The notes: generated from the letters alone by a model not told the origin. Numbered from the stretch's first letter, positions 1-64,000 are shown. The stretch: 64,000 bases of DNA from Nitrosopumilus piranensis (GCF_000875775.1 NZ_CP010868.1:1437707-1501706); one strand, 5' to 3'. Program-made: numbers and translations.

Positions 1-183
1 ACGAATTCCTTCTCTTCTTCGTTTATCTTCATCTTCAGGCAATTTGTAATAATCAACCCATGCCTCATAGTCATGAGAAATATCTTCGATAAAGTCCATG
101 CATGTCCTTTGATATGAGTTCACATCAGTAGTTCTCTCTGACTCATCACCAGTTCTCATAGAGTCATCAGTCGGCATTGCCAT
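1..183 (-). CDS. Hypothetical protein, 5' part only (runs off window)
   Basis: The reverse strand reads 61 codons without a stop from an ATG at 183 to the window edge. The product is acidic and hydrophilic, begins M-A-M-P-T-D-D-S and contains a D-Y-E-A-W-V-D-Y-Y stretch. There is no signal peptide. I do not recognise the family; the C-terminal part lies outside the window. Confidence 0.55.
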   Translation of the reverse strand, partial: MAMPTDDSMRTGDESERTTDVNSYQRTCMDFIEDISHDYEAWVDYYKLPEDEDKRRREGIR

Positions 184-266
184 ACCCTAAGCCATTCCAA
201 AGTTCTAAAAAAACCAATCTGGGAAAAAATTAATGGTTATAATAGGAATTTCTTTTCAAAATAATC

Positions 267-743
267 ATGATATTTTCAGAATTGATTGCAGATCTTCAAG
301 ATGCTTTGAAAAAGGACTTGGCGCAGATTCGGTTTCTCTTAAAGAAAAACCCAGCAATGGGATACACCAGAATTGTCGATATTGGAAAAGAGGTAGGCAA
401 AAAATACAACATCAAACTAGTTGTGAATTTTCCAAAAGAAGGAAGAATCGAAGAATTTGAGATGTATGGGAAAAGGGATTTGAGCTTGATCGTAGACTAT
501 GAAAGAAAGAGATTTCCAATAGACAGAGAGCAAATCAAACAAAAGGCATTGGAGTTCTTAGGAGATGTTCAAACAGAAGATGCATACATGTATGAGAACA
601 AAGAAGGGGTCAGAGTTTTTGGGAAAAACTGGAAGATAGACATTTTGCCTCACTCAGTACACATCTGGACTGAGTTTGATGAAAAAGTTACAGCATTTTG
701 TGATTGGTTAATGGAAAATGCATATCAGATGAAAAAGAAATAA
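267..743 (+). CDS. Conserved hypothetical protein, 158 aa
   Basis: A soluble, highly charged protein with a helical N-terminus (about residues 1-60) and a mixed alpha/beta C-terminal half. No signal peptide, membrane segment or metal motif is visible. It converges tail to tail with the TPR gene that ends 4 nt away. I do not recognise a catalytic motif. The start is the ATG at 267; a 75-codon ORF in another frame over the same region looks like a shadow. Confidence 0.6.
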   Translation: MIFSELIADLQDALKKDLAQIRFLLKKNPAMGYTRIVDIGKEVGKKYNIKLVVNFPKEGRIEEFEMYGKRDLSLIVDYERKRFPIDREQIKQKALEFLGDVQTEDAYMYENKEGVRVFGKNWKIDILPHSVHIWTEFDEKVTAFCDWLMENAYQMKKK

Positions 744-747
744 TCTA

Positions 748-1104
748 CTAGTTTTCTAGTTTTTCAAGCAAGTCTTGGGCTTCAGAATTTTTAGAGTCTA
801 TCTTTAGAACTTGTTTGCAGCACTCTATGGCTTTGTCTTTTTGTTCCAAAGCCAAATGAACATTGGTCTTTAGTTTTAGTGTCTCAACGTCAGTCTCATC
901 TAGCTCAAATGCTTTCTCAAAATATGGTAATGCATTTTTTGCATCATCTACTAAAAAATAGACACTGCCCATAATGAACATAAAATCATGATCATCTGAA
1001 TATTGAGATTCTAGACTTTTTCCAAGTTTTATTGCGTCTCCATACTCACCATCTTTGATCAATTTTTTTATTTTACGTTTAGGATGCTTGAAAAGTCCAA
1101 CCAT
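748..1104 (-). CDS. Small tetratricopeptide (TPR) repeat protein
   Basis: 118 residues with about two and a half TPR-like helical pairs. The pattern A-L-P-Y-F-E-K-A-F-E-L-D-E near residues 57-69 and the following A-I-E-C-C-K-Q-V-L-K are typical TPR helix signatures. The N-terminus is basic and amphipathic. TPR proteins are protein-protein interaction scaffolds; the partner cannot be inferred. It stands alone, convergent with the upstream hypothetical gene. Confidence 0.7.
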   Translation of the reverse strand: MVGLFKHPKRKIKKLIKDGEYGDAIKLGKSLESQYSDDHDFMFIMGSVYFLVDDAKNALPYFEKAFELDETDVETLKLKTNVHLALEQKDKAIECCKQVLKIDSKNSEAQDLLEKLEN

Positions 1105-1150
1105 TTTTCCTCAATTGAGTTTAGCTAGTTCACAATTTGAATGTAGACAA

Positions 1151-2614
1151 TCATGAAGAGATGCTCATGATTCCTTCTTTGATTAGGAATTGAATGCCCT
1201 GAACAAAGGAGTTATCATCAATTGCGCCATCTGCCCACCATGCAGCATTTTGTTTTATCCAAGAGGGAATTTCATTTGAAGAGCCAGTTCCTTGTGCAGT
1301 TGGTGGAATCTGCATAATTCCTTCTTTGATTAGGAACTGAATACCCTGAACAAAGGAGTTATCATCAATTGCGCCATCTGCCCACCATCCAGCGTTGTTC
1401 TTAATCCATTCAGGGATTTTTTGAGTTGTGCTTACTGGGGGAGTTACTGTGCTTCCATCACCATAAATTGTAATAGGAATTTCCAAATAATCATCTTGAG
1501 TTGATGGGACAAGTCCTTCAGGGGCCAAGCCATAAATCCAAATAACATAATTTGCAGTTCCTGGTTTTTCCTTAACTACCATATCCAAAATATACTGGCC
1601 TGATGGAGAATAGAGGTATTGCCTGCCTTCTTCTTGAGCAAGGGATCTTAGCGGAGTCAAATTATCATCTACAACCAGAACATCAAATTGGACTTGATTC
1701 AAAAATTCTGTATCATCAAATTTACTGATGAATTTGATTAGCCATTGCATTTCACATCCTTGCACAGGATCTTCAGGTCCATAAAATACATGAATTTGAT
1801 AAGCAAAGTTTTTGGTGGCCTTCTTTACTTGAGTATCTCTTTCAAAGCTAGTATCACATCCTTGTGCTGAAAAAGTATCAACAGTTGAAACAATTCCAGA
1901 AAATGGACTAGTAGATACATTCTCTTGATATTTTAATAATTCAAATTTGTATTCAGCTGGTGGAATACCTTCTGAGACATGTGTCAAAGTATGTGCTTTT
2001 ACAGGAAATGGAAATTCATCTACAATCCAAACTTTACTAGAATATCCACCAGTCTTCCATCCAATTTGTACAGTATCCCAAGTTCCAGATTGCACAGTAA
2101 TTGTTTCAATTTTCATTGGAAGTACTTGTTCACCACCAATGTTTCCAATCTTTCCCCAAGATGTAGCACTAAATGCTTTAGGTCCTTTTCCACCTGCACT
2201 TCCATCAGATGTAGCAAATGCAGACAACCAAGCTACTGAAGACTTGAATGCGCCACGATATACTCCCAATTCAGGACTTCCGCCAGTTGGTTCAGGTGCA
2301 ATCTTTCCAAGTTCCATTTCACCAACAATTACTTTGTTGCCATCATATACTACAACTTCTGCTAACCACTTTGTTTCGCTACCAACTTGCTTGTCTCCCT
2401 TTATCCACATATCAAGACCAAATTGAGCACATTCTTTGTAGTCAACATGGCACATATTGTATGAAAAATAGTCACCTTGTTTGAGACCTTCACCAACATA
2501 CCAGGTTCCAGGTTTATCGACACCTCCAGATTGGATCTGTGCAAATGCTGAAGGAATCATCAATGTACCTAAAAGTACAGTCAAAAGTATTGAAAGAGTA
2601 AACAGTTTATTCAA
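1151..2614 (-). CDS. Large exported protein with two C-terminal WIKNNAGWW repeats
   Basis: 487 residues. A clear Sec signal peptide (about residues 1-26, ending A-F-A) precedes a long Gly/Tyr-rich extracellular region with paired cysteines. The C-terminus carries two near-identical units of about 36 residues of the type W-I-K-x-N-A-x-W-W-A-D-G-x-I-D-D-x-x-F. This repeat is common in exported proteins of marine Thaumarchaeota and is probably a surface-binding or structural module (family knowledge). No catalytic residues are recognised. The gene is monocistronic, with an A+T-rich upstream region. Confidence 0.75.
   Translation of the reverse strand: MNKLFTLSILLTVLLGTLMIPSAFAQIQSGGVDKPGTWYVGEGLKQGDYFSYNMCHVDYKECAQFGLDMWIKGDKQVGSETKWLAEVVVYDGNKVIVGEMELGKIAPEPTGGSPELGVYRGAFKSSVAWLSAFATSDGSAGGKGPKAFSATSWGKIGNIGGEQVLPMKIETITVQSGTWDTVQIGWKTGGYSSKVWIVDEFPFPVKAHTLTHVSEGIPPAEYKFELLKYQENVSTSPFSGIVSTVDTFSAQGCDTSFERDTQVKKATKNFAYQIHVFYGPEDPVQGCEMQWLIKFISKFDDTEFLNQVQFDVLVVDDNLTPLRSLAQEEGRQYLYSPSGQYILDMVVKEKPGTANYVIWIYGLAPEGLVPSTQDDYLEIPITIYGDGSTVTPPVSTTQKIPEWIKNNAGWWADGAIDDNSFVQGIQFLIKEGIMQIPPTAQGTGSSNEIPSWIKQNAAWWADGAIDDNSFVQGIQFLIKEGIMSISS
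1171..1418 (-). repeat. Two nearly identical C-terminal repeat units of the exported protein
   Basis: Nucleotides 1171-1271 and 1318-1418 are near-identical direct repeats encoding the W-I-K-x-N-A-x-W-W-A-D-G units. The DNA-level identity suggests recent duplication or gene conversion inside the gene. Confidence 0.75.
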
Positions 2615-2706
2615 ATCTAAAAAAAATTATCAAAAGAGATAGTTAAACGTTATTCAACCTTGTTCAAATAAGCAAATATAGAGGAAAATTTAGAGATTGG
2701 TTAGAC

Positions 2707-2874
2707 ATGTGTGAATGCCCAAAAGTTCACTTGTATGAAGTAGAATTCAAGTTAGATGGAATGAATGTTGTACCAACCCACAAAAATTGCGGATTTGCAC
2801 TTGATTCAAAACAAAACGACAAGTTCCAAAAAGAGTTAGTAAAATCTTGGGGCTTTGAAGAAGACGAAGAGTAA
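2707..2874 (+). CDS. Small Cys-containing hypothetical protein, 55 aa
   Basis: ATG at 2707 opens a 55-codon frame beginning M-C-E-C-P-K and ending in an acidic E-E-D-E-E tail, with a third cysteine in H-K-N-C-G-F. The frame is undisturbed and lies between divergent/convergent neighbours, so it is probably a real microprotein; the C-x-C...H...C set could bind a metal. Function unknown. Confidence 0.55.
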   Translation: MCECPKVHLYEVEFKLDGMNVVPTHKNCGFALDSKQNDKFQKELVKSWGFEEDEE

Positions 2875-2909
2875 TTTTAAAAATAAAAGAAAAAATTGGA
2901 ATAATCCAA

Positions 2910-3053
2910 TTACATGTCTTTAGTAGCTTCTTTACAAACGTCAGTATTACATTTGCAATCTGCACTACAGATGCAATGACCTTGCATTGCACAATCACAT
3001 GCATAATCAGGATCGCCGCTATCAGCTTCGCATCCACATGCTTGATCTGTCAT
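2910..3053 (-). CDS. Metallothionein-like cysteine-rich microprotein, 47 aa
   Basis: The reverse strand encodes 47 residues with nine cysteines at 6, 8, 19, 21, 27, 29, 33, 35 and 40, mostly as C-x-C pairs, plus a His at 26. No hydrophobic core is visible. This density and spacing is characteristic of metallothioneins and related metal-cluster peptides that bind Zn, Cu or Cd in the cytoplasm. A longer overlapping hydrophobic frame on the same strand is taken as a shadow. Metal specificity cannot be told from sequence alone. Confidence 0.7.
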   Translation of the reverse strand: MTDQACGCEADSGDPDYACDCAMQGHCICSADCKCNTDVCKEATKDM

Positions 3054-3106
3054 GACAAACCATAATCTTACTTATTTTAAAAGGTTAGTACAAGACGATG
3101 GAAGAA

Positions 3107-3985
3107 TTATTCCAAGCCTGCTCCAAGTAATCTATTGCAAGAATTTTGAATTAAATCAGCCTGTTGTAGCAATACATTAGAATCAGCCTCAATATCAAAT
3201 GCAGTCTTTAGCACATGAATAAGATCAGGATTTCTGTGTAGCGTGTCTTTGATTTTTATGAAATTTTCCTTGTTGAGATATCCAAGATAAAAGTAGCAAT
3301 CTGAAATCATCGAATTTTGTAAAAAATAGTCATGCTTTTTTTGAATGACTTGGGAATTACTATTTTCAACCATATCAGAAAATCCGATGGTAGACTTTGT
3401 CATGCGTTCAAGTAAGACAGGTGTGGCCCTTTCAATTCCAACTGTTTGAGTTACAACAGAGATGTGTTCATTGATTAGAGTTTTTTTTAATTTTCTTAAA
3501 GAGTCAAGTAGATGCGTAGGTCCTAACCTCTGATTATTCAATGATGAGATGGCATCTGCCAAATAAAATGATGCACACTTTTGCCAACAAGGAGCAAATT
3601 CATCAGAATTCTCAATTGCTTCTTTAGTTTTTTGGCAGCAAAACATTGATTCAATCAAAGAATTTTTAGCAAAATCAGAAAACAGAGATGGACGTTTTTC
3701 TTTGATTTTTGAGAGAAACATACGAAGTTCCCAAGAGTCATCTTGAAGAATTTGCATGTTATCATATTGCAATAGTTTTTTTGAATTGTTTTCAGAAAAT
3801 GTACCATGATAAAGAACGACAGTTTCATTATCAATTTGTATAATTTGATCAGGTTCTGATTTGTCATCAAAAACTACAATATCATATGCACATGAATCAA
3901 AACAGTTTTCAGAAATTCTACATCCACCTAGACCCACAGGAAAATCAGATAACTCTAGTCTTTGAGCAAGTTTTTTCAAATCCAT
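3107..3985 (-). CDS. Conserved hypothetical protein, 292 aa, cysteine-containing
   Basis: Cytoplasmic, mostly helical after residue 80. The N-terminal 70 residues contain F-P-V-G-L-G-G-C-R and a strand-rich Y-D-I-V-V-F-D-D segment that recall a nucleotidyltransferase-like core, but no complete active site is visible. There are several cysteines (C22, C28 and C32 region; F-C-C-Q near 117). Function not recognised. It is transcribed away from the tRNA-Glu that follows. Confidence 0.6.
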   Translation of the reverse strand: MDLKKLAQRLELSDFPVGLGGCRISENCFDSCAYDIVVFDDKSEPDQIIQIDNETVVLYHGTFSENNSKKLLQYDNMQILQDDSWELRMFLSKIKEKRPSLFSDFAKNSLIESMFCCQKTKEAIENSDEFAPCWQKCASFYLADAISSLNNQRLGPTHLLDSLRKLKKTLINEHISVVTQTVGIERATPVLLERMTKSTIGFSDMVENSNSQVIQKKHDYFLQNSMISDCYFYLGYLNKENFIKIKDTLHRNPDLIHVLKTAFDIEADSNVLLQQADLIQNSCNRLLGAGLE

Positions 3986-4097
3986 ATGAAATGATATTAC
4001 TAGATTTTCTATAAATTGCCAAACTCACAAAGTTTAACAAATTCATGTAAAGTCAAAACCTTTCCTTTAAATTGAGACATAGATTGTTTTGGATTAA

Positions 4098-4172
4098 GCT
4101 CCTATAGTGTAGTCCGGTTAAGCATACAGCCCTCTCAAGGCTGTGACCCGGGTTCAAATCCCGGTGGGAGCA
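4098..4172 (+). tRNA. tRNA-Glu (CTC anticodon)
   Basis: Complete cloverleaf: acceptor GCTCCTA pairs with TGGGAGC; anticodon stem CAGCC/GGCTG encloses loop CTCTCAA with anticodon CTC; T arm CCGGG-TTCAAAT-CCCGG; discriminator A. CCA is not encoded. A tyrosine recombinase starts 45 nt downstream, so this gene is a plausible integration target. Confidence 0.93.
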
Positions 4173-4216
4173 TTATCATTCTGGTTTAAATCCCCCCACG
4201 GCTATACAATATAGCA

Positions 4217-5557
4217 ATGTCAAAACAGCAGATTTCAGGCTCCAAACAAGACAAGATAAGAATATACGATTATGACAAAATTATCACACGAACTTTTGCA
4301 TTAATGGAAAAGGACCTCAGTGACAACAATGTAAGGGTTATCAAAAAATTTGACCGCGTCTTGGTAAATGAATCATTATCAGATGCAAGACGCTCAAAGA
4401 TTCTTGGAACAATACTTTCACTTTCAAGAATGCTAAACAAGGATTGGGAAGATACCAATAAAGAAGACATTGAAGAATTGGTGTACAACTTTAACAAGAA
4501 ATTCAGCAAGAGTGGTCAGGAAACCAATACCACTGCAGACCACAAAAAAATTCTAAAAAATTTCTACAGATGGTTAAAGCGTGGTTCAAGGGACCAAAAA
4601 CAAGTAGGAGACCCAACTGAAACTTCATGGATTAGAGTCAAGAAACCCAGAGAAAATCTTACTGCAGATATGTTAATCACAGAAGTAGAAAAAAATTCTT
4701 TGCTCAAGGCATGCGGAAGTAATCTCAGAGACAGGGCATTTGTTCATACATTTTCAGATTTAGCTTGCAGACCAGGAGAAATATTGAGTCGGCAGATAAA
4801 GCATGTAAAGTTTGATGACAAAGGAGCTGTAATCGTAGTTGATGGGAAGACAGGTCCAAGACCAGTAAGAGTAATTGAATGTGTGCCAGACTTGGCATCA
4901 TACTTTGACAAACATCCAAACAGTTCTGATCCGGAGGCACCATTATGGATTGCAATGGATGAAAAGAAATTTGGAAAGCCCTGGTCATATGCTGCAATGA
5001 GAAAAAGACTGCAAAGAATTTGTGATATTGCTCAAATTCACAAGAGAGTATGGCCAAATCTATTCCGCCACACAGGAGCTACAAAAACAGGAATGTTTCT
5101 TACAGAGTCCTTACAAAAGAAGAGGTATGGGTGGTCATCAGGCTCCAAGATGCCAGACAGATATGAACACATGATGAACTCAGATGTAGAGGAAGCAATT
5201 TTCAAGCATTATGGAATTTCAAATAACAAAAACGATGACATCGTAAGCAGACCAAAAATGTGTCACATTTGCAATATTTCAAATTCTCATGATGCAAAGA
5301 TCTGTTCAAAATGTGGAAAACCACTAAGTTTGGAGGCTTCAATAGAAAAAGAAGAACAAGAAAAGAAAGAAAGAGAGCAGTTTGAAGAGAAGATCAAACA
5401 AGTTGACGAATTGTTAGAAAAACAAAAAGAACTAACAGTTACAAGACTTCAGGAAGAATTCTTTGCAAGAAAGATGCAGAAAGATTATCAAAAGATACAA
5501 GATGAGATGATTACGATGCGAGCAGAGCTAAATGCATTCAGAAAAGACAAAAAATAA
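4217..5557 (+). CDS. Tyrosine recombinase/integrase with C-terminal zinc ribbon and coiled coil
   Basis: 446 residues. The N-terminal SAM-like core-binding domain (about 20-130) is followed by a catalytic domain. Arg185 lies in A-C-R-P-G-E-I-L. The box usually read H-x-x-R-H appears as N-L-F-R-H (Asn281, Arg284, His285), and the nucleophile is probably Tyr316 in D-R-Y-E-H. A C-x-x-C...C-x-x-C zinc ribbon (about 350-373) and a long charged coiled coil follow. This layout occurs in archaeal chromosomal and element-borne recombinases. It lies directly behind tRNA-Glu, the classic position of an integrase next to its attachment site. The missing first His is unusual but not necessarily inactivating. 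Confidence 0.85.
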   Translation: MSKQQISGSKQDKIRIYDYDKIITRTFALMEKDLSDNNVRVIKKFDRVLVNESLSDARRSKILGTILSLSRMLNKDWEDTNKEDIEELVYNFNKKFSKSGQETNTTADHKKILKNFYRWLKRGSRDQKQVGDPTETSWIRVKKPRENLTADMLITEVEKNSLLKACGSNLRDRAFVHTFSDLACRPGEILSRQIKHVKFDDKGAVIVVDGKTGPRPVRVIECVPDLASYFDKHPNSSDPEAPLWIAMDEKKFGKPWSYAAMRKRLQRICDIAQIHKRVWPNLFRHTGATKTGMFLTESLQKKRYGWSSGSKMPDRYEHMMNSDVEEAIFKHYGISNNKNDDIVSRPKMCHICNISNSHDAKICSKCGKPLSLEASIEKEEQEKKEREQFEEKIKQVDELLEKQKELTVTRLQEEFFARKMQKDYQKIQDEMITMRAELNAFRKDKK

Positions 5558-5598
5558 TCAGAAATAGACAACCTCACAAGACACAACACATGAACAAT

Positions 5599-5799
5599 TC
5601 AATCCTGTTTCTGGCCAGCAAATTTTAATTCATACGGCCTTATTTCAATCCTGTTTGAGTAGGAGACGATTGTGTAATAATCAGATTCAGCATTTGCAGC
5701 CAGTATAGCTTCTCTTGGAATCGTTATTTTTGTAGTGTTGTTGTCTTTGACATTGATTTTTTTAATAATTGCATAATACAAGATTTCAGACTCAGACAT
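5599..5799 (-). CDS. AbrB/SpoVT-like small DNA-binding protein
   Basis: About 66 residues. The centre reads T-K-I-T-I-P-R-E-A-I-L-A-A-N, then a hydrophobic strand pattern ending R-I-E-I-R-P, which matches the swapped-hairpin AbrB fold (strand, I-P helix cap, strand). Such proteins act as dimeric transcription regulators or antitoxins. I prefer the ATG at 5799 over the ATG nine bases further upstream because a TATA-like TTAAAAATA at about 5817-5826 would place a leaderless start there. No toxin partner is adjacent. Confidence 0.55.
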   Translation of the reverse strand: MSESEILYYAIIKKINVKDNNTTKITIPREAILAANAESDYYTIVSYSNRIEIRPYELKFAGQKQD

Positions 5800-5808
5800 A
5801 CAATCCAA

Positions 5809-6332
5809 GTTTAATCTATTTTTAAGTACAAAAAGGCATTATGTTTTTGTTAATTTAGTCAATTGTTCATTTGTGACAACATGGAATTGTTCCACTTGGT
5901 CTCAATCGCTAATTTTAATGGATTATGGGTATTATATTGAAAAATGCACATAAAATATTTGATTTTGTGAAATTATTTCAATCTTTTAAAAACCACTCTA
6001 AATCAGAGATTATTCGCAATATACTACTATCAACAATATCCAAAACATACAGAGTGACATGGAGTACCATAAACAACTACAAACCACTACAACATAGTAT
6101 ATGATACCTTTAGCTACTAGCTAGCATTTCTAAAAATAACAGATTATTAACATAATTCAGTAAATTACATACACAAAATATTATTTTATAAAATAATTAC
6201 AGATTTTAAGGAAATTTATTTCTGAAGAAAATTATTCGCAATATACCATATCTTTGTTTTTCAGTTTCAGTTTTTTTAATTAGGATCAGCATTAGTTTTG
6301 GGGGTTTGATAGTCTAAGAAAATAATCAAAGA
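5809..6332. other. Gene-free, very A+T-rich stretch with a 16-bp direct repeat
   Basis: No convincing ORF. The 16-mer ATTATTCGCAATATAC occurs at 6009-6024 and again, identical, at 6231-6246. Several short TATA-like palindromes and a CTAGCTAG-type motif (about 6115-6125) are present. It could hold regulatory sites for the flanking genes or be decayed sequence beside the recombinase. Confidence 0.4.
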
Positions 6333-6806
6333 TCATTCCAGGTCTTTTCTCATTTCATCAAATTCCTCTTTGGAAATTTCTCCCTTGGCATATCTGGTTT
6401 TTAAAATGCCTGTCAGGTTGTTCTCGTCAACTCTGTTTTCTTGGGTTTGGACAGGCCATGGTTTTAGAACTGCCGGTTTGTCATAGTACGGCATTTTTTC
6501 AAGCAACTTTACAATTTTCTTTTTGTGGTTTGTCTGATAGTGTACTTGGGCACTTTGTTGATTTACAAACCAGGTTATCTTGAAATTTCCGCCCCTCAAA
6601 AATCCCGAGTCCCATTTGAAGCTAGTTATCATGTCATGTGGCATTTCATAAAACAATCCCAACCCAGGAAAAGAACATACTATTCTCATATTGGTAATCA
6701 TCAGCTTTCCCGTACGTCCTCCAGCAGTATTGGCAATCATACCAGGCAGTCCTATTTTGACCTCCAAGAGATTCTCTTCGTTTTCCCACAAGGGAATGTC
6801 TTTCAT
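6333..6806 (-). CDS. PH-like domain protein with C-terminal SHOCT motif
   Basis: 157 residues. The first 100 form a beta-rich module with the pattern G-K-L-M-I-T-N-M-R-I-V and a W-D-S-G-F-L-R-G-G turn, resembling bacterial/archaeal PH-like (GRAM-type) domains. The last 30 residues (G-I-L-K-T-R-Y-A-K-G-E-I-S-K-E-E-F-D-E-M) are a textbook SHOCT oligomerization motif. Probably a cytoplasmic, membrane-peripheral or oligomeric protein. Its start overlaps the stop of the upstream gene (ATGA), so the two form an operon. Confidence 0.7.
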   Translation of the reverse strand: MKDIPLWENEENLLEVKIGLPGMIANTAGGRTGKLMITNMRIVCSFPGLGLFYEMPHDMITSFKWDSGFLRGGNFKITWFVNQQSAQVHYQTNHKKKIVKLLEKMPYYDKPAVLKPWPVQTQENRVDENNLTGILKTRYAKGEISKEEFDEMRKDLE

Positions 6807-7063
6807 GATGTGCCTGCCCCCATCAGAGATGGCCCAAATATTTTAGGACGTGACACCTCAATCTTGCAATATTCTACTACTGGGAGTGTCTTGAAATTCT
6901 CATACTGAAAACGGGTAAGTTCTACAGTGTTTATCGTGTCATCACCCTTGAATTTGTAAGATATTGTTCTATACGCATTCCAAAAACTATCAGTCTGATC
7001 ACCATCATACCAATCATCAGTGGTTTTTTCGAGCATCTGTTTGTGATTTGATCTTTGATTCAT
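6803..7063 (-). CDS. Hypothetical protein, 86 aa, first gene of a two-gene operon
   Basis: Soluble, acidic and aromatic-rich protein without recognisable motif. Its stop overlaps the ATG of the PH-like/SHOCT gene by 4 nt, so the products are probably made together. Function unknown. Confidence 0.55.
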   Translation of the reverse strand: MNQRSNHKQMLEKTTDDWYDGDQTDSFWNAYRTISYKFKGDDTINTVELTRFQYENFKTLPVVEYCKIEVSRPKIFGPSLMGAGTS

Positions 7064-7142
7064 TACAGACCTCGCACAATTAGTAAATCACACAAAAATC
7101 GGCATTTTATCAAGAAATTACTCATTATTTCATATAGTATGA

Positions 7143-7156
7143 TATAGTGTACTATA
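7143..7156. promoter_or_regulatory. Inverted repeat TATAGT-GT-ACTATA upstream of an AbrB-like gene
   Basis: Two perfect 6-bp arms separated by 2 nt in an A+T-rich divergent intergenic region. Further imperfect TATAG/CTATA half sites surround it (7130-7195). A candidate operator for the small DNA-binding protein that starts at 7204. Confidence 0.35.
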
Positions 7157-7203
7157 TTAATATAGCGTCATATATTTAGCTATATGTAATAGATCTGCTA
7201 ATC

Positions 7204-7341
7204 TTGACAGAGATAGCAAAGTTTGTCGCAACAGTGTCACATCAAGGAGACATGAGAGTTATTGTTGTCCCAAAAAGACTACATAAGAAATTTGAGAGGT
7301 ATGAAGGGAGCCAAGTCAAGATAACCATAGAAGAAATCTAA
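7204..7341 (+). CDS. Very small AbrB-like protein, 45 aa
   Basis: Starts at TTG 7204. The pattern G-D-M-R-V-I-V-V-P-K-R-L-H-K-K-F followed by G-S-Q-V-K-I-T-I-E-E matches the half-barrel of an AbrB/SpoVT monomer, which dimerises to bind DNA. Palindromes lie directly upstream, in line with autoregulation. The short size and TTG start keep confidence moderate. Confidence 0.5.
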   Translation: MTEIAKFVATVSHQGDMRVIVVPKRLHKKFERYEGSQVKITIEEI

Positions 7342-7449
7342 TCAAAAATACAATATTTTGTTTTTTAATCATTTTTACATTAGCAAAATGGAACTCCGTG
7401 TTACTAGTGGGTTTTGAACTAAAATTGTAAGTCCCTATGAGAGAATTAA

Positions 7450-7914
7450 TTGTACAAATTTTGTAATTTTAAAAGTTTAGTTTCCCTCACTTTCCTTCCC
7501 GCAACTGGACAAACCGTGTCCAGTGCATCTGAGTTATCTGACAGGATTGATGCATCAAAACTGCTTGATTCAGTTGTAATGCCATACCAAGTCCAATCAG
7601 TCTCCTCACAAGAAATTGTCAACCAAAACATTGAATCTGCAAAAACCTGGATTTATGAAAAGCAAGACTATCTGGAGTCATTGTCTTTTGCAAGTCCAAA
7701 TGCCAAATACGAGCTAGACAAGGCAAAAAATTCGCTAAATGAGGCAAAGACATACCTTGCAAACGCAGAATGGACCCAGAAGGAGGGAGAATCATACATC
7801 TCAGAGAAGGAATACCAAAAGGCGTTTTTCAAATACGAGTACTCTAAAAAGATGATTGAAAAATCCGAGCCGTTAATCAAGGAAATAGATGGCTTTGCTC
7901 AAAATGCAAACTAG
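7450..7914 (+). CDS. Hypothetical helical protein, possibly exported, 154 aa
   Basis: TTG start at 7450. Residues 7-22 are weakly hydrophobic (S-L-V-S-L-T-F-L-P-A-T-G) and may be a poor or decayed signal peptide. The remainder is a long amphipathic helical repeat (A-K-T-W-I-Y-E-K, N-E-A-K-T-Y-L-A-N-A-E, F-K-Y-E-Y-S-K-K) like an alpha-helical hairpin or TPR-like bundle. Function unknown. Confidence 0.5.
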   Translation: MYKFCNFKSLVSLTFLPATGQTVSSASELSDRIDASKLLDSVVMPYQVQSVSSQEIVNQNIESAKTWIYEKQDYLESLSFASPNAKYELDKAKNSLNEAKTYLANAEWTQKEGESYISEKEYQKAFFKYEYSKKMIEKSEPLIKEIDGFAQNAN

Positions 7915-8027
7915 CATGAAAAACTTTTCTTGGAAAGCAAAATCAATGAGATAAAAACGGAAGAGCCAAAGACTTGTTTCTTGTTTTGGTGCTGGTGATT
8001 GATTGACTCTTAAAGGTCAACAGAGTG

Positions 8028-8369
8028 CTATTCTATTGATTCACCATCAATGAACATGTCCATTGTTTTTTGAGGATTTTTCTTTCTCCATTTCTTCCAA
8101 GACGTTATTATTTTTCGTAACACATGATTTGCAGGAATGTCCGTGACTTTGCTCAAGACATAAGGGATTCCATACTCCACCACCACCTCAAAGAAGACTT
8201 CCACCGAATGAGGAGACTTTCGGGCATCCTTGATGGAGACTGAATGCAGTTCCCGTTCGTCTACCATGTTATACAACTGATGAGTGAACCCCCCAGCAGC
8301 TTCAATAGGCGTGTTTTTAATAAGAATGGAGTGTTTCGTGAGTTTGATTTGAGATTTTTGTTTTGACAA
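8028..8369 (-). CDS. Hypothetical protein, 113 aa
   Basis: Basic, soluble, alpha/beta, with a conserved-looking V-E-V-F-F-E-V-V-V-E-Y-G-I-P centre and a lysine-rich W-K-K-W-R-K-K-N-P tail. Divergently transcribed from the gene at 8462 with a short shared intergenic region. Not recognised. Confidence 0.5.
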   Translation of the reverse strand: MSKQKSQIKLTKHSILIKNTPIEAAGGFTHQLYNMVDERELHSVSIKDARKSPHSVEVFFEVVVEYGIPYVLSKVTDIPANHVLRKIITSWKKWRKKNPQKTMDMFIDGESIE

Positions 8370-8461
8370 TTAGTTTGGGATCGGTACTGATGTTAATACC
8401 CTTTTTGGTGACATTTTCTAAAACTGTTAAAATAGTTCGTATCAAATGAATGTAGTAATAT

Positions 8462-9259
8462 ATGAAAATTTCAGACGATGCAAGCAATTTCAAGGCAAGC
8501 GTAAAGAGCGCAGATCCCGATAGTGCAAAAAAAATTACCGACATATTGTACCAGATGGTCGAAGACAAGAAAATAGAATCATTTAAGATAAGAAGAGTCA
8601 CAAAAGGGGCCAATTCCATCGACCTTTCCCCGTTAGTACCGCTAACAGATTACGTAGACATTGAATCTCTGTACCATCAAATCAAAGATTCGGAAATAGC
8701 AGTGTTGGGTTCAGGATTGCTTGCACTTGGAATTGCCAAAAAAATACTCTCCATAGTAAAAGACGGGATAGAGATTGCTGAAAAAATCAAAGGAAAGAAA
8801 TCCATGTTTGGGGTGAACTGCAGAATTGATGAGCAGTCCGTGGTAAAGTACGGCAGAAGCTTTGGTGTAAAGCCTTTTGACACCATACTGACATCAGCAA
8901 CTCCAAAAAACATGGAAAAGATGTTTTTGAAGGAACGTAGGTGGGGGGAAATCAAAATTGCTTTTGAAAAGTATTACACCATACAATACATTGCAATGTT
9001 TGTCAAGCATCCTGTTGCAGCGATAACGCACATGGGAGAGGTTGACCACATAGAATACAATCCAGAAACAGGAAAATCAACATTGATTTTGAAAGGCTCG
9101 CCAAAGAAACTCAAAAAGGAAATCCCATATGATCCAAAATGGGAGCACCACAATGCACACGGAACAGTGTACACAACCAAATCAAGAATTGACACTGCAG
9201 ATACGCTGGCAGATGTCTATCCGTCATTAGACTACAGAAGAAAGAGAAAAATCCATTAG
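8462..9259 (+). CDS. Hypothetical protein upstream of Vsr, possible PUA/EVE-like C-terminal module
   Basis: 265 residues, no signal peptide. A central amphipathic helix region (about 75-105, A-L-G-I-A-K-K-I) precedes a C-terminal domain with Y-I-A-M-F-V-K-H-P-V-A-A-I-T-H, then strands and K-K-L-K-K-E-I-P. The C-terminal pattern loosely recalls PUA/ASCH/EVE-type folds that often accompany restriction systems; this is inference only. It lies 35 nt upstream of vsr in the same direction and is visibly richer in G+C than most of the window, as are vsr and the methyltransferase gene. Confidence 0.55.
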   Translation: MKISDDASNFKASVKSADPDSAKKITDILYQMVEDKKIESFKIRRVTKGANSIDLSPLVPLTDYVDIESLYHQIKDSEIAVLGSGLLALGIAKKILSIVKDGIEIAEKIKGKKSMFGVNCRIDEQSVVKYGRSFGVKPFDTILTSATPKNMEKMFLKERRWGEIKIAFEKYYTIQYIAMFVKHPVAAITHMGEVDHIEYNPETGKSTLILKGSPKKLKKEIPYDPKWEHHNAHGTVYTTKSRIDTADTLADVYPSLDYRRKRKIH

Positions 9260-9294
9260 ATTAACTGAAATATTCCTTTAAGAACACCAGTACG

Positions 9295-9696
9295 TTGCCA
9301 GACAAGTTCTCAAAGCAAACACGAAGTCGCATAATGTCATCAATCAGGTCGAAGAACACAAAACCAGAACTGCAAGTAAGAAAACTTGTGTGGGCACTTG
9401 GCAAGAGATTCAGGATTCATGACAGGACAGTTTTTGGAACACCTGACATCTCAAACAAGTCTAAGAGAGTTGCAGTGTTCATTGACGGATGCTTCTGGCA
9501 CGGATGCCCAAGATGCTATTCTGAGCCAAAGTCAAACACTGAATTCTGGAGAAACAAGATTGCAAGAAACAGGGACAGGCGAAAGAAGGTAAAATCAGAG
9601 CTTAGAAAAGAGGGCTGGACTGTCATGGAGTTCTGGGAGCATGCAGTAAGAAAGGAGCCTATTCCAATCGCAATTTCTATCTCAGAGAAAATTTGA
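9295..9696 (+). CDS. vsr: Very-short-patch repair endonuclease (Vsr)
   Basis: 133 residues starting at TTG 9295. The family hallmarks are all present and even numbered as in the E. coli enzyme: R-S-x-I-M-S-x-I-R-S-K-x-T-K-P-E-L with Glu25, G-T-P-D-I with Asp51, and F-I-D-G-C-F-W-H-G-C-P with His69 and zinc-binding cysteines. Vsr nicks DNA beside T:G mismatches made by deamination of 5-methylcytosine and is normally paired with a C5-cytosine methyltransferase, as here. Length is typical, and the gene appears intact. Confidence 0.93.
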   Translation: MPDKFSKQTRSRIMSSIRSKNTKPELQVRKLVWALGKRFRIHDRTVFGTPDISNKSKRVAVFIDGCFWHGCPRCYSEPKSNTEFWRNKIARNRDRRKKVKSELRKEGWTVMEFWEHAVRKEPIPIAISISEKI

Positions 9697-9789
9697 GCCT
9701 GGATGAAAAAATTTGGTAAAACTTGTCTGATAATTTGATCGCCATCGATCAACCTGGACGCTTAACCTGGAATTTTTTCCAACAAAACA

Positions 9790-10797
9790 ATGAGCCCTCC
9801 AGTAAGGTTTGACTTCTCAAAGCCGGGAAAGACCAAATTCACGTTCAGCGATATATGCGCCGGAATCGGGGGAATGCGAATGGCATTTGAGAACCTTGGC
9901 GGCAAATGTGTCTTTACTTCTGAATGGGACAGGTTCTGCCAAGAGACATACCGTGAAAACTTTGGCGAGACTCCGCATGGAGACATTACAAAAATTCCAA
10001 TCCGAGACATTCCAAGACACGATGTAATGCTTGCAGGATTTCCGTGCCAGCCATTCTCAAAGAGCGGTTTTGCGACAAGGAAGTTTCTCAACAAGAAGGA
10101 CGGTTTTGCAGATGACACACAGGGGAAAATATTTTTCAGGATTGCAAAAATAATTGCAGCAAAAAAACCAAAGGCAATATTTTTGGAAAACGTTCCGCGA
10201 CTGGTAAAGATGAACAAGGGAAAGACTTTCGAGATTATAATTAATGAAATTGAAAAGTTAGGATATAATTGCAAATGGAAAGTAATCAGTGCAGAAACGG
10301 TAGTTCCGCAAAGAAGGGAACGGCTCTATATTGTTGCGACAAGAAAAGGGATAGAGTTTGAGTTTCCGGAAATTCCCGACCTGAAACCGCAGCTTAAACA
10401 AATCCTTGAGAGAAGAGTTGACAAAAAATATGTTCTTTCAGACAACACGTGGCAATGGCTGCAGGACCATGCAAAAAAGCACTCTTCAATGGGAAACGGT
10501 TTTGGTTTCAGGATGGCAGATCCGAAAAAGACTGCATGCACATTAAGTGCAAGATACGGCAAGGACGGCTCAGAGATACTTATTCCCAGAAGAAACGGGA
10601 ACCCAAGAAAGCTCTCCCCAAGGGAATGCGCAAGGCTGATGGGATTTCCTGACAACTTTGCGATCCCGGTATCGGACACCCAGGCCTACAAGCAGTTTGG
10701 GAATTCTGTGGCGGTCCCGGTAATTTATCTAATTGGTTATTCATTTATCAAAAAAATCACAAACATGCCATTTCCAAAAATCTTTCAAAGTACGTGA
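9790..10797 (+). CDS. dcm: DNA (cytosine-5-)-methyltransferase
   Basis: 335 residues with the ordered motifs of C5 methylases: motif I C-A-G-I-G-G-M-R (about 23-30, SAM binding), motif IV G-F-P-C-Q-P-F-S with catalytic Cys86, motif VI E-N-V, motif VIII Q-R-R-E-R-L-Y-I-V and motif X G-N-S-V. The target-recognition region (about 190-270) is short; the recognition site cannot be deduced. It is the natural partner of the Vsr gene 93 nt upstream. No type II endonuclease is recognisable beside it, so it may be orphan or work with the downstream MORC-like ATPase. It is markedly more G+C-rich than the gene that follows. Confidence 0.94.
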   Translation: MSPPVRFDFSKPGKTKFTFSDICAGIGGMRMAFENLGGKCVFTSEWDRFCQETYRENFGETPHGDITKIPIRDIPRHDVMLAGFPCQPFSKSGFATRKFLNKKDGFADDTQGKIFFRIAKIIAAKKPKAIFLENVPRLVKMNKGKTFEIIINEIEKLGYNCKWKVISAETVVPQRRERLYIVATRKGIEFEFPEIPDLKPQLKQILERRVDKKYVLSDNTWQWLQDHAKKHSSMGNGFGFRMADPKKTACTLSARYGKDGSEILIPRRNGNPRKLSPRECARLMGFPDNFAIPVSDTQAYKQFGNSVAVPVIYLIGYSFIKKITNMPFPKIFQST

Positions 10798-10800
10798 TGA

Positions 10801-10810
10801 GTTTAAAAGT
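10801..10810 (+). promoter_or_regulatory. TATA-like box GTTTAAAAGT
   Basis: Lies 22-31 nt upstream of the TTG start at 10832, the spacing expected for a leaderless archaeal transcript. It supports TTG 10832 as start and an independent promoter for the ATPase/response-regulator pair. Confidence 0.5.
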
Positions 10811-10831
10811 CACAGCTACCAAGTGAGCTAA

Positions 10832-13051
10832 TTGAGCAAAAATCCCGCCTCAGAGGAAGAAAAAATTGAAGAGAATGAGCCTGAAGACACTATCAAGTTC
10901 AAGATCAGTAGTAAAGTTGCAAGACTGTTGGGAAGAGAATCCGTGTCAAGTGATACCGCGGCTCTTTTTGAACTTATCAAGAATAGCTATGATGCAGATG
11001 CTTCAAAAGTTACGGTAACATTTAAAGAAATACTAAATAAAAATCCTGAAAGAAGAACAATAATCATTGAAGATGATGGAGTTGGAATCTCGTTCAAAGA
11101 ATTTGAAAAGAAATGGATGGTTATTGGAACTTATTCAAAAGAAAAGGAAACATTTACAACAAATGGAAGACGTATGCTTGGGAATAAAGGAGTTGGTCGT
11201 TTTGCAACAGAAAAGCTTGCAAAAAAATTAACTTTAATTTCAAAACCACAAAAATCCAAAGAGAAAATTCAATTAGATGTGGATTGGGGAAGTTATGAAA
11301 ATGAAGAAATTGAATTTAATCAAGTACCAAATAAAATTCATGTGGAAGAAGAAAGAAATGATGGCGAACATGGTCTAAGAATTGTTTTATCCAATTTACG
11401 AACTGAGTGGAATACAAAAAAACTTACACGATTACTTGATGCAATAGGTTCTATTTTAATTCCAAAAGAGCTCCAAAGAACAAGAGATGATACATTTGAT
11501 GTACAAATAATTGCTCCTGAATTTGAAACAAAAATTAAACCAACAGCTGAAAGCGTATTGTTAGAAACTGCACCTTATGTTGTTACATGCAATATGCCAT
11601 CAGATACTTTCAAAACCAGTGTTACGATTAAAAAAGAAGGAAATGTTGTTGCAAGCCCTGAATTAGATTTTGCAAAAACTCCTATCAAAAAAACAGGGCA
11701 ACAATGGAAACCATTTGGCCCTTGTACTGTTAAACTGTATTTTTATCCTATGAAATCAGCATTTGAAACGTGGGATAGTTATTACAGAGATACGATGAAG
11801 ACTGTAAACATTAGAAAAATTCTAAAAGATTATCACGGAGTAAAAATTTACAGAGATGGTTTTTGGGTAAGTCCATACGGCGGGTTAGAAAATGATTGGT
11901 TGGAGCTAGAAGCGGAGAGGGTTCAAGCAAACATGAAGATAGGAAATACCCAAATAATTGGATTTGTGGAGATTTCCAAAGATAAGAATTCAAACATCAC
12001 AGATACTACCACTAGAGAAAAATTAGTTGAGAATGATGCATTTCATTCCATGCGTCATTTTGTTAAATCAGTGATAGATGAATTGAGCGAATACCGAATT
12101 CAAGAATACAAAGATTTTAGAGAACAGCAGCCAAAAAAAATCTATAAAAATATTCTTGATTCGGAAATTCAAAGGCTGTTGAGTTATTTAGAAACAGAGT
12201 CAGACATTCCTGAAAATATTAAAAAAAATATTGTTAAACATGCACAAACGATTGATGCCAATATAAAAAATCTAACCAAAGTGACCTCCTCAGAAACAAA
12301 AAGAACTGAAATTGAAACAAGAGGTTTGTTAAATTTAGCTTCATTAGGAATACTTTCTGCAAATTCATACCATGAGATCTTTAACATTATCGGAAATATG
12401 AAAGAAACACCCACTGCCATCAAAACTCTGTTGTTTGAAAAATCAGACATAGACGATGTAGTGAATTCATTTCTCATTGAACTTGATGAACAATTAGAAT
12501 TGATTGATCAATTTACATGGTTAGTACGACAATTTGTTAAAGCGATAGGAAATGATGTTGAGTCAAAACTATCAAAAGAAGAAATTCCGTTAGAAGAATT
12601 GGTATCAAAAATGATGAATAGCTATACAACTTCAACTGCAAAGAATGTTGTTCCAGAAATTATTGTGACTCCAAACGATTTTACTGTCACAATGTACAAG
12701 TCAGACATCATTTCAATAGTTTTGAATTTGCTTACAAATGCCATAAAATCAGTAGATTTAGACGAAGATGATGAAAAGAAAATCAAAATAACTATCAATA
12801 AAGAAGCATATGATCTGATATTGTTGTTTAGTGATAACGGTATAGGGATACAAGAAGGAATCATGCCCAAGATATTTAGGCCCTTTTTTTCAACTTACGA
12901 AAATGGAACAGGAATGGGTTTATCAATAGTGCAAGAAATTCTTGAGTCATATGAAGGCAAGATTTCCTTAGAACCAAAACCTGAATTTGAAAAAGGGGCA
13001 TCATTTAAAATCACCATACCTTTGAAAAATTTGAGGAGTGAGAAAGAATGA
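10832..13051 (+). CDS. Double-GHKL ATPase: MORC-like N-terminus fused to a histidine-kinase-like C-terminus
   Basis: 739 residues, no membrane segment. The N-terminal GHKL module has N box A-L-F-E-L-I-K-N-S-Y-D-A-D-A (Asn51), D-D-G-V-G-I (81-86) and N-K-G-V-G-R-F-A (about 110), as in MutL/Hsp90/paraMORC ATPases. A middle domain of about 250 residues follows. Around His514 the sequence L-A-S-L-G-I-L-S-A-N-S-Y-H-E-I resembles a HisKA dimerization/phosphoacceptor helix. A second GHKL module closes the protein with N box L-N-L-L-T-N-A-I (about 632), D-N-G-I-G-I (668) and G-T-G-M-G-L (692). The response regulator gene overlaps its stop by 4 nt. The neighbourhood (Dcm, Vsr) matches that of prokaryotic MORC-like proteins in modification-based defence loci. 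Roles are inferred. Confidence 0.85.
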   Translation: MSKNPASEEEKIEENEPEDTIKFKISSKVARLLGRESVSSDTAALFELIKNSYDADASKVTVTFKEILNKNPERRTIIIEDDGVGISFKEFEKKWMVIGTYSKEKETFTTNGRRMLGNKGVGRFATEKLAKKLTLISKPQKSKEKIQLDVDWGSYENEEIEFNQVPNKIHVEEERNDGEHGLRIVLSNLRTEWNTKKLTRLLDAIGSILIPKELQRTRDDTFDVQIIAPEFETKIKPTAESVLLETAPYVVTCNMPSDTFKTSVTIKKEGNVVASPELDFAKTPIKKTGQQWKPFGPCTVKLYFYPMKSAFETWDSYYRDTMKTVNIRKILKDYHGVKIYRDGFWVSPYGGLENDWLELEAERVQANMKIGNTQIIGFVEISKDKNSNITDTTTREKLVENDAFHSMRHFVKSVIDELSEYRIQEYKDFREQQPKKIYKNILDSEIQRLLSYLETESDIPENIKKNIVKHAQTIDANIKNLTKVTSSETKRTEIETRGLLNLASLGILSANSYHEIFNIIGNMKETPTAIKTLLFEKSDIDDVVNSFLIELDEQLELIDQFTWLVRQFVKAIGNDVESKLSKEEIPLEELVSKMMNSYTTSTAKNVVPEIIVTPNDFTVTMYKSDIISIVLNLLTNAIKSVDLDEDDEKKIKITINKEAYDLILLFSDNGIGIQEGIMPKIFRPFFSTYENGTGMGLSIVQEILESYEGKISLEPKPEFEKGASFKITIPLKNLRSEKE

Positions 13052-13647
13052 CAAAAAAAATGCTCATAATAGATAATGATACAAGCCTTCTCACAAAACT
13101 CAAAATTAACATTAAAGATTTTGATGTAGAAATAACTACAACAATTGATGAAAGCATCGAGATTATAGAAAACGGAGGTTTTTCATTTATAGTGGCAGAC
13201 ATAAAATTAGATAAAGGAAAATTAGGCTATCATGTGTTTGATAAATTATTTTTTAAAGGAAGATATGTACCGGGAATAGTAATAACCGCCTACGAATTAA
13301 CAGACGGCCAAGAAGAAGAATTAAAAAAAATCGGAGTTGAAAAACTTGAAAAGATTGGCGCTAAAGGAACTCTGTCAAGTAGAATTCAATCACACGCAAA
13401 TGAAATTTTGGCAGACAGACAAAAAAAATATGCAGGAATTTTTAACAAAATTTCGGAGTATGAATTGGAAAATTCTAATGCGTTACATGATGGACAAACA
13501 AAGACCATTAGTTCATGGATGAAAATTGTGTTGGACGGAATGTTATCCATAGAAGATGAAGAAAAAATAATAGATTCAGTTACAAAAGTTTGTAATGTGT
13601 TGATTAAAAGGGATGATTCAAAAGATTATGATTTTCCACAAATATAG
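13048..13647 (+). CDS. Response regulator receiver protein with helical C-terminal domain
   Basis: 199 residues. Receiver residues are all present: acidic pair Asp9/Asp11, phospho-acceptor Asp51 in V-A-D-I-K, Thr80 in V-I-T-A-Y and Lys106 in G-A-K-G. The C-terminal 80 residues are helical and contain no recognisable DNA-binding motif, so the output may be protein-protein. Its ATG overlaps the kinase-like gene (ATGA), which makes it the likely phosphorylation partner of His514. Start at 13048 is fixed by the overlap. Confidence 0.85.
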   Translation: MTKKMLIIDNDTSLLTKLKINIKDFDVEITTTIDESIEIIENGGFSFIVADIKLDKGKLGYHVFDKLFFKGRYVPGIVITAYELTDGQEEELKKIGVEKLEKIGAKGTLSSRIQSHANEILADRQKKYAGIFNKISEYELENSNALHDGQTKTISSWMKIVLDGMLSIEDEEKIIDSVTKVCNVLIKRDDSKDYDFPQI

Positions 13648-13665
13648 AATGAATCCTCATTTTCC

Positions 13666-13863
13666 TCATAGTATAAAATCCATAATCTTTTCAGGTGGAA
13701 TTTGACCATAACTTTTCTTCAACTCATCAATTGTATGCCATCCTCCAACCTCTGCAATAACACCATAATTGTAATTTGTTTTAGATAGCCAGTAATGAGC
13801 ACCCAAATGTCGCAGAACATGTGAAGGACGAGTCAGGAAATATGTTTCATTTTTTCCTAAATA
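13666..13863 (-). pseudogene. C-terminal remnant of a second tyrosine recombinase
   Basis: An open frame of about 65 codons with no start codon ends at 13666. It reads P-S-H-V-L-R-H-L-G-A-H-Y-W-L, then V-G-G-W-H-T-I-D-E-L-K-K-S-Y-G. This is the H-x-x-R...W-H...Y end of a tyrosine recombinase, with His, Arg, Trp/His and the nucleophile Tyr in correct order. Upstream the frame is closed by an in-frame TAA and the rest of the gene is absent. It is not a copy of the intact recombinase at 4217. It sits immediately beyond the methylase/MORC/response-regulator block, as if marking a former element end. Confidence 0.7.
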
Positions 13864-13942
13864 TTAAAAAATTTTGTGTTTTTAAAATCTAATCAGCAGA
13901 GATTTGAACCAATCAAGTAATTCTCCATGTGGGTTTTAGTAG

Positions 13943-13983
13943 TTGGTTTGCACGCCAAATATTGTGTACTATGTATTGACTAT
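13943..13983. repeat. Dispersed hairpin repeat, copy 1 (CCAAATA...TATTGAC type)
   Basis: Contains GGTTTGCACGCCAAATA, a short spacer and TATTGAC. Related copies lie at 17541, 21880, 33440, 35112, 37100 and 57242. This copy is the most diverged of the first subtype. Confidence 0.6.
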
Positions 13984-14039
13984 TGTTCTACGGAAAATAC
14001 ACACAAAGCATCTAATACAAATTTTGTACAAGTACACAT

Positions 14040-14198
14040 GTGAGAGTCGATTCGTGCCGTAATTGTGGATACATGTTAAATGTTCTAAAATACTGCAATG
14101 TATGCGCACAACCTCTCCAGCTAAAGTGTTCACACTGCCTGAAATATGCCGATGACCCAATTCACTCTGCATGTGCTTCCAAAGTTGCATTGTGTTAA
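14040..14198 (+). CDS. Small double zinc-ribbon protein, 52 aa
   Basis: GTG start at 14040. It contains C-x-x-C (R-N-C-G), C-x-x-C (Y-C-N-V-C), C-x-x-C (K-C-S-H-C) and a His/Cys end (H-S-A-C), which form two zinc-ribbon-like knuckles. Probably a DNA-, RNA- or protein-binding microprotein. An ORF on the opposite strand is judged a shadow. Confidence 0.6.
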   Translation: MRVDSCRNCGYMLNVLKYCNVCAQPLQLKCSHCLKYADDPIHSACASKVALC

Positions 14199-14251
14199 CT
14201 ATTGATCATTCTATCATGTTCAGGTACAATTATACAAAATCACAAAAATTG

Positions 14252-14842
14252 TTATTGTTCACTGTATATCTCAATCATGTCTATTTGTTTTGGTAGTTTC
14301 TCAAAATTAGAATCTAGCATTTTAAATCCAATTTTAACTTCAAATGGCACATTTTGGAATTTATCCAAGTGTTCTTCAGGCACATCAATTTCCACGGGCA
14401 ACAATATAGGATAATTGGCCTTGATGTAAATTTTATCTTGAAGTGGTTTAACATATTCTGATTTTACAATCGTATTTTTGTGTTGGTTTTGAATAGTACA
14501 TGGTTCGACCATGTAAGCTTGACCTAGAATTTCATCCTTAAATGAAGCATATTGGCAATTAACCACGGGTTCTAAAATAGCCCAGGAACCAGAATATTTC
14601 GAAGATTGCATATCCACTTCAAGTATCACAATTGTTGAACCATCATTTGTTAATTTTGGATTGTTTAATTGTTTTACAGACAAATATGGCATACCTTGTT
14701 CTTGTGCTCTGTCAAAACTACGGTAATTGGAAATACTGAATTCTCTAGGAGTTTTATTGTTATTATCATAATCAATAGCTGCGTACATAGATAATGATGC
14801 AGTAAAAATAATTCCAAGTATTATCAAGAGTCTAGTTTTCAT
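14252..14842 (-). CDS. Exported protein of the MKTR-leader family, 196 aa
   Basis: Starts with the family leader M-K-T-R-L-L-I-I and a single hydrophobic signal/anchor (to about residue 22). The extracellular part is beta-rich with two cysteines (N-C-Q-Y, P-C-T-I) about 30 residues apart. It is the last gene of the 20.6-14.2 kb array, and its ATG overlaps the TGA of the preceding gene (ATGA). Function unknown; the fold recalls a small beta sandwich. Confidence 0.65.
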   Translation of the reverse strand: MKTRLLIILGIIFTASLSMYAAIDYDNNNKTPREFSISNYRSFDRAQEQGMPYLSVKQLNNPKLTNDGSTIVILEVDMQSSKYSGSWAILEPVVNCQYASFKDEILGQAYMVEPCTIQNQHKNTIVKSEYVKPLQDKIYIKANYPILLPVEIDVPEEHLDKFQNVPFEVKIGFKMLDSNFEKLPKQIDMIEIYSEQ

Positions 14843-15117
14843 TTCCTATTTCTCCAAATTCCAAAACCAATTACAGCAATACCTGCATACAATACAAGTG
14901 ACCAGAACAACCAGTATGGATCATTGACTGCAGTCTCAATAGGAAGGTAATCAATTTCAATATGTGTTCCACGTCCATCACTAGGAATTACATTGTGTAG
15001 GTGTTCAAATGGAAATGGTCGGTTTACCAACGTTAATGATGTTGGCATGTATCGAAAAACATTTGCCAAACCAAATACAATCATACTGGTTCCGATTATC
15101 AAAAATCTAGTTTTCAT
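14839..15117 (-). CDS. Small two-TM membrane protein, MKTR-leader family
   Basis: 92 residues. The leader M-K-T-R-F-L-I-I-G forms the first membrane helix, a short extracellular loop follows, then a second helix (W-L-F-W-S-L-V-L-Y-A-G-I-A-V) with the cytoplasmic tail W-R-N-R-K. The tail codons double as the start region of the next gene (TGA within ATGA). Function unknown. Confidence 0.65.
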   Translation of the reverse strand: MKTRFLIIGTSMIVFGLANVFRYMPTSLTLVNRPFPFEHLHNVIPSDGRGTHIEIDYLPIETAVNDPYWLFWSLVLYAGIAVIGFGIWRNRK

Positions 15118-15131
15118 TCTCCATTAACCCC

Positions 15132-17384
15132 TCAACAAATCCCAAACCCAATAGAGTACAGATGTCCCTCATATTGAATTACTCTGAATGTATCAGAGTT
15201 TAAACGGTCTTGTGATTTTTGCCCAAACCATTCACGATACTGATTCTGTTGATCTTCAGGCAATCCCTTGCGTGCAGATATGGATTCTTTGACTTTGCCA
15301 ATATTTTCAATGGCCTCTTTTATTTTTGGTACAGATTCCATATCCTCATCAGTTAGTATGATAAATTTTTCATCATCCTTGATGCTGTCTTGTGGATAAA
15401 CACCCATTCTTCTTGGGTCGTGCTCGTTAGATGTCCAAAAATAAGTGCCATCTATAGAATACACATTATCATTGTAAACGATTGTAGGTGATTCAAAGTG
15501 GTTTGTCAATCCTTGTTTTGCAGGATTGGTCAATCTTTCCTCATAGTCTCCATCCAATTGCATAAAATAATCACCTTGAGTGTCACCATATTTTTTCATG
15601 GATTTTTCCATCAAAAAGAACTCATACTCTACAAGAGTCAAACCATCCAAATAAACAGACGAATGTTTGTTGTATGGAAATTCAATTGAATGTACAGCAT
15701 GGATTAGTTCTTGTAATTCTGGAATTTCTTTTAGATCTTCAGATGTAATTTGTAATGTGTTGGCATCACTCAGACCTTTCTCATCATTTTTGTATCTTTG
15801 AATGTCTTGTTCAGTTGGAAAGTCTAATGTTAGTGAGGCACACATGTTTTCTGGGTATAGTGATATGTATCCATCTTCTATTCGGGCAATGTTTTGTCTG
15901 ATTAAATTAGAATTGTTTTTTATGTCATCTGAACTTTCAGTTTCAGTCCATCCCCTCTCAATCAGTTTTTGTTTGGTTGATTCTGTCACACATGCAGGAG
16001 AGCCATCATACTTTTGGACAAGAACCAAGTCATCATTGCATTGTATTTTATCAGTCGGGATTTCTGACTTTAATTGATTTAATGGACTGGATAGTTTCTT
16101 TACTGCAATAATTGCATCATCAAAATTCTCAGATCTTATGGAGGGGTTTTCAAACCACGCTTTCTTTGTTTTAGAATTTGGATCATCATAACTGACCTGA
16201 TATCCATACACATGGTAACAAACACCATTAGGATCATATGTTGAAACAAGCACTCTTAAGAGAAATATCCCATGATGGAACTCTGAATATGTTCTAGGAT
16301 TTCCGGGTTCATCGCCTGTCTTAAAATGCTCAAAGGTTGCAGACGGATAACTTTGAAGAAATTGTTTCACCACAGGATCTTTTTCCAGCATTGCCCTTAC
16401 TGCAAATTCATCATTTACATCACACAACTCTGTTCTAAAAGAATCATGATCAGATACGATATTCAAATAAACATTTCCTACTTGTTTGTATATCATGGTC
16501 TTGTAGGTGTCTAATGAAAAAAGCGGGTTATGCTTGTCATTAATTCCAACAGTTATCACTGAATTTTTTGGATTGAGGTACAAAGACGAGATTGGGATCC
16601 CATAGTCTTCATCATTCATGATTTTGTTTAGTATGTTGAATGTCTTGTTGGCTTCTCTGAATTGGTCAGACATGACATGGATTGTCCCAATCACATCAGT
16701 TGATCTGTGCTCTGCTAAAGATAATTGGTACTCTCCAGATTGAGAAAACAAGAACGATGACGTCCTATCTGGAAATATCATGCTGTGAAATCTATCATCA
16801 GAACTCCAATGGAATCCATCTTTACCTTCAATATAGCTTCCAGTTGACATGCGACGAATGTCAGGAGTGGTGTTGCTAAACTCTACAACAGTTCCAGCAT
16901 CAATAATCAATACGGAGGGTTCAGTACATGCAATTAGACAATCATCTGTAGAGTCAGAATATATCGAGACTGTCTCTGTAGGATATGGTTGGTCGTCCTT
17001 TAATGCAGGAAATGTGATATGATCATGAATCAGTCCAATTCCACCATATGAAATACCGGAAACGTAATTTCCTTCCATAGACGGAGTAAATTGGTAAGTA
17101 ATGGTAGTTGTGCCTCCAGATTCCAGATGGACTGACAGCATTTGATGATCCAGTATTTTGTTCTTCATAGTACGCGTAGAGAACCCGACCTCAAAATCTA
17201 CAGAGTTTTCTTCGTTGTTTGTTATTGTAGTTTCAAAAGTTATTGGTTGTCCAACAATTCCCGTCAACATAGTGTCATTGTTTGTATTCTTTGCAATCAA
17301 TGGTTCAGATTCCAATGCATGTGCAGGGATTTGTAAAACTACAAAGAAACCAAGAATCAGAAAAGGAATCACGAAATACTTCAT
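15132..17384 (-). CDS. Large exported protein with Ig-like, cupredoxin-like and two-Cys PLKQ domains
   Basis: 750 residues with a signal peptide (1-23). Residues about 35-115 look like an Ig-like beta sandwich. About 150-235 resembles a cupredoxin core (D-A-G-T-V-V-E-F-S-N ... G-E-Y-Q-L-S) without a complete copper site. Near 460-505 is the domain S-P-L-N-Q-L-K-S...I-Q-C...K-Y-D-G-S-P-A-C-V...R-G-W that recurs in several neighbours. The C-terminal 250 residues are unassigned. It is driven by the conserved promoter shared with three other genes here. Likely a cell-surface protein. Confidence 0.7.
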   Translation of the reverse strand: MKYFVIPFLILGFFVVLQIPAHALESEPLIAKNTNNDTMLTGIVGQPITFETTITNNEENSVDFEVGFSTRTMKNKILDHQMLSVHLESGGTTTITYQFTPSMEGNYVSGISYGGIGLIHDHITFPALKDDQPYPTETVSIYSDSTDDCLIACTEPSVLIIDAGTVVEFSNTTPDIRRMSTGSYIEGKDGFHWSSDDRFHSMIFPDRTSSFLFSQSGEYQLSLAEHRSTDVIGTIHVMSDQFREANKTFNILNKIMNDEDYGIPISSLYLNPKNSVITVGINDKHNPLFSLDTYKTMIYKQVGNVYLNIVSDHDSFRTELCDVNDEFAVRAMLEKDPVVKQFLQSYPSATFEHFKTGDEPGNPRTYSEFHHGIFLLRVLVSTYDPNGVCYHVYGYQVSYDDPNSKTKKAWFENPSIRSENFDDAIIAVKKLSSPLNQLKSEIPTDKIQCNDDLVLVQKYDGSPACVTESTKQKLIERGWTETESSDDIKNNSNLIRQNIARIEDGYISLYPENMCASLTLDFPTEQDIQRYKNDEKGLSDANTLQITSEDLKEIPELQELIHAVHSIEFPYNKHSSVYLDGLTLVEYEFFLMEKSMKKYGDTQGDYFMQLDGDYEERLTNPAKQGLTNHFESPTIVYNDNVYSIDGTYFWTSNEHDPRRMGVYPQDSIKDDEKFIILTDEDMESVPKIKEAIENIGKVKESISARKGLPEDQQNQYREWFGQKSQDRLNSDTFRVIQYEGHLYSIGFGIC

Positions 17385-17424
17385 ACTGTATGAAAATCAA
17401 TCCAAGTCATTGAAAAGTGCTTCT
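17385..17424 (-). promoter_or_regulatory. Shared leaderless promoter, copy 1
   Basis: Read on the minus strand, GAAGCACTTTTCAATGAC is followed by about 20 nt and the ATG at 17384. The block is nearly identical upstream of the genes starting at 20568, 49688 and 51872. Confidence 0.65.
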
Positions 17425-17540
17425 TATCAATAATCCCAAATTACACACAAAAAGTTAATGGTTTAACCCTAATTCAATAATTTAAGTTAACGTCAAAATC
17501 CCAAAAATACACTTTTAATTAAGGATTTCAAAATTCAATA

Positions 17541-17578
17541 CGGTTTGCACGCCAAATACTGTTTACCGAGTATTGGCT
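17541..17578. repeat. Dispersed hairpin repeat, copy 2
   Basis: Carries GGTTTGCACGCCAAATACT, a short loop and GAGTATTGGC. The arms CCAA(A)TAC and GTATTGG are complementary and form a hairpin. It lies at the 3' side of the gene ending at 17595. Confidence 0.65.
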
Positions 17579-17594
17579 TAAACAAAATTAAAAT

Positions 17595-17783
17595 TTAGAA
17601 ATTCAAACCAAAATTAGAAGAGTTATCTTTTTTGTCTTTGAAAGGACATGATTTTCCCTCATGTTCTCCATCTTCACCATAAGGCATCATATCATCACTT
17701 TGAGCAAATACTGATTCCATAGGAACTGCGACAACAAAGACTGCCAATGCAACAAGTGAAAACATGATAATTTTTGAATTCAT
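17595..17783 (-). CDS. Small exported protein, 62 aa
   Basis: Clear signal peptide (1-28, ending V-F-A-Q) followed by a 34-residue acidic and then Asn-rich mature peptide with one cysteine. Probably secreted or surface-attached; no family recognised. Confidence 0.6.
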   Translation of the reverse strand: MNSKIIMFSLVALAVFVVAVPMESVFAQSDDMMPYGEDGEHEGKSCPFKDKKDNSSNFGLNF

Positions 17784-17843
17784 ATGAAATACAATAGTAG
17801 TTTTGACATTTAAGGTTTGATTATTTGTAAGAAAAAAGAATTT

Positions 17844-18227
17844 TTAGCAGGCCTTTAATGTCTGCCAAATTCCGATAATATTTCCTTCAGTGTCTTGTAC
17901 TCGGGCATACAATCCAAAATCACCCACCTCTACTTTAGGCATGATAGTTTTGCCTCCAGCAGATTCAATTTTGGCAATATGATCATCAATAGATGGAACA
18001 TCAATTACAATAACTGGGTGATTTCCTGTAAGATCTTTTTTCAAAAGACCTCCATTAATAGAGCCAGGTTCTTTTGGTTTCATGTTCTCATCACTTGGAG
18101 TAGTGACAGCAAGAAAGTAATCCATTTCTGGAAACTTTGTTATTTGCCATCCAAAGACATCTTGGTAGAACTTTTGTGCTCTTGATTCATCATCAAAAGG
18201 GATTTCAAAATGTACTACTTTGTTCAT
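17844..18227 (-). CDS. Glyoxalase/bleomycin-resistance (VOC) family protein
   Basis: 127 residues with two beta-alpha-beta-beta-beta modules: V-V-H-F-E-I-P...A-Q-K-F-Y-Q-D-V-F-G-W at the N-terminus and P-V-I-V-I-D-V-P...G-L-Y-A-R-V-Q-D-T-E-G-N-I-I-G-I-W at the C-terminus. The W-Q-T-L ending is typical of a VOC subgroup annotated as hydroxylase-like or glyoxalase-like. The substrate is unknown; metal ligands (His6, Glu) are plausible. Confidence 0.85.
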   Translation of the reverse strand: MNKVVHFEIPFDDESRAQKFYQDVFGWQITKFPEMDYFLAVTTPSDENMKPKEPGSINGGLLKKDLTGNHPVIVIDVPSIDDHIAKIESAGGKTIMPKVEVGDFGLYARVQDTEGNIIGIWQTLKAC

Positions 18228-18346
18228 ATAGACTAGAAATTACAATAATTGATAACCTTTTTTCCAATAGATTATAGAATGAACTTGTTCAGATTTGATG
18301 TGTGTTGACATCATATTGCGTCTCACATATGTGGAATTAGATTTAA

Positions 18347-18847
18347 TCAAAGAACAAAAAGTAGAGTTAATCTTGCAATTACAGAAATCTGTGTAACAAC
18401 AAAATACACATACAAAACTCTCCTCCATATCGGAATGGTTCTGGTACAAATCCAACTAGGAATAATTGCCAATAATGGGAGATACATTGCAAGAATCACA
18501 TATGTAGCATCCCAAGGAGGAGCCTCAAGGTAACTAAAAACAGAGCTACTAAAACTAAATACAAATGAAGTAGAAGTAACAGAATTGAGATAGTGAGCTA
18601 GATCCATACTAAGATTTGGAAGATGGATAGAATATCCCGCATACCAACCAGCAAGATAAAACTGATCAAAATAGGTAACGGCATGAGTATAGAAATTTAT
18701 CAAAAGTAGGTCTGAAATAGGAATATGCTCTGCAGATGGATACTTGCCAATCATATATGAAATCTCAGTCATGATTGGGACGATTGCAAAAGACAGCAAA
18801 GTGATTGTAGTTGTAACCGACAGCAGAATCTTTTCTTTAGTTTTCAT
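18347..18847 (-). CDS. Polytopic membrane protein, 166 aa (MKTK leader)
   Basis: Four or more hydrophobic helices: N-terminal leader helix, a central S-F-V-F-S-F-S-S-S-V-F region, Y-V-I-L-A-M-Y-L-P-L-L-A-I-I and a C-terminal helix pair. The start M-K-T-K follows the TAG of the upstream gene by 3 nt with the same junction sequence (GATTAGAAAATGAAAACTA) seen at 38.4 and 40.1 kb. A shorter ORF over its 3' part is a shadow. Function unknown. Confidence 0.65.
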   Translation of the reverse strand: MKTKEKILLSVTTTITLLSFAIVPIMTEISYMIGKYPSAEHIPISDLLLINFYTHAVTYFDQFYLAGWYAGYSIHLPNLSMDLAHYLNSVTSTSFVFSFSSSVFSYLEAPPWDATYVILAMYLPLLAIIPSWICTRTIPIWRRVLYVYFVVTQISVIARLTLLFVL

Positions 18848-18850
18848 TTT

Positions 18851-19861
18851 CTAATCTTCCATGACTATTACAGTACCAGTAATCCAAGGACCTGGCGTTC
18901 CATGATAATTGAAAATCCCCGTATTGTTAAATGTCACAGAAGACGATTCCCCAGGTTTTAGCAATCCAGTCCACCATGCATCATTTACATGATCGCTAAT
19001 TAGCGTATGTGTCACGTCGTCACGGTTAATCCACGTTACAGTGTTGTTGACTCCTAACACAACGGTAGTTGTTTCAGGATCCAAGGCTTTGTTCTCCGCT
19101 ATCACTGCACCTGGCAAAATAATTACAGTTGGGTTGGATTTGCCATATTCAGCAGTCCATACACCATATCTTATCCAATTTCTCTCAACCAGTTTCTGTT
19201 TGGTCGATTCTGTCACACATGCAGGAGATCCATCATATTTTAGAACTAAAACGTGTTCTGATTTACATAAAAAATTATTTTCATTCAAATCATACATCAT
19301 TGCACGACTATATTGAATTTTAAGCGGATATACAAAATCATAATATTCATAGTCTTGTTTTTCAAAATCAAAAGGATTCAAACAGTCAATTATTTGAGAA
19401 TTTTGAGAATCCCAAAAAGCAGTTGAATTTGCAAGAAAGGTGTTGAGTCCAGGCATGAGATCAAATTCTATAACCATATTGTCATCTTCTGTTTTAGTCG
19501 GGATTATTTTCTGGAAATTATTATCTTCTGGGAAATTAAGAGATGAAGAAGTTATGATGTAATATGTACTATTCTCATATCCGCCAGGCCAGTTCATGTC
19601 ATTTGGAAATTTATATTTTACATATCCTGATTCGGAAAAAGAATTTTTATCAAGGACAAAGTCTGATGTGAAATAGCACTTGCTATAGGAGTCTCCTGCT
19701 AATGCATCAGGTGGAGAATATTTGTATTGATAGAATTTTTCACCATAATGAAAATCGCTGAATCGTCCCGTATCAAAGCCGTCTTCTGAAAAACCCTGAG
19801 CGGCATTAAAAGATCCTGCAAAAATTATTACTCCAAAAATCATTGCCAGTTTAGTTTTCAT
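18851..19861 (-). CDS. Exported protein with two-Cys PLKQ-type domain and a degenerate plastocyanin domain
   Basis: The start is the M-K-T-K ATG at 19861 (its TGA/ATG overlap with the upstream gene fixes it), not the longer frame. Signal peptide about 1-24. About 220-252 carries L-V-L-K-Y-D-G-S-P-A-C-V...E-R-N-W. The last 95 residues are a type-I copper fold (V-T-W-I-N-R-D-D-V-T-H-T-L...G-I-F-N-Y-H). The first His is kept, but the usual C-x-x-H-x-x-M loop reads Y-H-G-T-P-G-P-W-I-T-G, so the Cys ligand is lost and canonical blue-copper function is doubtful. Confidence 0.75.
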   Translation of the reverse strand: MKTKLAMIFGVIIFAGSFNAAQGFSEDGFDTGRFSDFHYGEKFYQYKYSPPDALAGDSYSKCYFTSDFVLDKNSFSESGYVKYKFPNDMNWPGGYENSTYYIITSSSLNFPEDNNFQKIIPTKTEDDNMVIEFDLMPGLNTFLANSTAFWDSQNSQIIDCLNPFDFEKQDYEYYDFVYPLKIQYSRAMMYDLNENNFLCKSEHVLVLKYDGSPACVTESTKQKLVERNWIRYGVWTAEYGKSNPTVIILPGAVIAENKALDPETTTVVLGVNNTVTWINRDDVTHTLISDHVNDAWWTGLLKPGESSSVTFNNTGIFNYHGTPGPWITGTVIVMED

Positions 19862-20568
19862 CTTCTTTTTCTCCAAACTATGTAGATTATCAAAATTGTA
19901 ATTCCCAAGACAACGTATGGCCAAAAAATAACTAAAAACATGCCAAACATCATAGAAGGGCCGCCGTCATCTATTTTACAAGGAGTGAAACTTCCGTCAT
20001 CTTCCTGATACCAGCATTCGTTTGGATTGCCCGTGTTTTTAGAACCAACAGGGTTTGATTCTACATCGTTATTTTTCAAATTACATTCTGCATTGCCTTC
20101 ATTTTCATCACACAGTATCAAAAATTCTTTCCCATCCTCAGAATTGTCATAATGAAACCGGGTAATGTTTGACTTTTGATCAAGAAAGAGAATTTCGTTT
20201 TCTGCGTTAGACAAAAGTTTTGTGGGACCACAGTCATTTCCACTGGGATGTTTCTGGGTAGTATTCTCTGCAAAAAATAGATACGATTGCCCTTCTTTAA
20301 TTTCAACACCGCCGCTTGATACACCCCTACATGACAAAAAGGATATCTTGTCAAGTGTATCTCCTTTCCATTGCTCCATTGTCTTGACAGATATTTGTTT
20401 TACTCCTCCAGATGTGACATCCAGAACCGTCGCAGAAAAAATAAAATCAGAATCATCATATTCGTCCTGTAGAGTTCTACCGGAGATACATTGACATGCA
20501 AAGACAGGTTCTTGCAAGTATGTGGTAAAAAATGTTGAAAAAACAAGCAGAATTAGAAGATACTTCAT
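19858..20568 (-). CDS. Membrane-anchored TIMP/NTR-like OB-fold protein
   Basis: Start chosen at ATG 20568 (M-K-Y-L-L-I) because the shared promoter lies directly upstream; the open frame extends further but through that promoter. Signal peptide 1-24, then mature C-Q-C (25-27), the C-x-C hallmark of TIMP/netrin-like domains. The OB-fold pattern D-F-I-F-S-A-T-V-L-D-V...E-Q-W-K-G-D follows. A C-terminal helix with W-R-K-R-R tail anchors it. Family relatives inhibit metalloproteases or act as binding modules; the role here is unknown. First gene of the array. Confidence 0.75.
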   Translation of the reverse strand: MKYLLILLVFSTFFTTYLQEPVFACQCISGRTLQDEYDDSDFIFSATVLDVTSGGVKQISVKTMEQWKGDTLDKISFLSCRGVSSGGVEIKEGQSYLFFAENTTQKHPSGNDCGPTKLLSNAENEILFLDQKSNITRFHYDNSEDGKEFLILCDENEGNAECNLKNNDVESNPVGSKNTGNPNECWYQEDDGSFTPCKIDDGGPSMMFGMFLVIFWPYVVLGITILIIYIVWRKRR

Positions 20569-20608
20569 AATGTATGAAAACCAGTCCAAGTCATTGAAAA
20601 GTGCTTCT
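20569..20608 (-). promoter_or_regulatory. Shared leaderless promoter, copy 2
   Basis: GAAGCACTTTTCAATGACTT on the minus strand with the same spacing to ATG as copies at 17385, 49689 and 51873. It decides the start of the downstream gene. Confidence 0.65.
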
Positions 20609-20793
20609 GATGTTTTGCATCGGGGGATGTTCTTCACAAAAGGAGTGTCATTTTGCAGATGGGACCCATTATGAAACTAGTTGTTATCATAACTGTCGTA
20701 CTAAAAATTCAAGACTCACACCAACATATTCTCTAAACTGGAATCTGATTCTTACAATAACTTACAAATTCCCACCCATCTAAACGGCATAAC

Positions 20794-20952
20794 TCATTGA
20801 TACTTGCGACACATCTCCAGTGTTGATTTTGATAGTTTTTCATTTACTATTAGTAGTTCATTTTCTTGTTTTGTAGAATAGTTTTGTTCTTGTAGAAATT
20901 TTGTTAATTCTTTTTCTAATTCATTATTTTGAGCACAATCAATCTTTGTCAT
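20794..20952 (-). CDS. Small coiled-coil protein, 52 aa
   Basis: The ATG at 20952 opens a charged, helical frame (E-L-E-K-E-L-T-K-F-L-Q-E-Q...L-S-K-S-T-L-E-M-C-R-K-Y-Q) with two cysteines at the ends. An isolated gene with no known family. The consistent helical heptads and an upstream A+T-rich region make it plausible. Confidence 0.45.
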   Translation of the reverse strand: MTKIDCAQNNELEKELTKFLQEQNYSTKQENELLIVNEKLSKSTLEMCRKYQ

Positions 20953-21001
20953 TTAAAAAGATCACATGTTTCCTAATTCATAAGTACTTCTAATCTTTGA
21001 T

Positions 21002-21301
21002 TCAAAGTCTGATAGGAGGACTCAAAATAATAACTACAAAAACTGTAATTCCTAAAAGAAAAGCAACATATACAATTTTGAGTTTCTTTGTTTGTCGCTT
21101 AAGATTTAATGGAAGAAATACAATGTTTGCAAAGTAAATCAACCACAATCCAATCATTGGAAAGTTTTGAGTTGCAGCAGAAACAACTCTATCAGGACTT
21201 GCATCCAACATTACCATAGGAAGCAATGTAAAATATGCAGCCCCAATACTAAAAAAGACGACCAATCCAAGATTTATCAAAAACAAAACATTGATTTTCA
21301 A
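21002..21301 (-). CDS. Three-TM membrane protein, 99 aa
   Basis: Hydrophobic helices at about 5-30, 48-65 and 76-95. Overlaps the stop of the upstream membrane protein gene by ATGA, so they form an operon. No family recognised. Confidence 0.55.
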   Translation of the reverse strand: MKINVLFLINLGLVVFFSIGAAYFTLLPMVMLDASPDRVVSAATQNFPMIGLWLIYFANIVFLPLNLKRQTKKLKIVYVAFLLGITVFVVIILSPPIRL

Positions 21302-21639
21302 AACTTTTCATTCCATTGTCTGGACCACATCATTATCAAATAAACAGAAAATCCAGAAAAGCCAATTGAGGATGCAATACTAATTGCAAAATATGGAATG
21401 GAATCAAACTTTCCCACCTGAGGCTCTATCGGAGTCATATATGGAGGAAGTGTAGGATGAGGTGTTTCTGAATGACCGAAATTATCAATTACAGAAAACT
21501 CATAGTATCCAAAAAATGTCAAGAATAGACTTACAGCCATTGCAGGAATGAAAACATAAAGCAGATACTTTTGAAGTTTCTGAATTCTGTAAAAGGCCCA
21601 AATATTCAGAGGAGAGATTAATGAAAAATAATTTGCCAC
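21298..21639 (-). CDS. Two- or three-TM membrane protein, 113 aa
   Basis: Hydrophobic segments at about 25-45 and 82-102 with a proline-rich extracellular loop (H-P-T-L-P-P-Y-M-T-P) between them. Paired with the 99-aa membrane protein downstream. A GAATACTTTATGAA promoter-like block lies upstream on the minus strand (about 21688-21702). Confidence 0.55.
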   Translation of the reverse strand: MANYFSLISPLNIWAFYRIQKLQKYLLYVFIPAMAVSLFLTFFGYYEFSVIDNFGHSETPHPTLPPYMTPIEPQVGKFDSIPYFAISIASSIGFSGFSVYLIMMWSRQWNEKF

Positions 21640-21746
21640 TTTACGTTAACTTTTGAATTAGATGGCATCTATGAAATAATTTTTGCTAGTAGGTTCATAA
21701 AGTATTCTATTGAATGGTTCAAATTTCAGTAGGTTTGAACTAGGTA

Positions 21747-21863
21747 TCATTTTCCAAATTTTGGCATAAATCTATTTTGTGGAGTATAATATTCAAACAT
21801 TACCTCAGAAATTGCATCCTCACATTCAACTTTGATTGTATAGTATCCATTCTCAAACAATTC
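21747..21863 (-). pseudogene. 3' fragment of an exported-protein gene
   Basis: A frame without start codon reads L-F-E-N-G-Y-Y-T-I-K-V-E-C-E-D-A-I-S-E-V-M-F-E-Y-Y and ends at TGA 21747. Composition and phrasing look like the end of a thaumarchaeal surface protein. The frame meets an in-frame stop exactly where the dispersed repeat (21856-21918) begins, so the gene was cut or replaced there. Confidence 0.4.
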
Positions 21864-21918
21864 CCCACGAGAATGTTAATTGGTTTGCACACCAAATACT
21901 GTTTACCGAGTATTGGCC
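21856..21918. repeat. Dispersed hairpin repeat, copy 3 (long form)
   Basis: About 63 bp, nearly identical to the copy at 35091-35153: ATTCCCCACGAGAATGTTAA, then GGTTTGCACRCCAAATA, a loop and GAGTATTGGCC. The 3' half forms the CCAA/TTGG hairpin. Confidence 0.7.
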
Positions 21919-21940
21919 ATTAATGAGAAATAATTTTTGA

Positions 21941-22001
21941 AAAGTATGAGTCCACGGGAATTCAGCTACCATTTTGGGCATAAAAATGGACGCAGATAAT
22001 T
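21941..22001. repeat. Second dispersed repeat family, copy A
   Basis: Contains CCACGGGAATTCAGCTACC, ATTTTGGGCATAAAAATGGA and GCAGATAATTA. Closely related to 25247-25313 and in part to 24393-24440. It abuts the 3' end of the exported protein gene at 22000. Confidence 0.6.
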
Positions 22002-23394
22002 AAAAACTAAATAATTTTTCAAAAAATGCAAGAATTTCATCAAAAATGGATGGCTGTGTAGTTTCTTTTGTTGGTAAAGTATCATCACTGGCATAAGATA
22101 CATCGCCGTTTAGAACTTTAACAGGTAGAGTTGCTACTGCAAATGGATTACCTTCTACATTAAAAAACTTCAAATCAACTGATGTTTTGGAATTTTCAGG
22201 AATAGCAAATTCTATTTCATTTGGATTATCAACTGAATTAGTGGATTTTCCATAATGAGTAAGGAGTGTCTCTTCTCCAGATTTTATGGACAGATCATAA
22301 TATGTTTCAACAGGAGTTAATTGTGGAAATGTATTAAAAATATTAAAAAGAATTTTTGCAGTAGAACCTGCTTCAAAGTTTTTTGGTTCTACAATTATTC
22401 TAAATTGTCCATTTTCAGTAACAGCACTGAATGGAATATCTTTTGATGCAGGTTCTAAAACAAACTTCATACCTGTTATTTCACTATCTTGTCTCTCTTG
22501 TAATTCCAACAAATCAGCATGACTGAGAATTATGTGAACTAGCCTACCATCTGTAAAGAACTCATCTAATGTAATTAACTTACTTGGAATTTGTATATCA
22601 TTAACATATGCATTATACTCTGCAACCATCAAATTTCCAAAAGTCTTTGATATTGTAAGCTCTTCATGCACAACAGATGTACGATTAATGTTATCACTAG
22701 TCCACTCAAAAGGCATCTCAAAAGAGATAGTTCTTGTTTGTGGAACATATTGAAAATTTGATGTTTTATCAAAATATGAAATCAGTTGTATGTATTGAGT
22801 TCCAAAATGAGAGTCTTTTATTTCATGAAATGTTTTATGAGGAAAAGGTATCTGGACTAAAAACACCAGAGGTTCATCAATTATTTTATTTTCTGCTTCT
22901 AGGATTTTGATTTCAAAGAAATACAAACCTCCAGTTTCAAAATCATTACTTTGTACTGAAACCAAGTCATATTTTGAATTATTTGGAAACTCTTTTGATG
23001 TTACATCTTTTTTTTCTTCTATTGTGATTGCTTCAGATTCTACTGGAAGAAATTCCATTATGAGCAAGCCATCATCTTGTTTCTCTGAAGTATATTCAAA
23101 AAGAAATTCTCCTGATTTTGTTGTTTTAATATCAAATACAGTATCTGTTATGACCTGATTAGTACTCACATCAAGAATCTGAAATGATATTTCCCTAGCA
23201 TTTGTGTCAGGATCATATGAGGGGGAAGATGTGAACTTGAGAAGGACTTCTTTGTCTCCTAGTTTTTGAGTAGGAGTAAAATCATGATGGAATCCATGAC
23301 CAAAAGAATTTGGAACAGAAAAGAAAATCAGAGATACAGCAATTATTGTACATATTACAAGATATTTTTTAAAAAACAAATTATTGTAATTCAT
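22000..23394 (-). CDS. Large exported beta-rich protein, 464 aa
   Basis: Signal peptide about 8-32 (ends N-S-F-G-H-G), then repeated Ig-like strands: D-F-T-P-T-Q-K-L-G-D-K-E-V-L-L-K-F near 40, a second domain near 215 and a third near 330 (F-R-I-I-V-E-P-K-N-F-E-A-G). No catalytic motif. The N-terminus H-G-F-H-H-D is His-rich and could bind a metal. Probably an extracellular or S-layer-associated protein; exact function unknown. Confidence 0.7.
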   Translation of the reverse strand: MNYNNLFFKKYLVICTIIAVSLIFFSVPNSFGHGFHHDFTPTQKLGDKEVLLKFTSSPSYDPDTNAREISFQILDVSTNQVITDTVFDIKTTKSGEFLFEYTSEKQDDGLLIMEFLPVESEAITIEEKKDVTSKEFPNNSKYDLVSVQSNDFETGGLYFFEIKILEAENKIIDEPLVFLVQIPFPHKTFHEIKDSHFGTQYIQLISYFDKTSNFQYVPQTRTISFEMPFEWTSDNINRTSVVHEELTISKTFGNLMVAEYNAYVNDIQIPSKLITLDEFFTDGRLVHIILSHADLLELQERQDSEITGMKFVLEPASKDIPFSAVTENGQFRIIVEPKNFEAGSTAKILFNIFNTFPQLTPVETYYDLSIKSGEETLLTHYGKSTNSVDNPNEIEFAIPENSKTSVDLKFFNVEGNPFAVATLPVKVLNGDVSYASDDTLPTKETTQPSIFDEILAFFEKLFSF

Positions 23395-23474
23395 AATTTG
23401 TTTACAGTTGAAACGATAATAACTCTTATTTTATTAGTACAACTATCAAACATTTTTTTATTAGAAAAATTGCA

Positions 23475-24350
23475 TTATTGTTTTTTATACAAAAGATAGA
23501 TTCCAGATAAAATAATCACCATTGCAATAATCTGGAAATAGCTTATTTGTTCTTGCAAAAATAATGCAGCAAAGAGTAGTCCAAAAACAGAAGAAGTTGA
23601 AAAGATCATTATTGTCTTTACAGTTCCAATTCTCTTCAAACCATGCAAAAAGAGGAAGATTGACGTACCAAACCCTGCTATTCCCAATAATAGAATATTT
23701 GGAATGTGTTCTAATTCAATTTCAATAGGAATTTGGAGTAAGAAGACTAACAGCAAGAGGATTGCACCTCCAATCAGTGATTTTATCTGGACAATTTTTG
23801 CAACATCTAGTCTTGTGCTGAGAATTTTACTTAGGTTGTTATCAAGAGCCCAAAACAGTGTTGCACCAAGAATGAGTAGATTTCCTTTATTTTGAACATC
23901 AAAAATGGAATCTGAGAACTGCATATCAGTTGTTACAATGATTATTCCTGCGATTACCAAAATAACTGCAAAGTATCCTATTGCTGAAAGTCTCTCTCTG
24001 AACAGCAACACTGCAAGAAATACCGAAAAAATAATTTCCCCATTTAATAGCAGTGATGAATCAGAAGCCGTGGATTTTTCTAATCCTGCAAAAAATAGAA
24101 TCGGACCAATTACTGCACCTGACAGCGCTATTGCAATCAACAGTCCCTTGTCTTGCAATGAGAGCGAGACAGTTTTCTTTGAAAGTGGAGTGGCAACTAT
24201 TGACGCTAAAAAATACACTAATGATGCAAGTAGTATTGGATGAATGTCTACAAGTGCAGGCTTTGCGACAGTAGAAACAGAACCAAATAACAAGGCAGCT
24301 AATACTGCTGAAATATAACCAAATTTTACATGTTGAGTGTTTGTACTCAA
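23475..24350 (-). CDS. EamA/DMT-family transporter
   Basis: 291 residues with ten predicted membrane helices in two five-helix EamA repeats. The first begins G-Y-I-S-A-V-L-A-A-L-L-F-G-S and the second L-I-L-G-A-T-L-F-W-A-L-D-N-N, a typical W-A/N pattern. The family exports amino acids, nucleosides or other metabolites. Substrate is not predictable. Monocistronic. Confidence 0.88.
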   Translation of the reverse strand: MSTNTQHVKFGYISAVLAALLFGSVSTVAKPALVDIHPILLASLVYFLASIVATPLSKKTVSLSLQDKGLLIAIALSGAVIGPILFFAGLEKSTASDSSLLLNGEIIFSVFLAVLLFRERLSAIGYFAVILVIAGIIIVTTDMQFSDSIFDVQNKGNLLILGATLFWALDNNLSKILSTRLDVAKIVQIKSLIGGAILLLLVFLLQIPIEIELEHIPNILLLGIAGFGTSIFLFLHGLKRIGTVKTIMIFSTSSVFGLLFAALFLQEQISYFQIIAMVIILSGIYLLYKKQ

Positions 24351-24392
24351 ACTGTAAGTGTTAGATTAGACATAATTAAAATGATTGAATCT

Positions 24393-24440
24393 ATAGAGAT
24401 TCACCTACCGTTTAAGGGTTAAAAATGGATGTAGATATGC
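24393..24440. repeat. Second dispersed repeat family, copy B
   Basis: Reads GATTCACCTACCGTTTAAGG, then AAAAATGGATGTAGATA, upstream of the pentad-repeat gene. With copy C it forms direct repeats flanking that gene. Confidence 0.6.
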
Positions 24441-24479
24441 ATGAAAATGCTTTCTGAATTGAATTCATGAAATTCTGTT

Positions 24480-25220
24480 ATGGGTTTGTTGGATAGATTA
24501 AGTCGTACGTTTGACAAGCATGGATATGATCTAGATGGGTATGACAAAGATGGGTTTGACAAAAAAGGTTATGATAAAAACGGGTATGACAAAGATGGGT
24601 TTGACAAAAAAGGTTATGATAAGAATGGATACAACAAAAACGGGTTTAACAAAAAAGGTTATGATAAAAAAGGATATGATAAAAAAGGATACAAAGATGG
24701 GTTTGACAAAGATGGGTTTGATTTCAAGGGTTACAACATAAATGGATTCAACAAAAATGGGTATGATGAAAACGGGTATGACAAAGATGGGTATGACAAT
24801 CGGGGTTTTTCTATAGATGGAATTCACATCGATACAAAAATAGCCTTTGATAAAGAGGGGTTTAACAAAAAAGGTTACGATGAAAATGGATACAATGAAA
24901 ATGGATATGATAAAAATGGATACAACAAAAATGGGTATGACAGAGACGGATATGATTTAGATGGGTATAACAAAAAAGGTTATGATAAAAAAGGATTCAA
25001 CATAGATGGGTATGATGAAAATGGATATGATAGTAGCGGATATGATGAAAATGGATACAATGAAAATGGATATGATTTAGATGGTTATGATGAAAATGGA
25101 TATGATAGTAGCGGATATGATAAACTAGGATATGATCACCTAGGTTATGATAAAGAAGGATACAACCAAGAAGGATTCAACAAATTCAATAAAAAGAAAA
25201 ACGAAGTACTCAGTGATTAA
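24480..25220 (+). CDS. Pentad-repeat protein G-[YF]-[DN]-x-x, 246 aa
   Basis: Apart from 14 N-terminal residues (M-G-L-L-D-R-L-S-R-T-F) and a short Lys-rich tail, the protein consists of about forty five-residue units such as G-Y-D-K-D, G-F-D-K-K and G-Y-D-E-N, with one interruption near residue 115 (G-I-H-I-D-T-K-I-A). There is no signal peptide or membrane helix. The D-x-D/N-G spacing is reminiscent of calcium-loop motifs, while the regular aromatic every five residues suggests a solenoid or beta-helix. Function unknown. It is flanked by direct repeats B and C. Confidence 0.75.
   Translation: MGLLDRLSRTFDKHGYDLDGYDKDGFDKKGYDKNGYDKDGFDKKGYDKNGYNKNGFNKKGYDKKGYDKKGYKDGFDKDGFDFKGYNINGFNKNGYDENGYDKDGYDNRGFSIDGIHIDTKIAFDKEGFNKKGYDENGYNENGYDKNGYNKNGYDRDGYDLDGYNKKGYDKKGFNIDGYDENGYDSSGYDENGYNENGYDLDGYDENGYDSSGYDKLGYDHLGYDKEGYNQEGFNKFNKKKNEVLSD
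24522..25190 (+). repeat. Tandem 15-bp coding repeat array
   Basis: The DNA unit GG(T/A)TATGA(T/C)AAAAA(C/T) repeats with variations at 15-bp period over about 670 bp; blocks such as GGTTATGATAAAAAAGGA recur exactly, implying slippage or unequal crossing-over. Confidence 0.8.
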
Positions 25221-25246
25221 ACCTAGGGTTATGAATGAATCCAAAG

Positions 25247-25313
25247 AAAGTATATGAGCCCACGAGGATTCACCTACCGTTTTGGGGTCAAAAATGGACG
25301 TAGATAATCATAA
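25247..25313. repeat. Second dispersed repeat family, copy C
   Basis: Carries CCCACGAGGATTCACCTACC, GTTTTGGGGTCAAAAATGGA and CGTAGATAATCATAA. Nearly identical to copy A; direct repeat with copy B across the pentad-repeat gene. Confidence 0.65.
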
Positions 25314-25334
25314 ATTTTGAAACAAAAAATAAGG

Positions 25335-25727
25335 TCAAAGAGGCATGTTTTCTTCGACCCAATTGACAATAGTCATGATATTTTGTATGTTGCCAAACTC
25401 TTCTCCCTCTAAACTTACAAAAAGCAAATGATTGTTTGGGAGCGGGACAGTAATTCGTTTGATTTTATCATATGCTACAATAGCATATTTTCCCTTTCCA
25501 ATTTTTTCAGAAAGTTTATCACGTTTTTCCCAGGTTTCAATTGAACGTTTTAGAGATTCTTTTGTTTCATCTACGGAAAGGTAACTTGTAGTATTATCAC
25601 GAACACTATTCCATAGAATATTTCCATCATGATCACAGATTATTGCAACTCTAGAACTAGGGATTTCCCCTAATATCATGTTCAAAAGTTTCTCTTCATT
25701 TTCATTGACATTTTGTGTGGCAGACAT
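25335..25727 (-). CDS. Small roadblock/longin-like sensory protein (paralogue of 29584)
   Basis: 130 residues. The alpha/beta pattern S-S-R-V-A-I-I-C-D-H-D-G-N-I-L-W...G-K-Y-A-I-V-A-Y-D-K-I-K-R-I-T-V-P-L...L-L-F-V-S-L-E matches a roadblock/profilin-like fold. The protein at 29584 has the same segments (G-K-Y-S-L-T-E-Y-E-E-V-K-R-I-T-F-P-L). Such proteins are abundant in Thaumarchaeota with unknown function, possibly tied to signalling or small GTPases. Confidence 0.65.
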   Translation of the reverse strand: MSATQNVNENEEKLLNMILGEIPSSRVAIICDHDGNILWNSVRDNTTSYLSVDETKESLKRSIETWEKRDKLSEKIGKGKYAIVAYDKIKRITVPLPNNHLLFVSLEGEEFGNIQNIMTIVNWVEENMPL

Positions 25728-25884
25728 TAAAAATTAGTTAAGATTATTGAAGATAACCTTAATGACTAAACATCTTTAGAAATGTTTGAAAAATACAAGG
25801 TTTTTCAACAAATGTAAATCTAATCAATCAATGTAGGATTGTTTTGATTAATAATCTTGGAATGGACTTAATCAAATTTAATTC

Positions 25885-25956
25885 ACGGAAGCTGAGAGGG
25901 AACAGTGGCAATTCTCAGCAAAGTTATGTTAATCATAACTGCATTCCAGCTTCCGT
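25885..25956. ncRNA. Candidate structured RNA A (branched, with alternative pairing)
   Basis: ACGGAAGCTG (25885-25894) pairs perfectly with CAGCTTCCGT (25947-25956). Inside are hairpin AGTTATG/CATAACT (25922-25928 with 25934-25940, loop TTAAT) and the alternative stem GCTGAGA/TCTCAGC (25891-25897 with 25913-25919), which competes with the outer stem for GCTG. The segment is richer in G+C than its surroundings and holds no ORF. Two mutually exclusive pairings recall a switch. No Rfam class recognised; strand unknown. Confidence 0.45.
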
Positions 25957-26020
25957 CGCAATAGTTGACAACTCATCACTAAAAAAACACATGTCTTTTT
26001 GAAATTAACGTTCTCTAAAA

Positions 26021-26127
26021 ATCAGGAAGCCAACTGCATCCACCCTCTACCTAATGCTGCTGTAAGCGAGCATCAGTAACACGATGGGAATTTCATATGA
26101 CAATGGATATTGTGTCGGCTCCTTGAT
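26021..26127 (+). ncRNA. Candidate structured RNA B (three-way junction)
   Basis: Outer helix ATCAGGAAGCC (26021-26031) with GGCTCCTTGAT (26117-26127): 11 positions with one G-U and one mismatch. Inner hairpin ATGCTGCT...AGCGAGCAT (26054-26073). Second helix ACACGAT/ATTGTGT (26079-26085 with 26109-26115), whose G-U pair favours the plus strand. No ORF is present. It could be one transcript with candidate A, 64 nt upstream. Confidence 0.45.
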
Positions 26128-26269
26128 ACTATTACTCATTCATCACATAAAATATGATCAGAAAAAATCTTAAAACATGTTTAAATTTGATAGATTTTTT
26201 TAAAATTTTTAAAAAAATATTCAGGTTTCAAAAACTCATTCTTAGATAACATAAACCCCTAATCAAAAC

Positions 26270-26440
26270 ATGTCATTGTTAAAGACAACAAGATTGACCA
26301 AGCAAGGAAACCGCTTTGAAATTGAGATTCCTCCTGAATGTGTTGAAAAACTAGGATGGAGAAATGGGCTTGTTTTAGAGATAGACATTCAAGATTCTGA
26401 AGCAGTCATAAAGAAATTACAAGGGTTTGTAGGAAAATGA
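26270..26440 (+). CDS. AbrB/SpoVT-like DNA-binding protein, 56 aa
   Basis: T-R-L-T-K-Q-G-N-R-F-E-I-E-I-P-P-E-C-V-E-K-L-G-W-R-N-G-L-V-L-E-I is the canonical AbrB signature (strand, I-P-P-E cap, L-G-W turn, strand). A likely dimeric transcription regulator or antitoxin. It ends 4 nt before the convergent 26445 gene and starts just beyond the structured-RNA candidates. Confidence 0.75.
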   Translation: MSLLKTTRLTKQGNRFEIEIPPECVEKLGWRNGLVLEIDIQDSEAVIKKLQGFVGK

Positions 26441-26444
26441 AACC

Positions 26445-26819
26445 TCAATCCTCTAAAGACTCTGTATTTTCTTCTAGCAAGCCCAGAGACATGCCATGGT
26501 TTTTTCTTCTAGTATTACTTGTATTGTTAGGATTAATCTCTCTCTTCAAAATGTTTGATTGAAACGATTTGTCAATAGAAAATTGTTGAAGATAGCTGTA
26601 ATGAATTTTCAAAAAATCAACAATTTGCCTGTTTTCGTCCTTTTTTAGGCATGAATTAGTTGCAAACATGCCAAGATCTTTCAAATCAGACCTTAGTTTG
26701 GTATGTGATTTTCTGATTTCCTTTACATTGTGTGATTTTGAAAATTCTTTGATGTTTCCTTCAATTTCTAAAACATCCTTTTCTAATGCATGAATATTTT
26801 TAGTAATGCTTGAGTGCAT
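26445..26819 (-). CDS. Helical coiled-coil protein, 124 aa (paralogue of 31917)
   Basis: Residues 1-80 are helical: I-H-A-L-E-K-D-V-L-E-I-E, then K-S-H-T-K-L-R-S-D-L-K-D-L-G, then V-D-F-L-K-I-H-Y-S-Y-L-Q-Q. The same three segments occur in the 84-aa protein at 31917, so they are paralogues; the 40 extra C-terminal residues are low complexity. No known function. Confidence 0.6.
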   Translation of the reverse strand: MHSSITKNIHALEKDVLEIEGNIKEFSKSHNVKEIRKSHTKLRSDLKDLGMFATNSCLKKDENRQIVDFLKIHYSYLQQFSIDKSFQSNILKREINPNNTSNTRRKNHGMSLGLLEENTESLED

Positions 26820-26954
26820 AAATGGTTAATATGTTGGGATCAAAGATAACTCTTTTCTCATACAAATTAATCATTGTAAGTAATTTCAAATTAATTTAAA
26901 CATATTTTCATGTTTTAGATGGAGAGTTTTTTATTCCATATTAGAATGAGTTAT

Positions 26955-27053
26955 GATGGTAGTAGTCAACTGAATGAAAACGTTGGTGCGATAAAAAAGG
27001 TCAACGGACAAGGACAATGTTCTTGCGTAAGGTTTCAGTGGATTACTATCATC
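26955..27053 (+). ncRNA. Candidate structured RNA C, 13-bp closing stem
   Basis: GATGGTAGTAGTC (26955-26967) pairs along all 13 positions with GATTACTATCATC (27041-27053), including two G-U pairs that work only in the plus-strand RNA. Inside: ACTGAA/TTCAGT, CGTTG/CAACG and hairpin CAAGGA/TTCTTG (loop CAATG). A T-rich run (TTTTCT) follows. No ORF. The wobble-conserving long stem is the best RNA evidence in the window. Class unknown. Confidence 0.5.
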
Positions 27054-27057
27054 TTTT

Positions 27058-27768
27058 CTAATATGTCAAATGATACTTTAGTTCATTGATTTTATTTTTG
27101 AGAACAGTTGCAATTATCCTATACATCTCTATTGTATCTGAATCAAGATAGATGTCTTTGAGAAATTTCCATTGGGATTCAATTACAATTTTTGAATTTG
27201 TTTTAACATCTTTTTCTTGTGGGGTGTATCTAGAGATAACAATTGTTCGCTCTTTGAGTAGGCATTTTATCATCAATGCTCGTAATCTTTGTTCTTGGTA
27301 TAATGCATCTGCAACATTATCTCTGACTAGCCCAGGAGGTAATGTTGTGAGTTTTTGATATCCACTCCACACAAAATCTTCAACTTTTGAATTGAATAAT
27401 CCTTTCTTTATTGTGGTAATAGTTCCAAAGTCTAAAGGCCCTAATTGTATTGAGGGCGGAAGTGACAAAAAGAATCGTAGTTTCCTCCAAGAATGTTTGT
27501 GAACACCCATCCCAACATGGCTTCCCATCACAAAGTCACATTTTGCATATTCTTGTTTTTTTAGGATTTCAATAAAATCAATTGGAGAGTTTTCTAGTTT
27601 TAATGTCCCTACATGTCCAATTCCATCAGTAGTTCCAAGAAAAACAGCATCAACGTTATCTGCTTCAAAATCTAGTCTTTGTTCTGAAACCCTAGAATCA
27701 ATTCCATGTTTTTTGAGATGTGCTTGCAGTTTTTCTAACTCTGGTTCAACATGTAATAACATGGACAT
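27058..27768 (-). CDS. Conserved hypothetical protein, 236 aa
   Basis: Soluble alpha/beta protein. Visible patterns include V-F-L-G-T-T-D-G-I-G-H-V-G-T-L, F-V-M-G-S-H-V-G-M-G-V-H-K-H-S-W and a basic helical C-terminus (M-Y-R-I-I-A-T-V-L-K-N-K). The glycine/histidine-rich loop might bind a nucleotide or metal, but no family is recognised. Divergent from the Lrp-type regulator at 27874. Confidence 0.6.
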   Translation of the reverse strand: MSMLLHVEPELEKLQAHLKKHGIDSRVSEQRLDFEADNVDAVFLGTTDGIGHVGTLKLENSPIDFIEILKKQEYAKCDFVMGSHVGMGVHKHSWRKLRFFLSLPPSIQLGPLDFGTITTIKKGLFNSKVEDFVWSGYQKLTTLPPGLVRDNVADALYQEQRLRALMIKCLLKERTIVISRYTPQEKDVKTNSKIVIESQWKFLKDIYLDSDTIEMYRIIATVLKNKINELKYHLTY

Positions 27769-27873
27769 TAGATTATGTTAGAATTTGATGATTATAAGAT
27801 ATATTAATTAGAAACCTTAAATCCATAAGGAAAAATCTTCTATTCTTAAATATTTGTTAAGAGAATAACATGT

Positions 27874-28317
27874 ATGAAAATGGATGAAAAAGACACTCAG
27901 ATACTAAAACTGCTTTTAGCAGATTCTAGGCAATCTGCAAGAAAGTTGTCACTTAGAATGGGACTATCTACAGTAACTATGATATCAAGAATCAAGAGGC
28001 TTGAAGAACAAAAAGTGATTCAGGGATATTCTGTTCGTCTTGATCATGAACTACTTGGATATGAGTTGACAGCAGTAATTGAGATTACAACAAATCAAGG
28101 AAAGATGTTAGAGATTGAAGACCATATTGCACAACAAGAAAATGTTATTGCAGTTTATGACATTACAGGCAATGCAGACATACTAGTTATTGCAAAATTC
28201 AAAGACAGAAAATCTTTGAGCATCTTTGTCAAGAAACTCTCTACAATTCCAAATGTAGAAAATACTGTAACCCATATTGTACTAAATACTATTAAAGAAG
28301 ATGAACGTTTCATATAG
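27874..28317 (+). CDS. Lrp/AsnC family transcriptional regulator
   Basis: 147 residues. Residues 5-55 form the winged helix-turn-helix (I-L-K-L-L-L-A-D-S-R-Q-S-A-R-K-L-S...T-V-T-M-I-S-R-I-K-R-L-E). Residues 65-147 are the RAM/effector domain (G-Y-E-L-T-A-V-I-E-I...V-Y-D-I-T-G-N-A-D-I-L-V). Full length. The start could also be M-D-E-K two codons later. Such regulators respond to amino acids or other small ligands. Stand-alone effector-domain proteins at 29051, 30669 and 30914 may hetero-oligomerise with it. Confidence 0.9.
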   Translation: MKMDEKDTQILKLLLADSRQSARKLSLRMGLSTVTMISRIKRLEEQKVIQGYSVRLDHELLGYELTAVIEITTNQGKMLEIEDHIAQQENVIAVYDITGNADILVIAKFKDRKSLSIFVKKLSTIPNVENTVTHIVLNTIKEDERFI

Positions 28318-28327
28318 AATTCTTCAG

Positions 28328-28630
28328 TCATTGTCTTGCAATCCTCTCTTTGCTGAGGATTTCACCAGAATTCTTGTTAATTTCAATTCCTATCTCTTGA
28401 TATCCTATTCTTACAATTACTGAAGTTATCTTTGGATTATCAATAGATGTGATTGATTCTAATTCAAAATTATAGTGCCCGTCTCTTTCTAATTCATCAT
28501 GAACTATTTTCAATGTCTTTTCATCATTTATTGTTGTTTTTTGTTTAGAGAATTTTATTGACAACACAATCAAAATTAGAATTATTAATAATCCAAATCC
28601 TATTTCAAACCAAAACAAACTCATTTTCAC
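28328..28630 (-). CDS. Single-TM protein with PepSY-like domain, 100 aa
   Basis: N-terminal membrane anchor (about 4-26) followed by a small alpha/beta domain (H-D-E-L-E-R-D-G-H-Y-N-F...V-I-V-R-I-G-Y-Q-E-I-G-I-E-I-N-K-N-S-G-E-I-L) resembling PepSY, a module often linked to peptidase control or surface interaction. Convergent with the Lrp gene. Confidence 0.55.
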   Translation of the reverse strand: MKMSLFWFEIGFGLLIILILIVLSIKFSKQKTTINDEKTLKIVHDELERDGHYNFELESITSIDNPKITSVIVRIGYQEIGIEINKNSGEILSKERIARQ

Positions 28631-28719
28631 TTTAGGATTGATTTAATAGAATTTATTGGTCATTGTGCCAATACAAAAAATTTGTTTACAAAAAATATTA
28701 TTTTTTAAAATATTGAATA

Positions 28720-28806
28720 GCAGTAATCTTACAAAATCAGGCTTTCTCTGAGTACAGCCCATTGATCAGTTTAACTTTTCAATGTTGTTCATTGTTTGAC
28801 TACTGC
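28720..28806. ncRNA. Weak candidate structured RNA D
   Basis: GCAGTA (28720-28725) pairs with TACTGC (28801-28806). Inside lie hairpins GGCT/AGCC (about 28740-28759) and CAATG/CATTG (28780-28794). An alternative outer pairing with AAAGTTACT just downstream is possible. Short stems, so tentative. Confidence 0.22.
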
Positions 28807-28891
28807 AAAGTTACTACCATATATTGGAATAAAAGTACGATTGTTTGAATTCTTAAAACTTGTTTAAAATATGATGATTTTTTAAAATGGT

Positions 28892-29041
28892 TTATCCGCC
28901 TGTTGCTGCATCAAATAATGCACATTCACATTCATCTCTTTTATCACAATAAGGACATCTACAATGACAATGCGGAAGAGGATTATGACACAAGTGACAA
29001 TCGGTAAATTCATCAATTTGTAAAGATGTTTTTTGTGACAT
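28892..29041 (-). CDS. Cys/His-rich microprotein, 49 aa
   Basis: The centre D-C-H-L-C-H-N-P-L-P-H-C-H-C-R-C-P-Y-C has seven cysteines and several histidines between residues 15 and 40, enough for two zinc sites. Located 9 nt after the 29051 gene in the same direction, so possibly co-transcribed with the RAM-domain protein. Function unknown. Confidence 0.6.
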   Translation of the reverse strand: MSQKTSLQIDEFTDCHLCHNPLPHCHCRCPYCDKRDECECALFDAATGG

Positions 29042-29050
29042 TTTTTCCAC

Positions 29051-29290
29051 CTAACTTTGTCCTACTACACCAGTTAATGTCAAAGTAGCTCGGATGTATG
29101 GCAGTTTACGAATCTTCCAGGTAATCTCTTCACGTAACTTGTCAGTAGAATCAGCAATGACTTCTGCAATAATATCATATGCCCCAAATGTTCCATGAGC
29201 TTCTTTTACAGATGATAGACTTCTCAGAGCCTCTAGAATCTCTTTTTCTGATCCTAAACTACAATTAATTAGCACATATGCCTTTTTCAT
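29051..29290 (-). CDS. Stand-alone Lrp effector (RAM) domain protein
   Basis: 79 residues covering only the RAM domain: A-Y-V-L-I-N-C-S-L-G-S-E-K-E-I...H-G-T-F-G-A-Y-D-I-I-A-E-V...I-R-A-T-L-T-L. No HTH. Such demi-Lrp proteins bind small ligands and can modulate full Lrp regulators. Closely similar to 30669. Confidence 0.85.
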   Translation of the reverse strand: MKKAYVLINCSLGSEKEILEALRSLSSVKEAHGTFGAYDIIAEVIADSTDKLREEITWKIRKLPYIRATLTLTGVVGQS

Positions 29291-29427
29291 GAGGTATTTT
29301 TAGTTAAATTATATTTTAAGCATTAGTTCAAAATATTATAAATTTAAAACTATTAATCCAGTTTTTTTAAAAAGATTTAAACTTTATAGATATATTCCTT
29401 TATATTCATTTATTGTTAAATTAACTC

Positions 29428-29580
29428 ATGTCATGGGTAGTACAATGTCCAAAACACGGAGCAGTGATAGAAGAATACCATTTTCAAGCCTTACGAGAAC
29501 TAGAATTACACAGTAAGGAAAAGTGTGATTTTAAGCATGACTTGTCTCTCCTCTTTGAGCTAAAAGAACAATCAGCCTAG
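29428..29580 (+). CDS. Small hypothetical protein, 50 aa
   Basis: ATG 29428 opens M-S-W-V-V-Q-C-P-K-H-G-A-V followed by a charged helix and a second Cys/His pair (E-K-C-D-F-K-H). The C-x-x-H...C-x-x-x-H arrangement suggests a single zinc knuckle. Ends 4 nt before the convergent 29584 gene. Confidence 0.5.
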   Translation: MSWVVQCPKHGAVIEEYHFQALRELELHSKEKCDFKHDLSLLFELKEQSA

Positions 29581-29583
29581 AAA

Positions 29584-29934
29584 TCATTCTATTAGTTGAC
29601 GAATTTTTTCAATAATGACGTTGTGTTCTGCTGTTGTTTCCATTCCAATTACAAGTACAGCATAATTTTTTAGAGGAAAAGTAATTCTTTTGACTTCTTC
29701 ATACTCAGTAAGAGAATATTTTCCTGTACCTAAAAATGGATACATCAATTCACGTGTTTTCCAACGTAGTAAAGTATTGTGAATGGATTTTGTTAATTCA
29801 TCTGGAGGCAATAGTGATGAAATCCCATCATGCATTCCTCCTGCTAACAACTCACCATTATTATGATAAACATAAACAGATCTTATCTGCGGTTCTAGTC
29901 CCAGAATTAATGAACAGAGTTTTTTAGGATTCAT
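29584..29934 (-). CDS. Small roadblock/longin-like sensory protein (paralogue of 25335)
   Basis: 116 residues with the pattern I-R-S-V-Y-V-Y-H-N-N-G-E-L-L-A-G-G...G-K-Y-S-L-T-E-Y-E-E-V-K-R-I-T-F-P-L-K-N-Y-A-V-L-V-I-G, parallel to the protein at 25335. Probably the same uncharacterised thaumarchaeal family. No catalytic residues seen. Confidence 0.65.
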   Translation of the reverse strand: MNPKKLCSLILGLEPQIRSVYVYHNNGELLAGGMHDGISSLLPPDELTKSIHNTLLRWKTRELMYPFLGTGKYSLTEYEEVKRITFPLKNYAVLVIGMETTAEHNVIIEKIRQLIE

Positions 29935-29937
29935 GAC

Positions 29938-30042
29938 TTATGGAAAATTTGCTCTACCAATACGCCATTTTTCTAACCGCTTCCAATCTTCATCATCATT
30001 TTGTTTATCGGATGACTTTATCTTGTGTTCAGTCTTCTCCAT
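29938..30042 (-). CDS. Microprotein, 34 aa, upstream of the roadblock-like gene
   Basis: ATG 30042; a charged peptide (D-E-D-W-K-R-L-E-K-W-R-I-G-R) ending 3 nt before the ATG of the next gene. The tight spacing supports translation as a leader or small partner; conservation is unknown. Confidence 0.35.
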   Translation of the reverse strand: MEKTEHKIKSSDKQNDDEDWKRLEKWRIGRANFP

Positions 30043-30146
30043 GAATTCATTATAACATATCTAAAACAAAAATAATGTGGAGAAAAACCTATACAGATAT
30101 TCATTTTTTATTAATTTTTAAAATAGAAAATGAATTTTTGTTTATG

Positions 30147-30245
30147 TTATTTTATAAACAAAACTAATGCCGATACTGCAGCCAGTATTCCAATAAAAAT
30201 TAGAACATTTCGCAGAGAACTGGTATGTACCAAATGACTCATCAT
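30147..30245 (-). CDS. Single-TM microprotein, 32 aa
   Basis: Twelve hydrophilic residues and then one membrane helix (V-L-I-F-I-G-I-L-A-A-V-S-A-L-V-L-F) with a short tail. Two possible starts, ATG 30245 or 30242. Resembles other tiny membrane proteins in this genome zone. Confidence 0.4.
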   Translation of the reverse strand: MMSHLVHTSSLRNVLIFIGILAAVSALVLFIK

Positions 30246-30383
30246 AACATATTTTGGGTTTTCTAAAAGATAAATTTAATCTTTGGAAACTTTAAATTTT
30301 TTTAATTAATGTTAGATTTTCAAATAAATTTTCATTTCCCCAATATACTACTTTATTGATAATAAAATCACATAGTAGTCAGA

Positions 30384-30542
30384 TTGAACATCTATGATAC
30401 AAAATCAATAACATGCAAGGATTGTGGCAAAGTTATTGGAGAAGTAGATTATGATGCAGAGATTATCCTTCCAAGGTGCGGTCAATGCTCAAATCCCATA
30501 CCAGATGTAAAAGACAAGATGCCATACCTGATTTATCACTAG
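30384..30542 (+). CDS. Zinc-ribbon microprotein, 52 aa
   Basis: TTG start. C-x-x-C (C-K-D-C-G-K-V-I-G-E-V-D-Y-D-A-E-I-I-L-P) and C-x-x-C (R-C-G-Q-C) match the N-terminal zinc ribbon of the universal stress protein at 56611 (same G-K-x-I-G-E-x-D pattern). So the module occurs both free and fused. Confidence 0.65.
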   Translation: MNIYDTKSITCKDCGKVIGEVDYDAEIILPRCGQCSNPIPDVKDKMPYLIYH

Positions 30543-30668
30543 GCTCAAAACTTCTATTAAATTTAATGAAAAAATTATTTAAAATCATTTAGAAAATTTT
30601 TAAAATATTAAACAATTTTTAATGCAATGTAGAGTTTTGCTTAAATATTTTTTTCACATATTTTCCTC

Positions 30669-30908
30669 ATGGACACTGCCTTTGTATTAGTTAACTGCGA
30701 CCTTGGGGCAGAAGAAGAAGTGCTTGTAGAACTAAAACATATTGATTCTGTAAAGGAAGTATGTGGAACATTTGGAGCATACGATGTTATTGCAAAAATT
30801 GAAGATTCAGATAGAGACAAAGTCAGAGATACAATTACTTGGAATATTAGGAAAATTCCACACGTACGCTCTACATTGACACTAGTTGGGATACCAGGAC
30901 AGTCCTAG
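30669..30908 (+). CDS. Stand-alone Lrp effector (RAM) domain protein
   Basis: 79 residues, RAM domain only, with C-G-T-F-G-A-Y-D-V-I-A-K-I and the same P-G-Q-S ending type as the paralogue at 29051. Separated by 5 nt from the tandem-RAM gene at 30914, so they form an operon. Confidence 0.85.
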   Translation: MDTAFVLVNCDLGAEEEVLVELKHIDSVKEVCGTFGAYDVIAKIEDSDRDKVRDTITWNIRKIPHVRSTLTLVGIPGQS

Positions 30909-30913
30909 AAAAA

Positions 30914-31444
30914 ATGGCCAAAGCTTATGTTTTAATTATTAATGAATCAGGAAAAGAAGGTTCAGTAATTTCTCATCTACGTAACATACAAAGTGTTTCT
31001 AATGCATATGGTACATTTGGAAGTTATGATATTTTAGCAAAGCTAGAATCATCAGATGAGAAAAACATTCAACAAGACATTTCAAATGGAATAAGAAAAA
31101 TACCAAACATAAGATCCACACTCACACTACTAGTTGACAAAAGATCAGGAATTTCTAAAACAAGTGATACAGAGCAAAAAGTACTAGATGAGCATATGGC
31201 TCAAGCCTACATTACAATTCATTGTTTAAAATCAGAAGAAGAAAATATTATCAGTAAATTAAATGCAGTTGCCGAAGTAGTAGAGGCACACACACTAGTA
31301 GGAAACTATGAAATCATTAGCAAAGTTGTAGCACCAACTTATAATGAAATATCAGAAATCATAAGCAAAAAGATTAGAAAGATTCCTGGAATAAAATCTA
31401 CAATAACAATTAATCTAATAAACAATCAGGGATTTGATAAATAA
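30914..31444 (+). CDS. Tandem double Lrp effector (RAM) domain protein
   Basis: 176 residues with two RAM domains: residues 3-75 (Y-G-T-F-G-S-Y-D-I-L-A-K-L) and about 95-170 (T-L-V-G-N-Y-E-I-I-S-K-V). The linker contains a methionine that could start a shorter product. No DNA-binding domain. Probably a ligand sensor working with Lrp-type regulators; a fused dimer is unusual. Confidence 0.8.
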   Translation: MAKAYVLIINESGKEGSVISHLRNIQSVSNAYGTFGSYDILAKLESSDEKNIQQDISNGIRKIPNIRSTLTLLVDKRSGISKTSDTEQKVLDEHMAQAYITIHCLKSEEENIISKLNAVAEVVEAHTLVGNYEIISKVVAPTYNEISEIISKKIRKIPGIKSTITINLINNQGFDK

Positions 31445-31670
31445 TTTTTATGTAAATGCCAGCACTTCGCCTTTAGCACATTTTTCTTTAAAATCTTCTT
31501 TGTCTTTTTCTTGGTCTTTCATGTTTTTGGACATGCCTTAAGTATCACAATTATATCATTTATTGTAGCTAGTGAAAATTCTATAAAACTGTCTAAAAAT
31601 GATCAAAAAATTAAACATCTTTTCAAGTTTAGAAATTTTTCTTCTAATATCAGGGATATGATTATGAATT

Positions 31671-31781
31671 ATGGACGAGATTCTAAAATGTGAATGTCCA
31701 CCAGGCTCAAAGACCTATGAAAATGATGATGGAATGCAGATTTGTGTTTCATGTGAAGGCTGGGTTGAAGCACAATCCTAG
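31671..31781 (+). CDS. Zinc-knuckle microprotein, 36 aa
   Basis: C-E-C-P...I-C-V-S-C: a C-x-C and a C-x-x-C in 36 residues; ends E-A-Q-S. A small metal-binding peptide of the type scattered through this region. Confidence 0.5.
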   Translation: MDEILKCECPPGSKTYENDDGMQICVSCEGWVEAQS

Positions 31782-31916
31782 TCTTTGATTTTTTGTTTAG
31801 AAAATCTGTTAAAAAACAATCAAGTATGAAAATATGTTAAGTATTTTTTAGTAATTTTTACAAGTATTAAGAAATCAATGAACTAGAGTTATTTTGCATA
31901 TTGTTACTCATAAAAT

Positions 31917-32171
31917 ATGCAAACTGATGTCCGTCATGATATCAGGAAGTTAGAAAACGAGATCGTACAGATAGAAAACAAAATAGTTGAATTTATGAAT
32001 TTTAGACATCAAGCAGAAATCAAAAAATCATTACACAAGTTAGAATCAGATTTGAAATATCTGAGCATTCTTGCAAATGGTGCACCTATTGATAAAAGAG
32101 AGGACAGAAAAGTAATGGATTTTTTGAGAGTTCATTATGACTATTTGCAAAAACTATCGGTGCCAGTGTAA
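31917..32171 (+). CDS. Helical coiled-coil protein, 84 aa (paralogue of 26445)
   Basis: D-I-R-K-L-E-N-E-I-V-Q-I-E-N-K, then K-K-S-L-H-K-L-E-S-D-L-K, then V-M-D-F-L-R-V-H-Y-D-Y-L-Q-K align segment by segment with the 26445 product. Unknown family. Confidence 0.6.
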   Translation: MQTDVRHDIRKLENEIVQIENKIVEFMNFRHQAEIKKSLHKLESDLKYLSILANGAPIDKREDRKVMDFLRVHYDYLQKLSVPV

Positions 32172-32183
32172 TAGTGAAAATCC

Positions 32184-32357
32184 ATGTTTGAGTTAAAATG
32201 TAATGATTATGGGTTTGAATGCAATTATGAGATTAAAGGAGACAAAGAATCAGTTACAGAACAATTCAAGGCACATGTCTATGAAGAACATGGAATAGAT
32301 TACACAAAAGAGGCAGTTACACAGTTCATACGACGAAAATATCCTGAATGTAAATAA
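32184..32357 (+). CDS. DUF1059-type small metal-binding protein, 57 aa
   Basis: C-N-D-Y-G-F-E-C-N-Y-E-I-K-G...H-V-Y-E-E-H-G-I is the DUF1059 signature (C-x5-6-C...H-x3-4-H), a C2H2-like small protein family. Only 12 nt after the preceding gene, so probably co-transcribed. Confidence 0.75.
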   Translation: MFELKCNDYGFECNYEIKGDKESVTEQFKAHVYEEHGIDYTKEAVTQFIRRKYPECK

Positions 32358-32370
32358 AAATACAGATTAT

Positions 32371-32490
32371 TCAAATACGAATTTTGAATTTTTGTCCCAT
32401 ACTGCAAACACTTGCCTTACATACAGAACATATGCTTTCTATATCCAGTCTTTTGCAACCACACATACACATACATTCTTGAAATTCCAT
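32371..32490 (-). CDS. Cys-rich microprotein, 39 aa
   Basis: Contains C-M-C-M-C-G-C-K and C-S-V-C-K-A-S-V-C: seven cysteines in 39 residues. A metallothionein- or zinc-ribbon-like peptide. Confidence 0.5.
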   Translation of the reverse strand: MEFQECMCMCGCKRLDIESICSVCKASVCSMGQKFKIRI

Positions 32491-32501
32491 TTGGTTTTCC
32501 C

Positions 32502-32612
32502 TCAATCAAGTTCCTCGGGATGTCCTTTTCCACGTAGTGAAAACAAGACTATTGCAAGGGTAATTGCTACTCCTGCAGCAGCTCCATATGCTGCCATTCC
32601 AGCTTCAGCCAT
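32502..32612 (-). CDS. Single-TM microprotein, 36 aa
   Basis: M-A-E-A-G-M-A-A-Y-G followed by a membrane helix (A-A-G-V-A-I-T-L-A-I-V-L-F) and a short charged tail G-K-G-H-P-E-E. It precedes the Cys-rich peptide gene at 32371 on the same strand by 11 nt. Confidence 0.45.
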   Translation of the reverse strand: MAEAGMAAYGAAAGVAITLAIVLFSLRGKGHPEELD

Positions 32613-32734
32613 AATCAATCTAGTAAGAAATTAACAATAAACATAATGGTGTCAAAACAAAAAATTTGTTTGATTCTGCAAGAAAAATCTAATAAGTTTT
32701 AACTATCACTAGTTGTTTTTCAAAATTCCAAAAA

Positions 32735-32839
32735 TTAAGTTTCAGTGTCGTCATAACCACTTTCCCTGCCACAATGACTACAAGTCCTTTGGTTTTGGAA
32801 TAATTCTTTTCCACAATTTCGACAAGATTGAGGTTTCAC
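32735..32839 (-). CDS. Zinc-ribbon microprotein, 34 aa
   Basis: GTG start; S-C-R-N-C-G-K-E-L-F...T-C-S-H-C-G-R-E is a complete minimal C-x-x-C...C-x-x-C ribbon. No other domain. Confidence 0.5.
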   Translation of the reverse strand: MKPQSCRNCGKELFQNQRTCSHCGRESGYDDTET

Positions 32840-32920
32840 AAAATAATTAGTACTTTATTTGATTTAAACAATAATTTCATCATAGGTTCAATTTGTAAGA
32901 AGCTTGAACCGTTATCAGAT

Positions 32921-33373
32921 TTAATCTAGATTCAATGTAAACGAAAATGCAGATTGTTCAAAACCCAAATGTTTGTAAAATTGATGAGATTCTGTTCGTT
33001 GATTTCCAGATTCTAGTCTAATTCTATGACATTTTTTTTCTTTTGCAAAGTCAATACAAGAGTTGATTAGTTTTTTACCGATTCCCTGATTACGATATTT
33101 TTCAATAACCACCAACTCTGGAATATACATCTCCAAGGTATCACGATTTAGTCTTGATAAAAACATCAAACTTACCATACCAACTATTTTTGTATCATCA
33201 AGAATTGTAACACGGATTTGTTTGTCTGAATCTATGATGTATTTTTTTACTAATTTTCTAAATGAATCTATATCAGAGTCTTTTTGTGGTTTTGGACGTC
33301 CTAAATCATATAACAACCCAAGAATTATTGGAATGTCTTTATCAGATGCATCTCTGATTGTCACATTGTCCAT
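32921..33373 (-). CDS. GNAT-family N-acetyltransferase
   Basis: 150 residues with the GNAT core: I-R-D-A-S-D-K-D at the start, motif A L-V-V-I-E-K-Y-R-N-Q-G-I-G-K-K-L-I (acetyl-CoA pyrophosphate loop), and motif B near S-H-Q-F-Y-K-H-L-G-F. Acetyl acceptor unknown. A complete, typical-length protein. Confidence 0.9.
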   Translation of the reverse strand: MDNVTIRDASDKDIPIILGLLYDLGRPKPQKDSDIDSFRKLVKKYIIDSDKQIRVTILDDTKIVGMVSLMFLSRLNRDTLEMYIPELVVIEKYRNQGIGKKLINSCIDFAKEKKCHRIRLESGNQRTESHQFYKHLGFEQSAFSFTLNLD

Positions 33374-33410
33374 GATTAGACAAGATCATTATATCATAAG
33401 AATTGAGCCC

Positions 33411-33480
33411 ATAGAGTCTTGAACCGTTTATGGAGACAAAGTTTGGCTCACAGACCAATCTTCACTTTACGAGTATTGGT
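33411..33480. repeat. Dispersed hairpin repeat, second subtype, copy 4
   Basis: ATAGAGTCTTGAACCG, then GACAAAGTTTGGCTCACAGA, then CCAATCTTC...GAGTATTGGT. Shares its first 50 bp with 57210-57262 and its end with the first subtype. Confidence 0.6.
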
Positions 33481-33575
33481 TTCAAAGAGATTTTACCCAA
33501 TCAGACAATTCCCCTTCAGAGAATTAATGTTGGAATCTTTTACTCTCATAGTCTAAAATAAAAAGAAAAGAAGGG

Positions 33576-33893
33576 CTAGCAAGCCTCCTTTAAGATTGAG
33601 AATAGTTTGTTTTTGAGCTCTTGTTCACTACCTGCCGTAGTTATTGCTGCAGATATTTTCTTGTGAATATGTTCAACTACAGCATCAGCACCTTGATCTA
33701 GTGCATCACCCATCTGTTTTTCAATTCTTGATTTGATTCTGTCTTTTTTAGCCTCCAAGATGGCATTCATTGCTGCTTTGTGCCAAGTCAATTCAATAAA
33801 ATCAACTGGATTTTGTCCTGTACAAGATGGGCAATCACAGGAGTTGTGTGATTCTACTTGCGAAACAGAGCATTGTGGTCCATTACATTCCAT
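33576..33893 (-). CDS. Cys-rich N-terminus plus helical domain, 105 aa
   Basis: Residues 3-24 hold C-N-G-P-Q-C...C-D-C-P-S-C (five cysteines, a metal knuckle). Residues 30-90 are helical (L-T-W-H-K-A-A-M-N-A-I...R-I-E-K-Q-M-G-D-A-L-D-Q-G-A-D-A), loosely like the small PCP-reductase-type module. Divergent from the HxlR regulator across an intergenic region with two inverted repeats, so probably controlled by it. Confidence 0.55.
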   Translation of the reverse strand: MECNGPQCSVSQVESHNSCDCPSCTGQNPVDFIELTWHKAAMNAILEAKKDRIKSRIEKQMGDALDQGADAVVEHIHKKISAAITTAGSEQELKNKLFSILKEAC

Positions 33894-33989
33894 TTACTTC
33901 ACCTCCTGTTACATCAAAAGTAAGACAACAAGAATCACATAGAATTGTAGGGGAGCGACTATTGTTAGTATGGTTTGTGATTCTCATTG

Positions 33990-34010
33990 TTACTTACCTA
34001 AAGTAAGTTA
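33990..34010. promoter_or_regulatory. Inverted repeat TTACTTAC-CTAAA-GTAAGTTA
   Basis: Arms match at seven of eight positions (ACTTAC/GTAAGT perfect) with a 5-nt spacer, between the divergent 33576 and HxlR genes. A likely operator. Confidence 0.5.
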
Positions 34011-34069
34011 ATTACAATTCTTTATTTATAGCAGCTAGTGAAAGACTAGATACTAGATATACATCAGGT

Positions 34070-34092
34070 TAGTTACTCTTTATTAGTAACTA
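34070..34092. promoter_or_regulatory. Perfect inverted repeat TAGTTACT-n7-AGTAACTA upstream of HxlR gene
   Basis: Perfect 8-bp arms, 43 nt before the HxlR start and just upstream of a TATA-like TATTATATAG (about 34104-34113). Position fits autoregulation. Confidence 0.55.
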
Positions 34093-34134
34093 TAGAAAAG
34101 TAAGTATTATATAGAAAATTTGTTAAAATCAAAT

Positions 34135-34524
34135 ATGAGTTTAAATTCATTCAAGTGTTGCCCAATTGACAATACTTTTAAAATTATTGGAAAAAAATTC
34201 ACCATGCATATTATTAGAAATATGGCTATGAAAGAACATACAAGATTCAATCAATTTTTGGATCATATTGAAGAGATTAATCCTAAAACACTATCTGCAA
34301 GATTAAAGGAGATGGAAAAGGCAGGATTAATTTCAAGAGAAGTATATGATGAGACTCCAATTAGAGTTGAATATCACCTTACAAACAAAGGTAAAGATTT
34401 ACAGGGAATATTATTACAAATGGCCGCATTTTCAATGAAACATTATCCTAAACAAGTTTTCAAAGATGGCAAGGCAAGAACTGTAAAACAGGTTTTCAAC
34501 ATATCATCTCCAAAATTAAATTAA
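34135..34524 (+). CDS. HxlR-type winged-helix regulator
   Basis: 129 residues from ATG 34135; a TTG 15 nt upstream is less likely because the TATA box at about 34104-34113 places the transcript start at about 34130. The HxlR signature C-P-I...I-I-G-K-K-F-T-M-H-I-I...R-F-N-Q-F...P-K-T-L-S-A-R-L-K-E-M-E-K-A-G-L-I and wing V-E-Y-H-L-T-N-K-G are all present. The N-terminal Cys-Cys-Pro could sense redox or electrophiles as in related HxlR proteins. Confidence 0.88.
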   Translation: MSLNSFKCCPIDNTFKIIGKKFTMHIIRNMAMKEHTRFNQFLDHIEEINPKTLSARLKEMEKAGLISREVYDETPIRVEYHLTNKGKDLQGILLQMAAFSMKHYPKQVFKDGKARTVKQVFNISSPKLN

Positions 34525-34561
34525 ATTCATTTACTCCTGAGAGAATAATTGATGCAATTAA

Positions 34562-34990
34562 TTAATTCCAATGTTTTGAGCCATCTAAGAACATCTGACC
34601 ATATTTTTTTCCAATTTCCGACTCTTGTTCAAAAGAAACATTGCCTTTTGAAAGCATGTTACTTACTTCCCAAAAATAAAATTCAAGATTTGGAGGACTA
34701 GTAACCATTACATGTCCACCATTAGGCCCTGTTTCAAATCTATGTGGCGCATTAGTTGGAACGCATATCACATCTCCTGATTTTGCTATAATTGATTCAC
34801 CATTTAGGAAGAATTCATACTCTCCTTCTATGATGCAAAATGTCTCAGGACCTTTCGGATGTTTATGTTCTGCAGGCCCCATATTTGGTGCGTGTTTCAC
34901 ATCTAAAACCGTATAACGATCATTTGATTCAGATGTAAGAACTTTGATTGTAAATTGCGAACCATGAAAATCAAAAGGCTGGTTTTTCAT
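34562..34990 (-). CDS. Cupin-domain protein
   Basis: 142 residues. Cupin motif 1 appears as H-K-H-P-K-G-P-E-T-F...G-E-Y-E-F and motif 2 as S-G-D-V-I-C-V-P-T-N-A-P-H-R-F; the H-x-H, Glu and later His are conserved metal ligands. Single-domain cupins act as dioxygenases, isomerases or sensors; reaction unknown. Confidence 0.85.
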   Translation of the reverse strand: MKNQPFDFHGSQFTIKVLTSESNDRYTVLDVKHAPNMGPAEHKHPKGPETFCIIEGEYEFFLNGESIIAKSGDVICVPTNAPHRFETGPNGGHVMVTSPPNLEFYFWEVSNMLSKGNVSFEQESEIGKKYGQMFLDGSKHWN

Positions 34991-35090
34991 GTATGGGTGG
35001 CATTATTGTCAAATTTAAGATGATATGCTAAACCAAAAGAAGTGAATTTTTTAGGTTTCCTAGTAAATGATAGAGACTTTAATCAAACAA

Positions 35091-35153
35091 ACAATTCCCC
35101 ACGAGAATGTTAATTGGTTTGCACGCCAAATATTGTTTTAGCGAGTATTGGCC
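35091..35153. repeat. Dispersed hairpin repeat, copy 5 (long form)
   Basis: Same 60-odd bp as 21856-21918 with few changes, including ATTCCCCACGAGAATGTTAA and the CCAAATA...GAGTATTGGCC hairpin. It lies in an intergenic region without genes (34991-35261). Confidence 0.7.
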
Positions 35154-35261
35154 ACCCACGAGTTCTAGTTATTCAACGAAAATTCTAATTTTGATTTTGT
35201 ATCTTTTTTCATACGAATGGACTTTGTCTATTATAATAGGATAATTTATTCAAGGATTTCC

Positions 35262-35360
35262 TTACGGTTCCCAATGACAATCACAGTTACATCCACTTTG
35301 ACAACGCATTCTTTTACAATCAATACATCTTTTTTGCCATTGAGATGGAACAGTATTCAT
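35262..35360 (-). CDS. Cys-rich microprotein, 32 aa
   Basis: Contains C-I-D-C-K-R-M-R-C-Q-S-G-C-N-C-D-C-H-W-E-P: six cysteines and a His in 21 residues. The final 15 residues recur as the peptide encoded at 36909. Probably metal-binding. Confidence 0.55.
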   Translation of the reverse strand: MNTVPSQWQKRCIDCKRMRCQSGCNCDCHWEP

Positions 35361-35435
35361 GTTCTTATTGGCAATTCATTCTACTTAACCTCATCAAAAT
35401 GAAACTCTTTAAGCAATAATGACGTAGTTTCAGTA

Positions 35436-35496
35436 ACGTAGTGGTGTGAGTTTGCACATCTGTAAAGGAAGGACTGAATTAACTACTCAGCTACGT
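35436..35496. ncRNA. Weak candidate structured RNA E
   Basis: ACGTAG (35436-35441) pairs with CTACGT (35491-35496). Inside are short stems TGTG/CACA and CTGA/TCAG; an alternative GTAGT/ACTAC pairing competes with the outer stem. Less A+T-rich than the flanks, but the stems are short. Confidence 0.2.
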
Positions 35497-35554
35497 AAAA
35501 ATTAATACATTTTTGAATTTCATTGTTTATAAGCAAGAAGCAACCCTAGGAATC

Positions 35555-35662
35555 ATGTTAAAGAATCTATTTGCAAGACTGAAAATAAAACAAGAATCAG
35601 TAAACGATGTAAATGTTATCAGTATGTTATCTAATGAAAAACAAGTAGACAGATGCAAGTAA
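35555..35662 (+). CDS. Microprotein, 35 aa (relative of 36071)
   Basis: M-L-K-N-L-F-A-R-L-K-I-K-Q-E-S-V-N-D-V-N-V resembles M-F-K-K-I-L-E-K-L-R-F...T-V-A-D-V-N-I of the peptide at 36071-36187. An amphipathic N-terminal helix and one cysteine near the end. Function unknown. Confidence 0.4.
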   Translation: MLKNLFARLKIKQESVNDVNVISMLSNEKQVDRCK

Positions 35663-35678
35663 TGGGAATTTTTAGAAT

Positions 35679-35768
35679 ATGTCAAGCCAACTCTACTGTG
35701 AAAAATGTCACAAACTCAAGTATCCTAGGTTTGCCAAACAAGCAAAATGTGAGTGCGTAATCAACTAA
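35679..35768 (+). CDS. Cys-rich microprotein, 29 aa
   Basis: Y-C-E-K-C-H-K-L-K-Y-P-R-F-A-K-Q-A-K-C-E-C: C-x-x-C-H plus C-x-C. Starts 16 nt after the preceding microgene, so probably one transcript. Confidence 0.45.
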   Translation: MSSQLYCEKCHKLKYPRFAKQAKCECVIN

Positions 35769-35780
35769 CACCACATATTT

Positions 35781-35939
35781 TTATTGCTCCAAATATGGCA
35801 CTACCCAATCTTTTAGGGCCATGTCAGTTCTATGATCTTGACAACGCACATGTGGACATGGAATCAACCTGAGACATTCGGCTTGTTCACATTTTCGGTA
35901 AAGGCCAGGAATGTTTGTTCCTTTAGGAGTAATGGACAT
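35781..35939 (-). CDS. Cys/His microprotein, 52 aa
   Basis: K-C-E-Q-A-E-C-L-R-L-I-P-C-P-H-V-R-C-Q-D-H supplies four Cys and two His, followed by a C-terminal helix (M-A-L-K-D-W-V-V-P-Y-L). Its ATG overlaps the TGA of the upstream microgene by one base (TGATG), so translation is coupled. Confidence 0.5.
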   Translation of the reverse strand: MSITPKGTNIPGLYRKCEQAECLRLIPCPHVRCQDHRTDMALKDWVVPYLEQ

Positions 35940-36070
35940 CAGGAAATATGTTTTCGGATTGTCTTAGATACATTATTTGTTGGGTGATTTTTTTCATGTT
36001 CATGCACTTCGTTAAATGTATACGAAGTTCCAATCCAATGAAAATCACATTCAGGGCATTGATATTTCAT
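35939..36070 (-). CDS. C2H2-like zinc-finger microprotein, 43 aa
   Basis: Y-Q-C-P-E-C-D-F-H-W...E-V-H-E-H-E-K-N-H has the C-x-x-C...H-x3-5-H spacing of a zinc finger. The upstream 36071 microgene stops directly before its ATG; three coupled microgenes run from 36187 to 35781. Confidence 0.55.
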   Translation of the reverse strand: MKYQCPECDFHWIGTSYTFNEVHEHEKNHPTNNVSKTIRKHIS

Positions 36071-36187
36071 TTATTTTTCTGTATCCTCTGATTTCTTTTT
36101 CTCAAATTCTTTGGAGATATTTACGTCTGCTACTGTTGTGGTTTTACAAGAACCAAATCTTAGTTTTTCAAGTATTTTTTTAAACAT
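36071..36187 (-). CDS. Microprotein, 38 aa
   Basis: Starts M-F-K-K-I-L-E-K-L-R-F-G-S-C-K and ends in a Lys/Glu-rich tail. Related to 35555. Its stop abuts the ATG of the zinc-finger microgene. Function unknown. Confidence 0.4.
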   Translation of the reverse strand: MFKKILEKLRFGSCKTTTVADVNISKEFEKKKSEDTEK

Positions 36188-36318
36188 ACTATTATTAAAT
36201 TCACTATGGTATATACTGGCGTATTTGATAATTTTTATGCCTAGATTTCTATAGAAATTTTTTTTATCTATAAAGATAAATACACAGGTATATATGGAGT
36301 AAATCTATCTATATAGAT

Positions 36319-36414
36319 ATGACAAATCAAGAAAATAACCCAACAGTTGTTGTCGGTAACGATGACAAAAAAGAAGAGCCAAAAAAAGATGACTCTTCCA
36401 AATCTGACAAATAG
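36319..36414 (+). CDS. Microprotein, 31 aa, highly charged
   Basis: M-T-N-Q-E-N-N-P-T-V-V-V-G-N-D-D followed by a Lys/Glu/Asp-rich disordered tail. TATA-like tracts lie just upstream (36230-36300). Small disordered peptide; modest confidence that it is translated. Confidence 0.4.
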   Translation: MTNQENNPTVVVGNDDKKEEPKKDDSSKSDK

Positions 36415-36590
36415 ATACATTTCCCCCTTTTCTAGGGATGATCATAATTTTACAAGTTAATTGACACTGTAATCAAATTACTATCTGATATACAAACTAG
36501 ATGTTACTGCTTTCTTTGGTTTTTAGTAATACTATGTAACGAATTTACATTTTTTACATCTTAATTAACTAGAGCAACATAACATAACGT

Positions 36591-36887
36591 ATGTCACTTA
36601 CATCTGATTCCCTAATTGATATTTTGAGTGAGATTAAAAAGGAACTGACGAATCAAATTTCTTTGGCAAATAACAATGACAAAAAAATAGATACAAGAAA
36701 ACTTTTACAACAATCAAAAATTTTGGATGATGCTATTCTAACATCTGAAATTACAGAAGAACACAAATCCATGTTACAAAAATTCTCATTGACTCTTCAT
36801 GACAGTGAATCCATTAAGAGTCTTAGATATGAGAAACAAGATCTTCAAAGAGTTATTGATAATTTGAATGATGATGATGTGTTTTAA
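36591..36887 (+). CDS. Helical hypothetical protein, 98 aa
   Basis: All-helical, charged protein (I-D-I-L-S-E-I-K-K-E-L-T-N...L-Q-R-V-I-D-N-L-N-D-D-D). No cysteines or membrane segments. Not recognised. Confidence 0.5.
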   Translation: MSLTSDSLIDILSEIKKELTNQISLANNNDKKIDTRKLLQQSKILDDAILTSEITEEHKSMLQKFSLTLHDSESIKSLRYEKQDLQRVIDNLNDDDVF

Positions 36888-36908
36888 CTTAGAATGTGAA
36901 CTAAAAGA

Positions 36909-36956
36909 ATGCGTTATCAAAAAGGATGTAATTGTGATTGCCATTGGAAACCATGA
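36909..36956 (+). CDS. Fifteen-residue peptide repeating the end of the 35262 protein
   Basis: M-R-Y-Q-K-G-C-N-C-D-C-H-W-K-P corresponds to the last 15 residues of the 35262 product (M-R-C-Q-S-G-C-N-C-D-C-H-W-E-P). It may be a translated metal-binding peptide or a decayed copy. Confidence 0.35.
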   Translation: MRYQKGCNCDCHWKP

Positions 36957-36962
36957 CTAATT

Positions 36963-37082
36963 TTGACATACAAAACGATAACACAAGATACATGTCCTCA
37001 TGATGCCAAAGTCAAACTGGTAGGATATCAAGATCTATACGAATGTAGCAGATGTCACAAATTCATTTCCACAGAGGCCTGA
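36963..37082 (+). CDS. Zinc-ribbon microprotein, 39 aa
   Basis: TTG start; T-C-P-H-D-A-K...Y-E-C-S-R-C-H-K-F-I-S forms a C-x-H...C-x-x-C-H knuckle. Start codon uncertain. Confidence 0.4.
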   Translation: MTYKTITQDTCPHDAKVKLVGYQDLYECSRCHKFISTEA

Positions 37083-37097
37083 ACATTTAGTGGGTAA

Positions 37098-37140
37098 AAC
37101 ATCGGTTCACAGACCAATTATCGTTTTGCAAGTATTGACC
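37098..37140. repeat. Dispersed hairpin repeat, second subtype, copy 6
   Basis: ACATCGGTTCACAGACCAAT, then TATCGTTTTGC and AAGTATTGACC; complementary CCAAT/TATTG arms. Upstream part diverged. Confidence 0.5.
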
Positions 37141-37267
37141 AAGTTAATCTTTGAGTGAGATTTATGGAATTAATCTAACACTCCAATATTTTAGAGAATT
37201 AAACCAATTAGAAAATACCCATGAGAGAATTTGAAATGGGTCATCACACCAACAGTTCGATGTCGTC

Positions 37268-37285
37268 TCAGAGTCTAGTTTTCAT
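37268..37285 (-). other. Orphan MKTR leader remnant (M-K-T-R-L-stop)
   Basis: The conserved leader ATGAAAACTAGACTC is followed at once by TGA. The preceding gene stops inside it (GAA-AAC-TAG), exactly as at intact cassette junctions, but no ORF follows. It is read as a junction whose downstream gene was lost. Confidence 0.6.
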
Positions 37286-38393
37286 ATTCAAACACACAAC
37301 TTGCTCGTATAATTCCAGCACCACGACACACTTTAACTGTAAGAGGATCATCATCAATGATTCCAGTATCAATACACGGTGGTGTGATATCTTCTTGAAT
37401 TGTTATCCCTCCAATATCACGACAGACTTCCCACAAACCTTCACAATCATGACGAGTATAATTCCACATTCCTCCATTTGACTCACACTTTTCTACAAAA
37501 ATTTTGTCATCAAGCATTGCAGTAAAATTAAGTGGAGGTACACCAACATCAACTTCCTTGTATATTCGTGTAAGTTTAGAATTTTCAGGAGGCACATAGC
37601 CTGATCCTCCAGGATATACCGTCCAATCTTTGCGTGCATTTCCAAATACTATTTCTTCAAGAGAGGAACATTGAGTCAACACTCCATCATCAGAAGGAAT
37701 GCAGTAAAAATTGTCAGAGTAATACACTAGGGAGTTCCTAGTTGATGGTTGCCAAAGTTTTTCGGATTTACCATACTCGGTAGTCCACGATTCCACATTC
37801 ACATCAAAATCAACGGGCACACATTTTGTCCCATCCCAGTATTCTGTTAAGAAGCAATCCAGTTGTTCATCATCATTATTGAGAACATGATTTATGGGGG
37901 AATTCAATTGGTTCAATGTTGTTTGTTCTCCAGTTTGTGAGGTTGCCACATTATCATTTATGACAAACGAACCTTCAAAAAACGGATAATATCCTCCTCC
38001 CATAACAGCAGTTTCATCTTCATGATCCAAAATTACCAGGACTTTTTGCCCTGATTCATAATGAAAAACGGGTGTGCCAGATATTGAAACTCCTCTCAAG
38101 TCATCGATTGTCTTTGCCCAATATCCATAATATCGGATTTCCAATGTGTCTGAATTCTTGTTGTTTTTGAGCCAGTCATCCACTTTGATTTTTGCGGTGT
38201 CTACAATTGGGTGTTGATCAAATGGTCTCACATCAATCCAAGTGTTTTGTATGGTGCCAATTATAATTGCGTCAGATCTTTGAGCCATCTCTTCTAAAGA
38301 CACTATCATACGTGAAGCATCACTGTGTGGAATAAATGCAAACAACGACAAAAGTCCAACAAATGCAACAATTATCAAAATTCTAGTTTTCAT
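37275..38393 (-). CDS. Exported TIMP/NTR-like protein, MKTR family, 372 aa
   Basis: Leader M-K-T-R-I-L-I-I and signal peptide to about residue 26. Residues about 30-150 form the OB-fold pattern E-M-A-Q-R-S-D-A-I-I-I-G-T-I...K-V-D-D-W-L-K...G-Q-K-V-L-V-I-L. A shortened Cys segment (L-D-C-F-L...T-K-C-V-P) lies near 178-192, and the C-terminal 100 residues carry six cysteines. It ends E-Y-E-N, encoded by the leader of a now missing next gene. Unknown extracellular role. Confidence 0.7.
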   Translation of the reverse strand: MKTRILIIVAFVGLLSLFAFIPHSDASRMIVSLEEMAQRSDAIIIGTIQNTWIDVRPFDQHPIVDTAKIKVDDWLKNNKNSDTLEIRYYGYWAKTIDDLRGVSISGTPVFHYESGQKVLVILDHEDETAVMGGGYYPFFEGSFVINDNVATSQTGEQTTLNQLNSPINHVLNNDDEQLDCFLTEYWDGTKCVPVDFDVNVESWTTEYGKSEKLWQPSTRNSLVYYSDNFYCIPSDDGVLTQCSSLEEIVFGNARKDWTVYPGGSGYVPPENSKLTRIYKEVDVGVPPLNFTAMLDDKIFVEKCESNGGMWNYTRHDCEGLWEVCRDIGGITIQEDITPPCIDTGIIDDDPLTVKVCRGAGIIRASCVFEYEN

Positions 38394-38396
38394 TTT

Positions 38397-40118
38397 CTAA
38401 TCTAGTTTCTCTAATTGTGTAGAATCAAATAGCAGTATTTTTTCAGGTCGCTTTTTATTTTCTGGAATAAATTCTTGATGAACATCAGTGCAATCCACCT
38501 TACCTGTTGCAAGCCAAACCCGGAAAATTTTCTCCCTGTCCTGAACTGGTGCATCGCCCCACCTATCATAGACTGTAGGAGGGCCATGCCCTTCCACAAC
38601 CGGGCTTAAACCATCTTCTGCATGATATGCAACGTGAAAAGGCTTGTAGGGAAACTTGGACATTTCCTTTTCAAGACACGAATAAATTAATTTGTCAATT
38701 TCGTCTTCAGTGCTTACTATGGACTTGATTTCTCTTGGAGGATGATAATGTAAATACATTTGATTTTGTTCTTTATCAAAAGTAGTTCTCATGAAATAAT
38801 TAAAATCCAGACCATCAATTGTAAAAACAAATTCAATGTTTTGGCCAGAGGCTTTTGCAGGTGTGGTGTAAGGTCCGGAATTTGGTTTAGGTTCTACTAC
38901 GACATCAGGTTCATCTGAAACAATCGTTAGGTCAAAATGTTTTTCAAAGTATTCAGGGGAAATTTTTTCCAGGATTTTTTCCTTTATCTTTTCGGTTAGT
39001 TTCTCAACGAGAACATGTGACTCGGACTTTGTGGTACAGTAGTAATATGAATCATCATCTAGGAATTTTTCAGAGCAATAGTCTTCATTTGCATCATAGT
39101 TATTGACGTTTTGATAGAAAAACTCATGATCAAAGAAAGTGGCAACTGCATCTCTTAGTTTTACAGAATGTTTTTGGGCAGGAGCCATATCAGAATCAAC
39201 AAGATCATAAGCACCACGTTTTACATCTACATTTTTGAGAAACAACAATACCTCCTCTCCACGTTCAAAAGGAATGTTGAATCCGTTTCCACTATGAGTT
39301 GCTGTTTGTTCTAGAAACAATTGCTGGTCATCATATTTTCCTTGCTTTAGCCATTCATAGGAACCCAGCCAAACATGTCGCTCACCATTGAGTCGATTAT
39401 CTTCACCGACAACCATCCCAGTAATTATCGCATCTGAATTCTCAACTAGTTTGACAAGGAATTCATGAGGCATTCCCCATTGGCGTTGAGACAAAGATGA
39501 AACAGTATCAGATTTTACGCAAGCAGGGAAACCGTCGTATTTCGTAACAAGGATTAAAGATTCTTTGCATTGTATTTCGTTAATTGGGATTCCTGACTTG
39601 AATTGTTTCAGAGGGGACAAAAGTGGATAGGAGAAAGGGCGGTTATCTGAACCATTGCACGTGTTTTGTTGTGTGGATTCAGGATAGTTTGCGCCAATAA
39701 TTGTAATTGTTGATGCGTTTTTAGAGAAAGGAATTGTAAGAATTCTTAATCCTGCATCAGTTAATTCAGTAAAATGTGCTTCCTCTGAATTTTCCAGTAC
39801 AAAAAAGACATCATCATTACCAGTTGTAAATTTGGAATCAATCAGGTATCTTGAGAGACCTATGGTTAGAATGCCAGAGTCACCAGTAGTCTGTACAGTC
39901 AAAACAAGTTCAGAGGAATTACAATTAATTTTGATTTTCTCAATTGTTCCATCTGAAATTGAGTATGGAATATCATGCACATAGTCTCCTACAACCAGTG
40001 AATATATACTGAATTCTGGATTGGAGTAATAATTCGTATAGGAAGGCTCTAACGCAAATGCAGTTCCAGAAAATCCCAGTACCCCAATCGCAAGTATTGT
40101 AAAAAGCCTAGTTTTCAT
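38397..40118 (-). CDS. Three-domain exported protein (IPRxLID-like, PLKQ two-Cys, TIMP-like), 573 aa
   Basis: Signal peptide 1-22. Residues about 45-150 are the beta domain with I-G-L-S-R-Y-L-I-D-S-K...D-D-V-F-F-V. About 170-215 is the S-P-L-K-Q-F-K-S-G-I...I-Q-C...K-Y-D-G-F-P-A-C-V domain. About 218-330 is TIMP/NTR-like (V-E-N-S-D-A-I-I-T-G-M-V-V). The C-terminal 200 residues contain a separate alpha/beta region. Each domain also occurs alone or in other combinations in this array. Its leader overlaps the end of the upstream gene by 11 nt. Confidence 0.72.
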   Translation of the reverse strand: MKTRLFTILAIGVLGFSGTAFALEPSYTNYYSNPEFSIYSLVVGDYVHDIPYSISDGTIEKIKINCNSSELVLTVQTTGDSGILTIGLSRYLIDSKFTTGNDDVFFVLENSEEAHFTELTDAGLRILTIPFSKNASTITIIGANYPESTQQNTCNGSDNRPFSYPLLSPLKQFKSGIPINEIQCKESLILVTKYDGFPACVKSDTVSSLSQRQWGMPHEFLVKLVENSDAIITGMVVGEDNRLNGERHVWLGSYEWLKQGKYDDQQLFLEQTATHSGNGFNIPFERGEEVLLFLKNVDVKRGAYDLVDSDMAPAQKHSVKLRDAVATFFDHEFFYQNVNNYDANEDYCSEKFLDDDSYYYCTTKSESHVLVEKLTEKIKEKILEKISPEYFEKHFDLTIVSDEPDVVVEPKPNSGPYTTPAKASGQNIEFVFTIDGLDFNYFMRTTFDKEQNQMYLHYHPPREIKSIVSTEDEIDKLIYSCLEKEMSKFPYKPFHVAYHAEDGLSPVVEGHGPPTVYDRWGDAPVQDREKIFRVWLATGKVDCTDVHQEFIPENKKRPEKILLFDSTQLEKLD

Positions 40119-40488
40119 TTTCTAATCCTCCAAGTTCATGAGATCCAAACAATTTTACAGATGCAATAGTTTGACCATAGTTTACAATTACTTTATTCCC
40201 ATCAATTGATATCCGCTCATCATCTACATTATCTCCATTAATGTGAATCATAAATACACCATCAATCAGATCTGTGGGAATGGCAATTTCAACATAGTCA
40301 GTATGTCCATTCACTACAAAATATTCAACAGCATACTCTTCCTCATGAAACACCATGTCAAGATCATATGGAATGTCATCTGACGTGTCATAGTCAATCA
40401 CAGAATTAAAAAAAGCGTTGATGTATGCAGATGAGACAATCAATGCAATTGGAATTGTGATGATTAGAATTTTGTATCTAGTTTTCAT
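40108..40488 (-). CDS. Exported single-domain IPRxLID-type protein, 126 aa
   Basis: Leader M-K-T-R-Y-K-I-L-I-I, then one beta domain with V-E-I-A-I-P-T-D-L-I-D-G-V...D-D-E-R-I-S-I-D-G-N-K-V, the free form of a domain fused in 38397 and 44873. The C-terminus E-N-E-N-stop is encoded by the next gene's ATGAAAACTAG junction, an 11-nt overlap. Confidence 0.65.
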   Translation of the reverse strand: MKTRYKILIITIPIALIVSSAYINAFFNSVIDYDTSDDIPYDLDMVFHEEEYAVEYFVVNGHTDYVEIAIPTDLIDGVFMIHINGDNVDDERISIDGNKVIVNYGQTIASVKLFGSHELGGLENEN

Positions 40489-40493
40489 TTTCT

Positions 40494-41597
40494 CTATTCA
40501 ACGACCTTAATTTTTTCAAAATCCGTTAAGATATACCCTGAATTGTAAATAACTGCATCACACCAATTCATGTCTCTTATTGTAGGAACAAATAGTCCAG
40601 TTATTTCCACTTGGTTGTTTTTTAACTCAATTGGAAGTCTTTCTGATTTAGAAATGCCAATGTTATCTGCACTTCCAATTCTCACTCCCAAATGTTTGTC
40701 ACCTTTATCATCATACAATTGCTGACTGCTGATAAATTCTGCAACAAAATCATCACTTGTTGTAAACTTTGCATTATCACAACCAACCCCAGTACGTACC
40801 ATTACATCAGCATCATGTTCACGCAATTCACCTTTAATGGCAATCACTTGGTTGTAGTACTGATCTGGATTCGCATGTATCTCATCAATGGATGCTTGTA
40901 ATACCCCATCTCCTCGAAGTCCAGTTGGAATTATAGAATACAATACATAAATCTCATCTACAGTGATTATTTCCTCTCCTTTTTTTGATATGCTTCCAAA
41001 CAGTTTGACGTATTTTCCATCAAGGTTGTCTCCATGATCAATTCCCTCCAGTTGTATCCCTGATGAGCCAGTGCTGATTTTTGATATTTCATTTGTAAAA
41101 AATCGGTATTCATGTGATTCTTTTTCGAGTCGTTGATCTATTATTACTCCTTCAAATTCTTGTGTAACTCCATATGTCAATTTTTCTTCTGATTCAGACT
41201 CGTCTTGAAGCTCAATTTTACTATTGTAAAAAACGATTGGTATGTCATCAGGGTATTGAGATATAATTTTCTCAATTTCTGAATTGAACTGCTCAGTTTC
41301 AACAATCACGATGATTTTCTTTGTTGCATGATCAAGGTTTACCGCATAAGCAGTCAAAGGGCTTTTTTGATGCAATTGGCTGACTTTGTTTCTAAGATCT
41401 TGCTCTGCTGCAACTAGCACTGCTTTTCTTTCAGGCTCTATGTAGTATTTGCTACCTGGTTTTGGAGATGTGTTAATGTCAGACGAGGTATCTGTAGAAA
41501 AGCCATAATAGACATTATACCAATCCAGTACAGAGTATGTGACAAACGGGATTGTTATTATCAAGATTACAGTGATTATCAAAAACCTAGTTTTCAT
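40494..41597 (-). CDS. Exported/membrane-anchored protein with OB-like domains, 367 aa
   Basis: Leader M-K-T-R-F-L-I-I-T with one membrane anchor. About 55-130 is a small alpha/beta domain, and about 150-230 an OB-like barrel (Y-V-K-L-F-G-S-I-S-K-K-G-E-E-I-I-T-V-D). About 240-365 is a second OB-like domain (P-D-Q-Y-Y-N-Q-V-I-A-I-K-G-E-L-R) with two cysteines, C~273 and C~346, that may pair. The function is unknown. Confidence 0.62.
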   Translation of the reverse strand: MKTRFLIITVILIITIPFVTYSVLDWYNVYYGFSTDTSSDINTSPKPGSKYYIEPERKAVLVAAEQDLRNKVSQLHQKSPLTAYAVNLDHATKKIIVIVETEQFNSEIEKIISQYPDDIPIVFYNSKIELQDESESEEKLTYGVTQEFEGVIIDQRLEKESHEYRFFTNEISKISTGSSGIQLEGIDHGDNLDGKYVKLFGSISKKGEEIITVDEIYVLYSIIPTGLRGDGVLQASIDEIHANPDQYYNQVIAIKGELREHDADVMVRTGVGCDNAKFTTSDDFVAEFISSQQLYDDKGDKHLGVRIGSADNIGISKSERLPIELKNNQVEITGLFVPTIRDMNWCDAVIYNSGYILTDFEKIKVVE

Positions 41598-41645
41598 TTT
41601 CTATAATTTCCATTTATCAAGCAAGATATCCCAATCATGTTCACA

Positions 41646-44126
41646 TCAATTAGACAATCTAAAATCTATCTCAGTAAAGTACGCATAGTCTGCCTTGTCT
41701 TTTGGTTGCTCTAGTATACACAGACTAGTTTCAATGTTACTATCAATAGCAATCTCTGGAAGATGGACTAGAGTTGGGAATAACGATAAAAATTCCACAT
41801 GATAATTTCCCTGAGCGTCTGGAAGAATGCCAAAATCTTTTTCGGTCATGTATACTGTGTCAATTTCAGGCAGTATGGGAATTGTTGGAGATATGCCATT
41901 TGTTATGTCAATTCGCCTATCATCGCAAATTGCAATATATGTAATTCCAATTGCAATGACTCCATAATTATCCCTGTCAATGACTGAATCATCCCATGCA
42001 TCATTACCGTTCTCATCTACAAAAATCCATTCACCAGAGCCTCTAGGGAGGTTATCCCAAATGACTCCTCGGGTATCACCGTTTCTGTTTGCTATGGAGA
42101 AACGATCCCATACAGCTTCGCCGTTAACGTTGGTGTCCACATCAGTTATTGTAACAGGCAACAGATTACGTTTGTTAATTGGGTTTTCTATTGTTAGAAT
42201 TGTAGGATATTCCACAGCGTCATTTTCAATGGCACTTTGGATTTCTGAATCTACAAACTTGTCTTCAAGGATATCCCATTTGTTATCAAGTATAGCTCTG
42301 TGAATGGTGTTGATGTTTTGCACTGACAAAGTGATTGTGTATTTGTAAATTCCATTTTCAGATATTTGTGCATCAGGATATAATTGCTTGTCAGATTCAA
42401 ATGTTCCTAAAACACCAACATGTGGGGGAAGCGTATCTCGCTGTCCGTAATATTTTAGATCAAGGTTTTGTATATTACTTTGTGATGATGATTCTACAAA
42501 ATGCTTGCTAGTCATAATTGCAAATGTTGTAAAAGAATTCTCATCAAGATAACCTCGTTTTTGCAATGGTAAGATATGTTCAGACAAAATGCATACAGGT
42601 TTGCCGTCAGATTTTTTTAGCATCAATACATGTCTGTTCTCAATATTTATCGTGCATTCTATGTTATTTTTTGAGACTCCGCTTACAAGTTGTTTTAGTG
42701 GAGGTTCTATGGTAGGTATTTTACCAAGACATTCTTTGTCAGTTTCAATTTTTGCCAAATCAATCAAATCACTAAATTTTTTTCCATCATCTGAGCTGTA
42801 ATGGTACAAAATGCAATTAGATGTATAATCTGCATCAATAACAATGTGCACAAACCCATTGTCTACATCCATGATTGTATTGCTTGGCCTCATAGGATAG
42901 TCTTGTAAGATGTCAGTTATTTCTGAATAATTTCCGTTATTGTCTTTTATGTTAAAGTACAATGCATAGTTTTCATATGGATAATTTTTCACTCCAGGTG
43001 CAAAATAATATTGCTTTCCATCATCAACTAGCGTTATCACTCTGCCGTATTGTCTTACAAAACTGCTAGCGGGAATTTCCTCCATTTTGAAATCTTTACC
43101 TTTGTTGATGCTTGTGCCAACAAAAGTCAGGATTGTTTGATTTTCACCATCCCAATAGTCAGACTCCCACAATACATTCAGTGTTCCATCAATTACAAAA
43201 ATTCCTAATCTCTCAGGATGATAGGTGTCAATAGAGTCTGGATCAGATGGTAGGTATTTTGATTTCTCAAATGTTTTGCCTCCGTCATGGCTTGCTGCAA
43301 AGCTAGAGTACCACCTAGTATCATTTGGTCTGTCTAGCCAAGTTACATAGACATCGTCTCCAGAAACTGCAATCTTTTGATTGGTGACTGACGTCTCTGC
43401 ATTATTTACGCTTATTTTATCAGTGACAGTGCCGTCAGGTAGAATCTTGACGAGATACAAGTGACCTTTTTTGTCATAATCTTTTTCATCATCCATAAGA
43501 AGATAGATCACACCATCACTGGCAAAAGTTACAATGTCTTGGCGCACTTTGCCTTGATTTAGAATTTTGGATGGCTCTGAGAAAGAATTTCCAAAATCAT
43601 CGCTAACTGAATAAAACGCATAACTGGTATTTTCCCCCCTAGTCCACATCGTGCCAAAAACATATAATTTTTCATTTAGAAATTCAACGTTACTTATATC
43701 ATAATACACATCATCCGTAGTTAGAATTAATTTTGGTTTTGAGAATGTTTTGCCATCATCATTACTAGTCAACACATAAAATTGAGGTACAACATCTCCA
43801 TTTCGTGTAAATAGTTCGTAAAAAACAAAGATGTTTTGCTCTTGTGAGAGGATCTGGGAGTTGCCAATAAATGATCCAGTCGTAATAATCTTAGGTTCCA
43901 ATATTGTTTTGCCATCAACTAATTGCGTAAAGATAATTGTTGAATCACTATCTTGATTATATGATTCCCAGATTATGTTGGCTTTGTTATTTTGAATTGA
44001 AATCAATGGGTTTGAATAATGGGTTTCTTGTTTGTCTTCATGGGACCCAAATACAAAGTGACCTTGATCATAGTGACTTGTAATACCAATCATGCCAATT
44101 AGAAATAGAACGAAAAATATTTTCAT
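41646..44126 (-). CDS. Exported sialidase-like beta-propeller protein with PLKQ two-Cys domain, 826 aa
   Basis: Signal peptide 1-17. Residues about 30-470 contain several Asp-box motifs of the S/D-x-D-x-G-x-x-F type (N-D-D-G-K-T-F, D-D-F-G-N-S-F, H-D-G-G-K-T-F, S-D-D-G-K-K-F), the mark of sialidase/BNR six-bladed propellers. The two-Cys domain (P-P-L-K-Q-L...I-E-C...P-V-C-I) follows near 475-530. The last 280 residues are unassigned with D-E-N-G-N-D-A-W-D-D. No sialidase Arg triad is evident, so carbohydrate or protein binding is more likely than catalysis. It heads the array at its own TATA box. Confidence 0.75.
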   Translation of the reverse strand: MKIFFVLFLIGMIGITSHYDQGHFVFGSHEDKQETHYSNPLISIQNNKANIIWESYNQDSDSTIIFTQLVDGKTILEPKIITTGSFIGNSQILSQEQNIFVFYELFTRNGDVVPQFYVLTSNDDGKTFSKPKLILTTDDVYYDISNVEFLNEKLYVFGTMWTRGENTSYAFYSVSDDFGNSFSEPSKILNQGKVRQDIVTFASDGVIYLLMDDEKDYDKKGHLYLVKILPDGTVTDKISVNNAETSVTNQKIAVSGDDVYVTWLDRPNDTRWYSSFAASHDGGKTFEKSKYLPSDPDSIDTYHPERLGIFVIDGTLNVLWESDYWDGENQTILTFVGTSINKGKDFKMEEIPASSFVRQYGRVITLVDDGKQYYFAPGVKNYPYENYALYFNIKDNNGNYSEITDILQDYPMRPSNTIMDVDNGFVHIVIDADYTSNCILYHYSSDDGKKFSDLIDLAKIETDKECLGKIPTIEPPLKQLVSGVSKNNIECTINIENRHVLMLKKSDGKPVCILSEHILPLQKRGYLDENSFTTFAIMTSKHFVESSSQSNIQNLDLKYYGQRDTLPPHVGVLGTFESDKQLYPDAQISENGIYKYTITLSVQNINTIHRAILDNKWDILEDKFVDSEIQSAIENDAVEYPTILTIENPINKRNLLPVTITDVDTNVNGEAVWDRFSIANRNGDTRGVIWDNLPRGSGEWIFVDENGNDAWDDSVIDRDNYGVIAIGITYIAICDDRRIDITNGISPTIPILPEIDTVYMTEKDFGILPDAQGNYHVEFLSLFPTLVHLPEIAIDSNIETSLCILEQPKDKADYAYFTEIDFRLSN

Positions 44127-44152
44127 GATATTACAGACAGAATGATAGGAAG

Positions 44153-44170
44153 CTCATAAAGTGTTCTAAT
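44153..44170 (-). promoter_or_regulatory. TATA-type promoter ATTAGAACACTTTATGAG
   Basis: On the minus strand, about 27-44 nt upstream of ATG 44126. The ATTAGAACACTTTATGA core recurs on the plus strand at 52271. Confidence 0.6.
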
Positions 44171-44225
44171 CTTTTGGGAATAGATGATGTGAGGTAAACG
44201 GTCTGGGAATTAGCCTCAAACATAT

Positions 44226-44354
44226 CTATTGTGATTTGAATATTCCAATTACAATAAAAGCAACACGAACGAATCGTTCATACAAATTCTCAGTATTCCC
44301 TAAATACCAAATTGACAAACACAATGCAGAAACTGTCACCAGACAACTAATCAT
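44226..44354 (-). CDS. Small membrane protein, 42 aa
   Basis: Two short hydrophobic helices (V-T-V-S-A-L-C-L-S-I-W and V-R-V-A-F-I-V-I-G-I-F) with a charged turn (N-T-E-N-L-Y-E-R). The codons remain open upstream to 44399. Function unknown. Confidence 0.4.
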   Translation of the reverse strand: MISCLVTVSALCLSIWYLGNTENLYERFVRVAFIVIGIFKSQ

Positions 44355-44503
44355 TGTTGGTCTTAAGTTTCGATTTTGATTATCTTGTTTAATTCCTTTT
44401 AAAGGGATTTACAGTTTTAGTTTAACACCCTGTTCATTATTTTTAATAAAATATGTGCAAATCTGTCAAGATTTGAACCATTGGAATCTGTATGGCCTTA
44501 TCA

Positions 44504-44521
44504 TTAGAATACTTTATGAAC
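44504..44521 (+). promoter_or_regulatory. TATA-type promoter ATTAGAATACTTTATGAA
   Basis: Plus-strand copy of the common promoter block, upstream of the zinc-finger gene at 44577. A 35-nt leader or a later start would follow. Confidence 0.45.
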
Positions 44522-44576
44522 ACTACATCTGCTAGATTTATTAAATGAATTTCACAGTTTATCATATTCTATAATT

Positions 44577-44795
44577 GTGTATTTGCCAAAACAGTTACAA
44601 TCTACAACAAGAATTCTAAACATAGTGGCAACCCCAAAAGATTGCAAGTTCTGTGGAAAAACAATTAGACCTGATGAATTGTTTTCATTGTACATAAAAC
44701 ACATCAACAAAAAGAAGGAAGAGTCTTGGTTTCATGAAGAATGTTATGCTGAACTGATGAAGGAGATGGGAGAAGATTCCCCATTTGACCGGTAA
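44577..44795 (+). CDS. Small zinc-finger protein, 72 aa
   Basis: D-C-K-F-C-G-K-T-I-R-P-D-E-L-F...S-W-F-H-E-E-C-Y is a C-x-x-C...H-x-x-C treble-clef-like finger (LIM/PARP-type spacing). GTG start at 44577; a GTG 45 nt later is possible. Cytoplasmic, function unknown. Confidence 0.6.
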   Translation: MYLPKQLQSTTRILNIVATPKDCKFCGKTIRPDELFSLYIKHINKKKEESWFHEECYAELMKEMGEDSPFDR

Positions 44796-44872
44796 CAAAA
44801 TGCTATAACTGATTATACCACATATACTGTAATGAAGACAAAACGAAATTCAGAAATATTTGCATTTTCTAA

Positions 44873-45595
44873 TTAAATCCAAAATGTTCTAATTATCTCA
44901 ATGTCTTGAGTATTTTTTGAAAACCACACTGTAATTATTCTTGAGTCATCTGTTTTTTTCTCACCATACATATGCTCTAGTCCATCAATTAATAGAAAAT
45001 ACACATCATCAACTTCACTGTTTCCGATTTTTGCATCTATCAGATCACGTGGAATTGATATTACCAGATATCCGCCTACAGATTCACTTAATGAAACATG
45101 AACAGAGTTGGCATCAGCATCATGTACAATACTTTCTAGTGTTGCGCCCTTGAGGGAATACAAAACTTCAAAATCAGTGTTGTTTTTTGTAACAGAATAC
45201 GCTATAGGGTTTGCAAGCTCAACTGTTTTGTCAGTGGTAGCCCAGCCACGCATTACCAGTTTTTCAACAGATTCCGGTTTGATACATTTTGGATATGCAT
45301 GAGGCATCTTTCCAACCAGCTCAAGGCCATCTCTGCACTGTATATCTTGGAATCTTACTCCCATTTCATGTTGTTTTAAAGGAGATAAGATGGTTGGAAT
45401 TCGATTTTTTTCAAGTTTAACACATAATTCTCCATAATATGGTTCACACCAATCCATAAACTCTTCAAATGTTTTTTCTTTCATGTCTGGAGGCAATATG
45501 ATTGAATGCTCAAGAAGTTGGTTTGGATCATGTTCTGCAAATGCAACACCCACAAATCCAATCATTCCAATAATTATCAAAAATCTAGTTTTCAT
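44873..45595 (-). CDS. Exported two-domain protein (PLKQ two-Cys plus IPRxLID), MKTR family
   Basis: Start set at the M-K-T-R ATG 45595; an ATG 12 nt upstream is possible. Signal peptide 1-20. Residues about 65-115: S-P-L-K-Q-H-E-M-G-V...I-Q-C...Y-P-K-C-I...R-G-W. Residues about 130-240: beta domain V-I-S-I-P-R-D-L-I-D-A-K...D-D-V-Y-F-L-L. Same domain pair as in 38397 but reversed in order. Last gene of its sub-array. Confidence 0.72.
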   Translation of the reverse strand: MKTRFLIIIGMIGFVGVAFAEHDPNQLLEHSIILPPDMKEKTFEEFMDWCEPYYGELCVKLEKNRIPTILSPLKQHEMGVRFQDIQCRDGLELVGKMPHAYPKCIKPESVEKLVMRGWATTDKTVELANPIAYSVTKNNTDFEVLYSLKGATLESIVHDADANSVHVSLSESVGGYLVISIPRDLIDAKIGNSEVDDVYFLLIDGLEHMYGEKKTDDSRIITVWFSKNTQDIEIIRTFWI

Positions 45596-45599
45596 TTTT

Positions 45600-45845
45600 T
45601 CAGACATATTTTCTCCACAACCTGATTGCCAAATAAACTCCTAGTGCTATAAGCAATAACGGAATCCAATGAAAAATCAATACAAACAAAACAGACATGA
45701 AATCATAAGTAAGTGTATTTCCACCAAAAGTATCATGGATTGAAAAGGAGTAATAGTTTAGAAGATTTACAAAGCTTTCCGGTATGAATGTGGGCAATAT
45801 AGGAATGCAAACTATGCCAATTTTCAGAAAAGTTTTAGTTTTCAT
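45600..45845 (-). CDS. Two-TM membrane protein, MKTK leader, 81 aa
   Basis: M-K-T-K-T-F-L-K-I-G leads the first helix. A second long helix (S-V-L-F-V-L-I-F-H-W-I-P-L-L-L-I-A-L-G-V) ends in R-L-W-R-K-Y. ATGA overlap with the upstream gene fixes the start at 45845. Confidence 0.62.
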   Translation of the reverse strand: MKTKTFLKIGIVCIPILPTFIPESFVNLLNYYSFSIHDTFGGNTLTYDFMSVLFVLIFHWIPLLLIALGVYLAIRLWRKYV

Positions 45846-46345
45846 TTTCTTTTTTTCCATCTAATTATTACAATAATAGAACCAACAATCATTCCTAAGA
45901 CAACATAATAAAACAGATTATAATCAAATGGATTTAGTAATCCCAATCCCAAAAATCCAATTGGTTTAGTATCACACATCCCGTTGTTATAATGAACATT
46001 ATCATGGACAAATACAGTGTATGTAATACCAATTTGATATCCAACATCACATGAACTATGCTTACTTGTGGTATACTCATCTGAAAAACTTAGTCCTAGA
46101 TTTTCTAAGACAAATATGTTATCCTTGATATCTCCCTTGAATATTTGAGTAACATAAAAAGTGACTTTTTGTGGACCGCCACTATTGTCAATATCAGTAA
46201 CAGTTCCAATAAACGCATATTCAGACTCTTGTAATGCTGCAAGAAAATCTGTAGGAGCAGAACAACTACAAGCATAAGAATTCTGTAAAAATAATGGCAA
46301 AATGAGAATCATCAGTATTGTAAATATCGATACTCTAGTCTTCAT
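45842..46345 (-). CDS. Membrane-anchored TIMP/NTR-like protein, 167 aa
   Basis: MKTR-type leader, cleavage before C-S-C (26-28), the TIMP hallmark. OB-fold strands E-Y-A-F-I-G-T-V-T-D-I...T-Q-I-F-K-G-D-I and later cysteines (about 89 and 114) follow. A C-terminal helix with R-W-K-K-R-K anchors the protein. Classical TIMPs inhibit metalloproteases through the N-terminal Cys; whether that holds here is unknown. Overlaps both neighbours by 4 nt. Confidence 0.75.
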   Translation of the reverse strand: MKTRVSIFTILMILILPLFLQNSYACSCSAPTDFLAALQESEYAFIGTVTDIDNSGGPQKVTFYVTQIFKGDIKDNIFVLENLGLSFSDEYTTSKHSSCDVGYQIGITYTVFVHDNVHYNNGMCDTKPIGFLGLGLLNPFDYNLFYYVVLGMIVGSIIVIIRWKKRK

Positions 46346-47394
46346 TTTCTCTTTCTCCTAATCACAAATATGCTACCAACCATACTGCCAACGATTGCGA
46401 TAGTGAGTAAAACTACCACATAGACTAGTCCATAATCATAATCACGTATAGGCTCCAAATTTGGAGGAGGTAAATTTTCATAAAATGGCTCTCCCCATTT
46501 TACACCAGTATCACCATATTCGTTTTCAGAGATTACTAGACAAATTCCGTCTTGCAGTACAGTTCTAGGGCCACATTCTTCATAGACAGTTCTATCTTGT
46601 TCTGGTTCAGGAATCGGTTCAGGTGAAGGACCATCGTGCTCCCATCTTGCAGGAGATTCCTCATACAACAAAACAAAGGGTACATCACCTATCAGTTCTT
46701 GGACTTTGTTTCCAATGGTCAAATCAGGTGTCCATAAAACAAGAATGTCTCTTTTGTAATCTATTGCAATTGATGCAATTGGTAACTCAGTATGATCTAA
46801 TCCATGACTATACAAGCCATCCATGGCAACATCTAGTTCTGTATCAGTTAGGTTTGATGGTTGTGCAGGGATTACAATCGAACCATCACCAAGTACATCT
46901 CTGTAAGATTCTCTCTCGTTTGCATCTTGGTATTGTCGTAAAGGTTTCTCATATTCTTCTGAATAATAATTTCCGTCCTCAGGTCCAGGTTCCCAAATGT
47001 AACCATCAGGAGGTGTAGTAATATTTGTGGTGCATTGGCTTGTCTGTCCGTTTATTACGTATACCTTGTAGGTTTTTCCAATTTTGTAATCCACGTCTGT
47101 TGACAAACTCATAATTGCGTCGTTTTCAAGAAACACCATTCCAGTATTTTCAAAAACATGTTTTGGTGTATTGACATCTCCTTTAACCACATCATGAATC
47201 AAGAACGTAACTTTTTGCGGTCCGTCATAGTTATCAAGACGTGTGACAGTCCCAGTAAATACCAATTCAGAGTCAGATTCTACTGAATCATAATTAACTT
47301 CTGCAGCACAAAGTGCAAATACTTGCTCATCCCATGATGGCTGTAAAAATACTGTAATTACAAAAAGTGCAATTATCAATATTCTAGTTTTCAT
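46342..47394 (-). CDS. Membrane-anchored TIMP/NTR-like protein, 350 aa
   Basis: MKTR leader and signal peptide to about 27. OB-fold region 30-145 with S-E-L-V-F-T-G-T-V-T-R-L...H-D-V-V-K-G-D-V, closely parallel to the 45842 product (both have D-N-x-x-G-P-Q-K-V-T-F). Then an extracellular linker, a Cys-containing segment near 275-290 (E-E-C-G-P...G-I-C-L-V), and a C-terminal anchor with R-R-K-R-K tail. 11-nt overlap with the upstream gene. Confidence 0.72.
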   Translation of the reverse strand: MKTRILIIALFVITVFLQPSWDEQVFALCAAEVNYDSVESDSELVFTGTVTRLDNYDGPQKVTFLIHDVVKGDVNTPKHVFENTGMVFLENDAIMSLSTDVDYKIGKTYKVYVINGQTSQCTTNITTPPDGYIWEPGPEDGNYYSEEYEKPLRQYQDANERESYRDVLGDGSIVIPAQPSNLTDTELDVAMDGLYSHGLDHTELPIASIAIDYKRDILVLWTPDLTIGNKVQELIGDVPFVLLYEESPARWEHDGPSPEPIPEPEQDRTVYEECGPRTVLQDGICLVISENEYGDTGVKWGEPFYENLPPPNLEPIRDYDYGLVYVVVLLTIAIVGSMVGSIFVIRRKRK

Positions 47395-47986
47395 TTAATC
47401 CCTCACAACCATGTGCTGTCTCAGTACCGATAAAATAATCAGAATACCCTTCATGATACACAATCTCGTAGTTGACAGATGAGGGAATCTGTGAAATTAT
47501 CTTTTTTTCAGGGTCAGAACCTTCAAAGAACTTGTGCAAATCAAGAATTATTTTGTTGTCTTGTAGTCGAACATCACAAATATCATATTGAGTTTTTTCT
47601 ATATTGAATTTAATTTCTTCAAACTGTAATTCAGATAACAGTGTTGGTTCTTTAGGACAAAATTGTGGACATCCTTTAGAGTTTGATGGGTCATATTCAG
47701 GATCTAAATCAATTGGAGGATCCTCTGTCTCTTTGTAACATACTGAGTAAAAATTGTAATGAATCATATCTAGTTGTTTTATTGGATCTGTGTAATACAC
47801 AGCAAAGAATATTTGATTTGCAACAAAATCATCAGGAATTGGAAAATAAGGGCAAAAGACTTTTGATATTACTGCAAACTGAGGAGTGTCGGTATTTGCA
47901 TACACATAGTCAATTGTTATAATTGATGAGACAGGAATTCCAATAATTAATAAAATAATTATTGTGATTTTGTATCTAGTATTCAT
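47384..47986 (-). CDS. Exported protein, MKTR-type leader, 200 aa
   Basis: Leader M-N-T-R-Y-K-I-T-I-I-I and signal/anchor to about 30. Extracellular alpha/beta domain with six or more cysteines (F-C-P-Y, V-C-Y-K, G-C-P-Q-F-C-P, I-C-D-V, G-C-E-G). It ends L-N-E-N-stop inside the leader of the next gene, as 40108 does. Family unknown. Confidence 0.62.
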   Translation of the reverse strand: MNTRYKITIIILLIIGIPVSSIITIDYVYANTDTPQFAVISKVFCPYFPIPDDFVANQIFFAVYYTDPIKQLDMIHYNFYSVCYKETEDPPIDLDPEYDPSNSKGCPQFCPKEPTLLSELQFEEIKFNIEKTQYDICDVRLQDNKIILDLHKFFEGSDPEKKIISQIPSSVNYEIVYHEGYSDYFIGTETAHGCEGLNEN

Positions 47987-48822
47987 TTTCTATTTCTCCA
48001 AAATGTAACAACTCCAACAAGGGTAATGAAAAAGCCCATGATTCCACCAAACAAAAATGCATGACGATACATGACAAAAACAAAATTAATGCCTTCAATT
48101 GGTCGCATGACAGGTGGATCTACAGGAGGAAGTAAAAATAATGACAAATACAAAGTCACAAACAGTCCTTGAACCATTAACGCTATGCCAGAAATTATCA
48201 AAAATTTGCTTTTCATGATTTTGCCTTGAATTATCAGTATTGTTATTATCAAAGAAGGAATTATCACTAAAAAGAAAACAAATTCAATGTGTACATTAAC
48301 AGTACTACCAAATGTTGTTTCTTCCATTCCTTCTGCAGTGCCAGTCCATGCACCAATACCGTCTCCAGTATCCCATACATGTGGACTTGCTAATGTACCA
48401 GTCAAAATTGCAAGAATTATCAACAAAGCAGAATATGCCAAAATCATAGTAATTACAGATATTATCAAAGACTTGTTAGAGGTTTGAAAGATCATCTTTT
48501 TTTGAATCATAAAAGATGCAAATCCTGCAACCACACCAACAGTAATTGCAGACATTGGACCCAGAGTTTGACTAAACGGAAGTATCAAAGATGTTGCCGT
48601 AATGATACTCAAAGGGATCCCTGCAACTCGGATATTTTTTGATGCCCATGAGAACAAAATCCAAGATGTGAGGGAAAAAACAACAGTCAATGTCATAACC
48701 ACAACACTGCTAACTGTCAAACCATCCATCATCACTTCGTTATTTATACCAAAATCCAGTCCCCTAATCCAAGGAATCAGTACAAGAAACACTGCAATAA
48801 TTATCAAAAGTCTAGTTTTCAT
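47983..48822 (-). CDS. Polytopic membrane protein (about seven TM), MKTR family
   Basis: Start at M-K-T-R ATG 48822 (ATGA overlap). Seven hydrophobic helices with little soluble sequence, including V-V-V-M-T-L-T-V-V-F-S-L and I-I-P-S-L-I-I-T-I-L-I. The C-terminal tail is W-R-N-R-K. No transporter signature. Confidence 0.65.
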   Translation of the reverse strand: MKTRLLIIIAVFLVLIPWIRGLDFGINNEVMMDGLTVSSVVVMTLTVVFSLTSWILFSWASKNIRVAGIPLSIITATSLILPFSQTLGPMSAITVGVVAGFASFMIQKKMIFQTSNKSLIISVITMILAYSALLIILAILTGTLASPHVWDTGDGIGAWTGTAEGMEETTFGSTVNVHIEFVFFLVIIPSLIITILIIQGKIMKSKFLIISGIALMVQGLFVTLYLSLFLLPPVDPPVMRPIEGINFVFVMYRHAFLFGGIMGFFITLVGVVTFWRNRK

Positions 48823-49688
48823 TTTCTCCAAATCTCATAATTTTCAGTATGTTTGTATTGCAATCCATCAAATGTCCAAAAGTATGAAAAACGCTTTGCC
48901 CATCCCTTTTGTTCAATTTTGTCTGCAGTGTCAGAAGTAACGCAAAAAGGAGAGCCAACATACAAGCGATACATTGGCTCCATTCCTAACGGACATGCAA
49001 TCAGGTCATACACTGCAGGAGAAATTTCTTTATCCATTTCAAAATACTGGAATGCTCTTTGTTCTTTTAATGGCGGTATCTTTACGTCTCCAGGATAAAT
49101 ATCGGGGACATAATCTTCCAGATTCCACTCCCAAATAGAGCCTTGAATTTTTTCGACCAAGTACACATCAGATACTTTGCAATTTGTTCCAAAAGAAAAC
49201 TCGTCATAATGTTTCAGATAAAGAAGCAGTTTTTCTCCTATTTCTGGCGTAAACTTGTATCCATATGACATTGGTTCTGCATAATGCCTGTCAGAGATTA
49301 TTTCCATACCGATTATTCGTATGATGTCACCTGCATCGTGGTTTTTGTAGATTTTTTCTACTTCAAACTCATAAAGAAATGGAGTTTTGGCAGTACTGTT
49401 GTTTAGAAAATCTACGATTCCTTGGTTTGGTTGCGCGTACTGTAATCCAAGTCCACATGGGTTTGAAGGGTTGTTTTTGTCATATCCAATCATGGCATCT
49501 GTACTGCTGTGTTTCTGTATTGGGATTCCCAATACGATAATGTCTGATCTAAATGCCATCTCAGCTGAGATTGGCGAGGCTATGGGAGAGCCACATGGAT
49601 AACCCATTAAACATCTGGCATCGGCATCTGAAACAAGATATGAAGCTATCATAAAAACAACAATTAGAAAAATTGTAAAATATTTCAT
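48819..49688 (-). CDS. Exported TIMP-like protein with C-terminal two-Cys segment, 289 aa
   Basis: Signal peptide M-K-Y-F-T-I-F...D-A-R. OB-like region about 40-190: E-M-A-F-R-S-D-I-I-V-L-G-I-P...F-E-V-E-K-I-Y-K...G-E-K-L-L-L-Y-L. Near 205-265 a P-P-L-K-E...A-C-P-L...G-S-P-F-C-V-T...K-G-W segment matches the PLKQ domain. Uses the shared promoter at 49689. Confidence 0.7.
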   Translation of the reverse strand: MKYFTIFLIVVFMIASYLVSDADARCLMGYPCGSPIASPISAEMAFRSDIIVLGIPIQKHSSTDAMIGYDKNNPSNPCGLGLQYAQPNQGIVDFLNNSTAKTPFLYEFEVEKIYKNHDAGDIIRIIGMEIISDRHYAEPMSYGYKFTPEIGEKLLLYLKHYDEFSFGTNCKVSDVYLVEKIQGSIWEWNLEDYVPDIYPGDVKIPPLKEQRAFQYFEMDKEISPAVYDLIACPLGMEPMYRLYVGSPFCVTSDTADKIEQKGWAKRFSYFWTFDGLQYKHTENYEIWRK

Positions 49689-49728
49689 ATCTAATGAAAC
49701 ATTATTGTGTCATTGAAAAGTGCTTCTG
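49689..49728 (-). promoter_or_regulatory. Shared leaderless promoter, copy 3
   Basis: GAAGCACTTTTCAATGAC on the minus strand; identical core and spacing to copies 1, 2 and 4. Confidence 0.65.
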
Positions 49729-49779
49729 ATGTTTTGTGTTTAGATTTTCGCTTAGTTTTCCATATTAGACATTACGGCA

Positions 49780-50031
49780 TCAAAGAACCTGTCTTCCTTT
49801 GCTAAAATTATATACAAATATCCCTACACCTACAAATGTAACAATCATGAATATTATTGGTATATGGATTTGTGGATGTTCATAGTACTGATATCCAAAC
49901 GGAACTGTTTGGGATAGACTTATTCCATCATAATACAAAACAATCAATCCAATTGTCATTATCACCACACCTATCTTTCCAAGATGACTGCGAGGTTTTT
50001 CAGACAAGTTTGCAGATTCGTTGTCTTTCAT
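49780..50031 (-). CDS. Two-TM membrane protein, 83 aa
   Basis: Charged N-terminus, then helices V-V-I-M-T-I-G-L-I-V-L-Y-Y and I-P-I-I-F-M-I-V-T-F-V-G-V-G-I-F-V separated by an extracellular tyrosine-rich loop. A promoter-like GAAGACCTTATGAATA lies just upstream on the minus strand. Confidence 0.58.
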   Translation of the reverse strand: MKDNESANLSEKPRSHLGKIGVVIMTIGLIVLYYDGISLSQTVPFGYQYYEHPQIHIPIIFMIVTFVGVGIFVYNFSKGRQVL

Positions 50032-50132
50032 GAGTAAAAAATAATCTGGTTATTCATAAGGTCTTCTAATATTTTGTTAACTCCAAAGTTTTCATAAATA
50101 AAGTCAAGAATGCCTCTCTAAAAATCAAGGCA

Positions 50133-50699
50133 TTACTTTCTTTTTTTCCAAAAATAATAGACAATACCAAGTGCAATAATACACCCAATGCCAAGCGGAA
50201 TTAACTCATATGCAATATTTGTAAATACAATCGGTTTGACAATTGGATCTCCTTCAACGACTACCGTTTGACCCAAACCATAATGTGGCCCTATCTGGGA
50301 TATGTTAAACTGGGAATGTATGTGATACGTTCCAGGTTCAAGTGCTTTTACAGTTATAGAGTATTTCACAAAAGAGTTGCCGGCAACGTCAAAAACTGTT
50401 TTGGGAGGATCTCTTGCCATTATTTCCCATCTGCTGGAATTGCCATGGGATTCAGAGAAAATAGAAATCCATCCTTTGAGATCCTTATCCACATTACTTT
50501 TTATGATACCTGTAACAGTCAAAGTTTCACCAGTCTGCATGCGATGTTTATCAAATGTTTCATCTTCAATTCTAACAAAACTAGTAGCAGGATACATAAT
50601 GTCATGTGCATCTGCACTTGGAATTACAACAAACACGCTAGATAACAGGAAAAAAATACCAAAAGAAAGTATAATGATTTGTAATGATACAAACTTCAT
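50133..50699 (-). CDS. Exported Ig-like protein with C-terminal anchor, 188 aa
   Basis: Signal peptide to about 31 (S-A-D-A). One beta-sandwich domain (about 45-145: Q-T-G-E-T-L-T-V-T-G-I-I...L-E-P-G-T-Y-H-I-H-S-Q-F) is followed by a membrane helix and W-K-K-R-K. The G-T-Y-H-I-H pattern resembles archaeal methane/ammonia monooxygenase-B-like or CARDB-type beta sandwiches, but the family is not certain. Confidence 0.65.
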   Translation of the reverse strand: MKFVSLQIIILSFGIFFLLSSVFVVIPSADAHDIMYPATSFVRIEDETFDKHRMQTGETLTVTGIIKSNVDKDLKGWISIFSESHGNSSRWEIMARDPPKTVFDVAGNSFVKYSITVKALEPGTYHIHSQFNISQIGPHYGLGQTVVVEGDPIVKPIVFTNIAYELIPLGIGCIIALGIVYYFWKKRK

Positions 50700-50702
50700 G
50701 TA

Positions 50703-51149
50703 TTATTCCACCAATACTACATTGCATGGAGGACTCAAGTCCATTATCTCATCTGAAATATCTGAGCGGAAATGTTTTGTTAACCCCTTCTTCTTGATGC
50801 ATCCCATGACCATCATGTCAACGTCATTTTGGTATGCAAAATCTACAAAGGCCTTTGCAGGTGACAGATGCAGATCCATTATTTTTACATCCAAGTTTAC
50901 ATCGCTTAGAATTGCCTGTTTTTGCAACCCTGTTAATATTCCATCAAATTTATGCAAATCACATTCCCTAGATAATATGTCAGCTGCCATCATCATGTCA
51001 ATTCCAAGTCCTGCACGATAGTCAATCACCTTGACTACAGTTATCCTTGCGTTGTTTTGTTTTGCGATGGTTACTGCCTCATCAAATGCCCTAAAAAACA
51101 CGTCAGAAGGACGAAATGGAACCATTATGTGTTTTGGGTATATTTTCAT
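50703..51149 (-). CDS. Universal stress protein (UspA) family, degenerate ATP loop
   Basis: Start at ATG 51149 (M-K-I-Y-P-K-H-I-M-V-P-F). The core is that of a Usp monomer: I-M-V-P...A-V-T-I-A-K...I-T-V-V-K-V-I...F-V-D-F-A-Y-Q-N-D-V-D-M-M-V-M-G. The usual G-x-x-G-x9-G-S loop is replaced by G-C-I-K-K-K-G-L-T-K, so it may not bind ATP. Placed at the head of a surface-protein segment. Confidence 0.78.
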   Translation of the reverse strand: MKIYPKHIMVPFRPSDVFFRAFDEAVTIAKQNNARITVVKVIDYRAGLGIDMMMAADILSRECDLHKFDGILTGLQKQAILSDVNLDVKIMDLHLSPAKAFVDFAYQNDVDMMVMGCIKKKGLTKHFRSDISDEIMDLSPPCNVVLVE

Positions 51150-51150
51150 A

Positions 51151-51211
51151 TCACCACTCCAGAAAAATTCCTGCAACAATTGGAATAATTATAAAAAAAT
51201 TGAGTTTTCAT
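51151..51211 (-). pseudogene. Frameshifted MKTR-type leader remnant
   Basis: Directly after the stop at 51213, ATGAAAACTCAA is followed by a run of seven T. With six T the frame would read M-K-T-Q-F-F-I-I-I-P-I-V-A-G-I-F-L-E-W-stop, a normal leader; with seven it does not. It sits between the TIMP-like gene and the Usp gene. Probably a leftover cassette start. Confidence 0.5.
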
Positions 51212-51212
51212 T

Positions 51213-51872
51213 TTACTTTCCAAATATCCATGAAATCAAATTGTCAATGTATACAAAAATTCCAAAAAATGAGGCATCATCTCCCACTACATCTGTTTTT
51301 TCCATTCCTATAATTTGGCAAACACCGTCAACTAGTTCTGTTCCAGTACCGCACATTGACGCATCATCGTTATTCTCAGGAATGAATCTTTTCCAACTGC
51401 AACTATGTACATCATATATCAAATCAGCATGGTTTGCAGGCAAGTAATATTTGCATTCAGTTGGGATATAGTGAGATGCAGCATAGTCAATTAGATAGCT
51501 ATAGGAAGACTCTAAGTCATCAGAAATGTGTACATAAAATACAAGCTTGTCACCAATTTTGTACAAATTTGGAGTGTAAGACATCCCATGAGGCTTTTCA
51601 AGATATTCACCATGTGCAGAGATGACCTTATTCTCAAAGGAGTTTTTTATAAAATCGTGAACCTTTAGGGAATATACTACCTTGCCAGGCGTCTCGCTGT
51701 AATGGTTTTTGTCATGAGTCTGAATGGATTCAGATAGCACTTTTGCAGATAAAACCTCTCCATAGAAAACATAGTCTGCTCGCTCATAAGATCTCTCATG
51801 ATCTAACTCAGGTACGGCAAAAACAGTTCCAACAAATCCAACTAAAACAAAAAAAACTACAAGATACTTCAT
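51213..51872 (-). CDS. Exported TIMP-like protein, 219 aa
   Basis: Signal peptide 1-18. OB-like domain about 25-140: Y-E-R-A-D-Y-V-F-Y-G-E-V-L-S...L-K-V-H-D-F-I-K...G-D-K-L-V-F-Y-V. Cysteines near 142 and 159, and a second pair (M-C-G-T...V-C-Q-I) near 178-190. Uses the shared promoter at 51873. Followed by a broken leader. Confidence 0.7.
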   Translation of the reverse strand: MKYLVVFFVLVGFVGTVFAVPELDHERSYERADYVFYGEVLSAKVLSESIQTHDKNHYSETPGKVVYSLKVHDFIKNSFENKVISAHGEYLEKPHGMSYTPNLYKIGDKLVFYVHISDDLESSYSYLIDYAASHYIPTECKYYLPANHADLIYDVHSCSWKRFIPENNDDASMCGTGTELVDGVCQIIGMEKTDVVGDDASFFGIFVYIDNLISWIFGK

Positions 51873-51912
51873 AATGTATGAAAATCAACCCCAGTCATTG
51901 AAAAGTGCTTCT
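51873..51912 (-). promoter_or_regulatory. Shared leaderless promoter, copy 4
   Basis: ATTAGAAGCACTTTTCAATG on the minus strand, with the same GATTTTCATACA-ATG end as copies 1 and 2. Confidence 0.65.
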
Positions 51913-52132
51913 AATATTTTGTTCAAATCCAAATAGATTTGGTCAGTGGATTGTTGAGGGTTTAAATGGATTTTGTAAATTTTTTTCTGTTTTTGTTATT
52001 TCTGTAATACTAAATGAATCTCTAGTTAGTTGTGCAAGATAAATGTAGACGATGTTACTTTTTCATCAGTGTCATAATTGGATTTCATATGTTCCTGTTG
52101 GCCAATTCTTTTTTGTTTGCCATTTAGTTAAC

Positions 52133-52225
52133 ATGGAAGAAATTGGATTAGAAATCTGTGAGTTTTGTGGATATATTCGTCATGACGATCTAGTAAGTGT
52201 ACATAGATCGCATCAAGCTCTTTAA
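52133..52225 (+). CDS. Zinc-knuckle microprotein, 30 aa
   Basis: I-C-E-F-C-G-Y-I-R-H...V-H-R-S-H gives a C-x-x-C...H-x3-H finger in 30 residues. It lies in a stretch otherwise free of genes (51913-52310). Confidence 0.45.
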   Translation: MEEIGLEICEFCGYIRHDDLVSVHRSHQAL

Positions 52226-52270
52226 GAAATGAGAATCAGAGTTAAAATCTATGGTGGTTTGTCATAAAAG

Positions 52271-52289
52271 ATTAGAACACTTTATGAAT
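52271..52289 (+). promoter_or_regulatory. TATA-type promoter ATTAGAACACTTTATGAAT
   Basis: About 22-40 nt upstream of the GTG at 52311; same block as minus-strand 44153-44170. It supports GTG 52311 as a leaderless start; the ATG 3 nt upstream is out of frame. Confidence 0.6.
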
Positions 52290-52310
52290 CCCATACAAAT
52301 CGACTAATGT

Positions 52311-53183
52311 GTGAAATATCATAAAATTGCGGTTGGTCTTATTGGAATAATTGCAGTATTTGGATTTGTTGTACCTTTTGTCACTGTTGCTCACTGTGAT
52401 TCCATTCAAGTTTTTGATGACAGTTGTTTTAGATTTGGCGGTTCACCAACAGATTTTATCCGACTTGCAGGCGCTGAGATTTATTATGATTACTTGATTT
52501 ATCACATGAATCAACATTTGGTGGAAAACCCAAACGTTGATGACGAGGTTTTTAGCATATCTGGAGACATCCCAAAAGAGTTTCCAAACAGCATTGTCTT
52601 GAAATACGATGATACGCTCATCCACCTTCAACCCGAACCAAGAACAGTGATGATTGATCTTGTGCACAATTCAACTGTGTCTGTTTTCAACGAATCAAAT
52701 TTGAGCTATAATATTTTGTCAAGGAGTTTTGGGAATACCCAGCTGTTTGGAACAGTTGAACCAGATGGCTTCTGGATTGGTAATTTCACCAACGTTGGAG
52801 TGTATACATATCAATTAGATCCAATAAGCGAATATGATACCAGAGCAACATCATTTCGGGTACTTGTAATTGATGAGCCTGTTGAAAACATGCCAAAATC
52901 AATCAGACATAACATTGCATGCCAACTTTTTGAAATTGACCATACAAAATACCCATACTCTACTGGAAGGAGTTGTGGAGGTTCTCACAGCGAATCAATA
53001 TCCATTGATTTTCACAAGTCGTTAAGAGGGGCAAGTTCTGAATTCAAGCAAGAATTCCTAGATAAAATATCCGAGAATGCCGGATTTTTAAAACCAGAAA
53101 TTACCTTTGACTATGATGGTAACCAGCGTTACTGGAGTATTCCCTTCCCATTGTTGATAACGGAGGTCATCATTACACGATGA
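52311..53183 (+). CDS. Exported protein, 290 aa
   Basis: GTG start; signal peptide/anchor 1-28. Residues about 95-190 form a beta domain (T-V-M-I-D-L-V-H-N-S-T-V-S-V...G-V-Y-T-Y-Q-L) similar to Ig/cupredoxin folds. Cysteines occur near 29, 39, 204 and 223. The C-terminus overlaps the next gene (ATGA). Function unknown. Confidence 0.62.
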   Translation: MKYHKIAVGLIGIIAVFGFVVPFVTVAHCDSIQVFDDSCFRFGGSPTDFIRLAGAEIYYDYLIYHMNQHLVENPNVDDEVFSISGDIPKEFPNSIVLKYDDTLIHLQPEPRTVMIDLVHNSTVSVFNESNLSYNILSRSFGNTQLFGTVEPDGFWIGNFTNVGVYTYQLDPISEYDTRATSFRVLVIDEPVENMPKSIRHNIACQLFEIDHTKYPYSTGRSCGGSHSESISIDFHKSLRGASSEFKQEFLDKISENAGFLKPEITFDYDGNQRYWSIPFPLLITEVIITR

Positions 53184-53569
53184 TAGACGAATACCACACA
53201 AACAGCCAGATATTTCTTCTTGCAATCTACACAGTCATCCCATCTGTTTTGGCAGGTGTGTTTCTGTACAAACTAAAGAAGACGAATACTGACAGGCGAT
53301 TCATAATTGCAGGATTGGCAGGAATTGCAGTATCATCCCTGATGTTTTTTGGATCTTCAGTTGTCTTGATTTCTGATGTCTGCTGTGAGATAGACATGGA
53401 TAATTTGAGTAAGACATTTTTTCAAACATTGAGGTTTTTATCTACTCCGTTTGCCTTTGTTTCTACATGTTTTTTCTATAGGGGGTTGTCTGAAAAATTT
53501 AATCGAAAATACATTGCAGAGACATCCATTTTGATGGTATTAGTATGGATGATGCTCTTTTTCATATAG
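53180..53569 (+). CDS. Four-TM membrane protein, 129 aa
   Basis: Helices at about 9-30, 41-63, 80-102 and 112-128 with a Cys-Cys in the extracellular loop (V-C-C-E-I-D). Translationally coupled to the exported protein gene upstream, so probably a partner in the membrane. Confidence 0.6.
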   Translation: MIDEYHTNSQIFLLAIYTVIPSVLAGVFLYKLKKTNTDRRFIIAGLAGIAVSSLMFFGSSVVLISDVCCEIDMDNLSKTFFQTLRFLSTPFAFVSTCFFYRGLSEKFNRKYIAETSILMVLVWMMLFFI

Positions 53570-53637
53570 ACATAGATAAATTCAACAGTTCAAACCTGTT
53601 AAGATTTGCACCTGTATTATAATTTCCTTCAAAATTT

Positions 53638-53704
53638 GATCAGACGGGAATAACTTCAAAAACATAGTTCTTGGAGTGAATCCCGACTCTCTACCCGTCT
53701 GATC
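53638..53704. ncRNA. Candidate structured RNA F (11-bp closing stem)
   Basis: GATCAGACGGG (53638-53648) and CCCGTCTGATC (53694-53704) are perfect complements. Internal stems AACT/AGTT and GAGT/ACTC make a three-way shape. An alternative CGGGA/TCCCG pairing (53645-53649 with 53681-53685) competes with the outer stem. No ORF crosses it. It could also be a long-armed terminator or binding site. Confidence 0.42.
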
Positions 53705-53913
53705 TGAAAGCCAGGATGTACAAAAGAAGAATCAACTTGCATTTAGCATTTTTTACAATTCTTTTCAAAAATTATTTTGGATAATGTATATGTGATGTTT
53801 GTCGATATTTTTGAAAATATTGATTTTTACGATATTCATACTATAAGAGTATTACTTCAATACAAATTGAATCAATATTTAATAATCTCATATTTTATGA
53901 GAATGATAATAAC

Positions 53914-55086
53914 ATGAATAACAAAAAAACAATGAAAACAATGTTGTTTGCATCTTTGATTGCTGCAATGATTCTTCCTTTTTCAGGAATGAATTTTGCA
54001 CAAGCAGAGAAAGCACCTGATTTCACAGACTATGTATCTCAATATGCTGAAGTCGATAAAAAAATTCGTGAAAATGTAAAATCAATTGGTAACGACAAAA
54101 AACAATTGAAAGATAATTCCAACCTATCAAGTTTGGATGTTGAAACAATTGAAAAACGAATTAAAGATAAAGAAGAAGCAAATGTTGATTTGTGGAAAGA
54201 ACTCGACAGAATTCAACAATTAAGCATTGAGTCTTACATCTTAGATGAAAAAACACAAGCAATCTATGACAATGATTTGGAAAAGTTAACAAATAATTTC
54301 CTAGACGAATACGGAATTTATGATATTTCTCCAAGTACTAAATATAGAAAAATGTTGGTGTTTGTAGATCCAAGTATTTTTGAAGATAGTAGTTTTAATG
54401 GAGACAGAAATGCACTTGCAAATGAATTGAAGAAAACAACCAAAATAAATGTTGAAATCATTTTCGAAAAACTGACTTTAACACACTCAACTTCTTGTAC
54501 AGATGAAAATTCTGCATGTCATAATCCGGGAAAAGGTGGCATTTCAGTATCTCACCAAAGTTCAACAGGTGTAGGTAATACTTTGGGATTCAAAGCATTA
54601 CATCCAACATTTGGAAGCGGATTTGTGATTACTGAGCACGAAGTTCCTAATGGTACTGAGCAAGTAGTTCAACCATTAAGTACTGGAGGAGTTATTGGTC
54701 AAGCTAAAGTTGCACCAAGTGGAACCTGTGATTGTGCATTCATACAATTTACAGGAGGTCATTACATGAATGATGAAATTTGGGCACCTGATTTTGGAAC
54801 AATCTATCCAGTTGAGACTAGAAACATTGCAGCAACTCCTGCAGGAACTATAGTTGCAATTGATGGAGTTGGCGGTGTTGGCTTTTATGGAGCCGTAGAT
54901 TATGAAAATGACCATAGTGGAAAATTTGCAGGAACTGCCTCTCCTGGCGATAGCGGTTCAGCAGTATTCAAACCACTCGTTAATGGAAATGCAGACATTT
55001 ATGGAATTGCAAAAGGAACAACCGGCGGTTATACATTCTATGAACCTTATGATCATATTAAAGATCAATTAGGTTTAACATGGTAA
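53914..55086 (+). CDS. Secreted chymotrypsin-like (S1) serine protease with helical propeptide
   Basis: 390 residues. Signal peptide 1-31 (ends A-Q-A). A charged helical pro-region extends to about 185. The protease domain follows: His242 in V-I-T-E-H, Asp273 in C-D-C-A-F-I and Ser347 in S-P-G-D-S-G-S, in the order H-D-S. Cysteines near 195, 201, 272 and 274 may pair. The pro-region resembles an inhibitory/folding prodomain as in alpha-lytic-type proteases. Substrate unknown; it could act on the nearby surface proteins, some of which carry TIMP-like folds, but TIMPs normally target metalloproteases. Confidence 0.82.
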   Translation: MNNKKTMKTMLFASLIAAMILPFSGMNFAQAEKAPDFTDYVSQYAEVDKKIRENVKSIGNDKKQLKDNSNLSSLDVETIEKRIKDKEEANVDLWKELDRIQQLSIESYILDEKTQAIYDNDLEKLTNNFLDEYGIYDISPSTKYRKMLVFVDPSIFEDSSFNGDRNALANELKKTTKINVEIIFEKLTLTHSTSCTDENSACHNPGKGGISVSHQSSTGVGNTLGFKALHPTFGSGFVITEHEVPNGTEQVVQPLSTGGVIGQAKVAPSGTCDCAFIQFTGGHYMNDEIWAPDFGTIYPVETRNIAATPAGTIVAIDGVGGVGFYGAVDYENDHSGKFAGTASPGDSGSAVFKPLVNGNADIYGIAKGTTGGYTFYEPYDHIKDQLGLTW

Positions 55087-55137
55087 CCTTTTTCTTTTTT
55101 TTTAAAATAATAAATAATAAAATCTGGATATAGTATT

Positions 55138-55803
55138 ATGAAAAAAATAAAACTTGTTATAATTTTTTCATTAGTTATATTAATGGGAGCGTTAATCCAA
55201 TTCAATTTAAGCTTAGAGGCAAATGCTCAAATCAAAAAATACGATGGTCATTCTCATTCATTAAAAGAATTACTTCAAGAAAGAAAAATTGGAGATGCTT
55301 TTGAATGTCCAAACCCTTTGCACACATTAGTTTTGAGACCTAATTCTAATTGGGCTTGTGTTTATCCTGAAACTGCTAGTAAATTAAAGTGGGATGTAGT
55401 ATTATATACAAAATCAGATTCACCAATAATCATTAAATCTATTTTTTATGACAATTCTTATCATTCCATTTCTTATCAAACAAGTGAAAATGTTGTAAAT
55501 TCTGTTAAATTTGATAATACGGAGCAATATAATAACAAAGGTTACAAATTAGAAATTACAATTACGCCATATGATAATGGAGAAATAAACATTGTAATCC
55601 CTTCCCTTGAATCTGATATATTTCCTGAAAATTATTGTTTTGAATTTAATAAAACTCTTAATTCTCATTTTTATTTTTTCTTAGTTGATGGACAAGAAGC
55701 TTTAGTAAAAATATTGGACACATCTTCAAAATCTATGAATGTGCAATTTCCTTATGCTCAGGATGCAAAATTAATTGAAATTATCCTTGCTTGTCACATA
55801 TAA
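55138..55803 (+). CDS. Exported protein combining PLKQ-like and IPRxLID-like domains, 221 aa
   Basis: Signal peptide 1-31. H-S-L-K-E-L-L-Q-E...F-E-C-P...N-W-A-C-V-Y (about 42-80) is a divergent two-Cys PLKQ domain. About 90-220 matches the beta domain (G-E-I-N-I-V-I-P-S-L-E-S...F-Y-F-F-L-V-D-G-Q-E-A). Same domain order as in 44873. Located outside the main array on the opposite strand. Confidence 0.65.
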   Translation: MKKIKLVIIFSLVILMGALIQFNLSLEANAQIKKYDGHSHSLKELLQERKIGDAFECPNPLHTLVLRPNSNWACVYPETASKLKWDVVLYTKSDSPIIIKSIFYDNSYHSISYQTSENVVNSVKFDNTEQYNNKGYKLEITITPYDNGEINIVIPSLESDIFPENYCFEFNKTLNSHFYFFLVDGQEALVKILDTSSKSMNVQFPYAQDAKLIEIILACHI

Positions 55804-55874
55804 TCCAAAATCTACAAGGAAAACTCGCAGAGTTGTGAAGTGGAAAGGGATTTACAATAAAAAAACATAGTGAA

Positions 55875-56087
55875 ATGGAAAAAACAATTTCTCAAGCTTT
55901 AAAATTCCCAGGTCCTGTAATTGTTGATGTGTATGTAGATCCATATGAACCACCAATACCTCCTGAAATACATTTGAATTATTTGCAAAACATTACCAAA
56001 TCTATTGCTAAAGGGCAACCACATGGTGCAAAAATTGCAATGTCCATGATTAGTAACAAAGTTAGAGAAACAATAACAAAAAAATAA
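55875..56087 (+). pseudogene. C-terminal fragment of a pyruvate-oxidase-type TPP enzyme
   Basis: 70 codons read A-L-K-F-P-G-P-V-I-V-D-V-Y-V-D-P-Y-E-P-P-I-P-P-E-I, the last strand-helix end of PoxB/acetolactate-synthase-like thiamine-diphosphate enzymes (G-P-V-x-V-D-V...I-P-P-x-I). The remaining 450 or so residues, including the TPP-binding motif, are absent. An ATG happens to open the fragment. Remnant of a deletion or transfer. Confidence 0.7.
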
Positions 56088-56186
56088 TTCTTTTTGGTTA
56101 TGCTATAGTATTTGTATTCTTAATATCAAGTATCAGCAATATCTTTTAAAGATAGTTTTTAAAAACAATTTTTTTATAACTAAAAA

Positions 56187-56348
56187 GAATCTGGAATTAT
56201 TTTTCCTACCGCTGATGGCGATCCTGATCTGCGACACATGTTTTATGGGGAAAGTCCAATGTTTCTGGATTGGTGTATTGATTATTTTGAGTACTATTGG
56301 AAAAAATCAAAAAAAATAACAGACTCTATAAACGATAAATTAAATTAA
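56187..56348 (+). pseudogene. C-terminal fragment of an archaeal HTH-regulator-like protein
   Basis: A start-less frame reads E-S-G-I-I-F-P-T-A-D-G-D-P-D-L-R-H-M-F-Y-G...F-L-D-W-C-I-D-Y-F-E-Y-Y-W-K-K-S-K. The F-Y-G...F-x-x-W-C-x-D-x-F-x-Y-Y-W ending resembles the effector end of archaeal predicted transcription regulators. An in-frame TAA precedes it immediately. Second gene fragment in 500 bp. Confidence 0.5.
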
Positions 56349-56610
56349 CCTTCACATAATTATTCAGTTTGAATACAAATTGTTATGGTTTTATGTTTAA
56401 AAATACTTTTGAATAAATCCGGTTAATCCAATTACTAATACATATGTTGGATAGTATATTTCCAAGAATTTTCAGATCATGTATTATCAGTTTTTTGTAT
56501 AGTTTTTTTAGCATATGATGTTCAAAGTAGATATTCTTAAGCTGTAATTATTAATCTAAGCTCTTTTTATGATTGATGTTAATCTAGTTTATCAATCTAA
56601 TGATACATAG

Positions 56611-57159
56611 ATGAATATTTACGATAAGAGACAAATCAAATGTTCTATTTGTGGGAAATTTATTGGTGAAATAGATGTTGATGCAAAAATAATTTTTCCA
56701 TTGTGTAAAATTTGTAAAAAAAGAGAAAAAAATACAATCAAAAAAGGCATAAGCAAAATCCTTGTACCTATAGATGAAACAAAAAAATCTATCAAAGCAT
56801 TAGATGCTGCAATATATTTTGGAAAACATTTAGGTGCATCAATAACTCTTCTGAATGTAATTCCTGTAGCGTATATGACTACAATGTCATTTCAAAAAAT
56901 GTTAAAAGAAATGACACATGAGGGAGCAAAAAACATTGAAAAAGCAAAAGCATATTGTCAGAAAAAAAATACACTACCAAAATACAAAATTGTAAGAGGA
57001 GATGAGCCTGTAGAAATTGTAAAATTTGCAAAAAAACATGATTTTGATCTAATTGTTATGGGTTCTTCAGGCAAGGGAGTTTTGAAAGAAATTGCATTTG
57101 GAAGTGTTTCAAACTATGTGATGAATAACACAAAAATCCCAGTTGTAACCCCAAGTTGA
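56611..57159 (+). CDS. Universal stress protein with N-terminal zinc ribbon
   Basis: 182 residues. C11-x-x-C14...C32-x-x-C35 zinc ribbon with G-K-F-I-G-E-I-D-V-D-A-K, matching the free microprotein at 30384. UspA domain 48-182: I-L-V-P-I-D-E-T...D-L-I-V-M-G-S-S-G-K-G...F-G-S-V-S, with a complete ATP loop. Cytoplasmic, probably a nucleotide-binding stress regulator. The fusion is unusual. Confidence 0.85.
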   Translation: MNIYDKRQIKCSICGKFIGEIDVDAKIIFPLCKICKKREKNTIKKGISKILVPIDETKKSIKALDAAIYFGKHLGASITLLNVIPVAYMTTMSFQKMLKEMTHEGAKNIEKAKAYCQKKNTLPKYKIVRGDEPVEIVKFAKKHDFDLIVMGSSGKGVLKEIAFGSVSNYVMNNTKIPVVTPS

Positions 57160-57209
57160 ATGGTTAAAGCAGGAAAAATACATTCCATTAGATTTTTAGA
57201 TTCAAATCT

Positions 57210-57262
57210 ATAGAGACTTGAACCTTTTTGAGGGACAAAGTTTGGTTCACAGACCAAATACC
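57210..57262. repeat. Dispersed hairpin repeat, second subtype, copy 7
   Basis: ATAGAGACTTGAACC, then GACAAAGTTTGGTTCACAGA and CCAAATACC; close to the 33411 copy, but the 3' arm (GAGTATTGG) is lost. Confidence 0.55.
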
Positions 57263-57355
57263 TTTTTCATAGATTGATTGTTCAAATATTTTAGAAAAAT
57301 TATACAATTCTAATTTTCCTTATAAACAAAAGTAGGGAGTGTTTAACCGATTTGA

Positions 57356-57385
57356 CAAAACCCGGTGAGAGCATTACAATTTTGG
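57356..57385 (+). other. Degenerate copy of the tRNA-Glu 3' end (candidate att remnant)
   Basis: Aligned without gaps to 4155-4184 (end of tRNA-Glu plus 12 nt of flank), 25 of 30 bases agree, including CCCGGTG and GAGCATTA. No full tRNA can be built here. Same orientation as the intact tRNA. Confidence 0.55.
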
Positions 57386-57481
57386 GGCATAGGCAAGCCA
57401 TCTCATTTGATCTTTTCTAAAATTATGGTGAAAATTTTCTCAAAGCAAGAATTATTCAACGCAAAAAAAGATTATCTGTAA

Positions 57482-57862
57482 ATGTCAAATGTACCACTAA
57501 TTCAAGAATTCTACGAGTTATTCAAAAATAAAGACAAAAAATATCTTGATTTTTGTCATGATGAAATAGAATGGATAACCATGGATAAAATGCCCAATGG
57601 CGGCACATTTCATGGAATCAAAGAAATTTTTGAGGAATATTTTCCAAAGATGCTTTCAAATTTTAAAGAATTTCATGCAATTCCTGAACAATTTCTTGAT
57701 TTCAAAGATCATGTGATGGTAATAGGCAGATATCAAGGTATCTCAAAATCGGATAAGCAATTTGATGTGCAGTTTTCACATGTCTATCTAGTTCAATATG
57801 GCAAAATAATTCAATTTAGACAATTTACAGATACTAAAATTATTCAAGAATCTTTGAATTAA
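57482..57862 (+). CDS. SnoaL/NTF2-like protein, 126 aa
   Basis: Cone-shaped alpha+beta pattern: E-F-Y-E-L-F-K-N-K-D...E-W-I-T-M-D-K-M-P-N-G-G-T-F-H-G-I...V-M-V-I-G-R-Y...F-S-H-V-Y-L-V-Q-Y-G-K-I-I-Q-F-R-Q-F-T-D-T. Typical length. Such proteins are isomerases, hydrolases or ligand binders. Confidence 0.85.
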   Translation: MSNVPLIQEFYELFKNKDKKYLDFCHDEIEWITMDKMPNGGTFHGIKEIFEEYFPKMLSNFKEFHAIPEQFLDFKDHVMVIGRYQGISKSDKQFDVQFSHVYLVQYGKIIQFRQFTDTKIIQESLN

Positions 57863-58527
57863 TTTAAGAAAATTTTATGAATACTTTCTTTTGTAATGTG
57901 AAGTTTGTAGATTCCATCATTTTTCAAAACAAAGATTCTATCATGCATCAAAAACAACTCTATCATATCTGTAAGATCTGATTTCATAAAATCTTCTGCT
58001 TTATATGGACAAAACATCAATCCTGGCAGTCGTGCGTCATCATATGTTCTTTCAAGCTCCATTGCATGAGAAAATGAATTGTTTGCAATATCTGTAATTA
58101 TGAAATCTACACAACACAATGGTTTTTTCTCTGATGATTTTGCAATATTTTGAATTACTTTGCCACAGTATTTTGAACCATCAACTCCATGAGGTTTGTA
58201 TGGTTTTACAGTTCCATTAAACCAATCAAGTTTTGATAGGACTTTTTCTGTATGGTGTTTTGGTGGCACTGCAAATGATTTGAACCATTCTGTGCTGCTA
58301 GTCATTCTATCCAAGGATTTTAGAAAATTATTCATTGATTTCTCATCTGAATAAATCAGCAAATCATGAACATGTGGTGTTGGTGATTTTTTATCTAGCC
58401 ATTGTTCTACTGCATCTTTGACTATGCTGTTAATTGAAACACCCATGGTTTCTGCTTTTTTTCCTAGTTCTGAATGAACCGAATCATCAAACCCTCGAAT
58501 TAGAATATCTTTTCCCAATGATATCAT
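57859..58527 (-). CDS. Ribbon-helix-helix regulator with ligand-like C-terminal domain, 222 aa
   Basis: Residues 5-48 are an RHH DNA-binding unit (D-I-L-I-R-G-F-D-D-S-V-H-S-E-L-G-K-K-A...S-I-N-S-I-V-K-D-A-V-E-Q-W). The rest is a 170-residue alpha/beta region with several cysteines (Y-C-G-K, C-C-V-D, F-C-P-Y), perhaps a sensor. Divergent from the OsmC gene; three ATGATATCAT palindromes lie across its start and the intergenic region, a clear candidate operator set. Confidence 0.75.
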   Translation of the reverse strand: MISLGKDILIRGFDDSVHSELGKKAETMGVSINSIVKDAVEQWLDKKSPTPHVHDLLIYSDEKSMNNFLKSLDRMTSSTEWFKSFAVPPKHHTEKVLSKLDWFNGTVKPYKPHGVDGSKYCGKVIQNIAKSSEKKPLCCVDFIITDIANNSFSHAMELERTYDDARLPGLMFCPYKAEDFMKSDLTDMIELFLMHDRIFVLKNDGIYKLHITKESIHKIFLN

Positions 58528-58597
58528 TTCTGACTGTAACTATATAAATTATGATATCATGATAGCATTAAAAGTAATACTAATATGATGATATCAT
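58518..58597. promoter_or_regulatory. Three ATGATATCAT palindromes between RHH and OsmC genes
   Basis: Perfect 10-bp palindromes at 58518-58527 (covering the RHH start codon), 58551-58560 and 58588-58597, spaced 33 and 37 bp. They would block both promoters when bound, consistent with autorepression and osmC control. Confidence 0.7.
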
Positions 58598-58609
58598 GAT
58601 ACCATTAGT

Positions 58610-59176
58610 ATGAAAACCAAACAAATTCAAAAAGAGTTAGTCAATGGTGTTGATGTTCCAAAATTGACACAAATCATTGATGAATTAACTCAAAACCCTA
58701 ACTTGGCTCAATTCCATTTTTGTGCAAAGAATAACTGGGTCAATGGAGGTGAAAACCAAACAACTGTAAACGAGTTTTACGGTGGCAGTGTAAAACATGT
58801 TAGAAGCAAACCTTTTGTCTTTACAAAAGACGAGCCAACCGTTTTGCTTGGACATGACCAAGGTGCAAATCCGGTAGAATATGCATTAACTGCGCTTGCA
58901 GGGTGTGTCACTACCACATTGGTATATTATGCATCCGCGATGAATGTCAAAATCAACAAAGTAGAGTCTATTTTGGAAGGAGATATTGACTTGAGAGGCC
59001 TGCTAAACATTGATGAGAACATCAAAGCAGGTTACAAGAGCATTGATATCAAGTTCAAGATTGATTCAGATGCATCTCCCGAGACATTACATAAACTCAT
59101 GGAGATTGCAAAAAAACACTCCCCAGTAGCAAATACCATAACAAATGCTACTCCAATCAATGTAAGCTTGGCGTAA
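58610..59176 (+). CDS. OsmC-family peroxide/redox protein
   Basis: 188 residues with the OsmC core: V-L-L-G-H-D-Q-G-A-N-P-V-E-Y-A-L-T-A-L-A-G-C-V-T-T-T (catalytic Cys in A-G-C) and Y-K-S-I-D-I-K-F-K-I-D...A-K-K-H-S-P-V-A-N-T-I. The second peroxidatic Cys is not in the usual place, as in OsmC/YhfA subtypes. Likely controlled by the divergent RHH protein. Confidence 0.88.
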   Translation: MKTKQIQKELVNGVDVPKLTQIIDELTQNPNLAQFHFCAKNNWVNGGENQTTVNEFYGGSVKHVRSKPFVFTKDEPTVLLGHDQGANPVEYALTALAGCVTTTLVYYASAMNVKINKVESILEGDIDLRGLLNIDENIKAGYKSIDIKFKIDSDASPETLHKLMEIAKKHSPVANTITNATPINVSLA

Positions 59177-59411
59177 TGCCAACTTTTTTCTTTATTTTCA
59201 ACTATTGGAAGCCCCGTAGTAGGATCACATATGGAATTTCAGTGTACTACTTTATTCATAAATCTAAAAGATCTTAGTTACTGATAATTCTTTTTCCAAA
59301 TAAGTGACATATATTTCTCATAAGATCAAATGGCTATCCCTTGTCCATACCCCAGCATTACAATTTTTTAATGAAAAATTTTTTGATAGTTCTAAAAATA
59401 AGAAAAAAGGG

Positions 59412-60440
59412 TTATTTTGCAAGTACCATAGAGTAGCTTACAGTGAAGGGATCAGAATTCATCGTATGGAGTGCTAATGCATTTCCAGTGAACTGAACAG
59501 AACCTGCTGCCTTTGATGGAACCAATATCAGTGCATAATGAGTTTCGCCATCTGGAGTCCATGAAGGCATTCCAGCTAGTTCACCTTTAGACATTGGGCC
59601 TAACAGGGTAACAATTTGAACTGGCTCTGATGCATCATATGTTAAATGACCAGAGTATGCTTTGTCTCTTGGAGCCAACAGTACTGCTAGTTGATGTGAC
59701 TCATGACCAATACCTGGATCTTGTGAAGAAGTTGTTGTTCCTCTGAATACCTTTTCACCATCAACTACACGTTCAGTGTATGTTACTGAGTATGTAACGG
59801 TAAATGGTTCAGGATTCTTGGTATGAACTGCAATTGCATTTCCTGAGAATTGCCAAACACCTGCAGAAGTTTCTTTATCTACAAATGTTAGACCGAATTT
59901 TGTTTTACCATCAGGTGACCAAATTGCTTGTCCTTTATCCATTCCTTTCTTCAATGGTCCATGTAATGCAACAAGCTGAACATTTTCAGATGCGGCATAT
60001 GTTAAATGACCGCGATAAACTTTGTCACTAGGTGGCAAAATTATTGCAAGTTGATGATTCTCATGACCTTGACCAGGATCTTGTACAGAAGTTAATACTC
60101 CAGACATAGTCTTTGGTACTTTCATGGAATGAGCTTCTTTTGCTTTTTCCATAGTTTCTGCTTTCATATCCTTCTTTGGTGCGTCTTTGGCTTTTTCTGC
60201 TGACTCTGCTTTCTTTTCAGATTTTACTGCCTCTTTCTTCTTTTTCTCAACAGGTTTCTCTTCTTTAGGAATTTCAGAACACAGTCTGTCACCACATACT
60301 TTTTTGGAGCCAATCTCTGTGAGTGAAGTTCCTTTTGATTTCACTGCTTCAGCAAATTGTACAAATCCTGCTGGACCTGCAATAACTCCTGTAAGTAATA
60401 CGGCAACTGTGAAAAATGCCATAATTGTTGTTTTTGTCAT
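59412..60440 (-). CDS. Exported protein with two tandem beta domains, 342 aa
   Basis: Signal peptide 1-32, then a Lys/Glu/Ala-rich low-complexity linker (about 60-105). Two homologous domains of about 115 residues follow: each has Q-D-P-G-x-G-H-E-x-H-Q-L-A, H-L-T-Y-x-A-S-E-x-V-Q and F-T-V-x-Y-S. The G-H-E-x-H-Q motif might bind a metal. Probably a surface or secreted protein anchored through its linker. Confidence 0.72.
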   Translation of the reverse strand: MTKTTIMAFFTVAVLLTGVIAGPAGFVQFAEAVKSKGTSLTEIGSKKVCGDRLCSEIPKEEKPVEKKKKEAVKSEKKAESAEKAKDAPKKDMKAETMEKAKEAHSMKVPKTMSGVLTSVQDPGQGHENHQLAIILPPSDKVYRGHLTYAASENVQLVALHGPLKKGMDKGQAIWSPDGKTKFGLTFVDKETSAGVWQFSGNAIAVHTKNPEPFTVTYSVTYTERVVDGEKVFRGTTTSSQDPGIGHESHQLAVLLAPRDKAYSGHLTYDASEPVQIVTLLGPMSKGELAGMPSWTPDGETHYALILVPSKAAGSVQFTGNALALHTMNSDPFTVSYSMVLAK

Positions 60441-60693
60441 TAAGTACTAGCAATTTTTCATTAGTAATAAATATGATCAGAAGATTAATCTAAATTGTTT
60501 TTTTTTTGAGTACGAAATCCTGTTCCAACTAGGAAGCATTATGACAGGAAATCGTCCTCAAGTTATAATTTCATTATTTGGAGATAAGTGGCATACAAGT
60601 TGATTTAATTTTAAATGAAATCAACTGGTTGTTTGTAAAACAATTTTTATCAATTTTGTCCCACTTTAAAATCAACTTTGCGGTACAATTGCC

Positions 60694-60849
60694 ATGAAGC
60701 AAATCATGTTACAAGGTCAAAAATCCCGACCATCAAAAATGATAGAAAGTGATGTCAAAAACGCTCTTTCAATCACGACTTACAATTGGACAGATGTGTC
60801 TGGTTTGTCATGGATTTTCAGAGAAGATTCTATGACTAATTATGCTTAG
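60694..60849 (+). CDS. Possible small protein, 51 aa
   Basis: ATG 60694 to TAG 60849, no motif, overlaps neither neighbour's true start (60878). Codon use is ordinary. Low confidence that it is translated. Confidence 0.3.
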   Translation: MKQIMLQGQKSRPSKMIESDVKNALSITTYNWTDVSGLSWIFREDSMTNYA

Positions 60850-60877
60850 CCAACTAGGAGGAGGTGTAAAGAGAAAA

Positions 60878-61471
60878 ATGAAAACAAAATCAACAATTAC
60901 AACAATTACTGCATTAACATTGGCATCAGCATTAATCATATCTGGATTTAACCTTCCTGCAGCTGAAGCTCAAACGTTTCCAAGTGTGAAAAAAGTAGTA
61001 GTTACCAGTGTAGGATCACAAGGCAAGATTTACGAATCACAACCAAGAACAATTGCATACACCTATGTGTTTGAAGCATGTGCTGGAAAAAATGCAATCA
61101 GAGCTCCTGAAGTAGTAGTTACTTCTGATAGTGAAGTAAGATCTGTAAAACTAGCATTAGACTTGAACCCAGAAGCATGTGTTGTGTCAGCTACAAAAAT
61201 CAAAGCAGCAAATCCTGACACAATCAGTGCAAAGTTGTTCACTAAAGAAACTGTCACAAATATGGCAAACAACGCTGAATTGAGACTAGCAAATGTCAAG
61301 ATGATGTTAGCTGAAAAGAATGCTGAATTACAAAAACTTGTAAAACAACCATCTAGCAGTGCAAACACATCAAAGCTTGTTCAGATAACTGATGAAGTAG
61401 TAGAATTACGTAAACAGCTAAAAGATGCAAGAGGCGAATACTATAGATTGCTATTCCTTATTCACGGATAG
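60878..61471 (+). CDS. Exported helical protein, 197 aa
   Basis: Start at M-K-T-K ATG 60878; the frame is open 12 codons further upstream but those residues are hydrophilic, and GGAGGTG lies just before. Signal peptide ends A-E-A-Q. The mature protein has a small beta part with two cysteines (E-A-C-A, E-A-C-V) and a C-terminal helical hairpin (M-L-A-E-K-N-A-E-L-Q-K...E-V-V-E-L-R-K-Q-L-K). Unknown family, typical of Nitrosopumilus secretomes. Confidence 0.7.
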   Translation: MKTKSTITTITALTLASALIISGFNLPAAEAQTFPSVKKVVVTSVGSQGKIYESQPRTIAYTYVFEACAGKNAIRAPEVVVTSDSEVRSVKLALDLNPEACVVSATKIKAANPDTISAKLFTKETVTNMANNAELRLANVKMMLAEKNAELQKLVKQPSSSANTSKLVQITDEVVELRKQLKDARGEYYRLLFLIHG

Positions 61472-61585
61472 CACCTCTTCATTTTTTATTTTTTAGCATA
61501 TCTTTATCCAAATAACGGGTAAATTACAAAGTAAAAGATTTTTCAAAATTGTTTCTTTAAATAACAAATTCAATGATGACAAATA

Positions 61586-62242
61586 TTGGGATTACGAGAA
61601 ATTGAGCTAAAAGAGGAATATCGTTCGGACTTGGATGATATCGTAGCAGAATTTTTCTTTCCATGTCTTGCTCAATGTATAGAATATGACAGATGCGTAG
61701 ATTTTCTCTCAATTCAGACGCTGGCTACAATTGCTATGGCATTTGAGAATTTTTCAGAGGGCAAAGCCAAGATGAGAATGGTAACAGGTCATAGATTTAG
61801 AACAGAGGATCTTAATCTATTTACGAAATTATTTTCTGAAAAGTATACAAAATCATTTGAAGGAATCCTAATCAAAGATACCAAAATCCAAAAATTGCAA
61901 GACATAGTCAACAAGGGTCAAATTGAATTAAAGATTGCAATTCCAAATTCAGAACAAGTTGCTGAATCTTTTTCAGAAAGAATTGGTATTTTTAGAGATG
62001 AAAACGATGATGCAGTTGCATTTACTGGAACTTCAAGAGAGTCATTTTCCACTCAAACAAGAGACTTTGAATCAGTTGATGTATTTACATCATGGAATGA
62101 CAAGTCTAGAGTGGAAAGAAAACAAAAGGACTTTGAAGAGTTGTGGGAAAACAAGACAAAGTACTTGGAGGTTTATGATTTCATGTATGCCCAAGAGAGA
62201 AATCTCTTAAAGTATTCATCAGAGTGGCTCTTCAGAGATTAA
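61586..62242 (+). CDS. Phospholipase-D-like fold protein without HKD motif, 218 aa
   Basis: TTG start. The order Y-D-R-C-V-D-F-L-S-I-Q-T-L...K-A-K-M-R-M-V-T-G-H-R-F and G-I-F-R-D-E-N-D-D-A-V-A-F-T-G-T-S-R-E-S-F is that of the N-terminal PLD-like domain found in helicases and defence nucleases. The catalytic H-x-K is missing, so it is probably a binding or degenerate nuclease domain. Confidence 0.68.
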   Translation: MGLREIELKEEYRSDLDDIVAEFFFPCLAQCIEYDRCVDFLSIQTLATIAMAFENFSEGKAKMRMVTGHRFRTEDLNLFTKLFSEKYTKSFEGILIKDTKIQKLQDIVNKGQIELKIAIPNSEQVAESFSERIGIFRDENDDAVAFTGTSRESFSTQTRDFESVDVFTSWNDKSRVERKQKDFEELWENKTKYLEVYDFMYAQERNLLKYSSEWLFRD

Positions 62243-62795
62243 ATGATTCTTCTAGTCTTGCCTTGTTTTCATGGAAATTCATTTTATTGATTTTGTAATA
62301 GATTACTTCGCCACGTCTCTCAATTACTGCAATTATTGGCTCTTTTCCCATTTGTGTTATTTCTTGAATCTTTTTTTGGAGATGTCCCATCTTCTCTTGT
62401 TGTCCTTCATTTAGTCCAAATATCAAAAATTTTGCCCCCTTTTCACCAAAGTGTCCTCTCTCATAGACTCTAAAATCAGAGCCAAATCCAAACCCATCCT
62501 TTACAACATAACCTCTGTTCCGGAGATCCCGATAAATCAAAAACTTTGTAAGAATTTCAGAGTCAGTCTTTTGACAGATATTCATAAAAGAATCAAAATC
62601 GATTTGTTTTTTTCCTTTCTTTAGAATCAGTTTGCTTGTGTATAACAGGTATAGTGTCTCAAATTGTTTTAGAAATAATTTCTCTTTTTCAATTTCCCCA
62701 TACCCTTTTAGTTCAAGTTCATGAACCATATCTCCATCAGAGATGCAGGCTTGATCTGAAACCAAAATGCCTTTGACTAAAGGAGTATCTTCCAT
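62232..62795 (-). CDS. endA: tRNA-splicing endonuclease (EndA)
   Basis: 187 residues from ATG 62795 (M-E-D-T-P-L-V-K-G); a longer frame to 62831 is less likely. The C-terminal catalytic domain reads Y-R-D-L-R-N-R-G-Y-V-V-K-D-G-F-G-F-G-S-D-F-R-V-Y-E-R-G, then His and Lys of the Tyr-His-Lys triad (G-H-F-G, G-A-K-F). It cuts bulge-helix-bulge introns in pre-tRNA and rRNA. Short single-domain form, typical of archaea. Confidence 0.9.
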   Translation of the reverse strand: MEDTPLVKGILVSDQACISDGDMVHELELKGYGEIEKEKLFLKQFETLYLLYTSKLILKKGKKQIDFDSFMNICQKTDSEILTKFLIYRDLRNRGYVVKDGFGFGSDFRVYERGHFGEKGAKFLIFGLNEGQQEKMGHLQKKIQEITQMGKEPIIAVIERRGEVIYYKINKMNFHENKARLEESFNL

Positions 62796-62894
62796 GACGA
62801 AAATAAAACCAAATGATTTCCATATAAGCATTGGAAAACACGAACAAATCTCTTCTAACCGTTAAAATATGGGCATTCATGGCTTTATCATATC

Positions 62895-63404
62895 ATGCAT
62901 GGTGCCAATTATAGAGAAGGAAATGGTCAGGTCTTTACCAGAAAAAAGTACATCAAAGGTAAACCACAAATCAAAATTGCAAAATTTCAAGGTGGAAAAA
63001 GAGGTACATACCAATACTGTGTACAATTATGCATCAATGAGAAGATGCAGTTAAGACACATGGCAATAGAGTCAACAAGGCTAGCAGCAAACAAGACACT
63101 AGAAAAAACAACTGGAGAATCAGGATACTATTCCAGACTCAGAATTTACCCACATAACATGCTAAGAGAGAATAAACAGATTGCAACTGCAGGTGCAGAT
63201 AGAATTTCAGAAGGAATGAGAAGAGCATGGGGAAAAGCCACCAGCTTAGGTGCAAGAGTAAAAGAAGGTCAATGTATCATGGAGCTTTATGTCAATGGCG
63301 ATGCGCATCTGACAGCAGCAAAAAAGGCACTCAAAAGCGCATGTGTGAAACTACCAGGAACACCAACAATCAAAGTTTTAGATTGGAATAAACCATCACC
63401 ATAG
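62895..63404 (+). CDS. rpl10e: Ribosomal protein uL16 (archaeal L10e)
   Basis: 169 residues. Conserved segments: Y-I-K-G-K-P-Q-I-K-I...A-I-E-S-T-R-L-A-A-N-K...R-I-Y-P-H-N-M-L-R-E-N-K...A-G-A-D-R-I-S-E-G-M-R-R-A-W-G-K. A large-subunit protein near the A site. The start at ATG 62895 gives normal length; an overlapping frame is a shadow. Confidence 0.95.
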   Translation: MHGANYREGNGQVFTRKKYIKGKPQIKIAKFQGGKRGTYQYCVQLCINEKMQLRHMAIESTRLAANKTLEKTTGESGYYSRLRIYPHNMLRENKQIATAGADRISEGMRRAWGKATSLGARVKEGQCIMELYVNGDAHLTAAKKALKSACVKLPGTPTIKVLDWNKPSP

Positions 63405-63659
63405 ATTTTCCAAATCAGATTTTCTGTTTTTAATAAACTCTAAAAATTCTTCAAATTCAACTTTGGTAGGTTCTCGATTCAAGATTCGTTTTGATTGATA
63501 ATAAAATGCATTATAGATTCTGCCAACAACAATACCCAAAGCAAAGGATTTAGAATTATCAATTTCAGACAACATTGAAATCAATTGTTTGATTTCATCT
63601 TTGTTGGAGATTGATTCTTGAATTTTTTCATTAATCTTTTTTAGAAGAATTTCATCCAT
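63396..63659 (-). CDS. Hypothetical helical protein, 87 aa
   Basis: Helical, charged protein (I-K-Q-L-I-S-M-L-S-E-I-D...V-V-G-R-I-Y-N-A-F-Y-Y-Q-S-K-R-I-L). Its end overlaps the uL16 gene by 9 nt, convergent. Common beside translation genes in this lineage, but not identified. Confidence 0.6.
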   Translation of the reverse strand: MDEILLKKINEKIQESISNKDEIKQLISMLSEIDNSKSFALGIVVGRIYNAFYYQSKRILNREPTKVEFEEFLEFIKNRKSDLENLW

Positions 63660-63722
63660 AATGATTCTTCATTAAAATAGTTAAAAACAGTTTAATATCC
63701 AAATTCAGCCTCTAGATTTGTT

Positions 63723-63796
63723 GCAGTTATAGTACAGTCTGGTTAGTACTCGTGCTTGCCAAGTACGTGACCCGGGTTCAAATCCCGGTAACTGCA
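63723..63796 (+). tRNA. tRNA-Gly (GCC anticodon)
   Basis: Acceptor GCAGTTA/TAACTGC; anticodon stem CGTGC/GTACG with loop TTGCCAA, anticodon GCC; T arm CCGGG-TTCAAAT-CCCGG; discriminator A. The next three bases are CCA, so the 3' end may be encoded, unlike tRNA-Glu in this window. Confidence 0.93.
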
Positions 63797-63800
63797 CCAC

Positions 63801-64000
63801 TTATTGGTTTTTAGGAATTAAAGCAGTTTTTATGATTTCCAATGCATCATGAGCTTTTTCTGGACGTGGAAGTTGAATCGCAATTACATTATCCTTTCCG
63901 TATTGAGATTCAGGAGAATTCAATACAAGCATCGAGGTATTTGCTAGTGCTTCAAAAAACTTCAAGTCAGTTTTTGCATTGACGAGAAATCTTTCAGATA
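63801..64000 (-). CDS. 3' part of an unidentified protein gene (runs off window)
   Basis: 65 codons open to the right edge end at TAA 63801. The product contains N-A-K-T-D-L-K-F-F-E-A-L-A-N-T...V-I-A-I-Q-L-P-R-P-E-K-A-H-D-A-L-E-I-I-K-T-A, an alpha/beta pattern. Family not recognised from this part. Confidence 0.6.
   Translation of the reverse strand, partial: SERFLVNAKTDLKFFEALANTSMLVLNSPESQYGKDNVIAIQLPRPEKAHDALEIIKTALIPKNQ

Follow-up and report, generated by a model that had tools for sequence, protein, structure and literature searches.

How do genes with unrelated bodies come to start with nearly the same DNA, and what has joined them? The question is raised by the window analysed here (64,000 nt from the genome of Nitrosopumilus piranensis, a single contig of 1.71 Mb), in which a core sequence, AAAATGAAAACTAGA, or a near copy of it opens 14 genes on the minus strand, grouped in one array at 14.2-19.9 kb and another at 37.3-48.8 kb. 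One additional stub, with the core but without a body, brings the copies in the two arrays to 15. An earlier note on this DNA had spoken of at least a dozen consecutive genes with nearly the same start DNA; the 14 genes and the orphan bear out the number, but they do not form an unbroken series, since the genes at 17384, 44126 and 49688 start differently. The common DNA, referred to here as the leader, spans about -6 to +20 (approximately 27 nt; TAGAAAATGAAAACTAGACTTTTGATA). With up to three mismatches, the 15-mer is matched 29 times in the window, where 12.2 matches would be expected and none of 100 shuffles reaches 29, and the matches with 0-2 mismatches lie nearly all on gene starts of both arrays. 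Genome-wide, 13 exact copies of the 15-mer are found, and none in the reversed control; sites of the form ATG-AAR-ACN-MG number 47 in all, more than half of them being ATGAAAACTAG.

The organization of the 37-49 kb array is best followed in its direction of reading (its features, and the other cores, the head modules and the 91-nt patch described below, lie on the minus strand). Gene 48819-49688 ends in the ATGA of an exact leader core (48811-48825), which opens a cassette for a multi-TM, distantly ammonium-transporter-like protein (47983-48822). The WRNRK* end of this cassette lies inside the next core (47975-47989), of the MNTRYKI subtype and overlapping the upstream gene by 4 nt, and the cassette that follows (47384-47986) has its NEN* end inside the leader after it, with an 11-nt overlap. 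The core at 47383-47397 belongs to gene 46342-47394, for an exported protein that is a paralogue (47% identity) of its neighbor 45842-46345; the latter (core at 46334-46348), with a weak NTR-like match, encodes an exported protein with a C-terminal TM and an RWKKRK* tail. A MKTK-type core (45834-45848) opens the gene for a small TM protein (45600-45845), and an exact core (45584-45598) that for an exported protein with a recurring CVKPE-type motif domain (44873-45595). After a non-leader gene with BNR repeats and a MKIFF start (41646-44126), the series resumes with the core at 41586-41600 and an exported or anchored protein (40494-41597), followed by an exact core of the MKTRYKI subtype (40477-40491; gene 40108-40488). 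Gene 38397-40118 (core at 40107-40121) encodes a recurring PACV-type domain and ends with a D-stop 3 nt ahead of the next ATG, and the final cassette (37275-38393; exact core at 38382-38396) has its EYEN* end in an orphan leader (37274-37288). This orphan, at 37285, reads ATG AAA ACT AGA CTC TGA (MKTRL*) and is followed by no body, and the TAG inside it is the stop of the last array gene. In the 14-20 kb array, cores are located at 19850-19864 (MKTK; gene 18851-19861, cupredoxin-like with a PACV-type motif), 18836-18850 (MKTK; gene 18347-18847), 15106-15120 (gene 14839-15117) and 14831-14845 (gene 14252-14842).

The leader not only opens genes but also ends them. A 19-mer, GATTAGAAAATGAAAACTA, was said to occur at the junctions at 18.85, 38.4 and 40.1 kb and to be read in a different upstream frame at the last of these; both observations are correct, as exact copies lie at 18838 (enclosing the MKTK core at 18836-18850), 38384 and 40109, with the upstream frame GAT-TAG (D-stop) at the first two and TTA-GAA-AAT-GAA-AAC-TAG (L-E-N-E-N-stop, an 11-nt overlap at the end of gene 40108-40488) at the third. 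The three ways of ending the upstream gene are real and general: in the 157 leader genes for which the upstream gene is clear, that gene stops with a TGA at +1 in 53 cases, a TAG at +8 in 37 and a TAG at -6 in 14, and all three upstream frames are used (65, 60 and 32 genes). As upstream genes use stops of the leader, the leader writes the last codons of the proteins encoded before it. Upstream proteins are therefore predicted to finish often with RK*, as seen for the TGA at +1, or with NEN*, the tail seen for the TAG at +8, for which 34/50 have NEN as their last triplet. The 11-nt ATGAAAACTAG overlap occurs in 37/157 leader genes vs. 11/437 other genes. The 4-nt ATGA overlap is common elsewhere in these genomes (92/437 other genes) and in this respect resembles ordinary operon coupling, from which the leader arrays differ in the 11-nt overlap and in the 27 nt of DNA common to unrelated bodies. 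The overlaps would fit translational coupling.

The similarity of the leaders might be thought to reside in their amino acids, a reading that the earlier note had set against its own. In a test set of 100 leader genes, picked by protein sequence only and with one gene per body family, the synonymous sites are non-random: Thr3 is ACT in 82/90 (background.50), Leu6 is TTG in 69/88 (background.26), Ile7 is ATA in 66/78 (background.31) and Leu5 is CTN in 65/65 (background.46). These counts rule out an exclusively amino-acid-driven similarity, and protein constraint alone is insufficient as an explanation. The codon excess declines from codon 8 onward and AGAAA immediately precedes the ATG in 42% of leader genes vs. 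15% of other hydrophobic-start genes, which together point to a DNA-level element of approximately -6 to +20. Variation within the leader is highest at third codon positions, so that protein and nucleotide constraints are jointly at work. Concerted evolution inside genomes was rejected, since leaders of one genome are no more alike than leaders of different genomes; nucleotide-level selection must then contribute or dominate. Selection on translation start or export probably helps to keep the leader uniform, whether it recombines or not.

The leader is lineage-specific. Among 84,980 species searched, a 23-nt version of the leader, two of its positions left free, was found in 37 stretches, 35 of which come from records under the labels Nitrosopumilus, Nitrosarchaeum or Thaumarchaeota and the remaining two on one and the same contig, labelled Planctomycetaceae. 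At up to three mismatches it is present in 43 of 95 genus genomes, with 0-74 copies each, and the reversed controls for the 95 genomes gave three matches altogether. Viral spread was discarded, as on viral contigs the pattern is confined to a single phage gene, which has 16 codons and is unrelated.

What follows the leader is highly diverse. The bodies had been described as unrelated, which holds for most, but some are paralogous or mosaic: besides many unrelated families there is a mosaic group in which short domains recur in varying order. Approximately 100 non-redundant bodies are found among 168 leader genes, many of them without a match to any other body. The surroundings of a given body vary as well. 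Between species, represented by one genome each, the same leader body had homologous neighbors in just 2/88 comparisons, vs. 34/35 for genes far from leaders, so that gene order is not fixed. Non-leader genes near leaders had homologous neighbors in 26/132, suggesting that whole islands are unstable. In alignments of pairs with 76-95% protein identity, the DNA 5' of the leader is typically unrelated, identity begins at ATGAAAACTAGA and runs through the gene into the next leader, and the DNA beyond is again unrelated. Mean identity over 39 pairs rises from.24-.30 (-60 to -13) through.36 (-12 to -7) and.67 (-6 to -1) to.94 at the ATG, i.e., from random upstream of about -7 to high from the ATG on, but as any two leaders are partly alike (core differences between random leaders are.118), the 3' part of this profile does not independently demonstrate crossing-over within the core. 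Neither of the two findings by which the earlier note would have been refuted, a similarity driven by amino acids only and a fixed gene order, was made; between species, neighbor homology is lost and identity breaks at the leader.

The spacing at the junctions indicates to which gene the closing frame belongs. When an upstream gene was followed by non-homologous genes, the exact spacing was preserved in 23/45 cases (8.1 expected), whereas for a leader body with different upstream genes it was preserved in 7/60 (9.9 expected); the closing frame goes with the upstream gene, and a leader can follow any frame. The change of spacing for the other 22/45 followers shows that joining is not always precise. 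Core sites leading into fewer than 45 codons (stubs) make up 61/259; some of these are chance matches, and many end an upstream gene. A recent transfer between two genomes (G065 and G094), whose leader cassettes are 95-97% identical and first looked special compared with neighboring genes, is not claimed, as their amt-like genes, read by eye, are nearly identical too.

A second class of leader, absent from the earlier note, is located at operon heads and consists of a promoter, a conserved 5'UTR and a MKY start. In the window, such head modules are found at 17376-17428 (conserved 5'UTR element and TTTTCATACAGTATGAAGTAT start of gene 15132-17384), at 20560-20612 (operon starting near 20568), at 49686-49731 (divergent near the ATG; gene 48819-49688, the head of the 37-49 kb array) and at 51864-51916 (gene 51213-51872). 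The same body can have a MKTR leader in one species and a head-type promoter and MKY start in another, as exemplified by L091 vs. the window gene at 51872 and by L078 vs. that at 17384. Pairing between the 5'UTR element of the heads and the leaders at the RNA level was also considered, but dropped: 2.9-5.4% of shuffles were as good in duplex energy, and leader genes paired no better with the head element than other genes did.

The break of identity at the leader, the loss of neighbors and the synonymous conservation support the proposal of the earlier note that genes were joined at the DNA level at a short common junction. We consider it probable that these loci are gene-cassette arrays with the start-codon leader as the exchange point, for which short-homology recombination is the likeliest process, with selection aiding uniformity; the recombination step itself we infer from between-species patterns. 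The exchange unit would be a single gene, whose product is exported or anchored in the membrane, and the junction would be the gene's own translation-start leader of about 27 nt, carrying the start context, the start codon, the charged end of the signal sequence and stops in three frames (TAG at -6, TGA at +1, TAG at +8). A gene joined to this leader in any frame would be terminated immediately, and overlap would provide the start of the following one. As the leader closes the preceding and opens the following gene, whole genes could be exchanged without breakage of the reading frame. With direct copies at every gene start, recombination could remove, add or swap entire genes, such that genes may be gained, lost and reordered by homologous or short-homology recombination between leaders (RadA-type or template-switch), while selection on initiation and export would keep the leader uniform.

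A different explanation needs no exchange at the leader. The leader could be a nucleotide-level signal for initiation or re-initiation (and export) maintained by selection only, with unrelated processes rearranging the islands and boundaries falling at leaders as genes are the functional units. The equal likeness of leaders within and between genomes is in line with this, as are the SD-like GG.G at -13 to -10 in the profile together with the AGAAA before the ATG, a synonymous conservation that exceeds that of the bodies, and the frequency of ATGA overlaps in other genes. However, other exported genes of the same loci start differently, which argues that the leader signal is not generally needed. 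Moreover, exact spacing to unrelated followers is kept above chance, whole 5' ends are swapped before the same body, and orphan leaders persist without a usable body. Taken together, we regard an explanation by selection only as unlikely.

Still less probable, in our view, is that a tyrosine-type site-specific recombinase uses the leader as its site, comparable to Mycoplasma vsa/vpma or integrons. Read by eye, the leader resembles a weak inverted repeat of 11-6-11 form (GAAAATGAAAA-CTAGAC-TTTTGATAATT), and many of the leader-bearing genomes have tyrosine recombinases, with a weak correlation to the leader count (rho.43), although both track genome size. Nevertheless, G022, a 99% complete genome on a single contig, gave no match to PF00589 but carries 14 leaders, while another genome (G070) contains 18 integrases but lacks leaders; an integrase seemingly is not needed. 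Over nine leader-bearing genomes the integron integrase model TIGR02249 reached 39 bits at best (23 bits in the window's own genome), below the curated cut-off of 265, and no serine resolvase was found in these nine; neither was a recombinase among 20 proteins of the window's arrays and their neighbors. The peak of variation at third codon positions is also unexpected for a protein-DNA site. That the leader genes are an ordinary paralogous family, descended by duplication from one gene for an exported protein, with bodies no longer recognizable as related but the signal sequence kept, is hardly credible, for although some bodies are paralogous (46342 and 45842 in the window; the PACV-domain group), the non-redundant bodies include cupredoxin-like and multi-TM transporter-like proteins, signal sequences as a rule change faster than the bodies behind them, and the same body is found with unrelated 5' ends.

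Short-tract exchange has one example in the window, in the first leader cassette of the 37-49 kb array. Within 47983-48822, a patch of 91 nt (48322-48412) is identical to a 527-aa amt-like gene of the same genome (G000:C1 from 303096), which, from its sequence, we take to be an ammonium transporter. The flanks of the patch have 20-35% identity, and in two other genomes (G095 and G003) the orthologous cassettes agree with the patch at 47-48/91 positions only. Judged from these alignments, short-tract gene conversion is evident at this one site in the genome. Together with the apparent dispensability of an integrase, it makes a RadA-type or template-switch process the best candidate for the engine of the arrays.

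Several known systems share features with the leader arrays. Integrons and CALINs have been described in archaea (Ghaly et al., 2022; PMC9668308). Like these, leader arrays are long, same-strand and made of mostly promoterless accessory genes in one orientation, with content and order varying by species, and the genes appear to be interchangeable when species are compared. In contrast to integrons, they are without IntI above the cut-off and leave no room for attC, as judged by gene spacing (neighbors overlap by 4 or 11 nt or are few nt apart), and the junction is not a folded 3' site but a coding one at the 5' start codon. In the vsa, vsp and vpma loci of Mycoplasma, a conserved 5' leader with start and signal sequence is the exchange point before different surface-protein bodies, and a dedicated recombinase inverts DNA, switching one expressed gene. 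The leader arrays would likewise exchange at a conserved 5' leader, as suggested by the differences between species, but they are unidirectional, overlap as if co-transcribed and have mostly non-homologous bodies, and no recombinase was found among the 20 array and neighbor proteins of the window, nor is one clearly tied to leader number. The SVM secreted-protein genes of Phytoplasma, with a conserved signal peptide, variable mosaic bodies and unstable regions, are similar in placing a constant signal start before variable exported bodies; compared by description only, we know of no overlapping arrays or three-frame stop junction among them.

A search of the open-access literature found no earlier description of leader arrays. 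Whether they form a previously undescribed archaeal cassette system is, to us, an evenly balanced matter; in such a system the leader of about 27 nt would be recombination junction, ribosome start, signal-sequence start and three-frame terminator in one, such that every gene coming in would be closed and every gene leading out started and exported, supporting a modular, fast-changing and integrase-free exported repertoire across Nitrosopumilus. Among marine nitrifiers, Nitrosopumilus and related archaea hold a major place, and a large part of their variable genes encodes unknown exported proteins. A common junction would explain how these islands diversify, and the variety of exported proteins may have an adaptive role. 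The leader model offers a testable route to modular gene arrays without an integrase, and the 27-nt leader a simple DNA tag for finding and counting such genes in any metagenome.

The only hits of Rfam and tRNA scans of the window were a tRNA at 4.1 kb and another at 63.7 kb, both outside the arrays. Pfam searches with 20 window proteins gave few matches above cut-off, including BNR_2 in the non-leader gene 41646-44126 and Monooxygenase_B in 50133-50699.

Operon heads in the window carry a second conserved module besides the leader core (the shared MKTR-type start-codon DNA of the cassette genes), with the arrangement (ACTAG)ATACAAAA-CATCAGAAGCACTTTTCAATGA-...-TTTCATACAGTATGAAGTAT. This head module, comprising a promoter, a conserved 5'UTR and an MKY start, is located on the minus strand at 17376-17428, 20560-20612, 49686-49731 and 51864-51916. 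A near-palindrome encloses its start codon and, in relatives, a TATA-like TTTTATAAAAAATATTC is often present upstream. Among the genus genomes, clear copies number 6-8 per genome in N. piranensis (G000), G094, G095 and G118, and are fewer in G003, G064, G065 and G015. At position 11161 of L075, a leader-bearing stretch, a head module is directly fused to the leader core (ATGAAAACTAGATACAAAACATCAGAAGC), as if head modules, too, were joined there.

Within the body of one cassette, 91 nt (48322-48412, minus) are identical to the genome's own 527-aa ammonium-transporter-like gene, which lies outside the window; orthologous cassettes lack this patch. It represents a recent short-tract gene conversion.

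A stretch of ~50 aa, roughly L..GI....I.C...L.LV.KYDG.PACV...T...L..RGW and without a Pfam match, recurs at varying positions in otherwise different exported proteins, encoded on the minus strand at 15132-17384, 18851-19861, 38397-40118, 41646-44126 and 44873-45595. A short exported protein (50133-50699, minus) matches Monooxygenase_B (AmoB/PmoB) above the Pfam cut-off over ~40 residues.

Two leader matches of thaumarchaeal style (L042 and L055) fall on JAJDEI010000150.1, a low-GC contig labeled Planctomycetaceae that is probably a misbinned thaumarchaeal contig.
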